This document shows positions 1 to 64,000 of a DNA stretch of 64,000 nucleotides, piece after piece. The translations under genes and the position numbers were made by a program. Under the pieces are notes generated by a model. That model saw nothing but the letters and a program-made list of their open reading frames with translations, did not search any database and was not told where the DNA came from. This stretch comes from Hysterangium stoloniferum (lineage: Eukaryota > Basidiomycota > Agaricomycetes > Hysterangiales > Hysterangiaceae): positions 124,001 through 188,000 of the forward strand of contig WHVD01000039.1 of the NCBI GenBank assembly GCA_015178975.1, given 5' to 3'. Every line of letters starts with the position of its first letter. The first letter of the stretch is position 1.

Positions 1-741
1 ACTGAAAACTGACTAATGTCAGTAGGCTGACAGGGACCAATCGGAAGGACTTGGCTTCAGCTTATATATGTGCTGTGCCCTTGCAATTATCCATTGGGTG
101 TCCTTAAATTTCGGATGGGCAAAGACTAGTCCTAATGAGTACCTCTCGGCGAGTTACTGATTGGAACCGAAGGATAAGTCAAGTGTCGGGCCAAGGGGTC
201 GGGAACTGAGAGTGGGCGAGCGCATGTGAAGGTGGATAGCGGGATACTTAGTATGAGACTTCTAGAGGTGTGAGACGATATTCTGAGATGATATTCTGAT
301 TACCTAGTAACTACAACTACAGTGGGTTCATATACAAATATTCAGCATCTAGAAAATATTAACTAGGATAAGAGTGGAAAGTGGTATTGACAAATAAGCT
401 TGACTAGGAATGGGAAGGTTATGATTAGTTCGGAGGCTGTGAAATAACCGAGAGTGGGATTATGAGAAAAGGAAATAGTCCAAGGGCTACAAGTATATAT
501 AGACATATGTGAAACATAGAGTAGAATGGATCATCATAATAAAAGGGATGTATCAGAGTTTAACCAGATAGTACATACAAGTATATTTTGATGTGGGAAT
601 AAATGGAGTTTGATCACCGCAAAAGCATACATCAGCATCGGGAGACCAACAGTTTCTGATGTGATGACTTGAACAATGACTTGAATCATCGATAGGTGGC
701 GATAATCTCGGGGACCATCGAGTTGTGACACGGTCATAACA
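1..741 (-). repeat. Gypsy LTR, family A (3' LTR of element 1)
   Basis: This is a family-A LTR in minus orientation. It ends at CATAACA and lacks only the first few bases, cut off by the window start. Full copies run TGTTATGACC...TTCTTAACA, with a TATA box mid-LTR and the U5 motif GCAGCACATAAGCTGAAGCC. It is followed by CCCCCC-rich DNA (742-755), which on the minus strand is a purine tract directly before an LTR. That identifies it as the 3' LTR of a minus-strand element. Other copies lie near 21.4, 25.8, 27.3, 32.1, 43.8, 49.7, 52.0 and 57.9 kb. Confidence 0.85.
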
Positions 742-916
742 GTATCCCCCCATTTGGCTGAAATCCCAAGGAGGCCAAAAATCTAGATTCCATACGTAAA
801 AACTTGTCAGGTGCGGTTGGTGTGTCAAAACATCATGTGACTCGGTAAAAATTTACATATAAAAATTCAAGGGGTACTGGCACTTGATTTTTTTCACTTC
901 TGTTCCCTTGACCACC
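742..916 (+). promoter_or_regulatory. Polypurine tract (minus) overlapping the upstream region of the antisense gene
   Basis: Bases 742-755 read GTATCCCCCC on the plus strand and form the minus-strand polypurine tract beside the 3' LTR. Further right, TACATATAAAAATTC (about 854-868) is a TATA-like box about 50 bp before the ATG at 917. The same layout occurs before the copies at 2531 and 28172. The region therefore seems to serve reverse transcription on one strand and a promoter on the other. The promoter role is inferred from position and conservation. Confidence 0.55.
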
Positions 917-1661
917 ATGACCATAGGTTTGGGGTCGAAGCCATACCCAGTTCAGTTGATGGTCACTCCCATGTCAGTTCTGTGTGGGCCATCTAGTGTG
1001 CAAGAACATCAACAGCTGCTCGAGGAGAAAAGGAAGGTGTGCCAGGAGGAGGAGTGGAAGGAGAAGGAGGAGCTGGTGGCCATAGAGGCCGAGGAAAAGA
1101 AACTGGCAGTGGAAGAGGCTGCGTGCAAGCACTGGGATGCAGTGCTTGCAAAGAAGAAGCAGCAGGAGGCCCATCGGGCACGAGAGGAGGTGGCGAAGAA
1201 GAAGCGAGAGGGAAAGGTAAGTGGGTTCCCATTTCTTTTGTGAACTTTGCTGATTTTTTGTTTTCAGTGCAAGGCCATGACACCTTCAGAGTCCAATGAC
1301 AAAGAGGAAGAGGAGGACGAGGAGGATGTACTGGGGCCGTCAAGCCCCAAGGTGGGTTCGGGTTCCTAATTTTTACATTTTTTCTAAGTTTTTTTGATTA
1401 TAGAAACAAAAACTGGCCCCCAAAGTGGGGCCCAAAAATGACCCAAAGTGCAACCGGTGCACTAAACGGGGTCAGACTTGCCATCCACAGGCAAGTGGTT
1501 GGGGCCGCATCTGTCAAGAGTGTGCCAACCAAAAACTTGGGTGTGTATTCCTGGATGCCGATGGCAATGGGTCCTGCCAAGAACAGCAGGCCAATGCATT
1601 AGAGGAACAAAACCACCTCATGCGCACCTACTTCTCAGAGACGACTGGTTGGAGGTTGTGA
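917..1661 (+). pseudogene. Antisense coiled-coil/Zn2Cys6-like gene of Gypsy element, copy A (3' truncated)
   Basis: Three exons are visible: 917-1216, 1268-1351 and 1404-1661, with two introns of about 50 bp (GTAAGT..CAG, GTGGGT..TAG), all in phase 0. Exon 1 is a charged, Glu/Lys-rich coiled coil of about 100 residues. Exon 2 is an acidic linker ending GPSSPK. Exon 3 carries CNRCTKRGQTC followed by CQECANQKLGC, giving spacing C-x2-C-x6-C-x10-C-x2-C-x6-C, the spacing of fungal Zn(II)2Cys6 clusters. Compared with the 28172 copy, about 90 C-terminal residues are missing; the frame runs into foreign sequence where a D-like LTR begins. It lies opposite in strand to the pol genes of its element family. 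DNA binding is inferred from cysteine spacing only. Confidence 0.7.
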
Positions 1662-2292
1662 GTCGTGAGGTTGTGAGTCAAGATAGGTAAGAGAGATAGA
1701 TGCGCCGGAGCCTGTGGGCTCTGACTAGTGTGAGCGGTGTGATTCAGGTAGGAGTTTAGAGCGGAAAATGGATTAGATTACTGGGGGGAATCTAAACCAA
1801 TTTTCTGACTGGATTGTATGTACAACATCTGCCAGTTTAAATAGACCGTGGAGTGAATGTCATACCAAATCCAGTAATGATGAAACGAAATGAGCAAAAC
1901 ATAAAACAGGAATAGTATACACCAAATTGGTGTTAGGAATGGGATGGAATGGAGCGGAGTCCAAATAGTGACAAATCATAAACCATAACGGGAAATGGAG
2001 CGGGAGCAGAGTCCGAATCGTGACAGGTCATTTGACTAAAATGGGAACAGGTAGAGGGATGGGTTTTCTGAGCAGGGTCCAGTGACTGACATGTGGGATG
2101 AGGTCGGACATAGACAGAGACGGAGTCCTGTGGGTTTTCCGGTGACTGAAACACAACGTAACAAAGTCGAATGTAGACAAGTCTGACGTACAGAGTCCGG
2201 TGGGAATTCTGGTAAACTGATAATGGGTGCATATAGGGTGCGGGTGTGTATAAGTTAGTGCCCAGAGTCTGGCAGGATTTCTGATTGTAACA
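1662..2292 (-). repeat. Gypsy LTR, family D-like (3' LTR of element 2), 5' part degraded
   Basis: The minus strand begins TGTTACAATCAGAAATCC at 2292 and resembles the long family-D LTR at 53788-55238 (repeated ACCGGACTCTG and CCAGTGACTGG blocks). The U5 end is degraded and the boundary near 1662 is uncertain. It is followed at 2293 by GTACCCTCCC, the minus-strand polypurine tract of the next element. Confidence 0.6.
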
Positions 2293-2530
2293 GTACCCTC
2301 CCTTTATGCCGAAGTCCCAAAGAGGCTCTAGACCTCAATAAGGTTCTTGTTGGCTATGTGCATGTGTCAAAAGTCATGTTGGTTACACATGTGTCAAGGA
2401 GTCATGTGATCTGGAAGGTAAGGTTCAAATGCGACAAGCCTATATATAAATTTGAAAAAATAGAAATTTCTTCTTCTTTATTACCCCCATCTTCGACACT
2501 ATGGGACCAAAACCAACACCAAGATGACCC

Positions 2531-3595
2531 ATGCCGACTGCCAGGCCCTCCATGGGCACTCCGTATCGGGCACCTTGGAGTGCAGCCCAACTTTTGGCAT
2601 GGCGAGAAGAGCAGCGCCGTCTTCGTGAAGAAGCAGAGAGGGAAGCCATGGAGGCTGAGGAGGCTTTGGACAGGGAGTGCGAGGCAGCATTGGCCGCAGA
2701 GGAAGAGGCCACAAGGCAGAAGAAACAAGAAGAGGAGGAGGCTGTGTGGGTGGCCACGGAGAAGGCACGGGTGGCTGTGGACAGGGCTGCGGTGGTCGTG
2801 GGAAAGGTAAGTCCCAATTTTTTTTAACTTGTCATTTTTCTTTTCACTGACTTGTTATTTTCAGTCCAAGGTGACAGAGGTCAAGTCCGAGTCCGAGGGG
2901 GAGCCGGAGAGCCCCCAAAAGGTAAGCCTCGGGTCTGTGATAGCCATAGAAACTAACCATATCAACAGAAGGCAAAGAAGGTGGCACCAGTCCATCTTCC
3001 GATGTGGAACAATCTGCACTGTTCTGGTTGCAGTGATTGGAACACAGAATGTAATGGAAAGTCTGGGCGGGGACTGAGGTGCTACCAATGCGCACACCTC
3101 AAGGCGAAGTGCTCGCTCATCCACGAGCAACCCACGGGATCCGGGGCATGGGACGTTAGCGGGACAGATGGGCTGTCCAGGTTGGATGATGTATTGGGGC
3201 AGATTGCCGAGGGCATAGAGGCCCAGAACGAGTTGCTCCGAAGAAGCAACAAGGTCCAAGTTGTGGTGGCGAATGAGCTCCGTGGGCTCTGCTCGGAATT
3301 TTGGAAGTTCCTAGTGGAGTTTGGCAGATATATCTATGAGGAGCCACAAGCCGGGAGTTCCAAGGACACCAGGTTGGATGAGGATGAGGTGCCCGTGGAG
3401 GTAGTGGAGCTTCCTCAAGAGGTGGCTGAGGAGGTGGCGAAAAAACACAGTCTTCATGCAAATACTGAGACCATCATTATTAATCCCCAACCCCGAGTCC
3501 GCTCTCATCTTCATCGGGTACAGGTTTGGCGGTCATGTCTCAGTTTGAGCGCCAAGACTGAGAAAAGTAAAATAGAATTTGATAATAATTTTTGA
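2531..3595 (+). CDS. Antisense coiled-coil/Zn2Cys6-like protein of Gypsy element, copy B (intact)
   Basis: Three phase-0 exons, 2531-2806, 2865-2921 and 2969-3595, are joined by introns of 58 and 47 bp (GTAAGT..TCAG, GTAAGC..CAG), giving about 319 residues without a stop. Residues 1-92 form a Glu/Ala/Arg-rich coiled coil, followed by a short acidic linker. Then comes CSGCSDWNTEC..CYQCAHLKAKC, with spacing C-x2-C-x6-C-x8-C-x2-C-x6-C, matching Zn(II)2Cys6 clusters. A second helical stretch (DDVLGQIAEGIEAQNELLRR) and an acidic tail follow. A TATA-like CTATATATAAATTTG lies about 85 bp upstream. The gene converges on the minus-strand pol, with 162 bp between the stops. An earlier in-frame start cannot be excluded. 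The role is unknown; regulation or chromatin targeting of the element is a guess. Confidence 0.72.
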
Positions 3596-3757
3596 ACATA
3601 AAAGTAAAGCGTGAAAACATAAGAAATCAAAGTCCATGGAGAATCCACTTTAAGGACTTGAAAGACATGTCAGAACCTGTAAAAGCAAAGAGAAACATAG
3701 GGCGACAGGGAATAATGTAAATGAGTCCAAACATAACACGGGGTCCTTGGAGTGGGG

Positions 3758-5945
3758 TTAGAGAGACGATAGTGGTCCAGGTTTGAGTGGGTAAGCTGTA
3801 TGAAAGTCAGTAACGATTTCCATGGCATTACCGAGTTCTGTGGCCAAAATCCATGAAGTCTCTTCATTGGTGCCCTCGTAACCCGCCCACTTGACCAAGT
3901 AAAGCAGTTTACAAGTGCGTCGACACTTGTCAATTTTCAAATCTAAAATTTGTGACATTTCAAACTCGGGTTCTCCGTCAATAATGACCAGAGGAGGTGG
4001 AGATTGCACACGATCTGGGATAGTGTTAGCAGTACAAGGTTCTAACATAGAAACATGAAATACCGGGTGTACCGCATGCATGCTATCCAGAAGCTGTAAA
4101 GTCCAAGAGACTGAACCTACTTGTGCGATAATTTCAAAAGGATCTAAATATTTTTCAGCAAGCTTTTTTGATGGACGGGTAGTCTAGAAGAATTGAGCTT
4201 TGACAAAAACACGATCACCAATATTGAAGTTGGGTGGCGGGATCCGGTGTTTGTCCCCTGAATGTTGGTATTGCTCTTGGGTGGACATTATTGCAGTCCA
4301 GAGTTCCTCGTGGAGCTCGTGGAGGTCCACGGTGAACTCTTGAGTGCAAGCAGAGGCGAGATTTCATTCTGGATGTACTGTAATATTTGGATTATATCCT
4401 TTATTTGCAAAGAATGGGGAAACACCAGTAGTGGCTGAGGGTGCATTGTTGTAAGCAAATTCTGCAAGTGGTAACAAGGATTTCCAATTGTCCTGTTGGT
4501 AATTGCAATATACGCAGAGATATTGTTCCAATGTCTGGTTGACACGTTTGGTTTGTCTGTCACCTTCCGGGTGATATCCGGATGTGAAATGTAATGTCAT
4601 GTCCAAGGATTTCCCAAGGGATCTAAAGAAGTGAGATATGAGCTCTGATCCTCAATCAGAAGTCACGTGGGATGGAACTCCATGCTTGGAAAATACGTGG
4701 ATAATGAAAAGTTCCGCTAACTGCATGGACGTAATTGTGTCATATGTAGGGATGAATATACCTTGTTTTGAGAATCTGTCAACAATGACTAGAATGGTGG
4801 AAAAGCCTTCAGAGTCCGGTAGGTGTTCAATGAAATCCATAAATATAGAATTTCACGGATGTTCCGGTACCGGGAGTTGTTTCAAAAGGCCGTATGGCTT
4901 GTGTCGCTGAGATTTTGAGTGGGGACAAGTAGTGCAACATTTACAATAGTGCTTAATGAATCCACAGAGTCCAGGCCAAGTGTATTCTCTTCTTATTAAT
5001 GATAGAGTTTTGTTGTACCCGAAATGTCCTGAGAGTGGATGATCATGTTTGTATTGAAGGATCCTGAGGCGGAGGCTGTCGGAGTCCGGTACATAGATCC
5101 TATCATCAAGTCTAATGAAACCATGCTGATCAAGAGACCACCAAGGTTGATCGGGGTCCACAGGATTGTCAAGGTGAGCTTTAGTTATTGGGTCTAGCAG
5201 AATTGCCGATAGAATATCTTGATGTAACTTCTCAATGTCCATAATGATAATTCCACGGACAATGGGATTGATGAGGAAAGTTGTGTGGACTGATGTGGTA
5301 AGTTGTTGATTCGTGAAAATAGGTTTCAGGTTGTGCAGGTTTACCATGGCATAGTCGTTGCTCCCCTCTTTAGGATAGACATCCCATCATCTAGTTAAAG
5401 CGTCAGGTTTGCCGCTGAGATGGCAGGGTCGAAAGCAGATAATCATGTTGAAGGCAGATAGATATTCAGATCAGTGGGCCTGCTGGCAGGTCAAATTTTT
5501 TGTGGTAGAAAAGTATTCCAGGTTTTTGTGATGTGTTACAACATCAATAGGAGTTCCCGAGCCTTCCAAATAGTGTTGCCACGCTTTGAAAGCTGAAAAG
5601 ATTGCCAGGAGTTCCTTATCATGAACGTCGTAGTTGAGCTCTGCTCCGGTAAAAGTCCGGGACAGAAAAGCCATGGGGTGAACTTCTCCATCGGAGTCCT
5701 GGATAGACAGAATGGCTCCAAGCACGTAATCCGAGGCATCCATTTCAACAATGAGTGGGAAGTCAGGTTTCCAATGCAACAGAATAGGAGCTGAAGAAAA
5801 AGAATTTTTTAAAAGATTGAAAGCTTTTTGACACTTATCATTAAAATTCTATGGAGTATCCTTATGTGTAAGATGGGTAAGGGGTACCATGATGTTGGAG
5901 TATCCACAGATAAAGCATCAGTAAAAATTGGCAAAGCCGAGGAAG
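3758..5945 (-). pseudogene. Gypsy chromovirus pol, element 2 (RNase H-integrase-chromodomain)
   Basis: Read on the minus strand, the order is the end of RT, then RNase H (about 5779-5471, with MDASDYVLGAIL), then the integrase zinc-binding HHCC region (about 5070-4915). The catalytic core follows (MDFIEHLPDSEG, FHTSGYHPEGD-type region, about 4840-4364), then a C-terminal chromodomain (LLYLVKWAGYEGTNEETSW, about 3910-3860). Stops and frame breaks interrupt it, for example TGA after VTSD and after VHPE. The 5' half (gag, protease, most of RT) is missing: the frame is cut at about 5945, where a reversed piece of the antisense gene is fused. It is convergent with copy B. Confidence 0.85.
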
Positions 5946-6240
5946 GTCTGCACAGTTCCTTCACCACCACAATCTGGACCTTGTTGCTCTTCCGGAGCAA
6001 CTCATTTTGGGCCTCTATGCCCTTGGCAATCCATCCCAAAACCTCATCCAACCCGGACATCCTGTCTGACCCACTGATGTCCTGCACCCTGGACCCTGCG
6101 GCCTGCTCGTAAACAAGTGAGCACCTCACCTTGAGGTGCACACATTGGTAGCAGCCCGGACCCTAGCCAGACTTTTGGTTGCATTCTGTGTTCCGGTCAT
6201 TACAACTGGAACACCGCGGGCCAAGCTGTATGGATCGAAA
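5946..6240 (-). pseudogene. Reversed fragment of the antisense Zn2Cys6-like gene fused to pol
   Basis: The minus strand encodes the end of the six-cysteine cluster (HLKVRCSL) and the helix LDEVLGWIAKGIEAQNELLR, clearly homologous to copy B. Here it points the same way as pol, opposite to its normal arrangement. It is fused directly to RT sequence near 5945. This is a rearranged fragment, not a gene in its own right. Confidence 0.75.
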
Positions 6241-6423
6241 CATTATCAAGTAAGCTCGAGCTGGTCCAGAAAATACGTCAATATATCTTACAATTGGCCA
6301 CCATATTAAACGCAAAAATCCAAGGGATAATGCCAGATAACAGTACTGAGTTGATTAATTTTGAATTCAAACTTTATTTGTCGTTAAACGGGATAGTGTT
6401 CTTCACTTCCTTACGAGGTGTGA

Positions 6424-6453
6424 ACCTGTGGGGGGGCAAGCCCCACACATACC
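6424..6453. other. GC-rich hairpin in AT-rich DNA
   Basis: GTGGGGGGGCAAGCCCCAC forms a strong stem with a short loop in otherwise AT-rich sequence. Such hairpins occur at some transposon ends (Helitron 3' ends, for example), but no matching second end was found, so no element is called. Confidence 0.3.
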
Positions 6454-6489
6454 CACACCCCACAACTTTACTCTGTATGGACAATTCAA

Positions 6490-7040
6490 TAATATATCAC
6501 TGTTTTAATGTGTTTAAAATGATTTAAAAATATTTGAAAGATTTTAAACCATTTTTTAAACATTATGAAGCATTGATAATCATTTTAAAACATTTTAAAA
6601 CATTTTAAATCAATTGAAACCTTTTTGGAAGCCTGTCATCAAATAGGATCACTGGGTCTGGGTCACACAGTTGATAGGACCATGGTGTATTGCTCAATGA
6701 ACTAGCGAACAGTCTACATGGCAGGCAGCATACAGTAAGGAAAGAGAAGGCAAACTACCTAGGCTATATATGCCATGATCACATGCTAAGAACAAAGAGG
6801 ATGGAACAATAAGAGTGGAACAAAAAGAGAATGCGTAAGACTGGGGCACCAGGCTTACACTTTTAAACCATTTAAAAATCACTTATAATCATTGAAAACC
6901 ATTGAAAACCATTGAAAACCATCTAAAACTCCTTATAACCATTTAAACAATTTTAATTAATTTAAAATAATAGAAAAGTATTAAAAAGTATTAAGAACTG
7001 TTCAAACTGATTTAAAAACATGAAAAAACTTATTAACACA
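6490..7040. repeat. AT-rich degenerate short tandem repeat
   Basis: Degenerate copies of ATTTTAAAAC and ATTGAAAACC type units run on both sides of the solo LTR at 6626-6859. No coding signal was seen. Confidence 0.6.
6626..6859 (-). mobile_element. Solo LTR, family F
   Basis: A 234-bp unit runs TGGAAGCCTG...CAGGCTTACA and is flanked on both sides by the 5-bp target repeat CTTTT. It has an internal CTATATATG TATA-like box. A second copy, about 90% identical by eye, lies at 19342-19574 with a different target repeat. No internal region is present. Confidence 0.85.
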
Positions 7041-7149
7041 GGTGATACTTCCCCAGAAATACCAGGGATTGGTCAGAGCCTGCCAATCAGAGATTGAAGT
7101 CATTCTACTCCCACCAGCTCAACTACAAAGTGATCATGGATATAGCTTA

Positions 7150-7709
7150 GGAGTTAGGGAAGTATTCCAAAATGGGAATACAACAAGCAAATGGATGAAT
7201 ACTTGTCAGTGGCACTGGAGGCACCCCAAGATTTTTGGAGTTAGAGAACCTACTAAAAATCCTATTATTTGGCCAAATTTTTTAAGAAATTCTTTGGACT
7301 GATAAATTGTTTGAAATCTTTAAGTTTTACTAGGATATTCCAAAGTGGAAAATCATAAATATTTATATCAGGAAATCTGAGGAAACATCATTAGTCACAG
7401 TTTCTTGATACAATTTTTTAGGGTTTTCAGATATGATTTTCCACTTTGGAAAATCCTACTATAACTTAAAATTTTTAAACAATTTATCAGTTCAAAGAAT
7501 TCTTAAAAAATTTGGCCAAATATTAGGATTTTTGGAAGGTTTTCAAACCCCAAAACCCTTGGGGTGCCTCTAGTGCGGACAAGTTACCAAATGTGGAACA
7601 AGGATCAGGTTCAGAAGTACAGGAACTTGAAATGTTCCATGGATGGAAGTCAGGTTGGAAGTTATGGATAATATTGGAAGATTGAAGTATCTGGGAATGG
7701 GTTGTAACA
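7150..7709 (-). repeat. Gypsy LTR, family E-like (3' LTR of element 3), split by a MITE
   Basis: The minus strand starts TGTTACAACCCATTCCC at 7709 and matches the family-E solo LTR at 57245-57787. It is interrupted by the CACTA-type MITE at 7213-7575. A CCCCCC tract follows at 7711 (minus-strand polypurine tract), so this is the 3' LTR of the third element. The left boundary is uncertain. Confidence 0.65.
7213..7575. mobile_element. CACTA-type MITE
   Basis: A 363-bp, almost wholly palindromic element has ends CACTGGAGGCACC / GGTGCCTCTAGTG. It is flanked by TGG (left) and CGG (right). The uninterrupted family-E LTR at about 57665 reads GTCAACGGACAAA at the same place, so the empty site carries one CGG and the duplication is 3 bp with one later change. 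CACTG termini plus a 3-bp duplication are typical of the CACTA (CMC) superfamily. The ends match those of the large element at 9292-13631, a likely relative. Confidence 0.82.
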
Positions 7710-7763
7710 GTACCCCCCCTGTTAGGCTGAAGTCCCAGAGAGGTGATTATGTACTGAGCATTG

Positions 7764-8289
7764 CACTGTGTGAAGAGTGGTGGAAGTTCTGACCGTTCTA
7801 TATACGAAGAAATGAGTAGAAAGGAAGGATATTGACCTATTCGGTGCAATATAAGAGGAAGTGAGAGAAAGAGCACGAGATGACAAAGGAGTCAACGAGT
7901 GTGATGGTTTGAGTGGAGGCCTCGACTGTTATAGTTCGAGGCCAGAAATATTCAGTAGTTCAGATAATGCTACCTATATGGTAGCTGACATGTAACCCAA
8001 GAACCACCACTCGTAAGACACAAACTAGGTCTACTACGAGTGGTGATCAGGGTAACGTGTCAGCTACCATATAGGTAGCATTATCTGAACTACTGAATAC
8101 TTCTGGCCTCGAACTATAACAGTCGAGGCCTCCACTCAAACCATCGCACTCGTTGACTCCTTCGTCATCTCGTGCTCTTTCTCTCACTTCCTCTTATATT
8201 GCACCAAATAGGTCAATATCCTTCCTTTCTACTCATTTCTTCATATATAGAACGGTCAGAACTTCCGCCACTCTTCACACACTGTCAGT
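7764..8289. repeat. Long inverted repeat (fold-back), arms about 235 bp
   Basis: The sequence from about 7764 to 8000 recurs in reverse complement from about 8050 to 8289 with few changes, around a short loop near 8025. It lies between the polypurine tract and the promoter of antisense gene copy C and lengthens that leader compared with the other copies. No terminal CACTA or TG..CA signature with a target repeat was recognised. Confidence 0.75.
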
Positions 8290-8409
8290 TATCCATTATA
8301 TGTTGTGAAAAAATGCATGTTTGGCAGTGGAGAGTTTTGGCTGCTGATCAGAGTATAAAAACTTCCAAATATTCGATTAACAATTTTTCTTTCTTTAACC
8401 ACAACTCGC

Positions 8410-9291
8410 ATGTCCACTTGTCATCCTTTGTTTATCACCACTCTGGAAAATTCAGAAGCCAAAATTGCTGAAACTGCCAAAATGTTGAAAGTCGAAGAAC
8501 TTCAACACAAATGACAGAGGATGGAGGAGGTAAGGCAACAACAAGAGGAGGAGGAGAAGGAATTGATGTGGGAGTTGAAAGAGGTAGAAGAAGTGGAAAA
8601 GTGTGAGCTGGAGCAGATTAAGGTGGAGAAAGAGAAGGAGGAGCAGAAGAGGGAATGGTTTCAGGAAATAGCAGAAGATTGGAGGTTGTGGGATGAGGCA
8701 GAGAAGGAACAGCAGGATGTTGAGACAGAAGAGCAGAGGCTAGAAGAGAAGTGGAACAGAAAGGTGAGTGAACCAGTAATGTTCCATGTGTCTCCAATAA
8801 CAGAAAACAACAGTGGAAAGCTGATGGAGTAGATGAAGAGGAAGAGGCTGGGCCTTCAAGTCTGAAAGTGAGTTGTTTTGTAAAAGTTCTGGAATATGGC
8901 TAATATCCAAAACAGAAACAAAAGACCAGGGCTCCAGAATGTATGGAGACTACCCAAGAAGTTCCATGTCAGTAATGTCTTAGCCAGGACATTACTTGTT
9001 GGAGACAGAAGGCAAAATGTGGTGGAACCTGTTTCCCATGCATGGCAAACAAAACTCCATGCACTCTTGCTGTGAAGTGGACTCCAAAAGGCAAAAGGTT
9101 CAGAAGGTCAAAAAGGTGGGAAAAACAGAGAAGGTGGGAAAAATGGAGAAGGTGGGAAAAATGGAGAAGGTGGGAAAAACAGTGAAGGGGGGGAAAACAG
9201 TGAAGGGGGGAAAAAAAGTGAAGGGGGAAAAAACAGTGAGTGCAGAAACCTTGGAAGCAACCAACCTATGGAAACTGTAGTGTGGAGCATG
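8410..9291 (+). pseudogene. Antisense coiled-coil/Zn2Cys6-like gene, copy C, 5' part
   Basis: Exon 1 (8410-8763) encodes a Glu/Lys-rich coiled coil with one in-frame TGA. Exon 2 (8814-8867) is the acidic linker ending GPSSLK. Exon 3 starts at 8916. The introns are 50 and 48 bp (GTGAGT..CAG). The cysteine cluster is still readable, spacing C-x2-C-x6-C-x10-C-x2-C-x6-C, with TAA inside the first C-x2-C. A GTATAAAA box precedes it at about 8351. An 18-bp tandem repeat (about 9100-9240) adds a Lys/Gly-rich stretch. The gene is cut at 9291 by the CACTA-like insertion and resumes at 13632. Confidence 0.68.
9100..9240 (+). repeat. 18-bp tandem repeat in copy C
   Basis: About eight copies of a unit like GAAGGTGGGAAAAACAGT lie within exon 3. 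The unit is a multiple of three, so it keeps a frame (Lys-Val-Gly-Lys type repeats). It is absent from the other copies. Confidence 0.75.
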
Positions 9292-10080
9292 CACTGGAGG
9301 CACCCCAAGATTTTTGGAGTTGGAAAACCTTCAGAAAATCTTGTTATTTGGCCAAATTTTCTAAGTGTTTTGTGAATTGAAAAACTCTTTGAAAATTCTG
9401 AGTTTTAGTAGGTTTTTCTGAGGCCAAAAATTGGATCTGAAAATTCTAAAAGTTTGCATCAGGAAATTATGAGGAAATATTGTTGGAAATAGCCTATTCT
9501 TTATGGATTTTCTGAATAAGAAAACTTTTAGAAAACCCTGTATTTTGTTAGGATTTTTCCACCTAACAAAATCCTATGAAAACTGTAATAATGTGCCTAG
9601 AGAAATCAATTGAAAACCACATATTTCTACTTAATTTTGCCCCTGAGGGAATTCAGTGAAAACTATGGTTTTCTGCCTGAAAAAATCTTGAGCCAAGGCA
9701 AAGTTTTTTTAATGTTTTGTCAAGGGGAAAACCATGATGAAGTTTACAATTTAATTATACATAAAATCATTGAATAATTATATATTCCAACAAAATTTTC
9801 CTTGGTCACAAATACTATGGAAATTCAAAAAATCTATTTGTGAAATCATGAAGAAATTGATGATTTTCCATGAGTTTCTTAGAGGTTTTTCAAGGTGAGA
9901 AACCCTGAACTGATGTTTTGCAATTCAGCACGATTCACAAATATTCAAAAGGATACAGTGCAATTCAGTGCAATTCGCAAATATTTGAAAAGATACAATG
10001 TGATTCATTACAATTTGCAAGTGTTCGGGAATATTCAATGCGATTTGCAAGTTTTCAGGAGGCTAGAGTGCAACTCTTTT
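9292..10080 (+). repeat. Left terminal inverted repeat of CACTA-like element
   Basis: It is a near mirror image of 12840-13631, AT-rich, with many short purine/pyrimidine motifs (AAAACC, GGTTTTC) typical of subterminal repeat regions. No gene is seen in it. Confidence 0.8.
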
Positions 10081-10690
10081 AGACTTTTTGCGACTCTTTT
10101 GGACTCTTTGCGACTCTTTTGGACTCTTTGCGACTCTTTTGGACTCTTTGCGACTCTTTTGGACTCTTTGCGACTCTTTTGGACTCTTTGCGACTCTTTT
10201 GGACTCTTTGCGACTCTTTTGGACTCTTTGCGACTCTTTTGGACTCTTTGCGACTCTTTTGGACTCTTTGCGACTCTTTTGGACTCTTTGCGACTCTTTT
10301 GGACTCTTTGCGACTCTTTTGGACTCTTTGCGACTCTTTTGGACTCTTTGCGACTCTTTTGGACTCTTTGCGACTCTTTTGGACTCTTTGCGACTCTTTT
10401 GGACTCTTTGCGACTCTTTTGGACTCTTTGCGACTCTTTTGGACTCTTTGCGACTCTTTTGGACTCTTTGCGACTCTTTTGGACTCTTTGCGACTCTTTT
10501 GGACTCTTTGCGACTCTTTTGGACTCTTTGCGACTCTTTTGGACTCTTTGCGACTCTTTTGGACTCTTTGCGACTCTTTTGGACTCTTTGCGACTCTTTT
10601 GGACTCTTTGCGACTCTTTTGGACTCTTTGCGACTCTTTTGGACTCTTTGCGACTCTTTTGGACTCTTTGCGACTCTTTTCGATTCTTTG
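10076..10690 (+). repeat. 20-bp minisatellite, about 30 near-perfect units
   Basis: The unit CGACTCTTTTGGACTCTTTG is repeated about 30 times with almost no variation. Every unit keeps its CpG, so expansion looks recent. Because 60 bp is 20 codons, several frames stay open and give false long ORFs. A degenerate mirror array lies at 12360-12850. Confidence 0.95.
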
Positions 10691-10695
10691 CCACT

Positions 10696-11720
10696 CTTTA
10701 AGATGAAGGAAAACTTCAACTCCAAGTACCCCGATACATCTACCGCCCCCGCCCCAACCACAGCTGCAAGACGCGCCGCACCGATGCCTCGCCCTACGAC
10801 ACCTCCATCTCGCCGCACGACTTCCCCGCCGATGAGTACGGCAGCGTCTCCCCCGTCGACGGCGCACCCTACCGCCTCCCCTACGGGCTCGCCACGGCCT
10901 ACTACTCCAGCAGCAGCCACTACACCGATGCCGTGCCCGCGCTGAACGGACCCGCCGTCCACGCGGACCCCGACAACCACTTCCCCCCCGCCGCGACATG
11001 GCACCCCGCCTTCCCCAAGCTGGGGCACACGCACGGCGGTCACCGGCCCCACGGGCCGCAAGGACACGAGTATGGGCCGCACGACCATGGACAGGGACAT
11101 GGGCACGGGCACGGGCACGGGCACGGGCCGCACGGCGGCGGCGGCGGCGGTGATGGACATGGACACGGGAACGGGCCTACGACACGCTGCACGCGATCGC
11201 GCACGGCGGCGCGCACCCCCGTACCACGCGCAGAACTGGTCCGACGAGACCGGCTCGAGCGCGGACTTTGGGGGCTTCCCGCCTGGGCTTGGTAGCGGCG
11301 CCGCGGGGAACGGCGGGAGCAGATACGGCAGCCTCGGCGGGAGCGGTGGCAGTGGTGCGGGGAACGGGAGTAGGGGCGGCAGCGGCGGAGGGGGTGGGGG
11401 CGGCACGCTGGGGCTTGGGACGCTGACGGCGCCGTTTTTCCCGCAGGGCCCTGGGGGCTCGCCGAGCACCACCACGACCAGCTCAAGCGGTGTGGCGGGG
11501 GGCGGATCGGGCGCGGAGGTGGGGCCGGGCCATTTCTCGCGGGGAGGCGTGCGACTCGCACCACACGTCGTATACTGGCTCGCATCACCCGCACACGTCG
11601 ACGACGCGCCAGTCGTACCAGCACCCGTCGGGCCCGGGGACCACGCTTGCGCTGTCCCCCGCAAATGTGCAGCATGGCAGTCTGTGGAGCAGTATGCGGA
11701 CGATGAAAACGGAGATATGA
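10696..11720 (+). pseudogene. HMG-box transcription factor, captured 3' fragment
   Basis: The fragment opens with the end of an HMG box: KMKENFNSKYP, then after a 1-bp frame break RYIYRPRPNHSCKTRR, the basic tail typical of sequence-specific HMG boxes. The rest is a low-complexity C-terminus (Ser/Tyr-rich, a His-Gly repeat near 11095-11170, Gly-rich runs, Ser/Thr-rich) ending METKTEI-like TGA at 11718-11720. At least three further frame changes separate the readable parts. GC content is far above the surroundings. The N-terminal part and most of the HMG box are replaced by the minisatellite. The source is probably a host regulator gene of the sexual-development HMG type, but the exact family is not certain. 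Confidence 0.72.
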
Positions 11721-12350
11721 ATAGGATGGATGAGTGATCACGTTTCGCCATCGTCTCCTCTGGCCGGCTCCGTTTGGTTATCCCCCCCCACTTCTATTGC
11801 TATCCTCTCCAGCTAGACTTGGAGTTGGATTCCCTTTTTCTTGATCAGCATATTATATCACACCATCACGCCCACAGCACCTCTCCCCGCCTTGTCACCC
11901 CGCCCCAGCCAGCACTGCGCCAGCTTTCAAGATTTATACAAGTAAAAAGTATATTCTACTTAATATAACCAATGTCTCGTTTATATCCTGCACCTGATGA
12001 TACTGGTATTGATACTCAACTACCTGTACCTACCCACCATCACCCCAGCCTCCCCCCTGCCGCTGCCGCCATCTTGGATACTGCCTGCCCCAAGCCCCAT
12101 TTTCTTGTTCCATGCCATCATCCCCCAGCTTCAAATTCACATGCGATGTGTACCTCCTACTGTATATCAGGTTTGCTGCGGCTTCTTCTTAACATACATT
12201 ATCTATATAATTGACAGTGATGCGTTTTTTTCCTCCCTTTGTCCATGTGCTGTGTGTATAGTGTATCATTGTTTGTGGTCATAGAGAAAAGAGGATAATA
12301 GAAATTTTGGAGGCTTTTTACATAGATTATTATTGTGTGAAGACACTGCT
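11721..12350 (+). other. Probable captured 3' flank of the HMG-box gene
   Basis: C/T-rich, mixed-composition DNA without transposon motifs lies between the HMG fragment stop and the right inverted repeat. It is probably the 3' untranslated and downstream sequence of the captured gene. No convincing ORF. Confidence 0.45.
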
Positions 12351-12359
12351 ATGATTTGT

Positions 12360-12850
12360 AACACTTTTGTGACTTTTTGCAACATGACTTTTTGCGATAC
12401 TTTGTGACTTTGTGCGACACTTTGTGACTTTGTGACACTTTGCGACTTTGTGCAACTTTGTGCAACTTTGTGTGACTTTGTGCGACTTTGCAACTTTTCA
12501 AAGAGTCACAAAGAGTAAGTCGCAAAGAGTCTAAAAAAGTCGCAAAGAATCTAAAAGAGTCGCAAAGAATCTAAAAGAGTCACAAAAAGTTGCAAACAGT
12601 CTACATGAGTCACAAAGAGTCTATAACAGTTGCGAAGAGTCTATAACAGTTGTAACAAGTCTATAAGAGTCATAAAGAGTCTAAAAGAGTCACAAAGAGT
12701 CCAAAAGAGTCGCAAAAAGTCCAAAAGAGTCGCAAAAAGTCCAAAAGAGTCACAAAAAGTCCAAAAGAGTCACAAACAGTCTATCAGAGTCGCAAACAGT
12801 CGCAAACAATCACAAAGAGTCTAGAATAGTTGCAAAAAGTCTAAAAGAGT
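12360..12850 (-). repeat. Degenerate minisatellite, mirror of the 10.1-10.7 kb array
   Basis: Units of about 20 bp (AGTCGCAAAGAGTCTAAAAG type) vary mainly at the CpG: AGTCGC, AGTCAC and AGTTGC forms all occur. The contrast with the uniform left array shows one side was recently expanded or homogenised. Confidence 0.85.
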
Positions 12851-13631
12851 TGCATTCTAGCCTCCTGAAAACTTGCAAATCACATTGAATATTCCCGAAC
12901 ACTTGCCAATTGTAATGAATCACACTGTATCTTTTCAAACATTTGTGAATCACACTGAATCGCACTGTATCCTTTTGAATATTTGCGAATCGTGCTGAAT
13001 TGCAAAACATCGGTTCAGGGTTTCTCACCTTGAAAAACCTCTAAGAAACTCATGGAAAATCATCAATTTCTTCATGATTTCACAAACAGATTTTTTGAAT
13101 TTCCATAGTGTTTGTGACCAAGGAAAATTTTGTTGAAATATATAATTATTCAATGATTTTATGTATAATTAAATTGTAAATTTTGTCATGGTTTTCCCCT
13201 TGACAAAACATTAAAAAAACTTTGTCTTGGCTCAAGATTTTTTCAGACAGAAAACCATAGTTTTCACTGAATTCCCTCAGGGGCAAAATTAAGTAGAAAT
13301 ATGTGGTTTTCAATTGATTTCTCTAGGCACATTATTACAGTTTTCATAGGATTTTGTTAGGTGGAAAAATCCTAACAAAATACAGGGTTTTCTAAAAGTT
13401 TTCTTATTCAGAAAATCCATAAAGAATAGGCTATTTCCAACAATATTTCCTCATAATTTCCTGATGCAAATTTTTAGAATTTTCAGATCCAATTTTTGGC
13501 CTCAGAAAAACCTACTAAAACTCAGAATTTTCAAAGAGTTTTTCAATTCACAAAACACTTAGAAAATTTGGCCAAATAACAAGATTTTCTGAAGGTTTTC
13601 CAACTCCAAAAATCTTGGGATGCCTCCAGTG
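12840..13631 (-). repeat. Right terminal inverted repeat of CACTA-like element
   Basis: Reverse complement of 9292-10080; ends GGATGCCTCCAGTG at 13631, followed by target repeat ATG. Confidence 0.8.
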
Positions 13632-14061
13632 ATGGACAATGACACCAGTATCAGACTCCTCAGAGATACCATCAACACGATGGTACTCATTGGGATGGAG
13701 TTGATGAAGGCTTGGGGAATCTTAGAGTGCCATAATGACATCCAAGAAAGGGGATTCTGGTTGATGAATTGGAACTTCTGGAGAGAGAATGAATTCTTGG
13801 AAAAGGTAATGGTCAGTATCAGCATAATCACAGTTTCTGAAAGATACACCAATAAGAAAAAAGATGAGCTGAATGGTCCATTGGTGGATATGGTTGAAAA
13901 GAGGTGGGTGTTGGGAGAAAAGCTATAAAGTGAAGATGAGGAGGTGCAGGAAATGGTGGAGGGAGTGGAAATTGGAGCAGAGATTGCCAATGAGAGAGGA
14001 GTTGAAGTGGAGGAGGGATTTGAACGACCAGAAACATTGAAGTACTTGTATCTTTATTTTT
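13632..14061 (+). pseudogene. Antisense gene copy C, 3' part after the CACTA-like insertion
   Basis: Coding resumes with a helical region (DNDTSIRLLRDTINTMV) and an acidic C-terminus (EDEEVQEMVEGVEIG), broken by one TAA and ending at TAA near 14061. It converges with the pol remnant, which ends at about 14182 (about 120 bp apart). Removing the insertion and one ATG joins it to the 9291 end, though the tandem repeat has already shifted the frame. Confidence 0.6.
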
Positions 14062-14181
14062 AATTAATTGACTTACCTGAAAAAATGTTTTGGTGTGACT
14101 TGAAAATCTTGTGTGAAAGAGAATAGTCTCAGAAGTGTTGGAAAGTATTGGGAAGGTCAGAAAACAAGCAGGGAATGGAAA

Positions 14182-15231
14182 TCAGAGTGCCAATAAAGGT
14201 CCCAGTTTACTAGGATAAGTGGTGTGGAAGTTGGTTATAATTTCCATAGCATGTCCAAGTTCCATGGCCAATATCCATGAAGCTTCTTTGTCAGTACCTT
14301 CGTAGCCTGCCCATTTGGCTAAATAGAGCAATTTACAAGTACATCAGTGATTGTTGATTTTAGAATCCGAAATCTCAGAAACTTCAAATTTGGGTTCTCT
14401 GTCAATGATGACTGGCAGAGGCAGAGGCTGAGTATGTTCTGGGATGTTGTTAGGAACACAGGACTCTAACATGGAAATGTGGAAAACAGGATGAACTGCT
14501 CACATACATACTATCAGGAAGTTGGAGAGTCCAGGAAAGTGAGCCAGCTTGTGCTATGATCTTGAAAGGTCCTAAGAATTTCTCAGCAAGTTTTTTGGAA
14601 GGTTGGGTAGTTCAGAAGAATTGAGCTTTTACAAAAATGTGGTCTCCAATCTTGAAGTTAGGAGGCAGGAGTCTGTTTTTATCTGTGGAATGTTGATAAT
14701 GTTCCTGGGTGGAAGAAATAGCTTTCTGAAGTTCCTGGTGTAACTCATTGAGGTCAGTAATAAATTCTTGAGCACAAGCAGATGCAAGATCTCATTTGGG
14801 ATGTATTGTAAGATTAGCATTGTATCCTTTATTGGCAAAGGAGAGATGCTGGTAGTGGCATTCAGAGAGTTATTGTAAGCAAATTCCATGAGCAGAAAAA
14901 GGGATTTTCAGTTGTCCTGTTAATAGTTGCAATAAATGCAGAGGTATTGTTCCAGGATGTGGTTGACATGTTCCATTTGTCTGTCACCTTCCAGATGATA
15001 TCCCAAGGTGAAGTGTAATTTCATATTGAGAGCTTTTCTGAGAGCCTTGAAGAAATGGGAAATAAACTTGGAACCTTGATTGGAAGTTATGTGAGATGGA
15101 AGACCATGTTTGGAAAATATGTGAATGATAAAAAGTTCCACTAGTTGCAAGGATGTGATTGTATCATGAGTGGCTATGAAAATTCCCTGTTTCGAGAATT
15201 GGTCTATCTCACTCATGTCATGCCATCTCAC
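14182..15231 (-). pseudogene. Gypsy chromovirus pol, element 3 (integrase-chromodomain)
   Basis: The minus strand encodes integrase core (GIFIATHDTITS, HIFSKHGLPSHITS, FTLGYHLEGDRQ) and, near 14290-14360, a chromodomain (LLYLAKWAGYEGTDKEASW). Many stops are present. Upstream parts are missing: the frame is cut at about 15231 by the 19-bp minisatellite. Confidence 0.8.
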
Positions 15232-15430
15232 TCACGTTGCGCTACCTCACTCACGTTGCGCTACCTCACTCACGTTGCGCTACCTCACTCACGTTGCGCT
15301 ACCTCACTCACGTTGCGCTACCTCACTCACGTTGCGCTACCTCACTCACGTTGTGCTACCTCACTCACGTTGCGCTACCTCACTCACGTTGCGCTACCTC
15401 ACTCACGTTGCGCTACCTCACTCACTGTAA
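15213..15430 (+). repeat. 19-bp minisatellite
   Basis: About ten copies of CTACCTCACTCACGTTGCG sit exactly where the integrase reading stops. The copies are near identical, with one CpG changed to TpG (GTTGTGC at about 15351). Confidence 0.95.
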
Positions 15431-15960
15431 GGGCAACCCCTGCAGCCTGCAGTACTCACACTAGGCTAGCAGGAGGGAATCCAAAGATATATTAGAACTA
15501 ATACATACATACAGACAACTACCTAACTCACCTAGCAGGAGGGAATCCAAAGAGAAACAGTCTAAGGAATTCCCCCTGCCAGGTGTGACCCATAGGCACC
15601 CAGTAGTCTAAAAATAACTTTACCTATTACAGAACAGAGGTTCTTCCCACAATGTAATATTACTCCTATGAACTTCTGAAGTTAGTCCTCTACTCTACAT
15701 ATTAGCCAGAGTGGTTGATATCCACAAGGAGAGGGAGTGTGACAAAGGCAGGGGTTGGACTGTGGACTCAGGAACTTCAATGAGATGAGAAAATGGTACT
15801 TCCTAGGGTTTGTGACAGAGAGTCCCCTGACACTCACAACCTCACTCACATTGCACAACCAGGCACATTACATCACAAATGCAGACTCACACACCACCTC
15901 ACTTGTATCCTAGCTTTCCCGTGGTGTTATGGTCAAGCAGATGTTGTGCCTGTCACCAGT
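15431..15960. other. Intergenic DNA, no gene seen
   Basis: A direct repeat of AGCAGGAGGGAATCCAAAGA occurs at about 15468 and 15535. A few further CTCAC repeats occur near 15838-15900. No coding signal. Confidence 0.5.
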
Positions 15961-15964
15961 TTGT

Positions 15965-17835
15965 TTATTATTTCTCAATCTCTCTTTCCTCCAGTGAGTG
16001 CATGTGTGTACCATTTCCTTCTCTCTCTCTGATTGTCCTCCTCTCTCTTTTCTACAGGGGGTGGATGTACCCTTTCCTCCTCTCTTTGTCCTCTTCTGAT
16101 TGGCCTCCTCTCTCTTTCCTCCAGTTGGTGCATGTACCATTTCCTGCTCTCTCCATCCTGTTCTGATTGGCCTCCTGTCTCTTTCTTCCAGCCAGTGTGT
16201 GTTGTGTTTCCTTCTTCCTCCATCCTCCTCTGATCAGTCTCCTCTCTTTTTCATCCAGTGAGTGCATCTACCGTTTCCTTCTCTCTTTGTACCTTTTCTT
16301 CAGGAGGTGCATGTACCCTGTCTTTCTTTTTTCATCCTCTCCTGATCAGCCTCCTCTCTTTCCTCCAGGAGGTGTGTGTACCCTTCTCTCTCCATCCTGC
16401 TCTGATTGGCCTCCTCTCTCTTCCCTCCAGCTGGTGCTTGTACTGTTTCCTTCCACTGCCCTCCTCTGATCAGCCCTCTCTCTTTCCGCCAGTCAGTGGG
16501 TGTACCATTTCCTTCTTCCTCTGTCCTCCTCTCATCCAGCCCCTCTCTTTGCTCCAGGTGGTGCATGTACCCTTTCCTTCTCTCTCCATCCTCCTCTGAC
16601 CAGCCTCCTCTCTCTTTCCTCCAGGTGGTGCATGTACCATTTCCTTCCCCCTTTGTCCTCTGATCATCCTCTCTCTTTCCTCCAGGTGGTGTGTACCCTT
16701 TCCTGCTCTCTCCATCCTGCTCTTATTGGACTCCTCTCTTTCCTCCAGCCAGTACATGTACCATTTCCTTCTCTCTTTGTCCTCTGATCGACCTCCTTTC
16801 TCTTTCCTCCAGTTGGTATGTGTACCATTTTCTGCTCTCTCCGTCCTGCTCTGATCAGCCTCCTCTCTCTTTTCTCGAGGAGGTGCGTGTACCATGTCTT
16901 TCTCTCTTCATCCTCTTCTGATTGGCCTCCTCTCTCTGTCCTCTAGGTGGTGTGTGTACTGTTTCCTTCTCTCTTCATCTTGCTCTGATTGGCCTTTTCT
17001 CTCTTTCCTACAGTCAGTGCATGTACACTTTCCTCCTCTCTTCATCTCCCTGATTGGCCTCCTCTTTCCTCCAGGATGTGTGTGTACCCATTCCTCCTCT
17101 TTGTCCCCTTCTGATCAGTCTCCTCTCTCTTTCATCCAGGATGTGCATGTACCCATTCCTTCTCTTTTCATCCCCTTTTGATCAGCCTCTTCTCTCTTTC
17201 CTCCAGGTAGTATGTGTACCCTTTCCTTCTCTTCATCCTTCTCTGATCAGTCTCCCCTCTCTTTTCTTCAGGCTGTGCGTGTACCCTTTCTTTCTCTCAC
17301 TGTTTTACTCTGATCAGCATCTCTCTTTCCTCCAGTTCATGCATTTACCCTTTCATTCTCTCTTCCCCCTCCTCTGATTGACCTCTTCTCTCTCTTTCCT
17401 CCAGTTTGTGTGTGTCCCCCTTTCTTCTCTCTTCATCCTCCTCTGATCAGCCTCCTCTCTTTCCTCCAGTTCATACATATCCCCTTTCCTTCTCTCTTCA
17501 TCCTCCTCTCATCAGCCTCCTCTGTCTTTCCTCCAGGATGTGCATATCCCCTTCCCTTTCTCTTCATCCTCCTCTCATCAGCCTCCTCTCTTTCCTCCAG
17601 GACGTGCATGTCCCCTCTCCTTTCTCTTTGTCCTCCTCTGATTGGCCGGCTCCCTCCTCCAGGGTGTATGTGTCCCCTTTTCTTCTCCCTTTGTCCTCTT
17701 CTCATCGGCCTCTCTCTTTCCTCCAGGAGGTGCATGTCCCCTTCCCTTCTCTCTTTGTCCTGCTTTGATTGACCTCCTCTCTTTCCTCCAGACAGCAGTG
17801 CATGTACCCATTCCTTCTCTCTCCATCCTGCTCCC
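15965..17835 (+). repeat. Pyrimidine-rich minisatellite, about 60-bp units
   Basis: About 30 diverged units read CTCTCTTTCCTCCAGGTGGTGCATGTACC... followed by TTTCCTTCTCTC and TCATCCTCCTCTGATCAGCC. Each unit contains a polypyrimidine tract plus CAG, resembling a splice acceptor. Variation falls mostly at former CpG sites. ORFs in it are by-products of repeat length and composition. Confidence 0.92.
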
Positions 17836-19341
17836 ACTGCTTTTTTGAATCAAAATAAAATACAGTAAATGAAAATAAAATGCTTCAAAATAAAAGAAAA
17901 TTGGAAAAATAAAAATAAAATACAATAAATAAAAATAAAAAGTTTAAGTGCTTCCTTAGTTCAAAGACTGGGATTGAATATGTAGAGACCAAAATATAAG
18001 ATTTTCCTTTGTTACTGGCAACTACGTATACTCAGAGTTACACAATACTAAGTTACAAAGTACTAAGTCATTGTGAAGTCATTGTGAGGCCAATGACTTA
18101 GAGAGGATTTATAGTGATACAAAATAATATTCCAGGAGCCAAGAGATAATCCCATGCAAACTTGAAGGGCAATAAAGGAAACTACCCATCAATATTCACA
18201 CTGAAGACACATACTTCACAAAACAATAATTCATACTAAAAATCTCAATATCAAAGAGGTGAGTGGAATGGGGAAGAGGTCAATGGAATATCTATACAAA
18301 CTAAATGGGGATCCAGAGTATACAGGAGCTATCAATGTGATGTGACCATATATGTAAAAAGACTCATGTGGAAGGAATAGAAGAGCAATATGGAATAAAA
18401 CAACTGAATGACAGAAGGTTATACCAAAATGTGAGTGTTAAGAGTGGGACAACATGGGAAAGGGGGAAATGGGAGACCAAAAGGTCATTATATACTTAAC
18501 CAGCAACTCCATTTCTAAAAACAAGTGGAGCTTAGCTTTAACATGTGTTGTGCCTTCACACAAAACTGTCAGATGCTCTGATACTTTGAAACAAGCAAGA
18601 AAGTATATTACAGGATGGATTATGGCACTTAGCTGTAAATAGGGGTCCAGAGGCTAAGGTCAAAAAGGGTCATAAGTCTCAGTCTGGCCAGACACTAGCA
18701 AAAGGATTAAGCAGTATGAACAATACTTCAAAGGTAAATGAAGGTATTATTGCATACACTTCTAAACATGAGAGGGGGCTAAATGAGTGTTGTGAGTCAA
18801 TATTCAAACTGAAAGATAGTAGTGTACATGATAAGGTTTTATACTAAATTAAATGGAAGCACAGAGCTGAAAGTGGAGATTTGATATTAGCAGACGAAAG
18901 GAAATTGGGAAACAGAACAGAATATTAAGAAAAGGAATACAAGACAACAGAAAAAAGATAAATATTCTGAGGTGGCAAATGATATGGTGAAGTGATGCAA
19001 GGAATAATGGAATGTCATTAGAACAGAATAGAACATCCTAGAACCTCTTTGGTGTCTTGTTGAATCAGACCACTATGAAGTTCACGAGAAGATACTATCA
19101 TATGATGATTAAAGATGTATACTAGCGAATTCCAAAATCCACACTCTATTTTTGATAAGTCTTGGTCGGTGGAAGCAAATTGTGGCCCTGGATAGATAAC
19201 AGGACTTCCCTGCTAGGGATCAGGGGACCACCTCAAGCTGAATTTCATAAAGGAAAACGAGGCTCAGATAATTTTGGCCTCAGCTGTGCTGCCAAACGGG
19301 ATGGAGCACAGTAATCTATACTTTCACCAGCACAACATATT
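17836..19341. other. AT-rich DNA, no gene recognised
   Basis: It begins with A-rich AAATAAAAT tracts (17850-17940), then about 1.4 kb of AT-rich sequence with no long frame, LTR end or repeat that could be recognised. Confidence 0.5.
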
Positions 19342-19574
19342 TGGAAGCCTGTCATCAAATAGGCTCACTGGGTCCGGGTCACATGGTTGATAGGACCACG
19401 GTGTATTGCTTGATGAACTAGTGAACAGTCTACATGGTGGGCAGCATACGGTAAGGAAAGAGAAGGCAAACTACCTAGGCTATATATGCTGTGATTATGT
19501 GCCAAGAACAAAAGGGATGGAACAATAAGAGTGGAACAAAAGAGAATGTGTAAGACTGTGGCACCAGGCTTACA
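19342..19574 (-). mobile_element. Solo LTR, family F
   Basis: A 233-bp copy of the 6626-6859 unit, with ends TGGAAGCCTG...AGGCTTACA, flanked by target repeat ATATT on both sides (19337-19341, 19575-19579). Confidence 0.88.
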
Positions 19575-19579
19575 ATATT

Positions 19580-20420
19580 ATACTTGAGATGATAGCCTGT
19601 AAAATATCGCAGCAAATTCAGACCGATACATTATATACACTGATTCATAACACTAGCTTGGAGGTGATTCTGAAAGAAATTGGCTTGCATTATAGGGCCC
19701 AGTCATCCAACAATCTTTGATGTTCGACCTTCTGAACCTTTTGTAGCCCCACGATGAGAAGTCATAAGTAATGAATTGCAAACCATGCAGACCATATGCC
19801 CTCCCCTTCGCATGTGGGTATTGATGAAGCCATAATTAAGGAAGCACGCTATGCATATACAGGACACTATTCATGTTGAAGGTACACTCTAACAGGCTTC
19901 TGTGAAAGGAGAAGGAGAGATGGGGAGTGTCAATTCTGGTCTCTCTCTCTCGCACCTCCGTTTTCAGAAGCATGTCAGAGGAACCTTCAACGTGAATAGT
20001 ATAAAACTATCATACGGTGTCCATGTATACGACACGCAACATAAATCATGTAAAATAAATGACAGAATGCAGATGCGGTTCCAAACCTGCCGTCCTTTCG
20101 GTCGTTTGATGCCATGGTTAAACACGCTTGCTATGGGGGGATCCCGCCATCGTTCCCCCAGCGGTGGTCAAAGTTCCTCGCATCTCCAAAGCAGGCCTGA
20201 GGCAAGAATATATGACGTCTGTAACATGAGCGAAGTCGAAGTGGTGTACGTCATCAGATGATGTAACAAATATAGTATCTCAGTCGACATGCAGTGTGAA
20301 TCGACTGAGGTATAGTCTAATATCCTTGGCTGTTCTTATACGGAGTTCAAGGGCGAGAAAATAGTGGTGAACAATATCGGAGAAATATAGGATGCGATGA
20401 TCGAAAAGGTTGTAACAGAT
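19580..20420. other. Mixed-composition DNA of unknown nature
   Basis: About 840 bp with higher GC than its neighbours, holding only frames of 65-119 codons that match nothing recognised. It forms the left flank of the nested Copia element and may be old host sequence. Confidence 0.35.
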
Positions 20421-20756
20421 TGTTGAGATCTGGGGCTGACGCCGAGTGACAATAGAACACGTTGCAGATACTGACAATACGCTATTCCACTTTTGTGTCT
20501 CAAACTCTTTTGTTCATAATATTTCTTTGTCCAATTTTCCATTGTCCAGAAACCACTCATAAGTATGCAGTAATGTAGAAGATACCTCAGTTGCTTCCAC
20601 TATATTGTGACAACTGAGGTAAGTGATACTAGTTTAACATTACCATACATTATTAACTCATCACATCATAGTTATCTTCTGCTATAGGTAGATTTACAAT
20701 TTAGTCATTTCCACTATATTATGACAACTGAGTTATCCTCTGTTATAGTTCTAATA
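20421..20756 (+). repeat. Copia element C, 5' LTR
   Basis: It runs TGTTGAGATCTGGGG...TCTAATA. The matching 3' LTR starts TGTTGTGATCTGGGG at 53709. It contains two hairpin blocks (about 20587-20622 and 20703-20735) also found in the solo LTR at 46404-46747. It is followed at 20757 by GGTTATGAGCCCC, a primer-binding site complementary to the anticodon-arm part of initiator tRNA-Met. Confidence 0.7.
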
Positions 20757-21398
20757 GGTTATGAGCCCCACCCCAAGTTGCTGAACAGATATTGATAACC
20801 TGATAAAAGGACACAGAATCAACTGACCCCGATCTAAATATGAAACTGACCCTGACTCAGTTGACCCCACACCTCTTCCAACTTGCAGCAGAAGAAAAAT
20901 TTGATAGTACAAAATGGTATTCCTGGAAGGAAACCATCTTATCAGCAGCACATGTGAGAGGAATCCACAAGTACCTAAATGGAAGTATTACTAACCCACC
21001 AATAACAACATCCCAAGTTACCATAATGAGCTACTGGGGATCCAAGACTCCAACTATGTATAGAAGAATGGGGTCAATGTGGCGCCTATGTGAAAAGTAT
21101 GGTAACACTTAACATTAAAAACCCCTAGGATTTGGGATTAAATTGACTCAAAGTGCAGCTGAAGCATGGAGAGCATTGACAACAACATATGATGCAGTAT
21201 TGGATAAAGGGAGGCTAAATGCTGAAAATACACTACAATCCATCAGGGTATGAAGATGGTCATGATATAATGCACACTTCACAGCACTTTGAGAAGCATG
21301 GAATGAGAAATTGGCCAGGGAAGCAGGGTGGATGATTCAGACTTCAGAATGTTTATACTGAAATCCATGCCTGGAGAATGGTCAATATATGTTACCAC

Positions 21399-22163
21399 TG
21401 TTACAACTGTGTCGCAACCCTGTCACAACCCAACGGTCCCCGATGATACCATTGTCTGCCTACGTTTCAAGTCATTGGCCAAGTCATCATATCGGCAACC
21501 ATCAGTACACTGACACTGACATATACCTTCATGGTGATCAAGCCCCATTTATGCCCCTGTCAAGTTATGCTCATACCATCTGGTTATGCTTTGATACATC
21601 CCCTTTTATTTATGATGATCCATTCTACTCTATGTTTCACATATGCCCATATACATATACTTGTAGCTCTGGGACTATTCCCTTTTCTCATAATTCTACT
21701 CTCAGTTAATCACAGCTTCTGATCTTATTGTAACCTTCCAGTTCCTAGTCAAGTTTATTTGTCACTAATTGGACATTCCCACTCTTACCTTAGTTAGTCT
21801 TTCAAGACACTGATAACTAGTATTTAAGCCAAACTGTAATGTAGCTACAAATCAATCAGAATATTGACTCAGAACACTTGTAAACATTTCTCATAGTCTT
21901 GCCCTAAGTATCCTGCTCTCCACCTCTGCTTGCACTCACTCACCCCTGGTCTCCGACTCTTTCAACCCAACCCTCAACTTATCCTTCGGCTTCCGATTGG
22001 TGACTTACTGAGAGGATTGTTCAACAGGACTAATTTTCTGCCCACCTGAAACTTAAGGACACCTGACAGTAACTTCCAAGGGTGCAGCACATAAGCTGAA
22101 GCCAAGTCCTTCCATTCGGTCCCCGTCGGTCAACCAACATCAGTCAGTTTTCTGTTCTTAAGA
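21399..22163 (+). mobile_element. Solo LTR, Gypsy family A
   Basis: It runs TGTTACAACTGTGTCGC...GTTCTTAAGA, about 765 bp, flanked by the 5-bp target repeat ACCAC (21394-21398 and 22164-22168). It splits the Copia gag. The U5 motif GCAGCACATAAGCTGAAGCC is present near 22084. Confidence 0.9.
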
Positions 22164-22574
22164 ACCACACTTTACAAACAGAAAAAATCTGTTGAAGTGA
22201 TCACACAACTCACCATACATGATGCCACTCTAGTACATCATTGTAAACCTGCAATGCAAACTACACCTGCACTAGCCATGATACAAAAGTCCATAAGAAG
22301 TATGCTAATTTTGTTCCAACCTGGCATGCTGTAGAACCAGACACACAATAGAAAGATGTTTCAAACCTGGGGGGGGATGGAAGGCACCCTGACTGGTGGA
22401 GAAGAAAGAGAAATGTCAACAATCTCTCAAACTCAAAAAACAGGAACATACACACCAACAGCGAACATTGCCATTGTATCCATGCAACCCATAACTGGTA
22501 CTTCTGGGGAAGAGTTCTACACTTTTATGACTCAGGCTACCAGAACCCACCCCAAGCAGACACTTACCTATGCA

Positions 22575-22711
22575 GATTCTGTTATAACTCATAGTGTTGC
22601 ACATCATTTATTTATCTCAATACTTGGCTAAGATGTACTTTACAGTAGCTTAGTCATACATAAAAAACTTTGTCCGTGTTCTTTATACCATCAACATCTT
22701 ACAGATTCTGC
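22575..22711. mobile_element. Possible small insertion with 8-9 bp direct repeat
   Basis: CAGATTCTG occurs on both sides of about 125 bp of AT-rich DNA that interrupts the Copia protease start. An 8-9 bp duplication would suit a hAT or Mutator-type MITE, but no clear terminal inverted repeats were found. Confidence 0.35.
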
Positions 22712-25700
22712 AGCAAGTGATCATTGCTTCATTGATATTGGTGATTTTGCAACTTATGAGCCACTCAGAGGAAAACAAGGAAACACTGCAACCACAGGGT
22801 GAAATTTCCAAATACATGGCACCGGGACTGTCAATAAAAGAATATTCTTTAAAGGGAGGTCTATCAACATTAGTTTCAAAAATGCTTTACACACACCTGA
22901 TCTCTTGCACAACCTCATATCCATCAGATGTTTTGATGAAGCTGGTTACCACTCAATATTTGGGAAGGGGAAAGTAATTTTCACCAATACAGATGACAAA
23001 CCATTCATGGGTGGGAAAGGCATAGGTACCCTGTATGAGGTAGATGTATACCCGGCCAATTACCAGATGCCTACAAAGGATGGTGCTACCATATATGCTA
23101 TACTGTCCCATATAAAACTGGCAAATATCAATACATAGCATCATTGACTGAGGCACATAAACTACCAAATGATTAGCTGTATGCAGCAGAGCTCTATAGT
23201 GAAAGTTTTGGATATAACTACTCACAATAGGACACCAGGAATATGTGAGGATTGTATCATGGGAAAACATACACCTCATCCATTCTACACAATGACTTCT
23301 GGGAAACAAGCATCAGTGAATGTGCATACATATATGGATTTGTAGGGACCATCATGGGTAAAATCCATCAGAGGAAAGCTATATATGATGACAATTGTTG
23401 ACAGCTCATCAAGGATACTTCCTGGCTGATAAACAGGCTGAAGCAACCTCAACACTATAAAACAAAACATCATTCTGACAGAATGACAGACTGAGCAAAA
23501 TATCAAATGCATATGCACAGATGAGGGACAGAGTTTTGTAACTTGTTCTGGAATGAATACCTAACAGGGCAGGGATCATCCACAAAACTACAACAGCCTA
23601 TTCCTCACCATCAAATGGAGTCACCAAAAGAGGACATAGAACAATTATTGAATGAGTATGCATCATTCTCCATCAGATGGGACTACCAGCCTCCATGGTG
23701 TGACTAGCATCAATGGTAACATACTGTATGTACCTGCAGCACCTCACTCCAACAAGTCATCACCCAACAACAACCCCTTTCAAGCTATGGCATTGTAAGA
23801 AACCAGATATACCTCCACCTCACTGGTTGCAATGCATATGCTAAAATACCTGTGGAATCATGATGTTTTGAGCAAACTTGAACCATGATCAACAAAATGC
23901 AAGCTAATTGGGTATTTTTCCAGAGATGCTTACTGATTATATGACCCAGCAACAAGATGAATCATCTGGTCCAGAGACATATATTTGAGGAAGGTATGGG
24001 GAATAAAACAATACTGATTCCACTGAGTGAGGAGAAGATACAGGAAGATCCACTCAATTAAATAGCTGACCAGCAAAACTCTTCAAACATACCCCCAAAC
24101 TCAGCAGGAAATGTTCCAAACTCAGCTCCAGCCACCACTGGAGGTCCAGAAGACAATGTAATACTTCAGTGCCCCACATGCATATGAGTAGCAACACAGG
24201 CCATATTGGACTTGCAGACATTTGAACAGACAGTGGAGGAGGTGAGGGAAGTAGGACTTGAGTGGGCAACAGATACTAAGAAACCAGCAGGTGTCAATAC
24301 CATTAGAGTTCATCACATGAATACAACTGTGAGTGACTTATTGGACCCACATAGTTATTAGTTACCAAACTCATATAATGAAGCCATGATGTCACCAGAT
24401 ATATGGAGTGGGCTGATATCCAAGGAATTAGCAGTCTTGAAGTCATGAAATGTATGGGATAACATTGACCCACCAGAAGATGCATGACTTATACAAATAT
24501 GATGCTAATGGAAAATTGGTCACATGAAAGGCATTGTTAGTACCAAAGGGATTCACTCAAATCCTGGGTGTAGATTTCTTTGAGACTTAAGCTTCAATGG
24601 TCTGCTACAAATTGCTCCATATGAATCTCACAATTGCAGCCACCTTGGATATGGAGGCCTCACAGGTTGATTACAGTGCCATATACCTAAACTCACACCC
24701 ACAGGCTATAACCTATATTGAGTTACATACCAGATGGAGCAAAAGTTGAAGGAAAAATAGGATAACTTAACAAAACATTATATGGGACCATGGATAGAGC
24801 CTACAACTGGGCAGAAGTGCTAAATGAAGAAATGGGAGAGTTGGGGTACTATAGATCAAAGGCAGACCTGGCAGTTAGATCTAGACATGCTAACAGGGAT
24901 ATAACAATAACAAGTACATAGACAGATGATACTACAGGTGTGTCATCATCAACAGAGGAGGCTAAACAAGGAAAAGAGGAGTTAGGATGGAGGTATGAGA
25001 CAAAGGACCTGGGAGATGTAAACCTAATGCTGGGAATACGAATCAATAGGGATCAGGCTGCTGGTACAATAAATATTTCACAAAGTGCATTTTGGACAGA
25101 TTCAGCATGACTGACTGCAATCCATGTGGAACTCCCCTACCACTGGGTGTGAACTTTTATGGCTGATAAACTGTATTGTGAATTGCTAGGCCCAATCATC
25201 TATGTGAATATTGCCATGCATCCTGACCTGTCATACACAGTATCCATGTTAGCAAAATATGTCTAATCCAGGACAGGAACATTGGAATGCCCTAACTCAC
25301 ATTTTGCGATAAATTAAGGGTATGCTTCATTACAAGATCACTTATGGAGGCACATGCAGGGACCTTAAGTCAATCAGTTATGTTGATGTGGACTATGGTG
25401 GTGACATACAGTGACTCACAAAATTGTCCCAATGTTTTACACTTTTTGATTGTTTGATGAATAACTTGAGAGCATCAACAGATATAAACAAGGTGTTGGT
25501 GTATCAAACATAGTGTTTGATCATGGCTATACCACAAAAAAAGAATTATGTAACTCCCATCAATATCCATTGAGATATATGTAATTTAATATAATAGCTC
25601 ATTGGGACAATTTTGTGAGTTCCATCAGAAAATATCAGAATCTGATGTTTCATCAATTCTATTGCTGGCAAACCTTACTCAAACCTTAATAAATAGTTTG

Positions 25701-25781
25701 ATTAAGGTTTGGAACCTTAATGAGTACTTGAATTCAAGCTATATAATCAAGGCTAATCATTTAAGAACCTCATAATTTCCA

Positions 25782-27253
25782 ATGCACCTCATCTCCTCTG
25801 TGTTAAGAACTAGAAACTGACTAATGTCGGTGGCCGACGGGGACCGATCGGGAGGACTTGGCTTCAGCTTATGTGCTGCGCCCTCGCAAATATCCGTAGG
25901 TTGTCCTTGAATTTCGGACAGGCGAAGACTAAATCCTAGGGAGAACCTTTCGGCAAGATACCGATCGGAACTGAAGGACAAGTCAAGTGTCGGGCCAAAG
26001 GGTCGGGGCCGAGAGTGGGCGAGCGCACGCGAAGGCGGAAGGGAGATTCTTCTAGTATGAGACTGCTACAGACGTATGAGGGTATTCTGAGTCGATATTC
26101 TGATTGCCTAGTAACTACAATTACAGCGAGTTCATATACAAGTAACAGGCGTCTAGAAAGTACTAATGGGGAGGAGGGCGGAAAACGGCATTAACAATAA
26201 GCTTGACTAGGAACAGGAAGTTTATGATTAGTTCGGAGGCCGATGATAACCGAGAATGGAAATTACGATAAAAGGAAATAGTTTGAGGACTACAAATATA
26301 GTTAGACATATGTGGAACATAAGATGAGACGGATCAACATGATGAAAGGGACATATCAAAACATAACCAGACAGAAAGGCGTAGTCGGGTTTGATTGACC
26401 GGAGAGCATACATCAGCGTCGGGGGTCCGACGGCTTCCGAGGTTTTGTATTGTCGGAGACGTATAACGAGGGTATTCCATCGGGGGCCGTCGGCTTGCGA
26501 AGGGTTACGACACAGTCGTAACACTCTGCTCAGAAAGAAAATACTCTTTCTCTGGCCTCTAATGGCATCTCCACTCATCATATTGCCTCCAAACTTGGTA
26601 TTGGTAAGTCTGCTGTCTCTAAGACACTTCAAAATCTCCTTCCCAATCACCAGACCCCTTTTACTGGCTGTCCTTCCAAGCTTTCTGCCATAAACCAGTG
26701 GGCTATCCTTATACAAATTACCACTGGCAAGGCTGCTAATACTGTTCAGGCTGCCAAACACATCAACACTATCATCTCTACTCCATTTTTCTCAGAAACA
26801 GTCAGAAGAATCCTTAGGAAAAGGTCATTCAAGGATGTGGTGAAGATGAAAAAGCCCTTGCTTAGTGTAAAGCATAGGAAGGCAAGATTGGCATTTGCCC
26901 AGAAGTATAGTGAATGGACTTTGGAGGACTGAAAGAGGATCATTTGGTCAGATTAGACCAATATCAACAGGTTTGGATCAGATGGGAGGCAGTGGGTCTG
27001 GAAAGAGAAGGGAGAGGGTTTGATTCAGAGAGAGGTCCAGGGAACAGTCAAATTTGGTGGAGGAAACATCATGGTATGGGGATGTATGGGGTGGAATGGA
27101 GTGAGGCATCATGCAGAGGTTGAGGGGAAGATGAATGCTGACCAGTATGTGTCTATTTTGGAGGACCACATGCTGCCTAGCTTGGAGGAGAGTGGAATTT
27201 CTGGAGAGGTGATTTTTCAACAGGATAATGATCCCAAACATATCTCAAAAAAG
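25782..27253 (+). pseudogene. Tc1 transposase, N-terminal and central part
   Basis: The start MHLISS (25782-25800) is separated by a solo LTR from the helix-turn-helix region (SNGISTHHIASKLGIGKSAV, from about 26560). The DDE domain follows: WSD at about 26950 with the next codon TAG, VKFGGGNIMVWGC, then FQQDNDPKH at 27220-27245. Coding stops at 27253 at the Gypsy insertion. The C-terminal part with the catalytic Glu is at 52746-53015; joined, D and E are 34 residues apart. Stops TGA and TAG show it is dead. Confidence 0.85.
25801..26523 (-). mobile_element. Solo LTR, Gypsy family A
   Basis: A 723-bp LTR, plus strand TGTTAAGAAC...GTCGTAACA, with 5-bp target repeat CTCTG on both sides (25796-25800, 26524-26528). 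It splits the transposase after its sixth codon. Confidence 0.92.
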
Positions 27254-27254
27254 T

Positions 27255-27999
27255 TGGTAAGAACTGAGAACTGACTAATGTCGGTAGGCCAATGGGGACC
27301 AATCAGAAGGACTTGGCTTCAGCTTATATGCTGCACCCTCGCAAATATCCATCAGGTGTCCTTAAATTTCAGACAGGCAAAGACTAGTCCTAACGAGTAC
27401 CTCTTGGTAAGTTACTGATCAGGACCAAAGGATAAGTCGAGTGTTGGGCCAAGGGGTCGGGAACTGAGATTGGGTGAGCACATGTGAGGGCAGAGAGTGG
27501 GATACTTAGTATAGGACTTCTAGAGATGTATGAGGGTGTTCTGAGTCAATATTCTGATTGCCTAATAACTACAACTACAGCAGGTTCATATACAAGTATT
27601 CGGCATCTAGAAAAGACTAACCAAGGGAAGAGTGGAAAATATTATTGACAAATAAACTTGACTAGGAACGGGAAGGTTGAGATTAGTTTGGAGGCTGTGA
27701 TTAACTGAGAGTGGGATTAGGAGAAAAGGAAATAGTCCAAGGGTTACAAGTATATATGTATAGGCATAGGTGAAACATAGAGTAGAATGGATCATCATAA
27801 TAAAAGGGGACATATCAGAGTATAACCAGATAGTACAAGTATATTTTGACAGGGGTGTAAACAGAGTTTGATCACCACAAAAGCATTCATCAGTGTTGGG
27901 AGACCGATGGTTTCCGATGCGATGACTTGAGCAATAACTTGAAATGTCGATAGGCGGCGATAGCCTCGGGGACTGTCAGGTTGCGACATGGTTGTAACA
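27255..27999 (-). repeat. Gypsy element A, 3' LTR
   Basis: Family-A LTR, plus strand TGGTAAGAACTGAG...GTTGTAACA, followed by GTATCCCCCC (minus-strand polypurine tract at 28000-28012). Confidence 0.85.
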
Positions 28000-28171
28000 G
28001 TATCCCCCCATTTGGCTGAAATCCCAAGGAGGCTGAAAATCTAGATTCCATATGTAAAAACTTGTTGGGTATGGGTGGTGTGTCAAAATGTCATGTGACC
28101 CGGTAACAATTTACATATAAAAATTCGAGGGGTTCTTGCACTTGATTTTTAACTCTCTTCCCTCAACCACC

Positions 28172-29164
28172 ATGACCCTTGGCTCGGGGTTGAAGCCTTT
28201 CCTGGTTTGGTTAACAGTTGCTCCCATGTCGGCTCTGAGTGGACCATTGAATGCTCAAGAGCATCGACGTCTTCTCGAAGAGAAGAGGAAAGTGTGCGAG
28301 GAGGAGGAGCATAAGGAGAAGGAGGAGCTGGCAGCCATAGAGGCAGAGGAGAAGAAACTGGCAGCAGAAGAGGCTGCGTGCAAGCACTGGGATGTGGTGC
28401 TTGTGAAGAAAAAACAACGGGAGGCTGATCTGGTGTGAGAGGAGGAGGAGAAGAAGAAGCGGGAGGGTAAAGTAAATCGGATTCCCTTTTCTTTTGCGAA
28501 TCTTGCTGACCTTTTCCACAGTGCAAGGGAGTGATGCCTTCGGAGTCCAATGACATGGAGGATGAGGAGGATGAGGAGGGTGTACCGGGGCCGTCAAGCC
28601 CCAAGGTGGGTTCAGGTTCCTGTCATTTTAGTTTTCTAATTTTTTTGATTATAGAAACAAAAAGAGGCCCCCAAGGCAGGGCCCAAAAATGACCCAAAGT
28701 GCAACCGGTGCACTAAATGGGGTCAGACTTGCCATCCACGGGCAAGTGGTTGGGGCAGCACCTGTCAAGAGTGTGCCAACCAAAAGCTCAGGTGTGTATT
28801 CCCGGATGCTGACGGGAATGGGTCCTACCAAGAATGGCAGGCCGATGCTCTAGAAGAGCAAAACCACCTCATGCACACCTTTTTCTCGGAGACGATGTGG
28901 TTCCAGTTTGAAACTCTGTGACAACAAGGTTTGATGACTGAACAACTGCGACTTTTGGGCATGGGGCTGGAGAAACAAACCAGTGCCATAGAGTCTCTCA
29001 GGGAGCAACTCGAGCAGTATCTAGAAGTGTCAAGTTGCAATGGAGTTGGGCCTGGAGTTGGGGTATCGGAAAAGGTCAGTGAGGAGGTGTTGGTGGCCAT
29101 CAGTGAGGGGGAAGGCTTGGAGGCTGGAGAAGAAGGGGAAGTTGTAGAGGAAACCTTTAGGTAG
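28172..29164 (+). pseudogene. Antisense coiled-coil/Zn2Cys6-like gene, copy D
   Basis: Three phase-0 exons, 28172-28471, 28522-28605 and 28655-29164, have the same intron positions as copies A and B (introns 50 and 49 bp). Exon 1 is a coiled coil (LLEEKRKVCEEEEHKEKEEL). Exon 2 is an acidic linker ending GPSSPK. Exon 3 has CNRCTKWGQTC and CQECANQKLRC, with spacing C-x2-C-x6-C-x10-C-x2-C-x6-C. A helix (LRLLGMGLEKQTSAIESLRE) and an acidic tail follow. Two in-frame TGA codons (28436, 28919) are each best explained as CGA or CAA changes. A TATA-like TACATATAAAAATTC precedes the ATG, which sits in CCACCATGA. The stop is 88 bp from the pol stop on the other strand. Function unknown. Confidence 0.72.
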
Positions 29165-29252
29165 TAAAAATGTAATGGTTTTAAAACAAAAAAAAACATA
29201 GCATGAAATCATAAGACATAGTCAGAGAAAGGTCAGGTACCACATGAGATGA

Positions 29253-32139
29253 CTATAGAGAATTTAAAGGACCAAGTTTGTTTGGATAAGCTTGATGAAA
29301 CCATAAGATGATTTCCGATGCATTGCCAAGCTCTGTAGCTAGGATCCACGAGGTTTCTTCATCTGTACCTTCATAGCGAGCCCATTTAACCAAATAAAGT
29401 AATTTGCATGAGCATCGGCAATGGTCAATTTTAGAGTCTAGGATTTCTGATATCTTGAATTCGGGTTCTCCATCAATAATCACAGGTGGAAGTGGTGGTT
29501 GTATGTGATCTGTGTCCATGTAAGTGTGCCGGCTTGTGCTATACCTTCAAAAGGACCTAAATATTTTTCAGAGAGCTTCTTAGAGGGTCTAGTAGTTTGG
29601 AAAAACTCAGCTTTAACAAATACTCGGTCTCTGATCTTGAAATCAGGAGGTGGAAGTTGATTCTTATCTGGGGCCCTTTGGTAATGTTCTTGGGCCATTG
29701 TGATAGTTTTACGAAGTTCTTGATGTAGCTCGTCAAGGTTTGTAATGAAGTCTTGAGTGCAGGTGGATGCAAGATCGCATTCCAGGTGGATTGTGATATT
29801 GAGGTTGTAGCCTTTGTTTGTGAAAAAAGGTGAAATGCCAGTAGTGGCATTCGGTGCATTGTTATATGCAAATTCGGCTAGCAGTAGTAGTGATTTCCAA
29901 TTGTCTTGTTGATAGTTACAATAAACATGTACTGTTCCAAGGTTTGATTCATGTGTTCAGGTTGGCCATCACCTTCCGGGTGATAGCCTGAAGTGAAGTG
30001 TAATTTCATATCTAATGCTTTTCTGAGTGACTTAAAGAAATGAGAGATGAACTCAGATCTGCAATTGGATGTGACATGTGATGGAACACCATGCTTGGAA
30101 AATACATGGGTGATGGATAATTTGGCTAACTGTACAGATGTTATTGTGTCATGTGTTGAAATGAAAATACTTTGCTTTGTGAGCTGATCCACAACAACTA
30201 GGATTGCTGTATGACCTTCAGATGCTGGTAGGTGCTCGATGAAATCCATAGAAATTGAGTTCCAGGGTTTTTCCAGTATCAGTAATTGTTTGAGTAGGCC
30301 ATATGGTTTGTGTCACTGTGATTTAGAGCATAAACACATTGTACATGATTTGCAATAGTGCTTAATGAAATCTCGGATGCCAGGCCATGTATATTCTCTT
30401 CTAATGCGCGAAAGAGTTTTATTGAGGCCGAAATGTCCCAAGATTGGGTGGTCATGCTTATGTTGTAGGATTTGCAGCCAAAGGGTGTTGGAATCCGGTA
30501 ATAACATCTATCGGGTGAGCCGATCCTTCCAAATAATGTTGCCATGTTTTAAAAGCTTCAAATATCTTGAGTAGTTCTTTATCGTGAACATCGTAGTTGA
30601 GTTCAGGTGCTGAAAAAGTGTGAGACAAAAAAGCTACTGGGTCAACTTCACCATTGGTGTCCAGAATGGACAATATCGCAGCGAGCACATAATCCGAGGC
30701 ATCAGTTTCCACAATGAGTTGAACATCGGGCTTCCAGTGTGACAAAATAGGGGCAGATGTAAATGCACTTCCAATTCTTGGAATGCCATTCAGCATTCTT
30801 TGGAGAAATTCCATGGGATGTCTTTACAAGTAAGACGAGTGAGCGGAACAGTAATTTTTGAGTAGTTGTGAATGAAATGATGATAAAAATTGGTGAAGCC
30901 TAAAAAGGACTGGATGTCCTTAACCTTTCAGGGTTCTGGCCGATCTTGAATGACTTGAATTTTAGAGTCATCCATGCGGAGACCGTCGGGTCCCATCATG
31001 AAACCTAAATATTCAACTGTGTTGACATCAAAAGAACATTTTTTACCATTCACAAAAAGACCATGTTTTCAGAGTTTTTGGAGAACTTCATGGACGTGTT
31101 CATCATGAAGTGTAGGATCTTTGGAGAATATGAGGATGTCATCTAAGTACACAATGATGAAAATTCTAGGAGGTCAGAAAAGATGTCATTGATAAAACAT
31201 TGAAAGACCAATGGAGTGTTGGTGAGGCCGAAAGGCATCACTAACCATTCGAAAGAGCCATAGCAAGTGCAAAAAGCTGTTTTCCATTTGTTGCCTTTGG
31301 TGATCTGAACCAAATGATAGGTGTGTTTGAGATCTATCTTTGTGTAGATTTGGGCCTTCCGAGGGGCGTTGAGTAAATCAGAGATTAGTGGTAATGGGTA
31401 CTTATCTTTTCGAGTGATCACATTTAGTCCTTGAAAGTCAACACAAAGCTGAAGGGAACCGTCTTTTTTCCAAATGAATAGGACAGGGGCTCCATAAAGA
31501 GACTTTGAGGGTCAGATAAAACCTATAGCCAAGTGTTTATCTAAGAAATCTCGGATAGCTGATAGTTCGGACTGCGAGAGAGGATAAAGTGGGCCTAAGG
31601 GGGGATGTGAACCTTCTTCAATATCAATTTTCAAATCCTAGGGCCTGTGAGGGGCAAGTTGATCAGCTTTTTGTTTACTGAAGACATCTGGAAATTCGTG
31701 GTATTTTTCTGGAACACATTCCAAATCTGCGATCAGTTCAGCCACCAGGGATGCAAAGCAACCGGTGACTTCATCAACTTTAAGATTGACTGTAAATGCT
31801 CGGGAGCTGTCCAACTTGATGGCTTTCATAAAAGCTGTGGCATTTATTAGAGAGATGGGCAGTGGAGAGCTCGGATTTGCCACGGGGGCTGGAGGTGCCG
31901 TAGAGGCCATATTTTCTGAAACAGGCAGAAACGGACCAGTCATATTGGGTGCCGATGGGGTTTGGAAATGGATACTGCACAATACCCAATCAATCAACAG
32001 ATTGTAGTGAGTGAGCCAGTTATGTCCTAGAACCACAGAGCAGCTCGAGTCCAACTGTGTTACAAAACATAACTGTCTGAAAGGTTCCACATGGGAACCG
32101 AAGTCGGAGTTCACAGGCTTGTGAGATTACGGAGTTTGA
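29253..32139 (-). pseudogene. Gypsy element A pol (protease end-RT-RNase H-integrase-chromodomain)
   Basis: Read right to left, the protease end LDSSCSVVLGHNWLTHYN lies near 32060. RT follows with YLDD at 31138-31149 (active-site form YxDD). RNase H (ETDASDYVLAAIL) is near 30700, the integrase HHCC segment (HKHDHPILGHFG..CTMC) near 30480-30320, and the integrase core (MDFIEHLPASEGHTAI) at 30249-29880. The chromodomain (LLYLVKWARYEGTDEETSW) is near 29400-29340. Several stops and frame changes are present. The chromodomain suggests chromatin-targeted integration, as known for chromoviruses. Confidence 0.87.
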
Positions 32140-32144
32140 GGTAC

Positions 32145-32727
32145 TGTCATGACTGTGTCGCAATCCTATCAGTCCCCAAGGTTATCGCCACTTATCGACA
32201 ATTCAAGTTACTGTTCAAGTCACCACATCAGAAACCATCGGCCTCCCGATGCTGACATACATTTTCACGGTGATCAAACCCCATTTACGCCCACGTCAAA
32301 ATATACTCGAACTATCTGGTTAAACTCTGATACGTCCCTTTTTTATTATGATGATCTGCTCTATCCTAGGTTTCACATATGTCTATATATATTTGTAACC
32401 CTCGAACTATTTCCTTTTACTGTAATTCCACTCTTGGTTATCATTGGCCTCCAAACTAATCATAAACTTCCCATTCCTAGTCAAGTTTATTTGTCAATAC
32501 CGTGTTCCACTCTTCTCCTAGTTAGCCTTTTCTAGATGCCTGTTACTTGTATATGAACCTGCTGTAGTTGTAGTTACTAGGCAATCAGAATATCGACTCA
32601 GAATACCCTCTTACACCTCCAGAAGTCTCATACTAAGAATTCTGTCTTCCACCTTCACGTGCGCTCGCCCCCCTTCAGTCCCCGACCCCTTGGCCCAACA
32701 CTCAACTTATCCCTCAATTCTGATTGG
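32145..32727 (+). repeat. Gypsy element B, 5' LTR, truncated
   Basis: Family-A LTR in plus orientation (TGTCATGACTGTGTCGC...), preceded by GGTAC at 32140-32144. The far end of the element, an LTR end at 50409, is followed by GGAAC (50410-50414), giving a 5-bp target duplication with one change. The LTR is broken at about 32727 within U5, where unrelated DNA begins. Confidence 0.75.
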
Positions 32728-33775
32728 TCATTGGAGCATGGATTTGGCCCTGTCCTTCAGGACTGGCCATTTCTCAATTCAGCTGCAAAGCAGAAGATAT
32801 TGGGGACACAGTGTGGAACAATGTATTGTGTTGGTGTCCTACTGTCCAATGCCCATGCATGTCTCGCTCTGAATCAAAAATCCATTCATTATGGTTGCAT
32901 ACCACCAACTGTAGATATATATTTTCATGATGAATTTTACTGTGTTGTATTCCATTGTATTCCTCGCAATAAAACATGTTTTCTTTTATCTTTTTTGTGT
33001 ACAAGTAACAAAATATTATTGAGAAAAATGACTATGATAAAATCACAAGAAAATGGAGAAAAACAAAGATCATCCCAACAAGCCCTGTCTCAACACATCA
33101 ATGACTGACTTGGCAATCTCATCACTGGCAAGATGTGGTGCATGTGCCTCCTCTCATGCTGCACACACCTCCTCTTGGTCCAGAATGAATGCTTCTGTCT
33201 GCTTGCATTGCTCACTGATCATAACCTCCATTATGTCCACTGAAGTACAAATGAGGTCAATGATTGACTCAAGTGTGTCTTCATGGTGTTTCTTGCTCTT
33301 CACAGTGTGTTGGCTCATCAGCATTGATACACCAGAGCCAGAGGAGTTTTCATGCACCATGTCAGAATGCCCATGGCCAAAAAAACATCATCCTGAGTGC
33401 ACTTCTTCAAGGATCAGTGTGAATGGCCCTTCATCATTGCATCACACAAGTTCAAGCCAGCAGTCTTCTGAGCTTAACTGCCTAAAAAAAGTGAGCAGAA
33501 TAAAGATATAATATCAAGAATAACATACCATTTTCACTTTCTTGCGATCAGATTCCCTTGTTTCCTCCACCAGTTTGTTGAGAGCTGCCACAGAAGCCAA
33601 ATGATCTGAGATGGCAGTGAAAAGATTCATATCATGAGGGAGAGCATTCCACATATTAGTACCTCAAGTCAAATAGAGTTGTTAAATAAAAACCTCAACA
33701 GCTTTCAAGAGACTGTACACCTTGTTTTTCAGCATGTCAGCTGAACATCCCTCACATGCTGTAAGTTTGTCACTA
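32728..33775 (-). pseudogene. Unrecognised spliced coding remnant
   Basis: On the minus strand, coding-like pieces (ACEGCSADMLKNKVYSLLKA; NLFTAISDHLASVAALNKLV; KHHEDTLESIIDLICTS) lie around a likely 48-bp intron (GTATGT..TTTTTTTAG, about 33484-33531). A plus-strand AATAAA occurs near 32970. The same reading continues to the right of the Copia element at 38384, so that element inserted into it. No family recognised. Confidence 0.35.
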
Positions 33776-33780
33776 GGAAT

Positions 33781-34027
33781 TGTTGTAATTTATATTTGAG
33801 CGAGTGAGAGCTAGAGAGATAATAATATCTTTTGGGTTTTTCGGACTGATTTATTCGCATGTTGTTTTCTATCCTATATACTATGTACCGGTAATGGTAT
33901 GTTGCCGGTTCCATACTGATTCCTAATCTTTTACCAATGCTATGTTTTATTCTCTATTATAACTGTGCTCGGACTTATTCTTTGTCCGATATCCAACTTC
34001 AGACTTCAAACTCCGACAATCTCAACA
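33781..34027 (-). repeat. Copia element G, 3' LTR
   Basis: 247 bp, TGTTGTAATT...ATCTCAACA on the plus strand, directly after target repeat GGAAT. Confidence 0.95.
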
Positions 34028-34044
34028 CTCCCCCTCGAGAGCAG

Positions 34045-37000
34045 TTATCTCAAGCTCAATCCTTCTCGTAATCTTTGAAGATTTGGCCCGGGTAATGCTT
34101 TGGTAAAAATATCCGCTATGTTCTTGGAGGTAGGGCAGTACTGGAGTTGGAATATATTATTCTTCACAAGGTCACGGATGAAGTGATATCTGAGGTCGAT
34201 ATGCTTGGTGCGTGCGTGAAACTTGTTGTTCGATGCTAATGCTATTGCTCCTTGATTATCACAGTAGACTGGGATGGCTTCTTCCACTGGCTCATATAAT
34301 TCGCTGAGTAGGGTCTTGATATATAGGATTTCCCGTGCTACTGAGGTGAGCGCTATATATTCTGCTTCAGCTGTTGATAATGCAATCAAGGATTGTTTCC
34401 TAGAACTCCATGCAACTGCCATGCCATGCAACATGATCACATACCCAGACATTGAATGTCTGTGGGGTTGGCTTGCCCAATCCGCATCTACAAAAGCTTC
34501 TAGGCGTTGATTTGTTGTTCCTAAGGTGAGTTTTAGGTTCTTCGTCCCTTTTAAATAGTGTATGACTCGTTTTGCAGCTTTCCAATGCATTTTTGTCGGT
34601 TCTCGCATGAATTGTGAAAGTATTGACACGGCAAAAGCAATATCGGGTCGTGTACTGGTTGCAGCGTACATTAGTGATCCAATTGCTCTTTGATATGGTA
34701 CGTCTTTGAATTGAGTATTTCCCAATTGATCCTGTTTCAGGTTTATACCAGTTTCCATTGGCGTTTGGGCTGTTTTTGCTTCTTCAAGATGAAAACGTTC
34801 AACAATTGTGTTGATATATGCCTCCTGGGACAATGTCATGGTTCGTTTTTCTCTATTTCTTTCGACTTTGAGTCCCAATAGCCAGGTAAGTTCGCCTAAA
34901 TCAGTGATTTCAAAATGTTCCTTGAGCTGATCCTTGAATTTGATAATATGTTTTAGGTTGTTTGATGTTATTCCCATATCGTCAACAGATACAGTTACAA
35001 CTGTATGTTCTTCATTTTCCCGTTTGAAGTAAATGGCCTTGTCGACTTGTGAGCGGTTATACTCTGCATCCAAAAAAAAAGTTTCCAGTTCTTCTGACCA
35101 TTCAAAACCAGCTTGTTTTAGTCCATATAGGCTGTGTAGGAGTTTCAATACCTTCCCCTCTTCTCCTGGTTGAAGATATCCAGGTGGTGCCCTCATGTAT
35201 ATTTCGTCTCTGAGCTTGGCATTCAGGTATGCACTTTTAATATCCACTTGATGTATTTCCCAGTTTTGATGTGCTGCCATTGTCAGAACGACTCGAATTG
35301 CTGACATGTTGGACGTGGGTGCAAAGGTTTGTGAATAGTCTATGCCGTATTCTTGATGTTGACCATTCGCCACTAGACGTGCTTGTAGTTTTATCTTCTT
35401 CCCATCTGGTCCTCGTTTTGTTGCAAGTATGAAATGGCAGGGTATGATATTTGCTCCTTGAGGTGCATCTACTTTTTCCCATGTTCCCAATTTCTCCAAT
35501 TGACCTATTTCGTAGTCAATTGCTGCTTGCCATTCAACTGCATCTGGTCCATTCAATGCTTCCTTCATTGTTGGTTCTGCATTTGCAGCTGCTGCGGCCC
35601 AATGGATTGTGGAACCTATTTCTTGTTCTTCCGGTAATTCTTCTATTGCAGCTGATGCCATCTGTCCCTGGTTTAATGCTTTATAATAGCCTGCTGGGGG
35701 TTGCACTCGAGTTACTCTTGGGGTTGTTGGCATTGGAAGTGTTTGCACACTTTGCGGTGGTGTTGCAGGGGTTGGTGCTGATGGTATGTCGTGCTGGATG
35801 TTACTCTGGACATTGTCTTCTGGGACTGTTTCCCATGACTCCCCCTCATCCAGTATGTTGTCTTGAATATTGATTTTTGTAGGTATGAAACTGATGTTTC
35901 GTTCAACTGAAATTCGTCATTTCTCAGGCCAATATATTCGAAATCCCTTGCTTTGTTCATCCACACCCACAAATAGAGCTTCCTCAGCTCGTGCTTCAAG
36001 CTTTCCGGTGTCATCTAGGTGGATATACACTTTCATGCCAAATTCATGTGCTTGGGCTAGGTTGGCCTTTGTCCCATGTACGAGGTCATATGGAGTGTGT
36101 CCGGGGATGGCTGTTGAAGGTAATCAATTTTTCAACCATGTAGCGTAATTAATGGCTTCAGCCCATAGGAATTTTGGGATGTTTTGGCCTAGTAACATGG
36201 CTCATGCATGTTCAACAAGTGTCCGATTGAGTCTTTCAGCAACTCCGTTCTGTTGAGGTGAATTATGCACTGTAAGTTGTCTTTCAATTCCTTGTTCCTT
36301 CAAGTATTGATCGAAATCTGCACTTAGGTACTCGCCTCCACGGTCCGAACGTATCCTTTGTAATTTTGATCCAGGATGTTGTCATGAAATATTCCGTTCA
36401 TAATGTTTAAATGCCGAAAAGGCCTCTCCTTTATGCTTCAGAAAGGTGAGTTTCGTTTCGCGACTGTAATCATCAGTAAAACTGATGTAGTATTGACTCC
36501 CTCCTAGGCTTGTAGTTTGTGCTGGTCCCCACAAATCTGTGTGTACAAGTTCCCCATACGTCTTTGCTCGATTTTTCGTTTTCTCTGGAAATGGCTGACA
36601 TACTGCTTTTGCTTGTGTGCAGGTATCGCAAAATTCTGGCTTAGAGGTAGTGTCAACATCGACACCTTCAACCAGTCCTTTCTTTATAGCATCGAGTATT
36701 GCTTCTTGTGATACATGTCCCAGAGTTCGATGTAGTGCACATATGGTAGGTTTTGATTTTGCAATATTTGCTTGATGCTGACTTTTTGTAGTGATGCGGT
36801 ATAGTCCATCGATCTGTGGGATTATTGCAATAAGCTTTTGATTTGGATTTGGGGATAATATCTTGCATATTTTGTTTTCAAACAAAATTGTGTATCCTGC
36901 TGTTGCGATTCGATTTGCTGAGATGAGTGTAAACGCCATTTTTGGGGTGTAGAGAGTATTTTTGAGGGTAATGGAACTCTTCTTGTCTCCCACTGGTAAG

Positions 37001-37614
37001 TTTATTTGTACATCTCCTTTTCCTATGGCACTAATAGCAGATCCGTCTGCAGTGTGCACTTGCTGTGGGTCCATAGGGGTGAAGGTAACGAATTTCGATC
37101 GGTCGGGGCAGAAGTGTGATGTGGCACCTGAATCAATAATTGCATCTCGTTGGTTGACAGATATGTTTTTAGCTGTATCTGATGTTGAGAATGCATAATG
37201 ATCTTTGTTTGTTTCAGTGAGTGCATTCACGATTTCCTTCTTTGCGCCCTTCTGTTGCCCTTGTTTGGGTCCTTGACCTTCCTTTCCTCCTCCAGCCCTC
37301 CAACAGTCAGCCTTGTAGTGACCCTTTCTGTCACAATTGTAACAGGTAATATCCTTGTTACTTGATATGCGATCCTTCTTGCCATTTGCCTTTACCATTA
37401 AGGCACTATTTCCTCCTTTCTTTGAGGTCCTTTGATCTGTTAATAGACGATGTTCATACTCCTCGGAGATGACATTAATGAGTTCGTATGGGGTGAGTGG
37501 TTGTTTCGTGATACGTGCTGCAGCATTTATTGATGAGAGCAGTGGTCTGTAGGATTCGGGTAATGATCCCATTACTATTGCGTAAAAATCCTTATCCTCG
37601 ATATTTGCTCCCAT
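34045..37614 (-). pseudogene. Copia element G gag end-protease-integrase-RT-RNase H
   Basis: One minus-strand frame runs from 37614 to 34045. It contains the Gag zinc knuckle CYNCDRKGHYKADC (about 37350), the retropepsin motif DSGATSHF (about 37130) and the GAG-pre-integrase HRTLGHVS (about 36715). The integrase core start HTDLWGPA (about 36540), an RT with SVDDMGITS (about 34980), and an RNase H ending near 34045 (YCDNQGAIALASN, HIDLRYHFIRD) follow. Four in-frame stops (36382, 36202, 36124, 35917) are all TGA. The remaining stretches are well preserved, in keeping with the young LTRs. Confidence 0.92.
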
Positions 37615-38114
37615 GCCTGCTAATGATTCACGATTCGAAATAGATTTCCGAAATGTACCTTTACATCACCTCCTTCATTGCATCTGGTTTCTTGTAGCCT
37701 TCAACACAAATCTATTTGTACCAGTTCAGTTTTGCCCTCATGTATGGTACATATCTCTGTCCATATCCTTGAGGCATTGTCCAGTCCTTGGACACGCAAC
37801 AATAGCCGATCCGAAATTGTGCTAAACATATGTTGTTTGACGAGTGAGTCCTTCTGATAAAACTCGTCAGTTTTCTTTTCTAAGTCTTCTATCTCGCTCA
37901 GCGTAGGTATTGATCCATTGGGCTTGATCATTCTTCCCAATGAGTCGATTTCAAATTGGGTTGGTTCCTTCATACGTCCATCAAGATAACGCATCAAACC
38001 TCGTGCGCGTATCACCGTTTTTGCCCTTTCCTTATAGGTTATCCAGTTCGAGCCATCTTCGGCAAGCTGGGGGATGTTATATAACGATGTCGTACCAGAG
38101 AGTGTTGTATCCAT
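37615..38114 (-). pseudogene. Copia element G gag, N-terminal part
   Basis: It starts at MDTTLSGTTSLYN (38114), just inside the 5' LTR, and has the conserved WITYKERAKTVIRARGLMRYLDG region of Copia Gag (UBN2-type). A TGA lies at 37701, and a one-base frame change near 37640 separates it from the downstream frame (ESLAGMGANIEDKDF). Confidence 0.85.
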
Positions 38115-38139
38115 GTTCGTAGGTTCGGGGCCCATAACC
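38115..38139 (-). other. Primer-binding site of Copia element G
   Basis: Directly inside the 5' LTR the minus strand reads GGTTATGGGCCCCGAACC. This is complementary to the anticodon-arm side of initiator tRNA-Met (..GGGCCCATAACC), not to a tRNA 3' end. It suits the half-tRNA priming known for Drosophila copia. Confidence 0.55.
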
Positions 38140-38378
38140 TGTTGTAATTTATATTTGAGCGAGTGAGAGCTAGAGAGATAATAATATCTTTTGGGTTTTT
38201 CGGACTGATTTATTCGCATGTTGTTTTCTATCCTATATACTATGTACCGGTAATGTCGGTTCCATACTGATTCCTAATCTTTTACCAATGCTATGTTTTA
38301 TTCTCTATTATAACTGTGCTCGGACTTATTCTTTGTCCGATATCCGACTTCAGACTTCAAACTCCGACAATCTCAACA
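38140..38378 (-). repeat. Copia element G, 5' LTR
   Basis: 239 bp, followed by target repeat GGAAT. Lacks 8 bp relative to the other LTR (GGTAATGTCGG versus GGTAATGGTATGTTGCCGG). Confidence 0.95.
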
Positions 38379-38798
38379 GGAATATACCTAATAACCTGTG
38401 TGCAATGGTCAAGTCTTTATGATGGTCACTAACACAGTCAGTCATTTGTGAAACCAGTCTCTAACCAAACACACTTGGAGTGTGAGGGTAGAGATTGGAC
38501 CTTGGATGATGTAATCAAATATGAATATAAAAGGCTGATGTAAGCCCAATGTTGTAGAATGTAGAACTTCAACAATAAGAGACACTACAGTATCCCTTAC
38601 TGGCCATAGGAGTGAGACTGAGAGTAAGACTTAAGAGACTGTTCTTAAGAATGAGCTTCAAAATGAGATACAACAAAATTGCTTTTCAATAGTGGGGTGA
38701 AAGAGAGGCCCTTATATACATGAGGGAGCACAGGTCAAAAGAAACATCTACAAATGACAACACAATAATGATGTGATATGGTGTAAGTCATCTTTCTG

Positions 38799-39115
38799 TT
38801 AAGTTGCATGCCACAAGGTCAGAAGTCCAATGGAATCCAAATGGAAGGATGTGGCTTCAGCTTGTGTGCTGCATCCTCACAAAGTTACTGACAGTTGCCC
38901 TTAAATTTCAAATGTATGAGAACTTATCTATCGGGAATCCGAACAGTGGATGAACTGTCAGACTCTCAGGTCAATTGAGGGCAGAGAGAGAGAAGATCTG
39001 AGTTTCTGAGAGAGGAGCGAAGAACTAGTAGAGTAACTAAGTCAATATTCTGATTGTCCTGTAACTACTTTACAGTTCAGTATATGTCCATTTTTCTATA
39101 AACCATCAACATCTT
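38799..39115 (-). repeat. Gypsy LTR fragment, left-arm copy
   Basis: Diverged family-A-like LTR end (TGTTAAGTTGCATGCC on the plus strand) with the U5 motif as GTGGCTTCAGCTTGTGTGCTGC. Truncated on the U3 side. Mirror copy at 63305-63621. Confidence 0.6.
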
Positions 39116-39988
39116 ACATCTTATTTGGGCTGCCCACTGTGCAACTTTATTTTATGTGATTTACACAAAACATTGCAGGAGAATATATAAACTCAAGGAG
39201 CATAGATTGATTTAAAGAATTGAGTTTTACAAGGAACTTCTAATACTGTGATTGCTACAGTTGCAATTCGGGCTAAATGGTATTAAGATGGAATCCACAT
39301 CAGGAAAGTGGGAAGACCAGTAAGTATGCCATCTATATTGTCTAGAGCCATCTAGGAGAACTAGCTATTTCAACTAGACACGGCTATACACCCTACTTTC
39401 GCGAGATCCCTATTTACTAGTTGGTAGAGGAAGGCTATAGAGTCTACATCATGGGTGTAGATATTCCCAAATCCCTGATGCAGCATTCGCCATGAGCTCA
39501 GAGTGGGGACTTCTGTCAAGAACCTTCCTGAAAGGTTGTTGGTATCAACCTCACTTCAGTCAGTAACAGACAGGACAAGAGTTTCTCTGTTGTAGATGGT
39601 AGAAGATAGAATGTACAATCTGTTCAATGACTTCTTGTGTAAGAGTTGAGCCAATATATACCTACGGGTGGAACAATAGTGTTGTGAGAACAAAGGAATA
39701 GAACAATAAAGAATAGAACAATATAAATGGGTGAACAACGGAAATAAGGTTTCTGATGAAGGATCTCGATCGGGATGGAGAGACAATGGGAAAGCGATCA
39801 GAGAGGCAATCTGTGGAGTGATGGCTGTAGGCCAATGTAAGCGTATGTGGTAATGCGACCAGGATTACACTTCCTTGGATATGAGTGAGAGCTTATTGTC
39901 TCTGAATGTAACGTCCGCCAACAACGAAGCTCCTCAGGCGGAATTATTTACACTATATACTATTTACAGCAACGATATGACATGTGGG

Positions 39989-42005
39989 TTATGGCTGATA
40001 CCGATATTCGGGATGCTGTGAGCCAAGGTCATCGATGTCCGTCTGTGATTTCCCACTTAATCGATGATCGCGCTCGCCGCGGTCTCTTTTCGCATTTTCC
40101 AAGTTAATGTACAGTACTCCAATAATAACCAGAACAAAAGAAATACACGCCACGGTGAGATTTAAGAAATGGGCATGACGACTGTGGGAGATTGTTAGAT
40201 AGCGCTAGGTCGCAAAACACAGACGACAAACTATTTCGGAGCATCTCTTGGGAGATACGCCCAAACACTGGCATATAATGTTCGTCAGAAAAAATGAGGC
40301 TAAGGAAAGAACCTCTTACCCTATAAGGGAACCGATAGTACCTGCTGAATCAACGATAGCGATGCTCTTGGCACGCACTGCCTCCGGAGCTGTATTTTCA
40401 GCAACCCAGGAGAGGAAGATCGGGGAACTTGAACCGGATCCCACAAGAGCCAGAAAGCATGCTCCGTATCTGATATGGTTCAGTCTCTCCCTCGCGAGCT
40501 TGAAGTATATAGCTAGAGTCGCACCGGATATGAGAGTTATCTGACCCCAGAAAAATCGCATAGCCTATGATTGTGACTGTAGAAGCGATAGCAATACAAA
40601 TTCCACGTTGTCTAAGCCGATATGACAAATAGGCATTGCCAACAGCACAAACACCCTCTACGAGGTGGGGTGGGACCGTCCGTAGTTGTGCTTCGACGGT
40701 CGCTAAGAAACTTACTCGTTAGGAAAGAATAAGACAGAAGGTTAAAAAAAAGCTCACTGAATTTTCCAACTGCGAAGGGAAGAAGAGTGTTTCCCATAAT
40801 ATAATTACTTGTAACTGGTAATAACTTACGGCTTGCGATGATAGTAGGCAAAAATATACTCAATCCTTGCAATGAAATATTAACGAATAAGTGACACAAA
40901 GAGCAAAGGCCAACCTAGAGTAAAGAATTCTAAGTTAGTATACGCCATTTAGGACGAAAAGAAGAAGTTCACGTGAAAGGTGAATGAACGCAGGATGAGG
41001 CGCGGGCGAACCCTCCTTTCGCTCGATGCATCAGGTAAATTACTATTTCTGGCGGTCCCTTCCAAGACAAGTGCACGTTCGTCCTCCGTCAATAACCGGG
41101 AATTTTTTGGGTGATCGGGAATGAAGAACACGCAGAGTATTCCAATCCTAATAGTAATAATCCCCTCCACCAGAAATCTTCCGCCAGGAGGCAACTGATC
41201 CTATTGAATCAATAGATAACAGTCCCGATGCGAGGAAACCGCCAACTATCGAGTAAGAGCAAGTTAGTCTAAGGAAACCTGAGAAGAAATTTTGGATTAA
41301 CCAGCGCCAGATAGAGAACCTCCCCATGGCAAGAAAATACAGATGCGCATTATCAACTCGGACCTTGGGTAGTACTTTGATCACATCATTATCCGCATCA
41401 ATTACTATCTGAGGCGTGACACTCACAAGACTGAGTATGTACACGATCCCTGGGACCAAACCGCCTTCAGTGAGTCCCAACATTATACGAGTCACCAGGA
41501 ACCCCGCATAATTACCAATGAACGCGGTAGATATTGATACGATCCCGAATGATATAACTAAGAATGAAAGCCAAACAGGACCGATGAGCCTTAAAGCCAT
41601 ATTTGATGGAAGTTGGCAGGCAAAATGCTAAAACATATGGTAAGTTAGCTGTTGATCAAACATGAAAGAAGACTGACAGTGACATAATATACGGAAACCC
41701 CGATGTTAAAGTCCAGACCTATCAAACCCAGGTCGCGCTCCAGTCCTAATATTTGTAGACGCTTTAATGAAAATTCTCAGGACCTGAAAGTGCATAATTC
41801 ACCTGCTATCTTCGCATTTCCTATGAAAATACTGTTTTAAAAGGCTATACGAACCGAGATTGAAAAGATACATACCGACTGCTGCTTTGTCGAAGCTCAT
41901 AATGAGAAACAGGAGTGTCACCATAGGCAGTAGAGTTGTATCCAGCTTGCGAAGGAGACGCTTCTTTGTCAAATCGTAGTCTGTCGTCGCTTTTGGCGCA
42001 AGCAT
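39989..42005 (-). CDS. MFS transporter, ACS/allantoate-permease type (left-arm copy)
   Basis: Mirror image of the gene at 60415-62431, with the same exons, introns and apparent frame break. Start ATG at 42005, stop at 39989-39991. No base difference from the other copy was noticed in the coding parts checked. See the right-arm entry for the detailed reading. Confidence 0.75.
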
Positions 42006-43200
42006 ATTGAACTATCGAACAAGAGGGAAGGATAAGGCTTGGTCAAAGTGGGAAGAGACATTCTATAAGATCATATATTGTTCCCCGTATGACCGATGGG
42101 TGTATTAGCTCACATCAATTTGTAACCTTCCTCTGGTGGGAATGGTAGTTGTAGGTTCTATTGTCCGCAGACAAGTGCGACATCTCCATATTTGATGGGG
42201 AAGACCAACACGAGATCTCCTTCGACACTGAAATTAATTCAAGTGACAGGGTGCCTCATGTGCATGTCGAGTTCCATTCGTCAAGCCCTTGCTTATTGCG
42301 AATCAGGAGAAGAGCAGGCCAATGAGATAGGATACACTTAATACCTGATAAGGATTTCCCAGAGGATTTTTCTATACTTGTTTGTAATTTATTTAATAAA
42401 ACCTTCGTACCAGCCAGGTTGATGATCACATACCAAGTTACCTATTCTGTGCGATACTGCATGCCGCCATTGGCATCTGATCTGACAAATTTCAAAAGTG
42501 AAATAATTGAAGCACCTAATCCTTAATCCCTATACTTTAATCTCAATCCCAAAACGCTACACTTTCCCTTAAAAACCCAAAAATCTCACCTGTAGACCGC
42601 CTTTCGGTGGCCCCGTGTGCGCGAAAAGTTGGGAATTGCTTAGTCACATGTTGGGCATCAAAACGTATTGATTCTTACTGGGAAGCTACGGTGCAGAGTT
42701 GGTCGTGCCGTAAGTTAGCCTGTATCTTACCTGTCATAACGAAACACTCTCCCGACATTCGTTCTTCCGACATTCGGAAAGCCGTAAGCTTAGACCCGGC
42801 CTGAATGTGCCGTTGAAAATTTGTCTCCTACAATCTGTCGAACCAGATCTGTACGTACTATCGTCATTATATGTTTACACGGTATTGATTTGACATCACT
42901 GCAATAATTAACTTTGCGATGGTGATGAAATGATGTACAACATATGGGATGTTAGGTTGGGCGTCTGGTTGACAGACAAACAGGATGGATGATGTGTACT
43001 AACCAGAGCCTGCTATGTTAACTGGGCCGGTTTCTTCAAATTTCTGCTGGGAATGCTGTGTTATGCACTTGAGCTCTGTGGCAAAATGCAAACAAAGAAA
43101 AAGTTAACTAATTCACAGTATCTACATCTGTATTGTTACACAAGTAAACAATTTAGAAGAAAAAAATAGAAAACATAAATTGCATTTCCCCAACAAAAAT
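42006..43200. other. Upstream region of the left-arm MFS gene, no other gene
   Basis: About 1.2 kb of mixed-composition DNA without transposon motifs; probably the promoter side of the transporter gene and old host sequence. The only frames are short. Mirror region 59220-60414. Confidence 0.45.
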
Positions 43201-43755
43201 GTTTTACTTTGAGTCAATTCCATAGGTACAAAGTCACTAGAAGTCACCCTAGACTCAATACATGTCATATGGGTCCAGGCTCATTCAGACTTCAAATGAA
43301 TTCTTACAGCTGTTCCGATTACTTAAGACAGAGTTTAAAGTTTAAAAAGAAATTCTGCTTTTGACCCAGCATCTTTTCACCCAGCATCTTTTCACCCAGT
43401 TGGGATTTTTGTGTCTTTTTGTGCCCACAACCCACCAAGAAAAATTCATTTATATGGATGATAGAGCATATTCACAAATATCTTTGAAATTTTTGCATTT
43501 TTATTCTCTGAGTTATCAGGAATGTAAATCTGAAGTACCAAGCATTAGAAGGGTTATTGAGGCACTCCCAACCATATTAAGACTATTGTGTACAGTTTGG
43601 GTACAGATGGACTGGTTGGTGACATTTCTAAGAGCTTTGGCCACATCAATAGTAGTGTCAGCCTTCCCAGAGCTAATGAGATGCTGTGCATAGTGAATAT
43701 TGGTAGGGGGAAAGCTTGGAGGGATGACTACCAATGGACTTTGAGAGATGACAAT

Positions 43756-44480
43756 TGTTACGACCGTGTCGCAACCCTATCGGTCCCGAGGTTATCGCCA
43801 CTTATCAACGTTTCAAGTCACCATCTCGGAAACCATCAGCCCCCAAAGCTGACGTATGTTTTCGCGAAGATCAAACTCCGTTTACGCCCACGTCAAAAAT
43901 AACTTGTATTGTCTGGTCAAACTTTTGATACGTCCCCTTTATTATGTTGATCCGTTCAACCTTATGTTTCACATATGTCTATCTATATTTGTAGTCCTTG
44001 AACTATTTCCTTTTATCATAATCCCGCTCTCGGTTATCATCGGCCTCCGAACTAATCATAAACTTCCTGTTCCTAGTCAAGCTTATTGTTAATGCCATTT
44101 TCCGCCCTTCTCCCCATTAGTACTTTCTAGACACCTGTTACTTGTATATGAACCCGCTGTAGTTGTAGTTACTAGGCAATCAGAATATCGACTCAGAATA
44201 CCCTCATACATCTGTAATAGTCTCATACTAAGAATTCCCCCATCCACCTTCGCGTGCGCTCGCCCACTCCCGGCCCCGACCCCTTGGCCCAACGCTCGAC
44301 TTGTCCTTCGGTTCCGATCGGTATCTCGCCGAAAGGAGCTCTTTAGGGTTAGTCTTCACCCGCCCGAAATCTAAGGACACCCTACGGATATTTGTGAGGG
44401 TGCAGCACATAAGCTGAAGCCAAGTCCTTCCGATCGGTCCCTGTCGGCCACCGACATTAGTCAGTTTTCAGTTCTTAACA
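43756..44480 (+). mobile_element. Solo LTR, Gypsy family A (left-arm copy)
   Basis: 725 bp, TGTTACGACCGTGTCGC...GTTCTTAACA, with ACAAT on both sides (43751-43755, 44481-44485). One base longer than its mirror copy. Confidence 0.93.
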
Positions 44481-44634
44481 ACAATGATAATTGGAGTGAA
44501 GTCTAGAGACTGTGCCAATGTCATGGCCAGTAGAAGCTGCAATGTGGCTAGCTGTATGGCCAGCATCAAGTAGTGAGAGGATATGATTCTGGCTAACAAG
44601 AGACAGAGTGCGCATTTTGGGAATTGGGGCATTG

Positions 44635-45177
44635 TGTTACGACCCGTTCCCGGATGTTTCAATATCCAACTTCCGATCTCCGACTACGGAACATCATAGT
44701 TACCGTACCATCCGCATTCTTCCCTTGTTCCGCATTTGGTAATTTGTCCGTTGACAAGTATTCACTCGTTTGTTTGTTGTATTCCCGTTTCAGAATATTG
44801 TCTCCCTAATATGTCTTATTGTATTTCCATTTTAAGAACACTTCCGTTTCCATCTTATTATGGTCTTAGTTTGTAGTACAATAACGAGTAGACTTATATT
44901 AGTTTCCACGAATTTGTACTTTACCTTAGATCTGATATCGACTTAGTTTCTTATTCCTTCTTCCGTCTTTCTGTACCCTCAATATTCGGAACTCTTCGGA
45001 ACTCTGAATATCCATATCTTCCATCATAAGTTTCATTTCTGAAATTAAGGACTTGAGCATTTGTGTAGAGGCGCAGCACATAAGCTGAAGCCGACGTCCT
45101 GACCCTATCCGATAGTTCCCAACTTCCTGGTGACTTTCCGATAGTTCCGGAATAAGTTCCTGACATGGCACTTAACA
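44635..45177 (+). mobile_element. Solo LTR, Gypsy family E (left-arm copy)
   Basis: 543 bp, TGTTACGACCCGTTCCC...GGCACTTAACA, with target repeat CATTG on both sides (44630-44634, 45178-45182). Carries the U5 motif GCAGCACATAAGCTGAAGCC near 45065. Confidence 0.93.
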
Positions 45178-45535
45178 CATTGCTAGTTGCTAAAGGCCAT
45201 GTATTTATATTCCAGCATAATGTGGTCATGTAACATCATGTGATTTTGTTGATAGGACCCAGTTGGAGGTAAACAATCAACAAGGTCACATGACTATAAG
45301 CATTTATAGTCATCAAGGCTGTCAGCCAAAAACCCTTCCAATAAGTCTCCTGTATATAAATATTTGTAGTATTTCCATATTTGGAGCTTATGTAATGGCA
45401 TTGTATTTCAACAATCTAGATATGATAGAGCATATTCACAAATATTTTTGAAATTTTTGAAATTTTATCCTCTGAGCTATCAAGGTTATACATCTGAAGT
45501 ACCAAACATTGGAAGGGTTTTTTGAGTCAATGTAG

Positions 45536-46398
45536 ATGATTAGCTAAGTTCAAGAGTGCTGACAAAGAGTTCTAGATTCTGCAAGTGTAGGTGCTTGCAG
45601 TTAGTATATCAGACTAAGGCTATTATTGTCCTTAGGATGATGAGATATGTATGTAAGCTTCTGAGCTGTGCTGTAAAATATGTGTGTGATAAGTTATTTT
45701 ATTGTGGATTTCTCGCCCTCCTTATATACATTTTGATAACTAATTATTTAACTATTTAATTATTTTATGATATCATTACTGACTCAGTAATGATATCATG
45801 TTTAACTATTTATTACCCCTTTTTTTTATTCTATGACTCCCATATCTGAGACAAGGGTTCCAATCTAAGCCTGAACTTGAAGGTTCAGAGGCCAAGATCC
45901 AGGATGGAAGCAAATGCCAGTGACTCAAAGTTGACTTAAGTAATAGGTCACATGACACCAAAAATGTGCACATAGGAGCAAGCAATGCAATAACTAAGTA
46001 AATAAAAGATAAATAATTAGTTAAAAATTATATAATAATTAAATAAGATATAATAGCATTATATGAGCTATATGCTATTATTATGTGAAGTTAAAAGGAA
46101 CTAGGCCTTATATTTCACAATAAAAATATAATAAAAATACAATAAATTTGAAAAAATATGTACTAATTAATTCAAAGAAAAAACAAGAGAATTTTATGAG
46201 ATAATACTGATACCTCACAGAGCTGGAGGCGATTAGGACAATAAGTGGAATCAACCTTAATGGTACAATTCAGATGAAAGACTCCAATGAAATGGTGTCA
46301 AGTAAGAATGATTTGCAAGAAAGAAATAAGAAGGCATAAAGAGGTGTAGGCACAATGAGTAAGTTCAAGTATATAATTCTGGGCTTTGATGATAAGTA
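45536..46398. other. AT-rich DNA with a 33-bp perfect palindrome, no gene
   Basis: Bases 45767-45799 form a perfect hairpin (ATGATATCATTACTGA, one C, then its inverse). The surrounding 45700-46200 is AT-rich with TAATTATTTA runs. Mirror copy near 56623-56655. No coding signal. Confidence 0.55.
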
Positions 46399-46403
46399 CA
46401 AAG

Positions 46404-46747
46404 TGTTGGAATGTACATCATAGACAACAGATTCCGAAGACCACATCTATTTTTAGGACAACAAAGGAATCACATCACTTGACCAACTTCCCTTTGTTGC
46501 ACCTTTTTCTTTGTTCTGCTGCTTATTGTTCTAACTATCTTATTGTTCTACCAAAGATATATAAGCAGTAGATAATAGTTTATTTTACCTCAGTCCGTTA
46601 TACTTCTTATACGAGACTGAGGTAAGCTTTCTTTTAGTATACATGGTATGCTTTATTCATGTATTTTATAGATGTTTTAGGTACTTAACCCAGTCTGTTA
46701 TACTTCTTATACGAGACTGAGATGTTTTAGGGTCTTGATTTTTAACA
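46404..46747 (+). mobile_element. Solo Copia-type LTR (left-arm copy)
   Basis: 344 bp, TGTTGGAATGTACATC...GATTTTTAACA, with target repeat CAAAG on both sides (46399-46403, 46748-46752). It has a TATA-like GATATATAAG and two hairpin blocks (CCTCAGTC...GACTGAGG at about 46590 and a variant at about 46690), as in the LTR of Copia element C. Confidence 0.9.
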
Positions 46748-46752
46748 CAAAG

Positions 46753-47179
46753 CTCAGAGTAGACATAGCTAATAGCTATTAGAGACAGCTGAGATGATAC
46801 CCCAATCACAACTTGCAGGACACTTAAGATAATGTTTTGGGTAAGTCATGGTTATGGGATAAAAAGTGTCTGGTCTATTCACTGTGCCCATTAGTGTACA
46901 TGAGACAATAGTAAGTGTGTGCTCACAAGAGCCCTATGTAACCACAGGTGTACATAGATCTTTGAACTAATGTAAGTGCATGTAATTGGAAAATTACTTA
47001 AGCAAAAAATAGTAGAAAAATGAGTGAAAAGTATAAAGAGTATAATATGGTTGAATGGTTACATTCCCCAGAGAGGGGTACCTCTCACATTTATGGACAA
47101 TGGAAAATTGGACAAAGAAAGATTATGAACAAAAGAGTGTGAGACACAAAAGTGGAATAGTGTATGGTCAGTATCTGCA
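46753..47179. other. Flank of Copia element C 3' LTR, no gene
   Basis: AT-rich sequence; its right part (about 47090-47179) is the mirror of the truncated Copia C 3' LTR tail at 55243-55332. Confidence 0.45.
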
Positions 47180-47183
47180 ACAT

Positions 47184-48634
47184 TGTTAAGTTCTGAAACA
47201 AGGATACATTCTGAAGAAGTCCTGTGGATTCTCCAGTAATTATTCTGAACACATCTTCTGGGAATGTCCCACAGAGTCCCCAGGTAATAAGTCCAGGGAG
47301 TTTCCAGGGATATTAGTACAAGGAGTGTATCAGAATAATTACCAGAGGGTACTGCTGAGATGGACTTAGCTTCAGCTTATGTGCTGCACCCCTGTTGTTA
47401 AGTTCTGAAACAAAGGATAAGTTCTGAGGATCTCCGGTGCCACGGAGTATTTCCAGTAATTATTCTGAACACATTTCCAGGAATGTCCCACAGAGTCCCT
47501 GGGTAATAAGTCTGGGGAGTTTTCCAAGGATATTAGTACAAGGCAGTGTATCAGAATAATTACCAGAAGGTACTATTGCTGCTGAGGTGGACTTGGCTTC
47601 AGCTTATGTGCTGCACCCTCATACACTCATTTGGGTGTCCATATTTTGAGCTGAAAGAATGCATACAAGGAAGCTGTAGATTCCAGAGTTCCCATGGAGT
47701 TCCAGGAATCGAGTGTGCAGACAGACAAGAGGACTAGAGACTGGATTAGGACATATTCAAGGTGTAACTAGTTCGAGAGTGTAACTTGTTCGAGATTGAA
47801 ACTGGATTCTAAGTACATGAATATAGGAGAGTTATATAGACTGTGAAATGTAATAATACCAAATCTGGTATTAATGAGGGGCAGAACTATTAAACATTAA
47901 ACGAAACAAGTAAATACTAAACTGGGAATTCAGGATGGGATGGAATGGAAGTGGAGAATGAATCATGACAGGTTATTAGACCATAATGGGAATGGGGCTC
48001 TGTTAGAGGGGTTCTCAGGAGTCCAGACGGGGGTCCAGTGACTGGTCTGTGAGATACAGAGTGTCAGGTGTATATAGGGTGGAGTCTGGAGTCTGGCAGG
48101 TTTTCCAATGACTGGTGTATGAGACACAGAGACAGACCATAATAGGAGTGGGGTTCTATGCTCTGTTAGAGGGGTTCTGGGAGTCTGGTCAGACTCCGGT
48201 GATGGGTGCAGAGGTGCAGAGAGTCAGGTATAAACAGGTTGATGTGTGGGTCTGGTGGAGTCCAAGGACTGGTGCATGAGACACAGTGTCAGATATAGAC
48301 AGGTTGATGTGCAGGTCCAGCAGAGTCCAACAACTGGTGCATATAGGGTGATGTGTGGGTCCCAGGAGTCCAGTCAGAGTCCGGTTCAGGAGATGACCAA
48401 GAACATGTAAAGAAGTCAAATGTAAAAGGGCAGAGTCTGATGGATTCTGGGTCATAACAGAAGGTGTCTAGTTGAGGGCAGACTGACAGAATGGGATATG
48501 AGTCAAAGGGTACTTGAGGGATGAGGGTCAGGTTCTGGTGGATTCTGGATCTTGATACTGGTCCAGAAGGTGGTTAAGAACCTAACATAATATCCAGAGA
48601 TACTCTGTGGAGTTCCCAGGAATGGGTCTTGACA
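47184..48634 (-). mobile_element. LTR family D insertion (left-arm copy)
   Basis: Mirror of 53788-55238: a 1.45-kb LTR-like unit inserted in the Copia C 3' LTR with target repeat AACAT on this strand. See the right-arm entry. Confidence 0.8.
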
Positions 48635-49165
48635 AACATGTTCTATTGTCACTTGGTGTTAATCTCTGGATATGTCACAGGTAATGAGCCTGTGTAAGCC
48701 CCAGATCACAACACTCCTCCTGGCTGAGCAGGCTTCTGTGTTTCACATAATCCAAGAGTAAGACATTGTTGTTCATGTGCTGTGTACAAGAGCTGTTTTG
48801 TCAACATATCTGCAAGGTTGTTTACTGAAGCAACATGTTGTACTTCAGTATTGCCCTCTTCTACTTGTTCACATATGTAGTGGTATTGAATGTCTATGTG
48901 TTTGACCCTAGAATTATGTTTTGCATTTTTCATCAGTGATACTGCTCCTGCATTGTCATTCCATAATATGGCAGGTTTGGTTGAGGGTACCTGACCTCAT
49001 TCATTGCCAAGTGCATCTAAAGGATCTATTTCATGGCTTGGGTTAAAGCCCTATACTCCACTTCTGTAGAGTTGAGAGAGCAACAGTGGGCTGGTATTAA
49101 GTACCCCAGGCTATCAGTCCTCCTGCTTGAAGAAATATATGCCCTGAGCATGACCATCAGTTATC
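48635..49165 (-). pseudogene. Copia element C RNase H end and 3' LTR start (left-arm copy)
   Basis: Mirror of 53257-53787: minus-strand coding for the RNase H C-terminus (HIDIQYHYICEQVEEGN, LADMLTKQLLYT) ending PGGVL, followed by the LTR start. Confidence 0.85.
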
Positions 49166-49167
49166 TA

Positions 49168-49680
49168 CAGTGACTCACAAAATTGTCCCAATGTTTTACA
49201 CTTTTTGATTGTTTGATGAATAACTTGAGAGCATCAACAGATATAAACAAAGTGTTGGTGTATCAAACATAGTGTTTGATCATGGTTATACCACAAAAAA
49301 GAATCATGTAATTCCCATCAATATTCATTGAGATATATGCAATTTAGTATGATAACTCATTGGGACAATTTTGTGAGTGTATATTAAAAATATAGTAATT
49401 GTAATTCTAGTACTTGGTATGACCTCCCTTGGCCTTAATAACTGCTTCTAGTCTTCTAGGCATACTTTCAATTAAATTCCAACACACCTCTGGTGGAATA
49501 TTAGTCCACACTTCCACCACTCTCTCCCATATCCCCCGAACTCCCTTGGGGACTGTTGGATATTTGGATAGCTCTCTCTTGAGGTGAGCCCATTGATGTT
49601 CAATAGGGCTAATGTCTGGAGATTTTGCAGGCCAGTCTAGGAGAGTGATATTGTTGTCCTCCATCCACTTCTTGGCCTTT
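49168..49680 (-). pseudogene. Tc1 3' half (left-arm copy)
   Basis: Mirror of 52742-53254: transposase C-terminus (49407-49680, with SPDISPIEHQW) and the 213-bp terminal repeat. There is no 5' half next to it on this side, since an LTR follows. This shows it to be a duplicate of the right flank. Confidence 0.9.
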
Positions 49681-50409
49681 TGTTATGACCATGTCACAAC
49701 CTGATGGTCCCCGAGGCTATCACTGCCTATCGATGTTTCAAGTTATCGCTCAAGTCATTGCATCAGAAACCATCAGTCTCCCAATGCTGATGAATGCGGT
49801 CATGGTGATCAAACTCCATTTACACCCCCATCAAAATATACTCATACTATCTGGTTATACTCTGATATGTCCCCTTTTATTATGATGATCTGTTCTACTC
49901 TATGTTTCACCTATGCCTATATATACTTGTAACCCTCGGACTATTTCCTTTTGTAATCTGGCTCTCGGTTATTCACGGCCTCCAAACTAATCGTAACCTT
50001 CCCATTCCTAGTCACATTTATTTGTCAATAATGTTTTCCACTCTTCCCTTAGTTAGTATTTTCTAGATGCTGAATACTTGTATATGAACCTGTAGTTACT
50101 AGGCAATCAGAATATTGACTCAGAACACCCTCTTACATCTCTAGAAGTCCTATACTAAGTATCCTGCTCTCTGCCTTTGCATGCACTTGCCCAATCTCAG
50201 TTCCCGACCCCTTGGACTGACACTTGACTTATCCTTTGGTCCGGATCAGTAACTCACCGAGAGGTACTCGTTAGGACTAGTCTTTGCCCATCTGAAATTT
50301 AAGGACACCTGATGGACAACTGCGAGGGCGCAGCACATAAGCTGAAGCCAAGTCCTTCCGATCGGTCCCGGTCAGTCCACCGACATTAGTCAGTTTCTAG
50401 TTCTTAACA
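49681..50409 (+). repeat. Chimeric family-A LTR at the inner edge of the left arm
   Basis: It runs TGTTATGACCATGTC...GTTCTTAACA. Bases 49681-50304 are identical as read to the inverse of 52118-52741, but 50305-50409 differ at many sites from the matching part of 52013-52117. The right end is followed by GGAAC, which pairs with GGTAC before 32145. The left end has no target repeat (CCTTT versus GGAAC). It therefore looks like the 3' LTR of element B on the right and the 5' LTR of element A on the left. Confidence 0.85.
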
Positions 50410-51976
50410 GGAACCATTGAAGAGTCGGAGTGGAATCGGATCTATTGATAGGTTTTTAACTGATTTTTTTTGGGAAAAACTTATATCTATAAAACAATGG
50501 GTTGAACCTCAATCTACAAGAGTTTGAAAAGTAAGACTCCCAAGGGGTTCTGAAGTAAGATTTATGAACAAAGAATTGGGATCATACAGGGCAGATGCGT
50601 TAAGATGAGAATTTTCTGGTGTGCAGGGAGATTCAATGCAACTCTCCAACTGCATGGAATCCAGAGAGTTGCTTAATCTTTTTTTGACTCAGCAGCCGGC
50701 TTAGCCGGTTGTGAAGTCATGGCCGTATTGGCCAATTGAGCTTTTGTGGTCTTCAGGCATGTGGTGACTCGGTGTCCAGGATCTGTGCACAACAAACAAA
50801 GATTGTTGTCCATTCAGCATTGCTTTTCCTGTGGTAGGAGCTTGCCATTGGAGCCAAGTTTGCCAGTTAGGTCATTGTCTTTGTCTTGAGACTTATTCAA
50901 CTGTTTGCCTTTGCCTTTTTTGTCATTAGAACCCTTGTTGTCAGACTTCTTATCGGAGTTCAAGTTGCCACTATTGTTAGTGTTTTGATTACCAGACTTG
51001 TTGGCATTCTTATTGTCTGATGATTTTTTTGTCTGATGGGTTTTTGCGACTGATTTCCAAATGTTGTTCCCAGTATCAGGCATCCGTGTTTTGGGCCTTT
51101 AGATGCATGAGGGGGAGAGTCTTCGGTTTGCCAGTCTCTCCTTTGGAAACTTTGTCTTTGAGGTGAGACAGGTGGCTGGAGTAAAACTGGTAATGGAGGG
51201 CCAAATTGCCCCAGTCACAACACGTGGCAAGGTTGTTGAACTGGACGATGTAGTCAGTGATGTGTTGGGTGTCTTTCATTTGAGATTAGAAAGCACAGTT
51301 TCGGCATCGCCAGTTTGGTCATAGGGACTGAAGTTTGTTTCCAGTTCCTCAACAAAGGCATCCCAATCGTGAAGCCAATCGGGATCTTCAGAGGTGAGGC
51401 TGGAGATTGTGGGTTCAAACCAGGCTGCTGCGGAATCCTTAAGGTATGAGAGTGTGAAATTTACCTTTTGGTCATCTGTTGTGAAAGCAGCCAGGTAATC
51501 CTGAAAGTTGAATCAATATTGCATAAGAAATGTCGGCAATTTCTTTGGGTTTGAATTGGTAAACAGTTTGGGTTTATTGACTTGGGTTTGCCCAGGTTCT
51601 TTTTCCTTGGTATTGTTTTTAAGGAAGTCATTAAGGGATCCTAGGGTACCTGAGAACAATTCCCATGTCTTGTTGGGGTCAAAATCCGGTTTTTGTTTTG
51701 TGGACTTCTTAGGACCACTAGCCTGAGGTATGGGTTGGTCGCCATCCTCAGGTTCAGGTCCCAGAGTTAATTGATTGTTAACCTCTCCAGGTGCTTTGGG
51801 TTCAGTTGCTTCAGTAACTTCTTCAGCATCACCAGTAATTTTCACAAAGCGGGATTCTTCAGAGGTTTCTGGTTGTGGGTTCTCAGAGTAGCTCAGGCTG
51901 TATACAGGAATGGGACTTGAGAGTGGAAGATTCTGCTTCACCACTTGGCTTGGCATCTTTTTTCCTCGGAGGCATG
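50410..51976 (-). pseudogene. Gypsy element A gag and start of protease
   Basis: On the minus strand, MPPRKKDAK starts at 51976 (the main frame continues from 51956). A long Pro/Glu-rich N-terminus follows, then the retrotransposon Gag core (DDQKVNFTLSYLKDSAAAWF near 51440). A Lys/Asn-rich stretch and the zinc knuckle CLLCTDPGHRVTTC (CX2CX4HX4C, about 50800-50760) come next. Gag ends at TAA 50673-50675. In another frame the protease start follows, FQTLVD, TGA, GSTHCFID (about 50550), a D(S/T)G site with TGA in place of the middle residue. Coding is cut at 50410 by element B. Confidence 0.85.
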
Positions 51977-52012
51977 ATTAATGGAAAGTGCGAGTGTGAA
52001 ATCAGAATATAC

Positions 52013-52741
52013 TGTTAAGAACTGAGAACTGACTAATGTCGGTAGGCTGACCGGGACCGATCGGAAGGACTTGGCTTCAGCTTATATGCTGCACCCTTGC
52101 AAATATCCATCAGGTGCCCTTAAATTTCAGATGGGCAAAGACTAGTCCTAACGAGTACCTCTCGGTGAGTTACTGATCCGGACCAAAGGATAAGTCAAGT
52201 GTCAGTCCAAGGGGTCGGGAACTGAGATTGGGCAAGTGCATGCAAAGGCAGAGAGCAGGATACTTAGTATAGGACTTCTAGAGATGTAAGAGGGTGTTCT
52301 GAGTCAATATTCTGATTGCCTAGTAACTACAGGTTCATATACAAGTATTCAGCATCTAGAAAATACTAACTAAGGGAAGAGTGGAAAACATTATTGACAA
52401 ATAAATGTGACTAGGAATGGGAAGGTTACGATTAGTTTGGAGGCCGTGAATAACCGAGAGCCAGATTACAAAAGGAAATAGTCCGAGGGTTACAAGTATA
52501 TATAGGCATAGGTGAAACATAGAGTAGAACAGATCATCATAATAAAAGGGGACATATCAGAGTATAACCAGATAGTATGAGTATATTTTGATGGGGGTGT
52601 AAATGGAGTTTGATCACCATGACCGCATTCATCAGCATTGGGAGACTGATGGTTTCTGATGCAATGACTTGAGCGATAACTTGAAACATCGATAGGCAGT
52701 GATAGCCTCGGGGACCATCAGGTTGTGACATGGTCATAACA
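52013..52741 (-). repeat. Gypsy element A, 5' LTR
   Basis: Plus strand TGTTAAGAACTGAG...GGTCATAACA. Gag begins about 40 bp inside it on the minus strand. The Tc1 transposase resumes at 52742. From 52118 rightwards it is part of the giant inverted repeat; 52013-52117 is not. Confidence 0.88.
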
Positions 52742-53254
52742 AAAGGCCAAGAAGTGGATGGAGGACAACAATATCACTCTCCTAGACTGGCCTGCAAAAT
52801 CTCCAGACATTAGCCCTATTGAACATCAATGGGCTCACCTCAAGAGAGAGCTATCCAAATATCCAACAGTCCCCAAGGGAGTTCGGGGGATATGGGAGAG
52901 AGTGGTGGAAGTGTGGACTAATATTCCACCAGAGGTGTGTTGGAATTTAATTGAAAGTATGCCTAGAAGACTAGAAGCAGTTATTAAGGCCAAGGGAGGT
53001 CATACCAAGTACTAGAATTACAATTACTATATTTTTAATATACACTCACAAAATTGTCCCAATGAGTTATCATACTAAATTGCATATATCTCAATGAATA
53101 TTGATGGGAATTACATGATTCTTTTTTGTGGTATAACCATGATCAAACACTATGTTTGATACACCAACACTTTGTTTATATCTGTTGATGCTCTCAAGTT
53201 ATTCATCAAACAATCAAAAAGTGTAAAACATTGGGACAATTTTGTGAGTCACTG
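52742..53254 (+). pseudogene. Tc1 transposase C-terminus and right terminal repeat
   Basis: AKKWMEDNNITLLDWPAKSP continues FQQDNDPKHISKK from 27253. SPDISPIEHQW carries the catalytic Glu, 34 residues after the Asp of QQDND. It ends KGGHTKY at 53015, the usual Tc1 C-terminus. The terminal repeat spans 53043-53254 and is followed by TA. Confidence 0.9.
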
Positions 53255-53256
53255 TA

Positions 53257-53787
53257 GATAACTGATGGTCATGCTCAGGGCATATATTTCTTCAAGCAGG
53301 AGGACTGATAGCCTGGGGTACTTAATACCAGCCCACTGTTGCTCTCTCAACTCTACAGAAGTGGAGTATAGGGCTTTAACCCAAGCCATGAAATAGATCC
53401 TTTAGATGCACTTGGCAATGAATGAGGTCAGGTACCCTCAACCAAACCTGCCATATTATGGAATGACAATGCAGGAGCAGTATCACTGATGAAAAATGCA
53501 AAACATAATTCTAGGGTCAAACACATAGACATTCAATACCACTACATATGTGAACAAGTAGAAGAGGGCAATACTGAAGTACAACATGTTGCTTCAGTAA
53601 ACAACCTTGCAGATATGTTGACAAAACAGCTCTTGTACACAGCACATGAACAACAATGTCTTACTCTTGGATTATGTGAAACACAGAAGCCTGCTCAGCC
53701 AGGAGGAGTGTTGTGATCTGGGGCTTACACAGGCTCATTACCTGTGACATATCCAGAGATTAACACCAAGTGACAATAGAACATGTT
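53257..53787 (+). pseudogene. Copia element C RNase H end and start of 3' LTR
   Basis: RNase H resumes after the Tc1 insertion (DGHAQGIYFF, AWGT, QPTVALS, TEVEYRALTQA, KHIDIQYHYICEQVEEGN) and ends PGGVL at about 53716. The 3' LTR begins at 53709 (TGTTGTGATCTGGGG) and is interrupted at 53788 by a family-D unit. Confidence 0.87.
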
Positions 53788-55238
53788 TGTCAAGACCCAT
53801 TCCTGGGAACTCCACAGAGTATCTCTGGATATTATGTTAGGTTCTTAACCACCTTCTGGACCAGTATCAAGATCCAGAATCCACCAGAACCTGACCCTCA
53901 TCCCTCAAGTACCCTTTGACTCATATCCCATTCTGTCAGTCTGCCCTCAACTAGACACCTTCTGTTATGACCCAGAATCCATCAGACTCTGCCCTTTTAC
54001 ATTTGACTTCTTTACATGTTCTTGGTCATCTCCTGAACCGGACTCTGACTGGACTCCTGGGACCCACACATCACCCTATATGCACCAGTTGTTGGACTCT
54101 GCTGGACCTGCACATCAACCTGTCTATATCTGACACTGTGTCTCATGCACCAGTCCTTGGACTCCACCAGACCCACACATCAACCTGTTTATACCTGACT
54201 CTCTGCACCTCTGCACCCATCACCGGAGTCTGACCAGACTCCCAGAACCCCTCTAACAGAGCATAGAACCCCACTCCTATTATGGTCTGTCTCTGTGTCT
54301 CATACACCAGTCATTGGAAAACCTGCCAGACTCCAGACTCCACCCTATATACACCTGACACTCTGTATCTCACAGACCAGTCACTGGACCCCCGTCTGGA
54401 CTCCTGAGAACCCCTCTAACAGAGCCCCATTCCCATTATGGTCTAATAACCTGTCATGATTCATTCTCCACTTCCATTCCATCCCATCCTGAATTCCCAG
54501 TTTAGTATTTACTTGTTTCGTTTAATGTTTAATAGTTCTGCCCCTCATTAATACCAGATTTGGTATTATTACATTTCACAGTCTATATAACTCTCCTATA
54601 TTCATGTACTTAGAATCCAGTTTCAATCTCGAACAAGTTACACTCTCGAACTAGTTACACCTTGAATATGTCCTAATCCAGTCTCTAGTCCTCTTGTCTG
54701 TCTGCACACTCGATTCCTGGAACTCCATGGGAACTCTGGAATCTACAGCTTCCTTGTATGCATTCTTTCAGCTCAAAATATGGACACCCAAATGAGTGTA
54801 TGAGGGTGCAGCACATAAGCTGAAGCCAAGTCCACCTCAGCAGCAATAGTACCTTCTGGTAATTATTCTGATACACTGCCTTGTACTAATATCCTTGGAA
54901 AACTCCCCAGACTTATTACCCAGGGACTCTGTGGGACATTCCTGGAAATGTGTTCAGAATAATTACTGGAAATACTCCGTGGCACCGGAGATCCTCAGAA
55001 CTTATCCTTTGTTTCAGAACTTAACAACAGGGGTGCAGCACATAAGCTGAAGCTAAGTCCATCTCAGCAGTACCCTCTGGTAATTATTCTGATACACTCC
55101 TTGTACTAATATCCCTGGAAACTCCCTGGACTTATTACCTGGGGACTCTGTGGGACATTCCCAGAAGATGTGTTCAGAATAATTACTGGAGAATCCACAG
55201 GACTTCTTCAGAATGTATCCTTGTTTCAGAACTTAACA
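53788..55238 (+). mobile_element. LTR family D insertion with internal tandem duplication
   Basis: TGTCAAGACCC...CAGAACTTAACA, 1,451 bp, flanked by target repeat ATGTT (53783-53787, 55239-55243). The last about 215 bp occur twice in tandem (about 54807-55028 and 55029-55238), both with the U5 motif GCAGCACATAAGCTGAAGC. A second LTR-like start TGTTATGACCCAG lies at about 53963. It may be a solo LTR with duplicated parts; no coding was found. Confidence 0.8.
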
Positions 55239-55332
55239 ATGTTGCAGATACTGACCATACACTATTCCACTTTTGTGTCTCACACTCTTTTGTTCATAAT
55301 CTTTCTTTGTCCAATTTTCCATTGTCCATAAA
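55239..55332 (+). repeat. Copia element C 3' LTR, truncated end
   Basis: GTTGCAGATACTGACCATAC... matches 20455-20545 of the 5' LTR, then the match ends near 55332. The remaining LTR and any target repeat are lost. Confidence 0.7.
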
Positions 55333-55674
55333 TGTGAGAGGTACCCCTCTCTGGGGAATGTAACCATTCAACCATATTATACTCTTTATACTTTTCACTC
55401 ATTTTTCTACTATTTTTTGCTTAAGTAATTTTCCAATTACATGCACTTACATTAGTTCAAAGATCTATGTACACCTGTGGTTACATAGGGCTCTTGTGAG
55501 CACACACTTACTATTGTCTCATGTACACTAATGGGCACAGTGAATAGACCAGACACTTTTTATCCCATAACCATGACTTACCCAAAACATTATCTTAAGT
55601 GTCCTGCAAGTTGTGATTGGGGTATCATCTCAGCTGTCTCTAATAGCTATTAGCTATGTCTACTCTGAGCTTTG

Positions 55675-56018
55675 TGTTAAAAATCAAGACCCTAAAACAT
55701 CTCAGTCTCGTATAAGAAGTATAACAGACTGGGTTAAGTACCTAAAACATCTATAAAATACATGAATAAAGCATACCATGTATACTAAAAGAAAGCTTAC
55801 CTCAGTCTCGTATAAGAAGTATAACGGACTGAGGTAAAATAAACTATTATCTACTGCTTATATATCTTTGGTAGAACAATAAGATAGTTAGAACAATAAG
55901 CAGCAGAACAAAGAAAAAGGTGCAACAAAGGGAAGTTGGTCAAGTGATGTGATTCCTTTGTTGTCCTAAAAATAGATGTGGTCTTCGGAATCTGTTGTCT
56001 ATGATGTACATTCCAACA
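55675..56018 (-). mobile_element. Solo Copia-type LTR (right-arm copy)
   Basis: Mirror of 46404-46747; target repeat CTTTG on both sides in this orientation. Contains the two hairpin blocks at about 55705-55740 and 55800-55835. Confidence 0.9.
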
Positions 56019-56880
56019 CTTTGTACTTATCATCAAAGCCCAGAATTATATACTTGAACTTACTCATTGTGCCTACACCTCTTTATGCCTTCTTATTTCT
56101 TTCTTGCAAATCATTCTTACTTGACACCATTTCATTGGAGTCTTTCATCTGAATTGTACCATTAAGGTTGATTCCACTTATTGTCCTAATCGCCTCCAGC
56201 TCTGTGAGGTATCAGTATTATCTCATAAAATTCTCTTGTTTTTTCTTTGAATTAATTAGTACATATTTTTTCAAATTTATTGTATTTTTATTATATTTTT
56301 ATTGTGAAATATAAGGCCTAGTTCCTTTTAACTTCACATAATAATAGCATATAGCTCATATAATGCTATTATATCTTATTTAATTATTATATAATTTTTA
56401 ACTAATTATTTATCTTTTATTTACTTAGTTATTGCATTGCTTGCTCCTATGTGCACATTTTTGGTGTCATGTGACCTATTACTTAAGTCAACTTTGAGTC
56501 ACTGGCATTTGCTTCCATCCTGGATCTTGGCCTCTGAACCTTCAAGTTCAGGCTTAGATTGGAACCCTTGTCTCAGATATGGGAGTCATAGAATAAAAAA
56601 AAGGGGTAATAAATAGTTAAACATGATATCATTACTGAGTCAGTAATGATATCATAAAATAATTAAATAGTTAAATAATTAGTTATCAAAATGTATATAA
56701 GGAGGGCGAGAAATCCACAATAAAATAACTTATCACACACATATTTTACAGCACAGCTCAGAAGCTTACATACATATCTCATCATCCTAAGGACAATAAT
56801 AGCCTTAGTCTGATATACTAACTGCAAGCACCTACACTTGCAGAATCTAGAACTCTTTGTCAGCACTCTTGAACTTAGCT
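56019..56880. other. AT-rich DNA with 33-bp palindrome (right-arm copy), no gene
   Basis: Mirror of 45536-46398; the palindrome is at 56623-56655. Confidence 0.55.
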
Positions 56881-57244
56881 AATCATCTACATTGACTCAA
56901 AAAACCCTTCCAATGTTTGGTACTTCAGATGTATAACCTTGATAGCTCAGAGGATAAAATTTCAAAAATTTCAAAAATATTTGTGAATATGCTCTATCAT
57001 ATCTAGATTGTTGAAATACAATGCCATTACATAAGCTCCAAATATGGAAATACTACAAATATTTATATACAGGAGACTTATTGGAAGGGTTTTTGGCTGA
57101 CAGCCTTGATGACTATAAATGCTTATAGTCATGTGACCTTGTTGATTGTTTACCTCCAACTGGGTCCTATCAACAAAATCACATGATGTTACATGACCAC
57201 ATTATGCTGGAATATAAATACATGGCCTTTAGCAACTAGCAATG

Positions 57245-57787
57245 TGTTAAGTGCCATGTCAGGAACTTATTCCGGAACTATCGGAAAGTCACCAGGAAGT
57301 TGGGAACTATCGGATAGGGTCAGGACGTCGGCTTCAGCTTATGTGCTGCGCCTCTACACAAATGCTCAAGTCCTTAATTTCAGAAATGAAACTTATGATG
57401 GAAGATATGGATATTCAGAGTTCCGAAGAGTTCCGAATATTGAGGGTACAGAAAGACGGAAGAAGGAATAAGAAACTAAGTCGATATCAGATCTAAGGTA
57501 AAGTACAAATTCGTGGAAACTAATATAAGTCTACTCGTTATTGTACTACAAACTAAGACCATAATAAGATGGAAACGGAAGTGTTCTTAAAATGGAAATA
57601 CAATAAGACATATTAGGGAGACAATATTCTGAAACGGGAATACAACAAACAAACGAGTGAATACTTGTCAACGGACAAATTACCAAATGCGGAACAAGGG
57701 AAGAATGCGGATGGTACGGTAACTATGATGTTCCGTAGTCGGAGATCGGAAGTTGGATATTGAAACATCCGGGAACGGGTCGTAACA
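57245..57787 (-). mobile_element. Solo LTR, Gypsy family E (right-arm copy)
   Basis: 543 bp with target repeat CAATG on both sides in this orientation. It supplies the empty-site sequence for the MITE at 7213-7575. Confidence 0.93.
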
Positions 57788-57941
57788 CAATGCCCCAATT
57801 CCCAAAATGCGCACTCTGTCTCTTGTTAGCCAGAATCATATCCTCTCACTACTTGATGCTGGCCATACAGCTAGCCACATTGCAGCTTCTACTGGCCATG
57901 ACATTGGCACAGTCTCTAGACTTCACTCCAATTATCATTGT

Positions 57942-58665
57942 TGTTAAGAACTGAAAACTGACTAATGTCGGTGGCCGACAGGGACCGATCGGAAGGACTT
58001 GGCTTCAGCTTATGTGCTGCACCCTCACAAATATCCGTAGGGTGTCCTTAGATTTCGGGCGGGTGAAGACTAACCCTAAAGAGCTCCTTTCGGCGAGATA
58101 CCGATCGGAACCGAAGGACAAGTCGAGCGTTGGGCCAAGGGGTCGGGCCGGGAGTGGGCGAGCGCACGCGAAGGTGGATGGGGGAATTCTTAGTATGAGA
58201 CTATTACAGATGTATGAGGGTATTCTGAGTCGATATTCTGATTGCCTAGTAACTACAACTACAGCGGGTTCATATACAAGTAACAGGTGTCTAGAAAGTA
58301 CTAATGGGGAGAAGGGCGGAAAATGGCATTAACAATAAGCTTGACTAGGAACAGGAAGTTTATGATTAGTTCGGAGGCCGATGATAACCGAGAGCGGGAT
58401 TATGATAAAAGGAAATAGTTCAAGGACTACAAATATAGATAGACATATGTGAAACATAAGGTTGAACGGATCAACATAATAAAGGGGACGTATCAAAAGT
58501 TTGACCAGACAATACAAGTTATTTTTGACGTGGGCGTAAACGGAGTTTGATCTTCGCGAAAACATACGTCAGCTTTGGGGGCTGATGGTTTCCGAGATGG
58601 TGACTTGAAACGTTGATAAGTGGCGATAACCTCGGGACCGATAGGGTTGCGACACGGTCGTAACA
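57942..58665 (-). mobile_element. Solo LTR, Gypsy family A (right-arm copy)
   Basis: 724 bp, TGTTAAGAACTG...GGTCGTAACA, with target repeat ATTGT at 57937-57941 and 58666-58670. Confidence 0.94.
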
Positions 58666-59219
58666 ATTGTCATCTCTCAAAGTCCATTGGTAGTCATCCC
58701 TCCAAGCTTTCCCCCTACCAATATTCACTATGCACAGCATCTCATTAGCTCTGGGAAGGCTGACACTACTATTGATGTGGCCAAAGCTCTTAGAAATGTC
58801 ACCAACCAGTCCATCTGTACCCAAACTGTACACAATAGTCTTAATATGGTTGGGAGTGCCTCAATAACCCTTCTAATGCTTGGTACTTCAGATTTACATT
58901 CCTGATAACTCAGAGAATAAAAATGCAAAAATTTCAAAGATATTTGTGAATATGCTCTATCATCCATATAAATGAATTTTTCTTGGTGGGTTGTGGGCAC
59001 AAAAAGACACAAAAATCCCAACTGGGTGAAAAGATGCTGGGTGAAAAGATGCTGGGTCAAAAGCAGAATTTCTTTTTAAACTTTAAACTCTGTCTTAAGT
59101 AATCGGAACAGCTGTAAGAATTCATTTGAAGTCTGAATGAGCCTGGACCCATATGACATGTATTGAGTCTAGGGTGACTTCTAGTGACTTTGTACCTATG
59201 GAATTGACTCAAAGTAAAA

Positions 59220-60414
59220 CATTTTTGTTGGGGAAATGCAATTTATGTTTTCTATTTTTTTCTTCTAAATTGTTTACTTGTGTAACAATACAGATGTAGA
59301 TACTGTGAATTAGTTAACTTTTCTTTGTTTGCATTTTGCCACAGAGCTCAAGTGCATAACACAGCATTCCCAGCAGAAATTTGAAGAAACCGGCCCAGTT
59401 AACATAGCAGGCTCTGGTTAGTACACATCATCCATCCTGTTTGTCTGTCAACCAGACGCCCAACCTAACATCCCATATGTTGTACATCATTTCATCACCA
59501 TCGCAAAGTTAATTATTGCAGTGATGTCAAATCAATACCGTGTAAACATATAATGACGATAGTACGTACAGATCTGGTTCGACAGATTGTAGGAGACAAA
59601 TTTTCAACGGCACATTCAGGCCGGGTCTAAGCTTACGGCTTTCCGAATGTCGGAAGAACGAATGTCGGGAGAGTGTTTCGTTATGACAGGTAAGATACAG
59701 GCTAACTTACGGCACGACCAACTCTGCACCGTAGCTTCCCAGTAAGAATCAATACGTTTTGATGCCCAACATGTGACTAAGCAATTCCCAACTTTTCGCG
59801 CACACGGGGCCACCGAAAGGCGGTCTACAGGTGAGATTTTTGGGTTTTTAAGGGAAAGTGTAGCGTTTTGGGATTGAGATTAAAGTATAGGGATTAAGGA
59901 TTAGGTGCTTCAATTATTTCACTTTTGAAATTTGTCAGATCAGATGCCAATGGCGGCATGCAGTATCGCACAGAATAGGTAACTTGGTATGTGATCATCA
60001 ACCTGGCTGGTACGAAGGTTTTATTAAATAAATTACAAACAAGTATAGAAAAATCCTCTGGGAAATCCTTATCAGGTATTAAGTGTATCCTATCTCATTG
60101 GCCTGCTCTTCTCCTGATTCGCAATAAGCAAGGGCTTGACGAATGGAACTCGACATGCACATGAGGCACCCTGTCACTTGAATTAATTTCAGTGTCGAAG
60201 GAGATCTCGTGTTGGTCTTCCCCATCAAATATGGAGATGTCGCACTTGTCTGCGGACAATAGAACCTACAACTACCATTCCCACCAGAGGAAGGTTACAA
60301 ATTGATGTGAGCTAATACACCCATCGGTCATACGGGGAACAATATATGATCTTATAGAATGTCTCTTCCCACTTTGACCAAGCCTTATCCTTCCCTCTTG
60401 TTCGATAGTTCAAT
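59220..60414. other. Upstream region of the right-arm MFS gene, no other gene
   Basis: Mirror of 42006-43200; no transposon motif recognised. Confidence 0.45.
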
Positions 60415-62431
60415 ATGCTTGCGCCAAAAGCGACGACAGACTACGATTTGACAAAGAAGCGTCTCCTTCGCAAGCTGGATACAACTCTACTGCCTATGGT
60501 GACACTCCTGTTTCTCATTATGAGCTTCGACAAAGCAGCAGTCGGTATGTATCTTTTCAATCTCGGTTCGTATAGCCTTTTAAAACAGTATTTTCATAGG
60601 AAATGCGAAGATAGCAGGTGAATTATGCACTTTCAGGTCCTGAGAATTTTCATTAAAGCGTCTACAAATATTAGGACTGGAGCGCGACCTGGGTTTGATA
60701 GGTCTGGACTTTAACATCGGGGTTTCCGTATATTATGTCACTGTCAGTCTTCTTTCATGTTTGATCAACAGCTAACTTACCATATGTTTTAGCATTTTGC
60801 CTGCCAACTTCCATCAAATATGGCTTTAAGGCTCATCGGTCCTGTTTGGCTTTCATTCTTAGTTATATCATTCGGGATCGTATCAATATCTACCGCGTTC
60901 ATTGGTAATTATGCGGGGTTCCTGGTGACTCGTATAATGTTGGGACTCACTGAAGGCGGTTTGGTCCCAGGGATCGTGTACATACTCAGTCTTGTGAGTG
61001 TCACGCCTCAGATAGTAATTGATGCGGATAATGATGTGATCAAAGTACTACCCAAGGTCCGAGTTGATAATGCGCATCTGTATTTTCTTGCCATGGGGAG
61101 GTTCTCTATCTGGCGCTGGTTAATCCAAAATTTCTTCTCAGGTTTCCTTAGACTAACTTGCTCTTACTCGATAGTTGGCGGTTTCCTCGCATCGGGACTG
61201 TTATCTATTGATTCAATAGGATCAGTTGCCTCCTGGCGGAAGATTTCTGGTGGAGGGGATTATTACTATTAGGATTGGAATACTCTGCGTGTTCTTCATT
61301 CCCGATCACCCAAAAAATTCCCGGTTATTGACGGAGGACGAACGTGCACTTGTCTTGGAAGGGACCGCCAGAAATAGTAATTTACCTGATGCATCGAGCG
61401 AAAGGAGGGTTCGCCCGCGCCTCATCCTGCGTTCATTCACCTTTCACGTGAACTTCTTCTTTTCGTCCTAAATGGCGTATACTAACTTAGAATTCTTTAC
61501 TCTAGGTTGGCCTTTGCTCTTTGTGTCACTTATTCGTTAATATTTCATTGCAAGGATTGAGTATATTTTTGCCTACTATCATCGCAAGCCGTAAGTTATT
61601 ACCAGTTACAAGTAATTATATTATGGGAAACACTCTTCTTCCCTTCGCAGTTGGAAAATTCAGTGAGCTTTTTTTTAACCTTCTGTCTTATTCTTTCCTA
61701 ACGAGTAAGTTTCTTAGCGACCGTCGAAGCACAACTACGGACGGTCCCACCCCACCTCGTAGAGGGTGTTTGTGCTGTTGGCAATGCCTATTTGTCATAT
61801 CGGCTTAGACAACGTGGAATTTGTATTGCTATCGCTTCTACAGTCACAATCATAGGCTATGCGATTTTTCTGGGGTCAGATAACTCTCATATCCGGTGCG
61901 ACTCTAGCTATATACTTCAAGCTCGCGAGGGAGAGACTGAACCATATCAGATACGGAGCATGCTTTCTGGCTCTTGTGGGATCCGGTTCAAGTTCCCCGA
62001 TCTTCCTCTCCTGGGTTGCTGAAAATACAGCTCCGGAGGCAGTGCGTGCCAAGAGCATCGCTATCGTTGATTCAGCAGGTACTATCGGTTCCCTTATAGG
62101 GTAAGAGGTTCTTTCCTTAGCCTCATTTTTTCTGACGAACATTATATGCCAGTGTTTGGGCGTATCTCCCAAGAGATGCTCCGAAATAGTTTGTCGTCTG
62201 TGTTTTGCGACCTAGCGCTATCTAACAATCTCCCACAGTCGTCATGCCCATTTCTTAAATCTCACCGTGGCGTGTATTTCTTTTGTTCTGGTTATTATTG
62301 GAGTACTGTACATTAACTTGGAAAATGCGAAAAGAGACCGCGGCGAGCGCGATCATCGATTAAGTGGGAAATCACAGACGGACATCGATGACCTTGGCTC
62401 ACAGCATCCCGAATATCGGTATCAGCCATAA
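60415..62431 (+). CDS. MFS transporter, ACS/allantoate-permease type (right-arm copy)
   Basis: A membrane carrier gene of the anion:cation symporter group (Dal5/Tna1-like), expected to bring small organic anions or vitamins across the plasma membrane. Readable in order: LRKLDTTLLPMVTLLFLIMSF with DKAAVGNAKIAG; GLERDLGLIGLDFNIGVSVYYVT; the GPVWLSFLVISFGIVSISTA segment; RIMLGLTEGGLVPGIVYILSL; then LVEGIITIRIGILCVFFIP with DHPKNSRLLTEDERALVLE. SLQGLSIFLPTII, SWVAENTAPEAVRAKSIAIV, VWAYLPRDAPKY and the tail RDRGERDHRLSGKSQTDIDD ending TAA at 62429-62431 follow. At least six short introns fit (for example 60545-60599, one with branch site TACTAAC near 61480, and 62102-62154). A frame break near 61245 (WRKI to LVEGI) occurs in both arms. 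The gene may be dead or the site may be misread; otherwise all blocks are in the usual order. Confidence 0.78.
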
Positions 62432-63304
62432 CCCACATGTCATATCGTTGCTGTAAATAGTATATAGTGTAAATAATTCCGCCTGAGGAGCTTCGTTGTT
62501 GGCGGACGTTACATTCAGAGACAATAAGCTCTCACTCATATCCAAGGAAGTGTAATCCTGGTCGCATTACCACATACGCTTACATTGGCCTACAGCCATC
62601 ACTCCACAGATTGCCTCTCTGATCGCTTTCCCATTGTCTCTCCATCCCGATCGAGATCCTTCATCAGAAACCTTATTTCCGTTGTTCACCCATTTATATT
62701 GTTCTATTCTTTATTGTTCTATTCCTTTGTTCTCACAACACTATTGTTCCACCCGTAGGTATATATTGGCTCAACTCTTACACAAGAAGTCATTGAACAG
62801 ATTGTACATTCTATCTTCTACCATCTACAACAGAGAAACTCTTGTCCTGTCTGTTACTGACTGAAGTGAGGTTGATACCAACAACCTTTCAGGAAGGTTC
62901 TTGACAGAAGTCCCCACTCTGAGCTCATGGCGAATGCTGCATCAGGGATTTGGGAATATCTACACCCATGATGTAGACTCTATAGCCTTCCTCTACCAAC
63001 TAGTAAATAGGGATCTCGCGAAAGTAGGGTGTATAGCCGTGTCTAGTTGAAATAGCTAGTTCTCCTAGATGGCTCTAGACAATATAGATGGCATACTTAC
63101 TGGTCTTCCCACTTTCCTGATGTGGATTCCATCTTAATACCATTTAGCCCGAATTGCAACTGTAGCAATCACAGTATTAGAAGTTCCTTGTAAAACTCAA
63201 TTCTTTAAATCAATCTATGCTCCTTGAGTTTATATATTCTCCTGCAATGTTTTGTGTAAATCACATAAAATAAAGTTGCACAGTGGGCAGCCCAAATAAG
63301 ATGT
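62432..63304. other. Downstream of MFS gene, no gene seen
   Basis: Mixed DNA with short frames only. TTATTGTTCTATTCC tracts near 62705 followed by GTATATATTGG resemble the TATA-side of Copia LTRs, but no LTR ends were found. Confidence 0.4.
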
Positions 63305-63621
63305 AAGATGTTGATGGTTTATAGAAAAATGGACATATACTGAACTGTAAAGTAGTTACAGGACAATCAGAATATTGACTTAGTTACTCTACTAGTTCTT
63401 CGCTCCTCTCTCAGAAACTCAGATCTTCTCTCTCTCTGCCCTCAATTGACCTGAGAGTCTGACAGTTCATCCACTGTTCGGATTCCCGATAGATAAGTTC
63501 TCATACATTTGAAATTTAAGGGCAACTGTCAGTAACTTTGTGAGGATGCAGCACACAAGCTGAAGCCACATCCTTCCATTTGGATTCCATTGGACTTCTG
63601 ACCTTGTGGCATGCAACTTAA
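63305..63621 (+). repeat. Gypsy LTR fragment, right-arm copy
   Basis: Mirror of 38799-39115; U5 motif as GCAGCACACAAGCTGAAGCC near 63549, ending GCATGCAACTTAACA. Confidence 0.6.
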
Positions 63622-64000
63622 CAGAAAGATGACTTACACCATATCACATCATTATTGTGTTGTCATTTGTAGATGTTTCTTTTGACCTGTGCTCCCTCAT
63701 GTATATAAGGGCCTCTCTTTCACCCCACTATTGAAAAGCAATTTTGTTGTATCTCATTTTGAAGCTCATTCTTAAGAACAGTCTCTTAAGTCTTACTCTC
63801 AGTCTCACTCCTATGGCCAGTAAGGGATACTGTAGTGTCTCTTATTGTTGAAGTTCTACATTCTACAACATTGGGCTTACATCAGCCTTTTATATTCATA
63901 TTTGATTACATCATCCAAGGTCCAATCTCTACCCTCACACTCCAAGTGTGTTTGGTTATAGACTGGTTTCACGAATGACTGACTGTGTTAGTGACCATCA
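63622..64000. other. Window end, possible promoter-like DNA
   Basis: CATGTATATAAGGGCC (about 63699) is a good TATA box, but the gene it might serve is not visible. The mirror stretch in the left arm leads to the unrecognised gene interrupted by Copia element G. Confidence 0.3.

What the first reader, a model, noticed from the sequence alone, without database searches (positions are those of the whole stretch)
742..3758. Chromoviral Gypsy elements carry a spliced antisense gene with a Zn(II)2Cys6-like cluster
Four copies (917, 2531, 8410, 28172) sit between the polypurine tract/3' LTR and the chromodomain end of pol, on the strand opposite to pol. Where pol is present (copies B, C, D) the stops converge 90-160 bp apart. 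All share three exons in phase 0, an N-terminal coiled coil, an acidic GPSSPK linker and six cysteines spaced C-x2-C-x6-C-x8/10-C-x2-C-x6-C. That spacing is the fungal binuclear zinc cluster, normally found in host transcription factors, not in Gypsy elements. It is kept in copies whose surroundings have decayed, and each has its own TATA box. An ambisense retrotransposon with its own putative DNA-binding protein would be a notable arrangement; I know of antisense ORFs in some plant elements but not of this one.
Basis: partly seen in the sequence, partly recalled or inferred. Interest (0 to 1): 0.88.

Follow-up and report, generated by a model that had tools for sequence, protein, structure and literature searches.

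The report
Spliced antisense gene in fungal retrotransposons
A family of jumping genes in this fungal-type genome carries, on its reverse strand, a conserved intron-containing gene for a small cysteine-rich, probably DNA-binding protein, which suggests that these elements make their own regulator.

Summary
Chromodomain Ty3/Gypsy elements carry a three-exon gene on the strand opposite to gag-pol, between pol and the 3' LTR. Three family queries gave 1174, 897 and 325 first-look candidates; the 150 scored of each all match. Two young elements (LTRs 0 and 4 mismatches apart, 5-bp target duplications) have open gag, pol and antisense gene. Splice sites are kept in 47-50 of 51 copies per family; exon lengths stay mostly in multiples of three while introns do not. 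CpG-corrected pN/pS is 0.15 in the coding frame, 1.5-2.1 in the other two, 0.8-1 in introns. So it is a spliced, protein-coding gene under purifying selection.

The zinc-cluster reading is only partly supported. Six cysteines with Zn2Cys6 spacing are the conserved core, but every Pfam Zn_clus bit score shown is below the cut-off, cysteine-preserving shuffles can score as high, and models are low-confidence. In the window itself every copy is damaged.

Antisense genes at this place are known in plants and in Botrytis Boty elements. I found no print for the spliced structure or the cysteine cluster. Best reading: a self-encoded nuclear regulator of the element.

The parts
917..1661 (+). Copy A of the antisense gene (A/D family): exons 917-1216, 1268-1351, 1404-1661; exon 3 truncated after the cysteine block
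2501..3595 (+). Copy B of the antisense gene: exons 2501-2806, 2865-2921, 2969-3595; in-frame TGA at codon 9
   Evidence: exon 3 gives 1174 first-look candidates in the genome, 150 scored
3758..3760 (-). Stop codon of the pol frame of element B; 162 nt from the gene's stop
   Evidence: by comparison with L061
5953..6219 (-). Fifth copy: fragment of exon 3 (cysteine block and following helix), one stop
8410..9291 (+). Copy C of the antisense gene, a third divergent family: exons 8410-8763, about 8804-8867, 8916 onward; several stops; exon 3 interrupted
13632..13928 (+). Continuation of exon 3 of copy C behind the 4.3-kb insertion, up to its first stop
   Evidence: (frame from 13632), compared with L106-L108
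28172..29164 (+). Copy D of the antisense gene: exons 28172-28471, 28522-28605, 28655-29164; one TGA in exon 1, one in exon 3
822..865 (+). Promoter-like region of copy A: GTGTCAAA (822), TCATGTGA (833), TATA box (858)
2364..2450 (+). Promoter-like region of copy B: GTGTCAAA (2364), TCATGT (2374), TCATGTGA (2402), TATA box (2441-2450)
8354..8361 (+). TATA box of copy C; the upstream motif of the other two families was not found here
28080..28123 (+). Promoter-like region of copy D: GTGTCAAA (28080), TCATGTGA (28091), TATA box (28116)
742..752 (-). Region next to the LTR that reads GGGGGGATA on the element's sense strand, position of the polypurine tract
   Evidence: corresponding place in L061 and L062; function inferred from position

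Best explanation
Shown by sequence: chromodomain Ty3/Gypsy elements of this genome are ambisense. gag and pol are read from one strand; a separate three-exon gene, with its own TATA box and (in two families) a shared upstream motif, is read from the other strand, from the 3' LTR side towards pol, and encodes a protein of about 290 aa: charged helical N-terminus, acidic linker, basic patch, six-cysteine block, C-terminal heptad helix. It is selected as a protein. Because the introns lie antisense in the genomic RNA they cannot be spliced out of it, so each new copy carries the intact split gene, as in the antisense-intron reporter cassettes used to detect retrotransposition (recalled). Inferred: the cysteine block binds zinc and nucleic acid, the C-terminal helix dimerises, and the protein works in the nucleus on the element's own LTR or leader, as an activator or anti-silencing factor in a host that marks these elements with CpG-directed mutation. 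Transcription from the 3' LTR side would let the regulator be made independently of the sense promoter.
For: Position and strand: 28 of 30 and 28 of 30 fetched copies have pol on the opposite strand downstream, 24 of 30 and 26 of 30 have the LTR upstream; 22 of the 25 pol hits that are 100% identical over the whole 180-aa query have a gene hit listed on the other strand, 0.2-0.6 kb away (one search read by eye; those lists are truncated). Young complete elements L061 and L062. Splicing: donor GT in 49-50 of 51 copies per family, acceptor AG in 47-49 of 51; exons 1-3 are a multiple of three in 38, 49, 44 of 51 (B) and 42, 46, 22 of 51 (D; exon 3 is 39 of 51 over its first 450 nt, the ends differ), introns only in 18 and 15, 16 and 13 of 51; no intronless match among the listed rows of a cross-exon search. 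Selection: pN/pS 0.15 (CI 0.12-0.20 and 0.12-0.19), shifted frames 1.5-2.1. Promoter: TATA in 46 of 51 and 43 of 51 copies, motif GTGTCAAA-n-TCATG in 42 of 51 and 39 of 51 (shuffled: 0 and 0); leader is the least divergent noncoding part measured (0.040, 0.037). Cysteine core: six Cys, one Gly and one Lys are the only fully invariant columns in 21 chosen rows, 12 D-type, 8 B-type and one C-type. C-terminal helix.
Against: No RNA or protein evidence at all. Zinc and DNA binding rest on cysteine spacing: Pfam bit scores shown below cut-off and none listed for the whole exon 3 of L062, shuffles score alike, PDB profile hits to Pho7, Leu3 and Gal4 only at E 1.3-6.7 behind an unrelated protein at 0.34, none at all with the single L061 exon, the cysteine block modelled at pLDDT 34-40 in the long model and 63 overall in the short one, no fold match. 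Basic residues expected between the second and third cysteine of Zn2Cys6 proteins (recalled) are not kept in the B and C families. No target site was found: CGG pairs are enriched in the L061 LTR but in its gag-pol too; in the L062 LTR only one of three arrangements passes the 95% shuffle level, 7 against 6. Only 15 of 51 and 14 of 51 spliced frames are open to the reference end (for D this may undercount, since 17 copies of one length have a different C-terminal end). Between the families the gene's pN/pS is 0.53 against 0.19 for pol. The third family was seen only in damaged copies.
Confidence: 0.5

Rival explanations
1. The protein is an accessory replication or particle protein, for example a second nucleocapsid-like RNA chaperone or Gag partner, rather than a DNA-binding regulator.
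For: Gag of both young elements has only a weak zinc knuckle (zf-CCHC_2 19.0 bits against a cut-off of 27 in L061, 12.2 in L062), so a separate cysteine protein could assist; the charged helix and cysteine block suit RNA binding as well.
Against: Encoded on the other strand behind its own promoter-like region rather than with gag-pol; cysteine spacing is that of a binuclear cluster, not a CCHC knuckle; basic patch at the exon 2-3 junction suggests nuclear import (inference).
Confidence: 0.2
2. The product that matters is the antisense RNA (silencing or masking of the sense RNA); the open frame is incidental.
For: Antisense transcripts with such roles are discussed for plant elements (PMC7264820, passages).
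Against: Selection is frame-specific: pN/pS 0.15 against 1.5-2.1 in the other frames of the same bases, introns 0.80-0.98. RNA-level selection does not do that.
Confidence: 0.04
3. The gene is an independent or captured host gene that rides along passively (recent capture, no function for the element).
For: Host-like genes with Zn_clus domains exist in this genome (42 matches from 83 scored candidates).
Against: Three families have it at the same place, and B and D types are only about 24-36% identical in exon 3, so the association is old; pN/pS is as low as that of pol in the same copies. Of two fetched Zn_clus loci, L103 shows no pol frame by eye and L104 only a pol fragment next to a tandem-cysteine frame unlike this gene (no search was run on them).
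Confidence: 0.06
4. The protein is an immunity or copy-number control factor: it limits the element or its rivals rather than helping it.
For: Silent sites of the gene are about three times as diverged as those of the neighbouring pol in the same pairs of copies (also third positions), as expected of an exchangeable specificity module.
Against: Such diversity can also arise by template switching between co-packaged RNAs; nothing shows repression.
Confidence: 0.15

Closest known systems
Antisense additional ORFs (aORF-3R) of plant LTR retrotransposons: maize Grande gene23, rice RIRE2, Retand (passages of PMC7264820 and PMC11963269 seen)
   Same: Gene between pol and 3' LTR, antisense to gag-pol, present in most copies; own upstream promoter and nuclear protein reported for Grande; DNA binding suspected for the Retand TRP28 domain
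   Different: Plant lineages (Retand a non-chromovirus) with TRP28 or unknown domains; Pfam TRP28 (PF04195) was not among the matches of exons 1 and 3 here; the words intron and zinc were counted zero times in the main text of both papers
Boty-like elements of Botrytis cinerea with antisense gene brtn (Zhao et al. 2011, seen only as a reference entry; mentions in passages of PMC8365987 and PMC4227169)
   Same: Fungal LTR element with a chromodomain in its gag-pol product and an additional antisense gene
   Different: Sequence and exon structure of brtn not held, so homology is untested; no cysteine cluster is mentioned in the passages seen
HTLV-1 HBZ (mentioned in PMC11963269; splicing and bZIP nature recalled)
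   Same: Antisense, nuclear regulatory protein made from the 3' LTR side
   Different: bZIP, not cysteine cluster; promoter inside the LTR; a retrovirus
Zn(II)2Cys6 fungal transcription factors (Pfam Zn_clus PF00172; Pho7, Leu3, Gal4)
   Same: Six cysteines C-x2-C-x6-C-x9/10-C-x2-C-x6-C; a Lys four residues after the fifth cysteine also stands there in Pho7 (alignment)
   Different: Below the Pfam cut-off; basic residues in the first half not kept in all families; cluster lies mid-protein behind a long charged helix
VANC anti-silencing proteins of VANDAL transposons (abstract starts of PMC5735166 and PMC10398659 seen in the listing)
   Same: Transposon-encoded protein that counters silencing of its own element (here hypothesis only)
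   Different: Arabidopsis elements, DNA transposons (recalled); no sequence comparison made

Membership tests
Chromodomain Ty3/Gypsy LTR retrotransposon | gag, protease, RT, RNase H, integrase and chromodomain in this order, LTRs, 5-bp target duplication | tested here: met
   L061: gag, RVP_2, RVT_1, RNase H, rve and Chromo (27.7, cut-off 25.1) over cut-off; L062: the same but Chromo 23.4, just below. LTRs 0 and 4 mismatches; 5-bp duplications GCTGA and GTTGC read by me
[quoted passage not shown]
   28 of 30 and 28 of 30 copies; young elements
Antisense aORF between pol and 3' LTR | Transcribed from its own promoter | not testable with these tools
   Only sequence signs: TATA 46 of 51 and 43 of 51, shared motif in two families
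Retand-type TRP28 protein | Pfam PF04195 match | tested here: not met
   Not among Pfam matches to E 10 of exons 1 and 3 of L061 and L062
Botrytis brtn | Sequence homology to BRTN | not tested
   brtn sequence not available here
Zn(II)2Cys6 (PF00172) | Cysteine spacing C-x2-C-x6-C-x(5-12)-C-x2-C-x(6-8)-C (range recalled) | tested here: met
   Invariant in 21 chosen rows, 12 D-type, 8 B-type, 1 C-type; 4 of 6 invariant and 2 at 90% or more in 29 chosen rows; 2 of 5 fetched older C-type copies have lost one cysteine
Zn(II)2Cys6 (PF00172) | Pfam gathering score 21 bits | tested here: not met
   10.2-14.7 bits, 12.5 for the cut L062 piece, no Zn_clus match for the whole L062 exon 3; 20 of 21 rows match at E<=1, best 0.0023, their bit scores not shown; 2 of 10 cysteine-preserving shuffles reach 13.2 and 13.8 bits, both from the B sequence
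Zn(II)2Cys6 (PF00172) | Basic residues between second and third cysteine (recalled) | tested here: not met
   B type reads CNDRNTEC, C type CVSQGITC; D type has CTKRGRTC. The invariant Lys lies in the second half
Zn(II)2Cys6 (PF00172) | Fold: two CxxC helices around a two-zinc cluster | tested here: inconclusive
   48-residue model has helices 11-18 and 34-39 at the two CxxC motifs, but pLDDT 62.9 and pTM 0.35; Foldseek 0 matches; only 1 chain could be aligned
Zn(II)2Cys6 (PF00172) | Sequence-specific DNA binding | not testable with these tools
   No specific site enrichment established

The most novel reading that the evidence does not exclude
A whole clade of fungal retrotransposons is ambisense and carries a spliced, self-encoded zinc-cluster regulator that recognises each family's own LTR or leader and protects it from, or activates it against, host silencing; the regulator behaves as an exchangeable specificity module, older and more diverse than the pol genes beside it.
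Probability: 0.3. Interest if true: 0.82.

Novelty: new variant of a known kind. Interest (0 to 1): 0.64.

Why it matters
Antisense genes in LTR retrotransposons have been described for years, and the papers seen here still call their roles unknown. This is one with several hundred copies in a single genome, clear purifying selection on the protein, conserved introns and promoter-like motifs, and a recognisable cysteine framework, so it is a tractable case: expression, target sites and effect on silencing can all be tested. The introns would make expression from the antisense strand directly visible in RNA data, and their presence shows that the gene is inherited through the unspliced genomic RNA.

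Tried and rejected
Zn_clus as a proven family: rejected for now. CGG-pair target sites in the LTR: L061 is enriched but so is its gag-pol; in the L062 LTR only the everted arrangement is just over the 95% shuffle level (7 against 6); GGAGTCC repeats (5 in the L061 LTR) also occur throughout that element and only once in L062, inside the gene; left as a lead. Host Zn_clus genes as relatives in the same position: the two fetched loci (L103, L104, of 42 matches) do not look like it by eye. Intronless (processed) copies: (1417 candidates, 150 scored, 171 matches, list cut) no listed row covers the whole 91-aa query; rows that start before exon 3 are mostly intron 2 read through, as the row of L061 itself shows; three rows (C222, C93, C246) cross exon 2 to 3 with 24-48 extra bases, so intron 2 may be partly lost in one. 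First pol-against-gene correlation used untrimmed columns and was replaced. One search stopped with an error and was redone. Structure prediction of the full exon 3 gave pLDDT 48.4. Host identification by rRNA failed. Literature searches for a zinc cluster or antisense gene in basidiomycete or other fungal Gypsy elements turned up no description apart from Boty/brtn in the papers listed: (listings capped; most subscription papers not held).
Full report
WHAT IS THERE. The window lies in a 111.1-Mb assembly of 554 contigs. Four copies of a three-exon gene lie on the + strand at 917, 2501, 8410 and 28172; beside B, C and D there is a pol frame on the minus strand. A fifth fragment is at 5953-6219 on the minus strand. 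All window copies are damaged: A is truncated, B has a stop at codon 9, C has stops, an out-of-phase exon 2 and a 4.3-kb insertion, D has two internal stops.

INTACT ELEMENTS ELSEWHERE. Exon 3 of B gave 1174 first-look candidates, of D 897, a piece of C 325; 150 were scored each time and all 150 matched (the sets may overlap, and the unscored rest is unconfirmed). Two stretches of 9.5 kb, L061 (B-like) and L062 (D-like), hold complete young elements: LTRs of about 820 and 720 bp with 0 and 4 mismatches, 5-bp target duplications, gag of 438 and 441 aa, pol of 1304 and 1302 aa with protease, RT, RNase H, integrase, SH3_Tf2-1 and chromodomain (that of L062 just under the Pfam cut-off), and the antisense gene open in three exons, 294 and 292 aa. 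Between the two, identity is 59% in gag, 78% in pol and 34% in the antisense protein.

IT BELONGS TO THE ELEMENT. Of 30 B-type and 30 D-type copies (window copies B, D and A among them), 28 and 28 have pol on the opposite strand downstream, 0 and 1 have a pol match on the same strand, 24 and 26 have the LTR upstream. Of five older C-type loci, L106-L109 have pol matches on the other strand and L110 only a weak one. From the pol side, 22 of the 25 pol hits at 100% identity over the whole query have a gene hit listed on the other strand; one of the three others lies at a contig edge and the lists are cut (compared by eye).

IT IS SPLICED. In 51 copies per family (B: L001-L030, L061, L063-L082; D: L031-L060, L062, L083-L102) the donor GT is kept in 49 and 49 (B) and 50 and 50 (D), the acceptor AG in 47 and 47 and in 49 and 49. 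Exons 1, 2 and 3 are a multiple of three long in 38, 49 and 44 of 51 B copies and in 42, 46 and 22 of 51 D copies; the low last figure comes mostly from 17 copies of one length whose C-terminal end and stop (four were printed) differ from L062's, and over the first 450 nt of D exon 3 it is 39 of 51. Introns are a multiple of three in 18 and 15 (B) and 16 and 13 (D) of 51, about chance. The spliced frame is open to the reference end in 15 of 51 and 14 of 51. A query across all three exons gave no listed row that covers it whole (three rows cross exon 2 to 3 with 24-48 extra bases). This is what antisense introns in a genomic RNA predict.

IT IS A PROTEIN GENE UNDER SELECTION. Copies decay largely by CpG change (CpG observed/expected 0.47 in the window, 1.07 and 1.11 in L061 and L062). 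I therefore left out every position in CG, TG or CA. Using nearest pairs without reuse (22 B pairs, 21 D pairs; pairs with under 500 shared columns, or outside 1-20% difference, dropped), pN/pS is 0.15 in both families (CI 0.12-0.20, 0.12-0.19); frames +1 and +2 give 1.72, 2.14 and 1.54, 1.92; introns read as codons 0.98 and 0.80; the pol C-terminus in pol-nearest pairs (11 and 10) 0.36 and 0.30, and the gene in those same pairs 0.28 and 0.22. Without the CpG filter the ratios by divergence bin are 0.28-0.42, still well under 1. Exon 2 of D alone is uninformative (0.32, CI 0.10-2.26). Between L061 and L062 the ratio is 0.53 for the gene, 0.40 for gag and 0.19 for pol, with silent sites near saturation. 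The C family was not tested: the copies seen are damaged, and four of six (window C, L106, L108, L110) share a stop between the first two cysteines.

IT HAS ITS OWN PROMOTER-LIKE REGION. TATA occurs within 90 nt before the start in 46 of 51 and 43 of 51 copies, mostly at -56 to -60. Upstream, GTGTCAAA, 1-4 nt, TCATG occurs in 42 of 51 and 39 of 51 copies (0 and 0 in base-shuffled controls) in both families, but not in window copy C. The leader between LTR and gene is the least divergent noncoding part measured (0.040 and 0.037).

THE PROTEIN. The only fully invariant columns of a 21-row alignment (12 D-type, 8 B-type, 1 C-type; rows chosen, without stops) are six cysteines, one Gly and one Lys; in a 29-row alignment of B and D types four cysteines are invariant and two at 90% or more. 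Spacing is C-x2-C-x6-C-x9/10-C-x2-C-x6-C. Pfam Zn_clus matches 20 of 21 rows at E 1 or better, but all bit scores shown are under the cut-off and the whole exon 3 of L062 gives no Zn_clus match; shuffles that keep only the cysteines reach 13.2 and 13.8 bits in 2 of 10, so the match carries little beyond spacing. A PDB profile search lists Pho7 (two entries), Leu3 and Gal4 among five hits, at E 1.3-6.7, behind an unrelated first hit at 0.34 (that the second entry is also Pho7 is my reading of the near-identical sequence); the single L061 exon finds no such protein. A 48-residue model shows two short helices at the CxxC motifs with pLDDT 62.9; fold search found nothing. The exon 3 model has one long helix, residues 67-123, with pLDDT 76-82 over residues 71-110, and the cysteine block at 34-40; heptads are good in the C-terminal part and poor in exon 1. 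A basic patch follows the acidic linker at the exon 2-3 junction (KKARK, KKQK), possibly a nuclear signal (inference).

AN UNEXPECTED PATTERN. In the same pairs of copies, silent divergence of the gene is about three times that of the adjoining pol (medians 0.359 against 0.111 for the 22 of 31 B copies that passed the filter; 0.350 against 0.116 for 16 of 31 D copies). Third positions of the gene differ by 0.23-0.29, those of pol by 0.04-0.15, introns by 0.13-0.29, the leader by 0.04, LTR pieces by 0.08-0.17: the gene stands out against pol and leader, less against parts of the LTR. Correlation between pol and gene distances is 0.26 and 0.67 by rank of silent divergence, 0.08 and 0.19 by raw distance. 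The sample was picked by similarity of the gene, which should work against this. Exchange of the 3' module between elements (template switching) is my favoured reason; long-lived diversity of a specificity module is the bolder one.

HOW IT LIKELY WORKS. Shown by sequence: strand, splicing signals, selection, promoter-like motifs. Inferred: zinc and DNA binding, dimerisation through the C-terminal helix, nuclear action on the element's LTR or leader, most likely to activate it or shield it from silencing. I put about 0.5 on a DNA-binding regulator of the element itself.

WHAT IS KNOWN. [quoted passage not shown]) and in Botrytis Boty elements (brtn, Zhao et al. 2011, not read; mentions in PMC8365987 and PMC4227169, passages seen). 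In PMC3248453, a survey of fungal LTR elements, the word antisense was counted zero times (passages seen). I found no account of a spliced or cysteine-cluster antisense gene in the listings of searches. The host is taken to be a fungus, perhaps an agaricomycete, from recalled resemblance of pol; no call tested this.

Noticed in passing
window 38420-50410 and 52012-64000: Inverted repeat with arms of about 12 kb, 99-100% identical, 1.6 kb apart and running to the window end: a very recent palindromic duplication or an assembly artefact.
   Followed up: no
window 9292-13631: 4.3-kb insertion with 1.1-kb inverted arms (93%) and a 10/20-bp minisatellite inside, sitting in exon 3 of copy C.
   Followed up: partly
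L001-L062, gene against pol: Silent divergence of the antisense gene is about threefold that of the neighbouring pol in the same pairs of copies.
   Followed up: partly
L061 LTR 656-1476 and whole element: GGAGTCC repeated 5 times in the LTR and many times elsewhere in the element, 20 of the 22 sites listed for the locus in one orientation; a single site in L062.
   Followed up: partly
window 8973-8975; L106, L108, L110: Window C and three of five fetched C-type copies share a stop between the first two cysteines, perhaps an inherited truncated form.
   Followed up: no
G000 C56, C113, C115: Clusters of frames with Zn_clus matches over the Pfam cut-off, some with two or more tandem domains; L104 shows such a tandem frame.
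   Followed up: partly
window 34045-38273, minus strand: Copia-type element (RVT_2, Pol_BBD, gag_pre-integrs).
   Followed up: no
window 15215-15440: Tandem repeat of a CTCACTCACGTTGCGCTAC-like unit directly beside the pol remnant of the copy C element.
   Followed up: no
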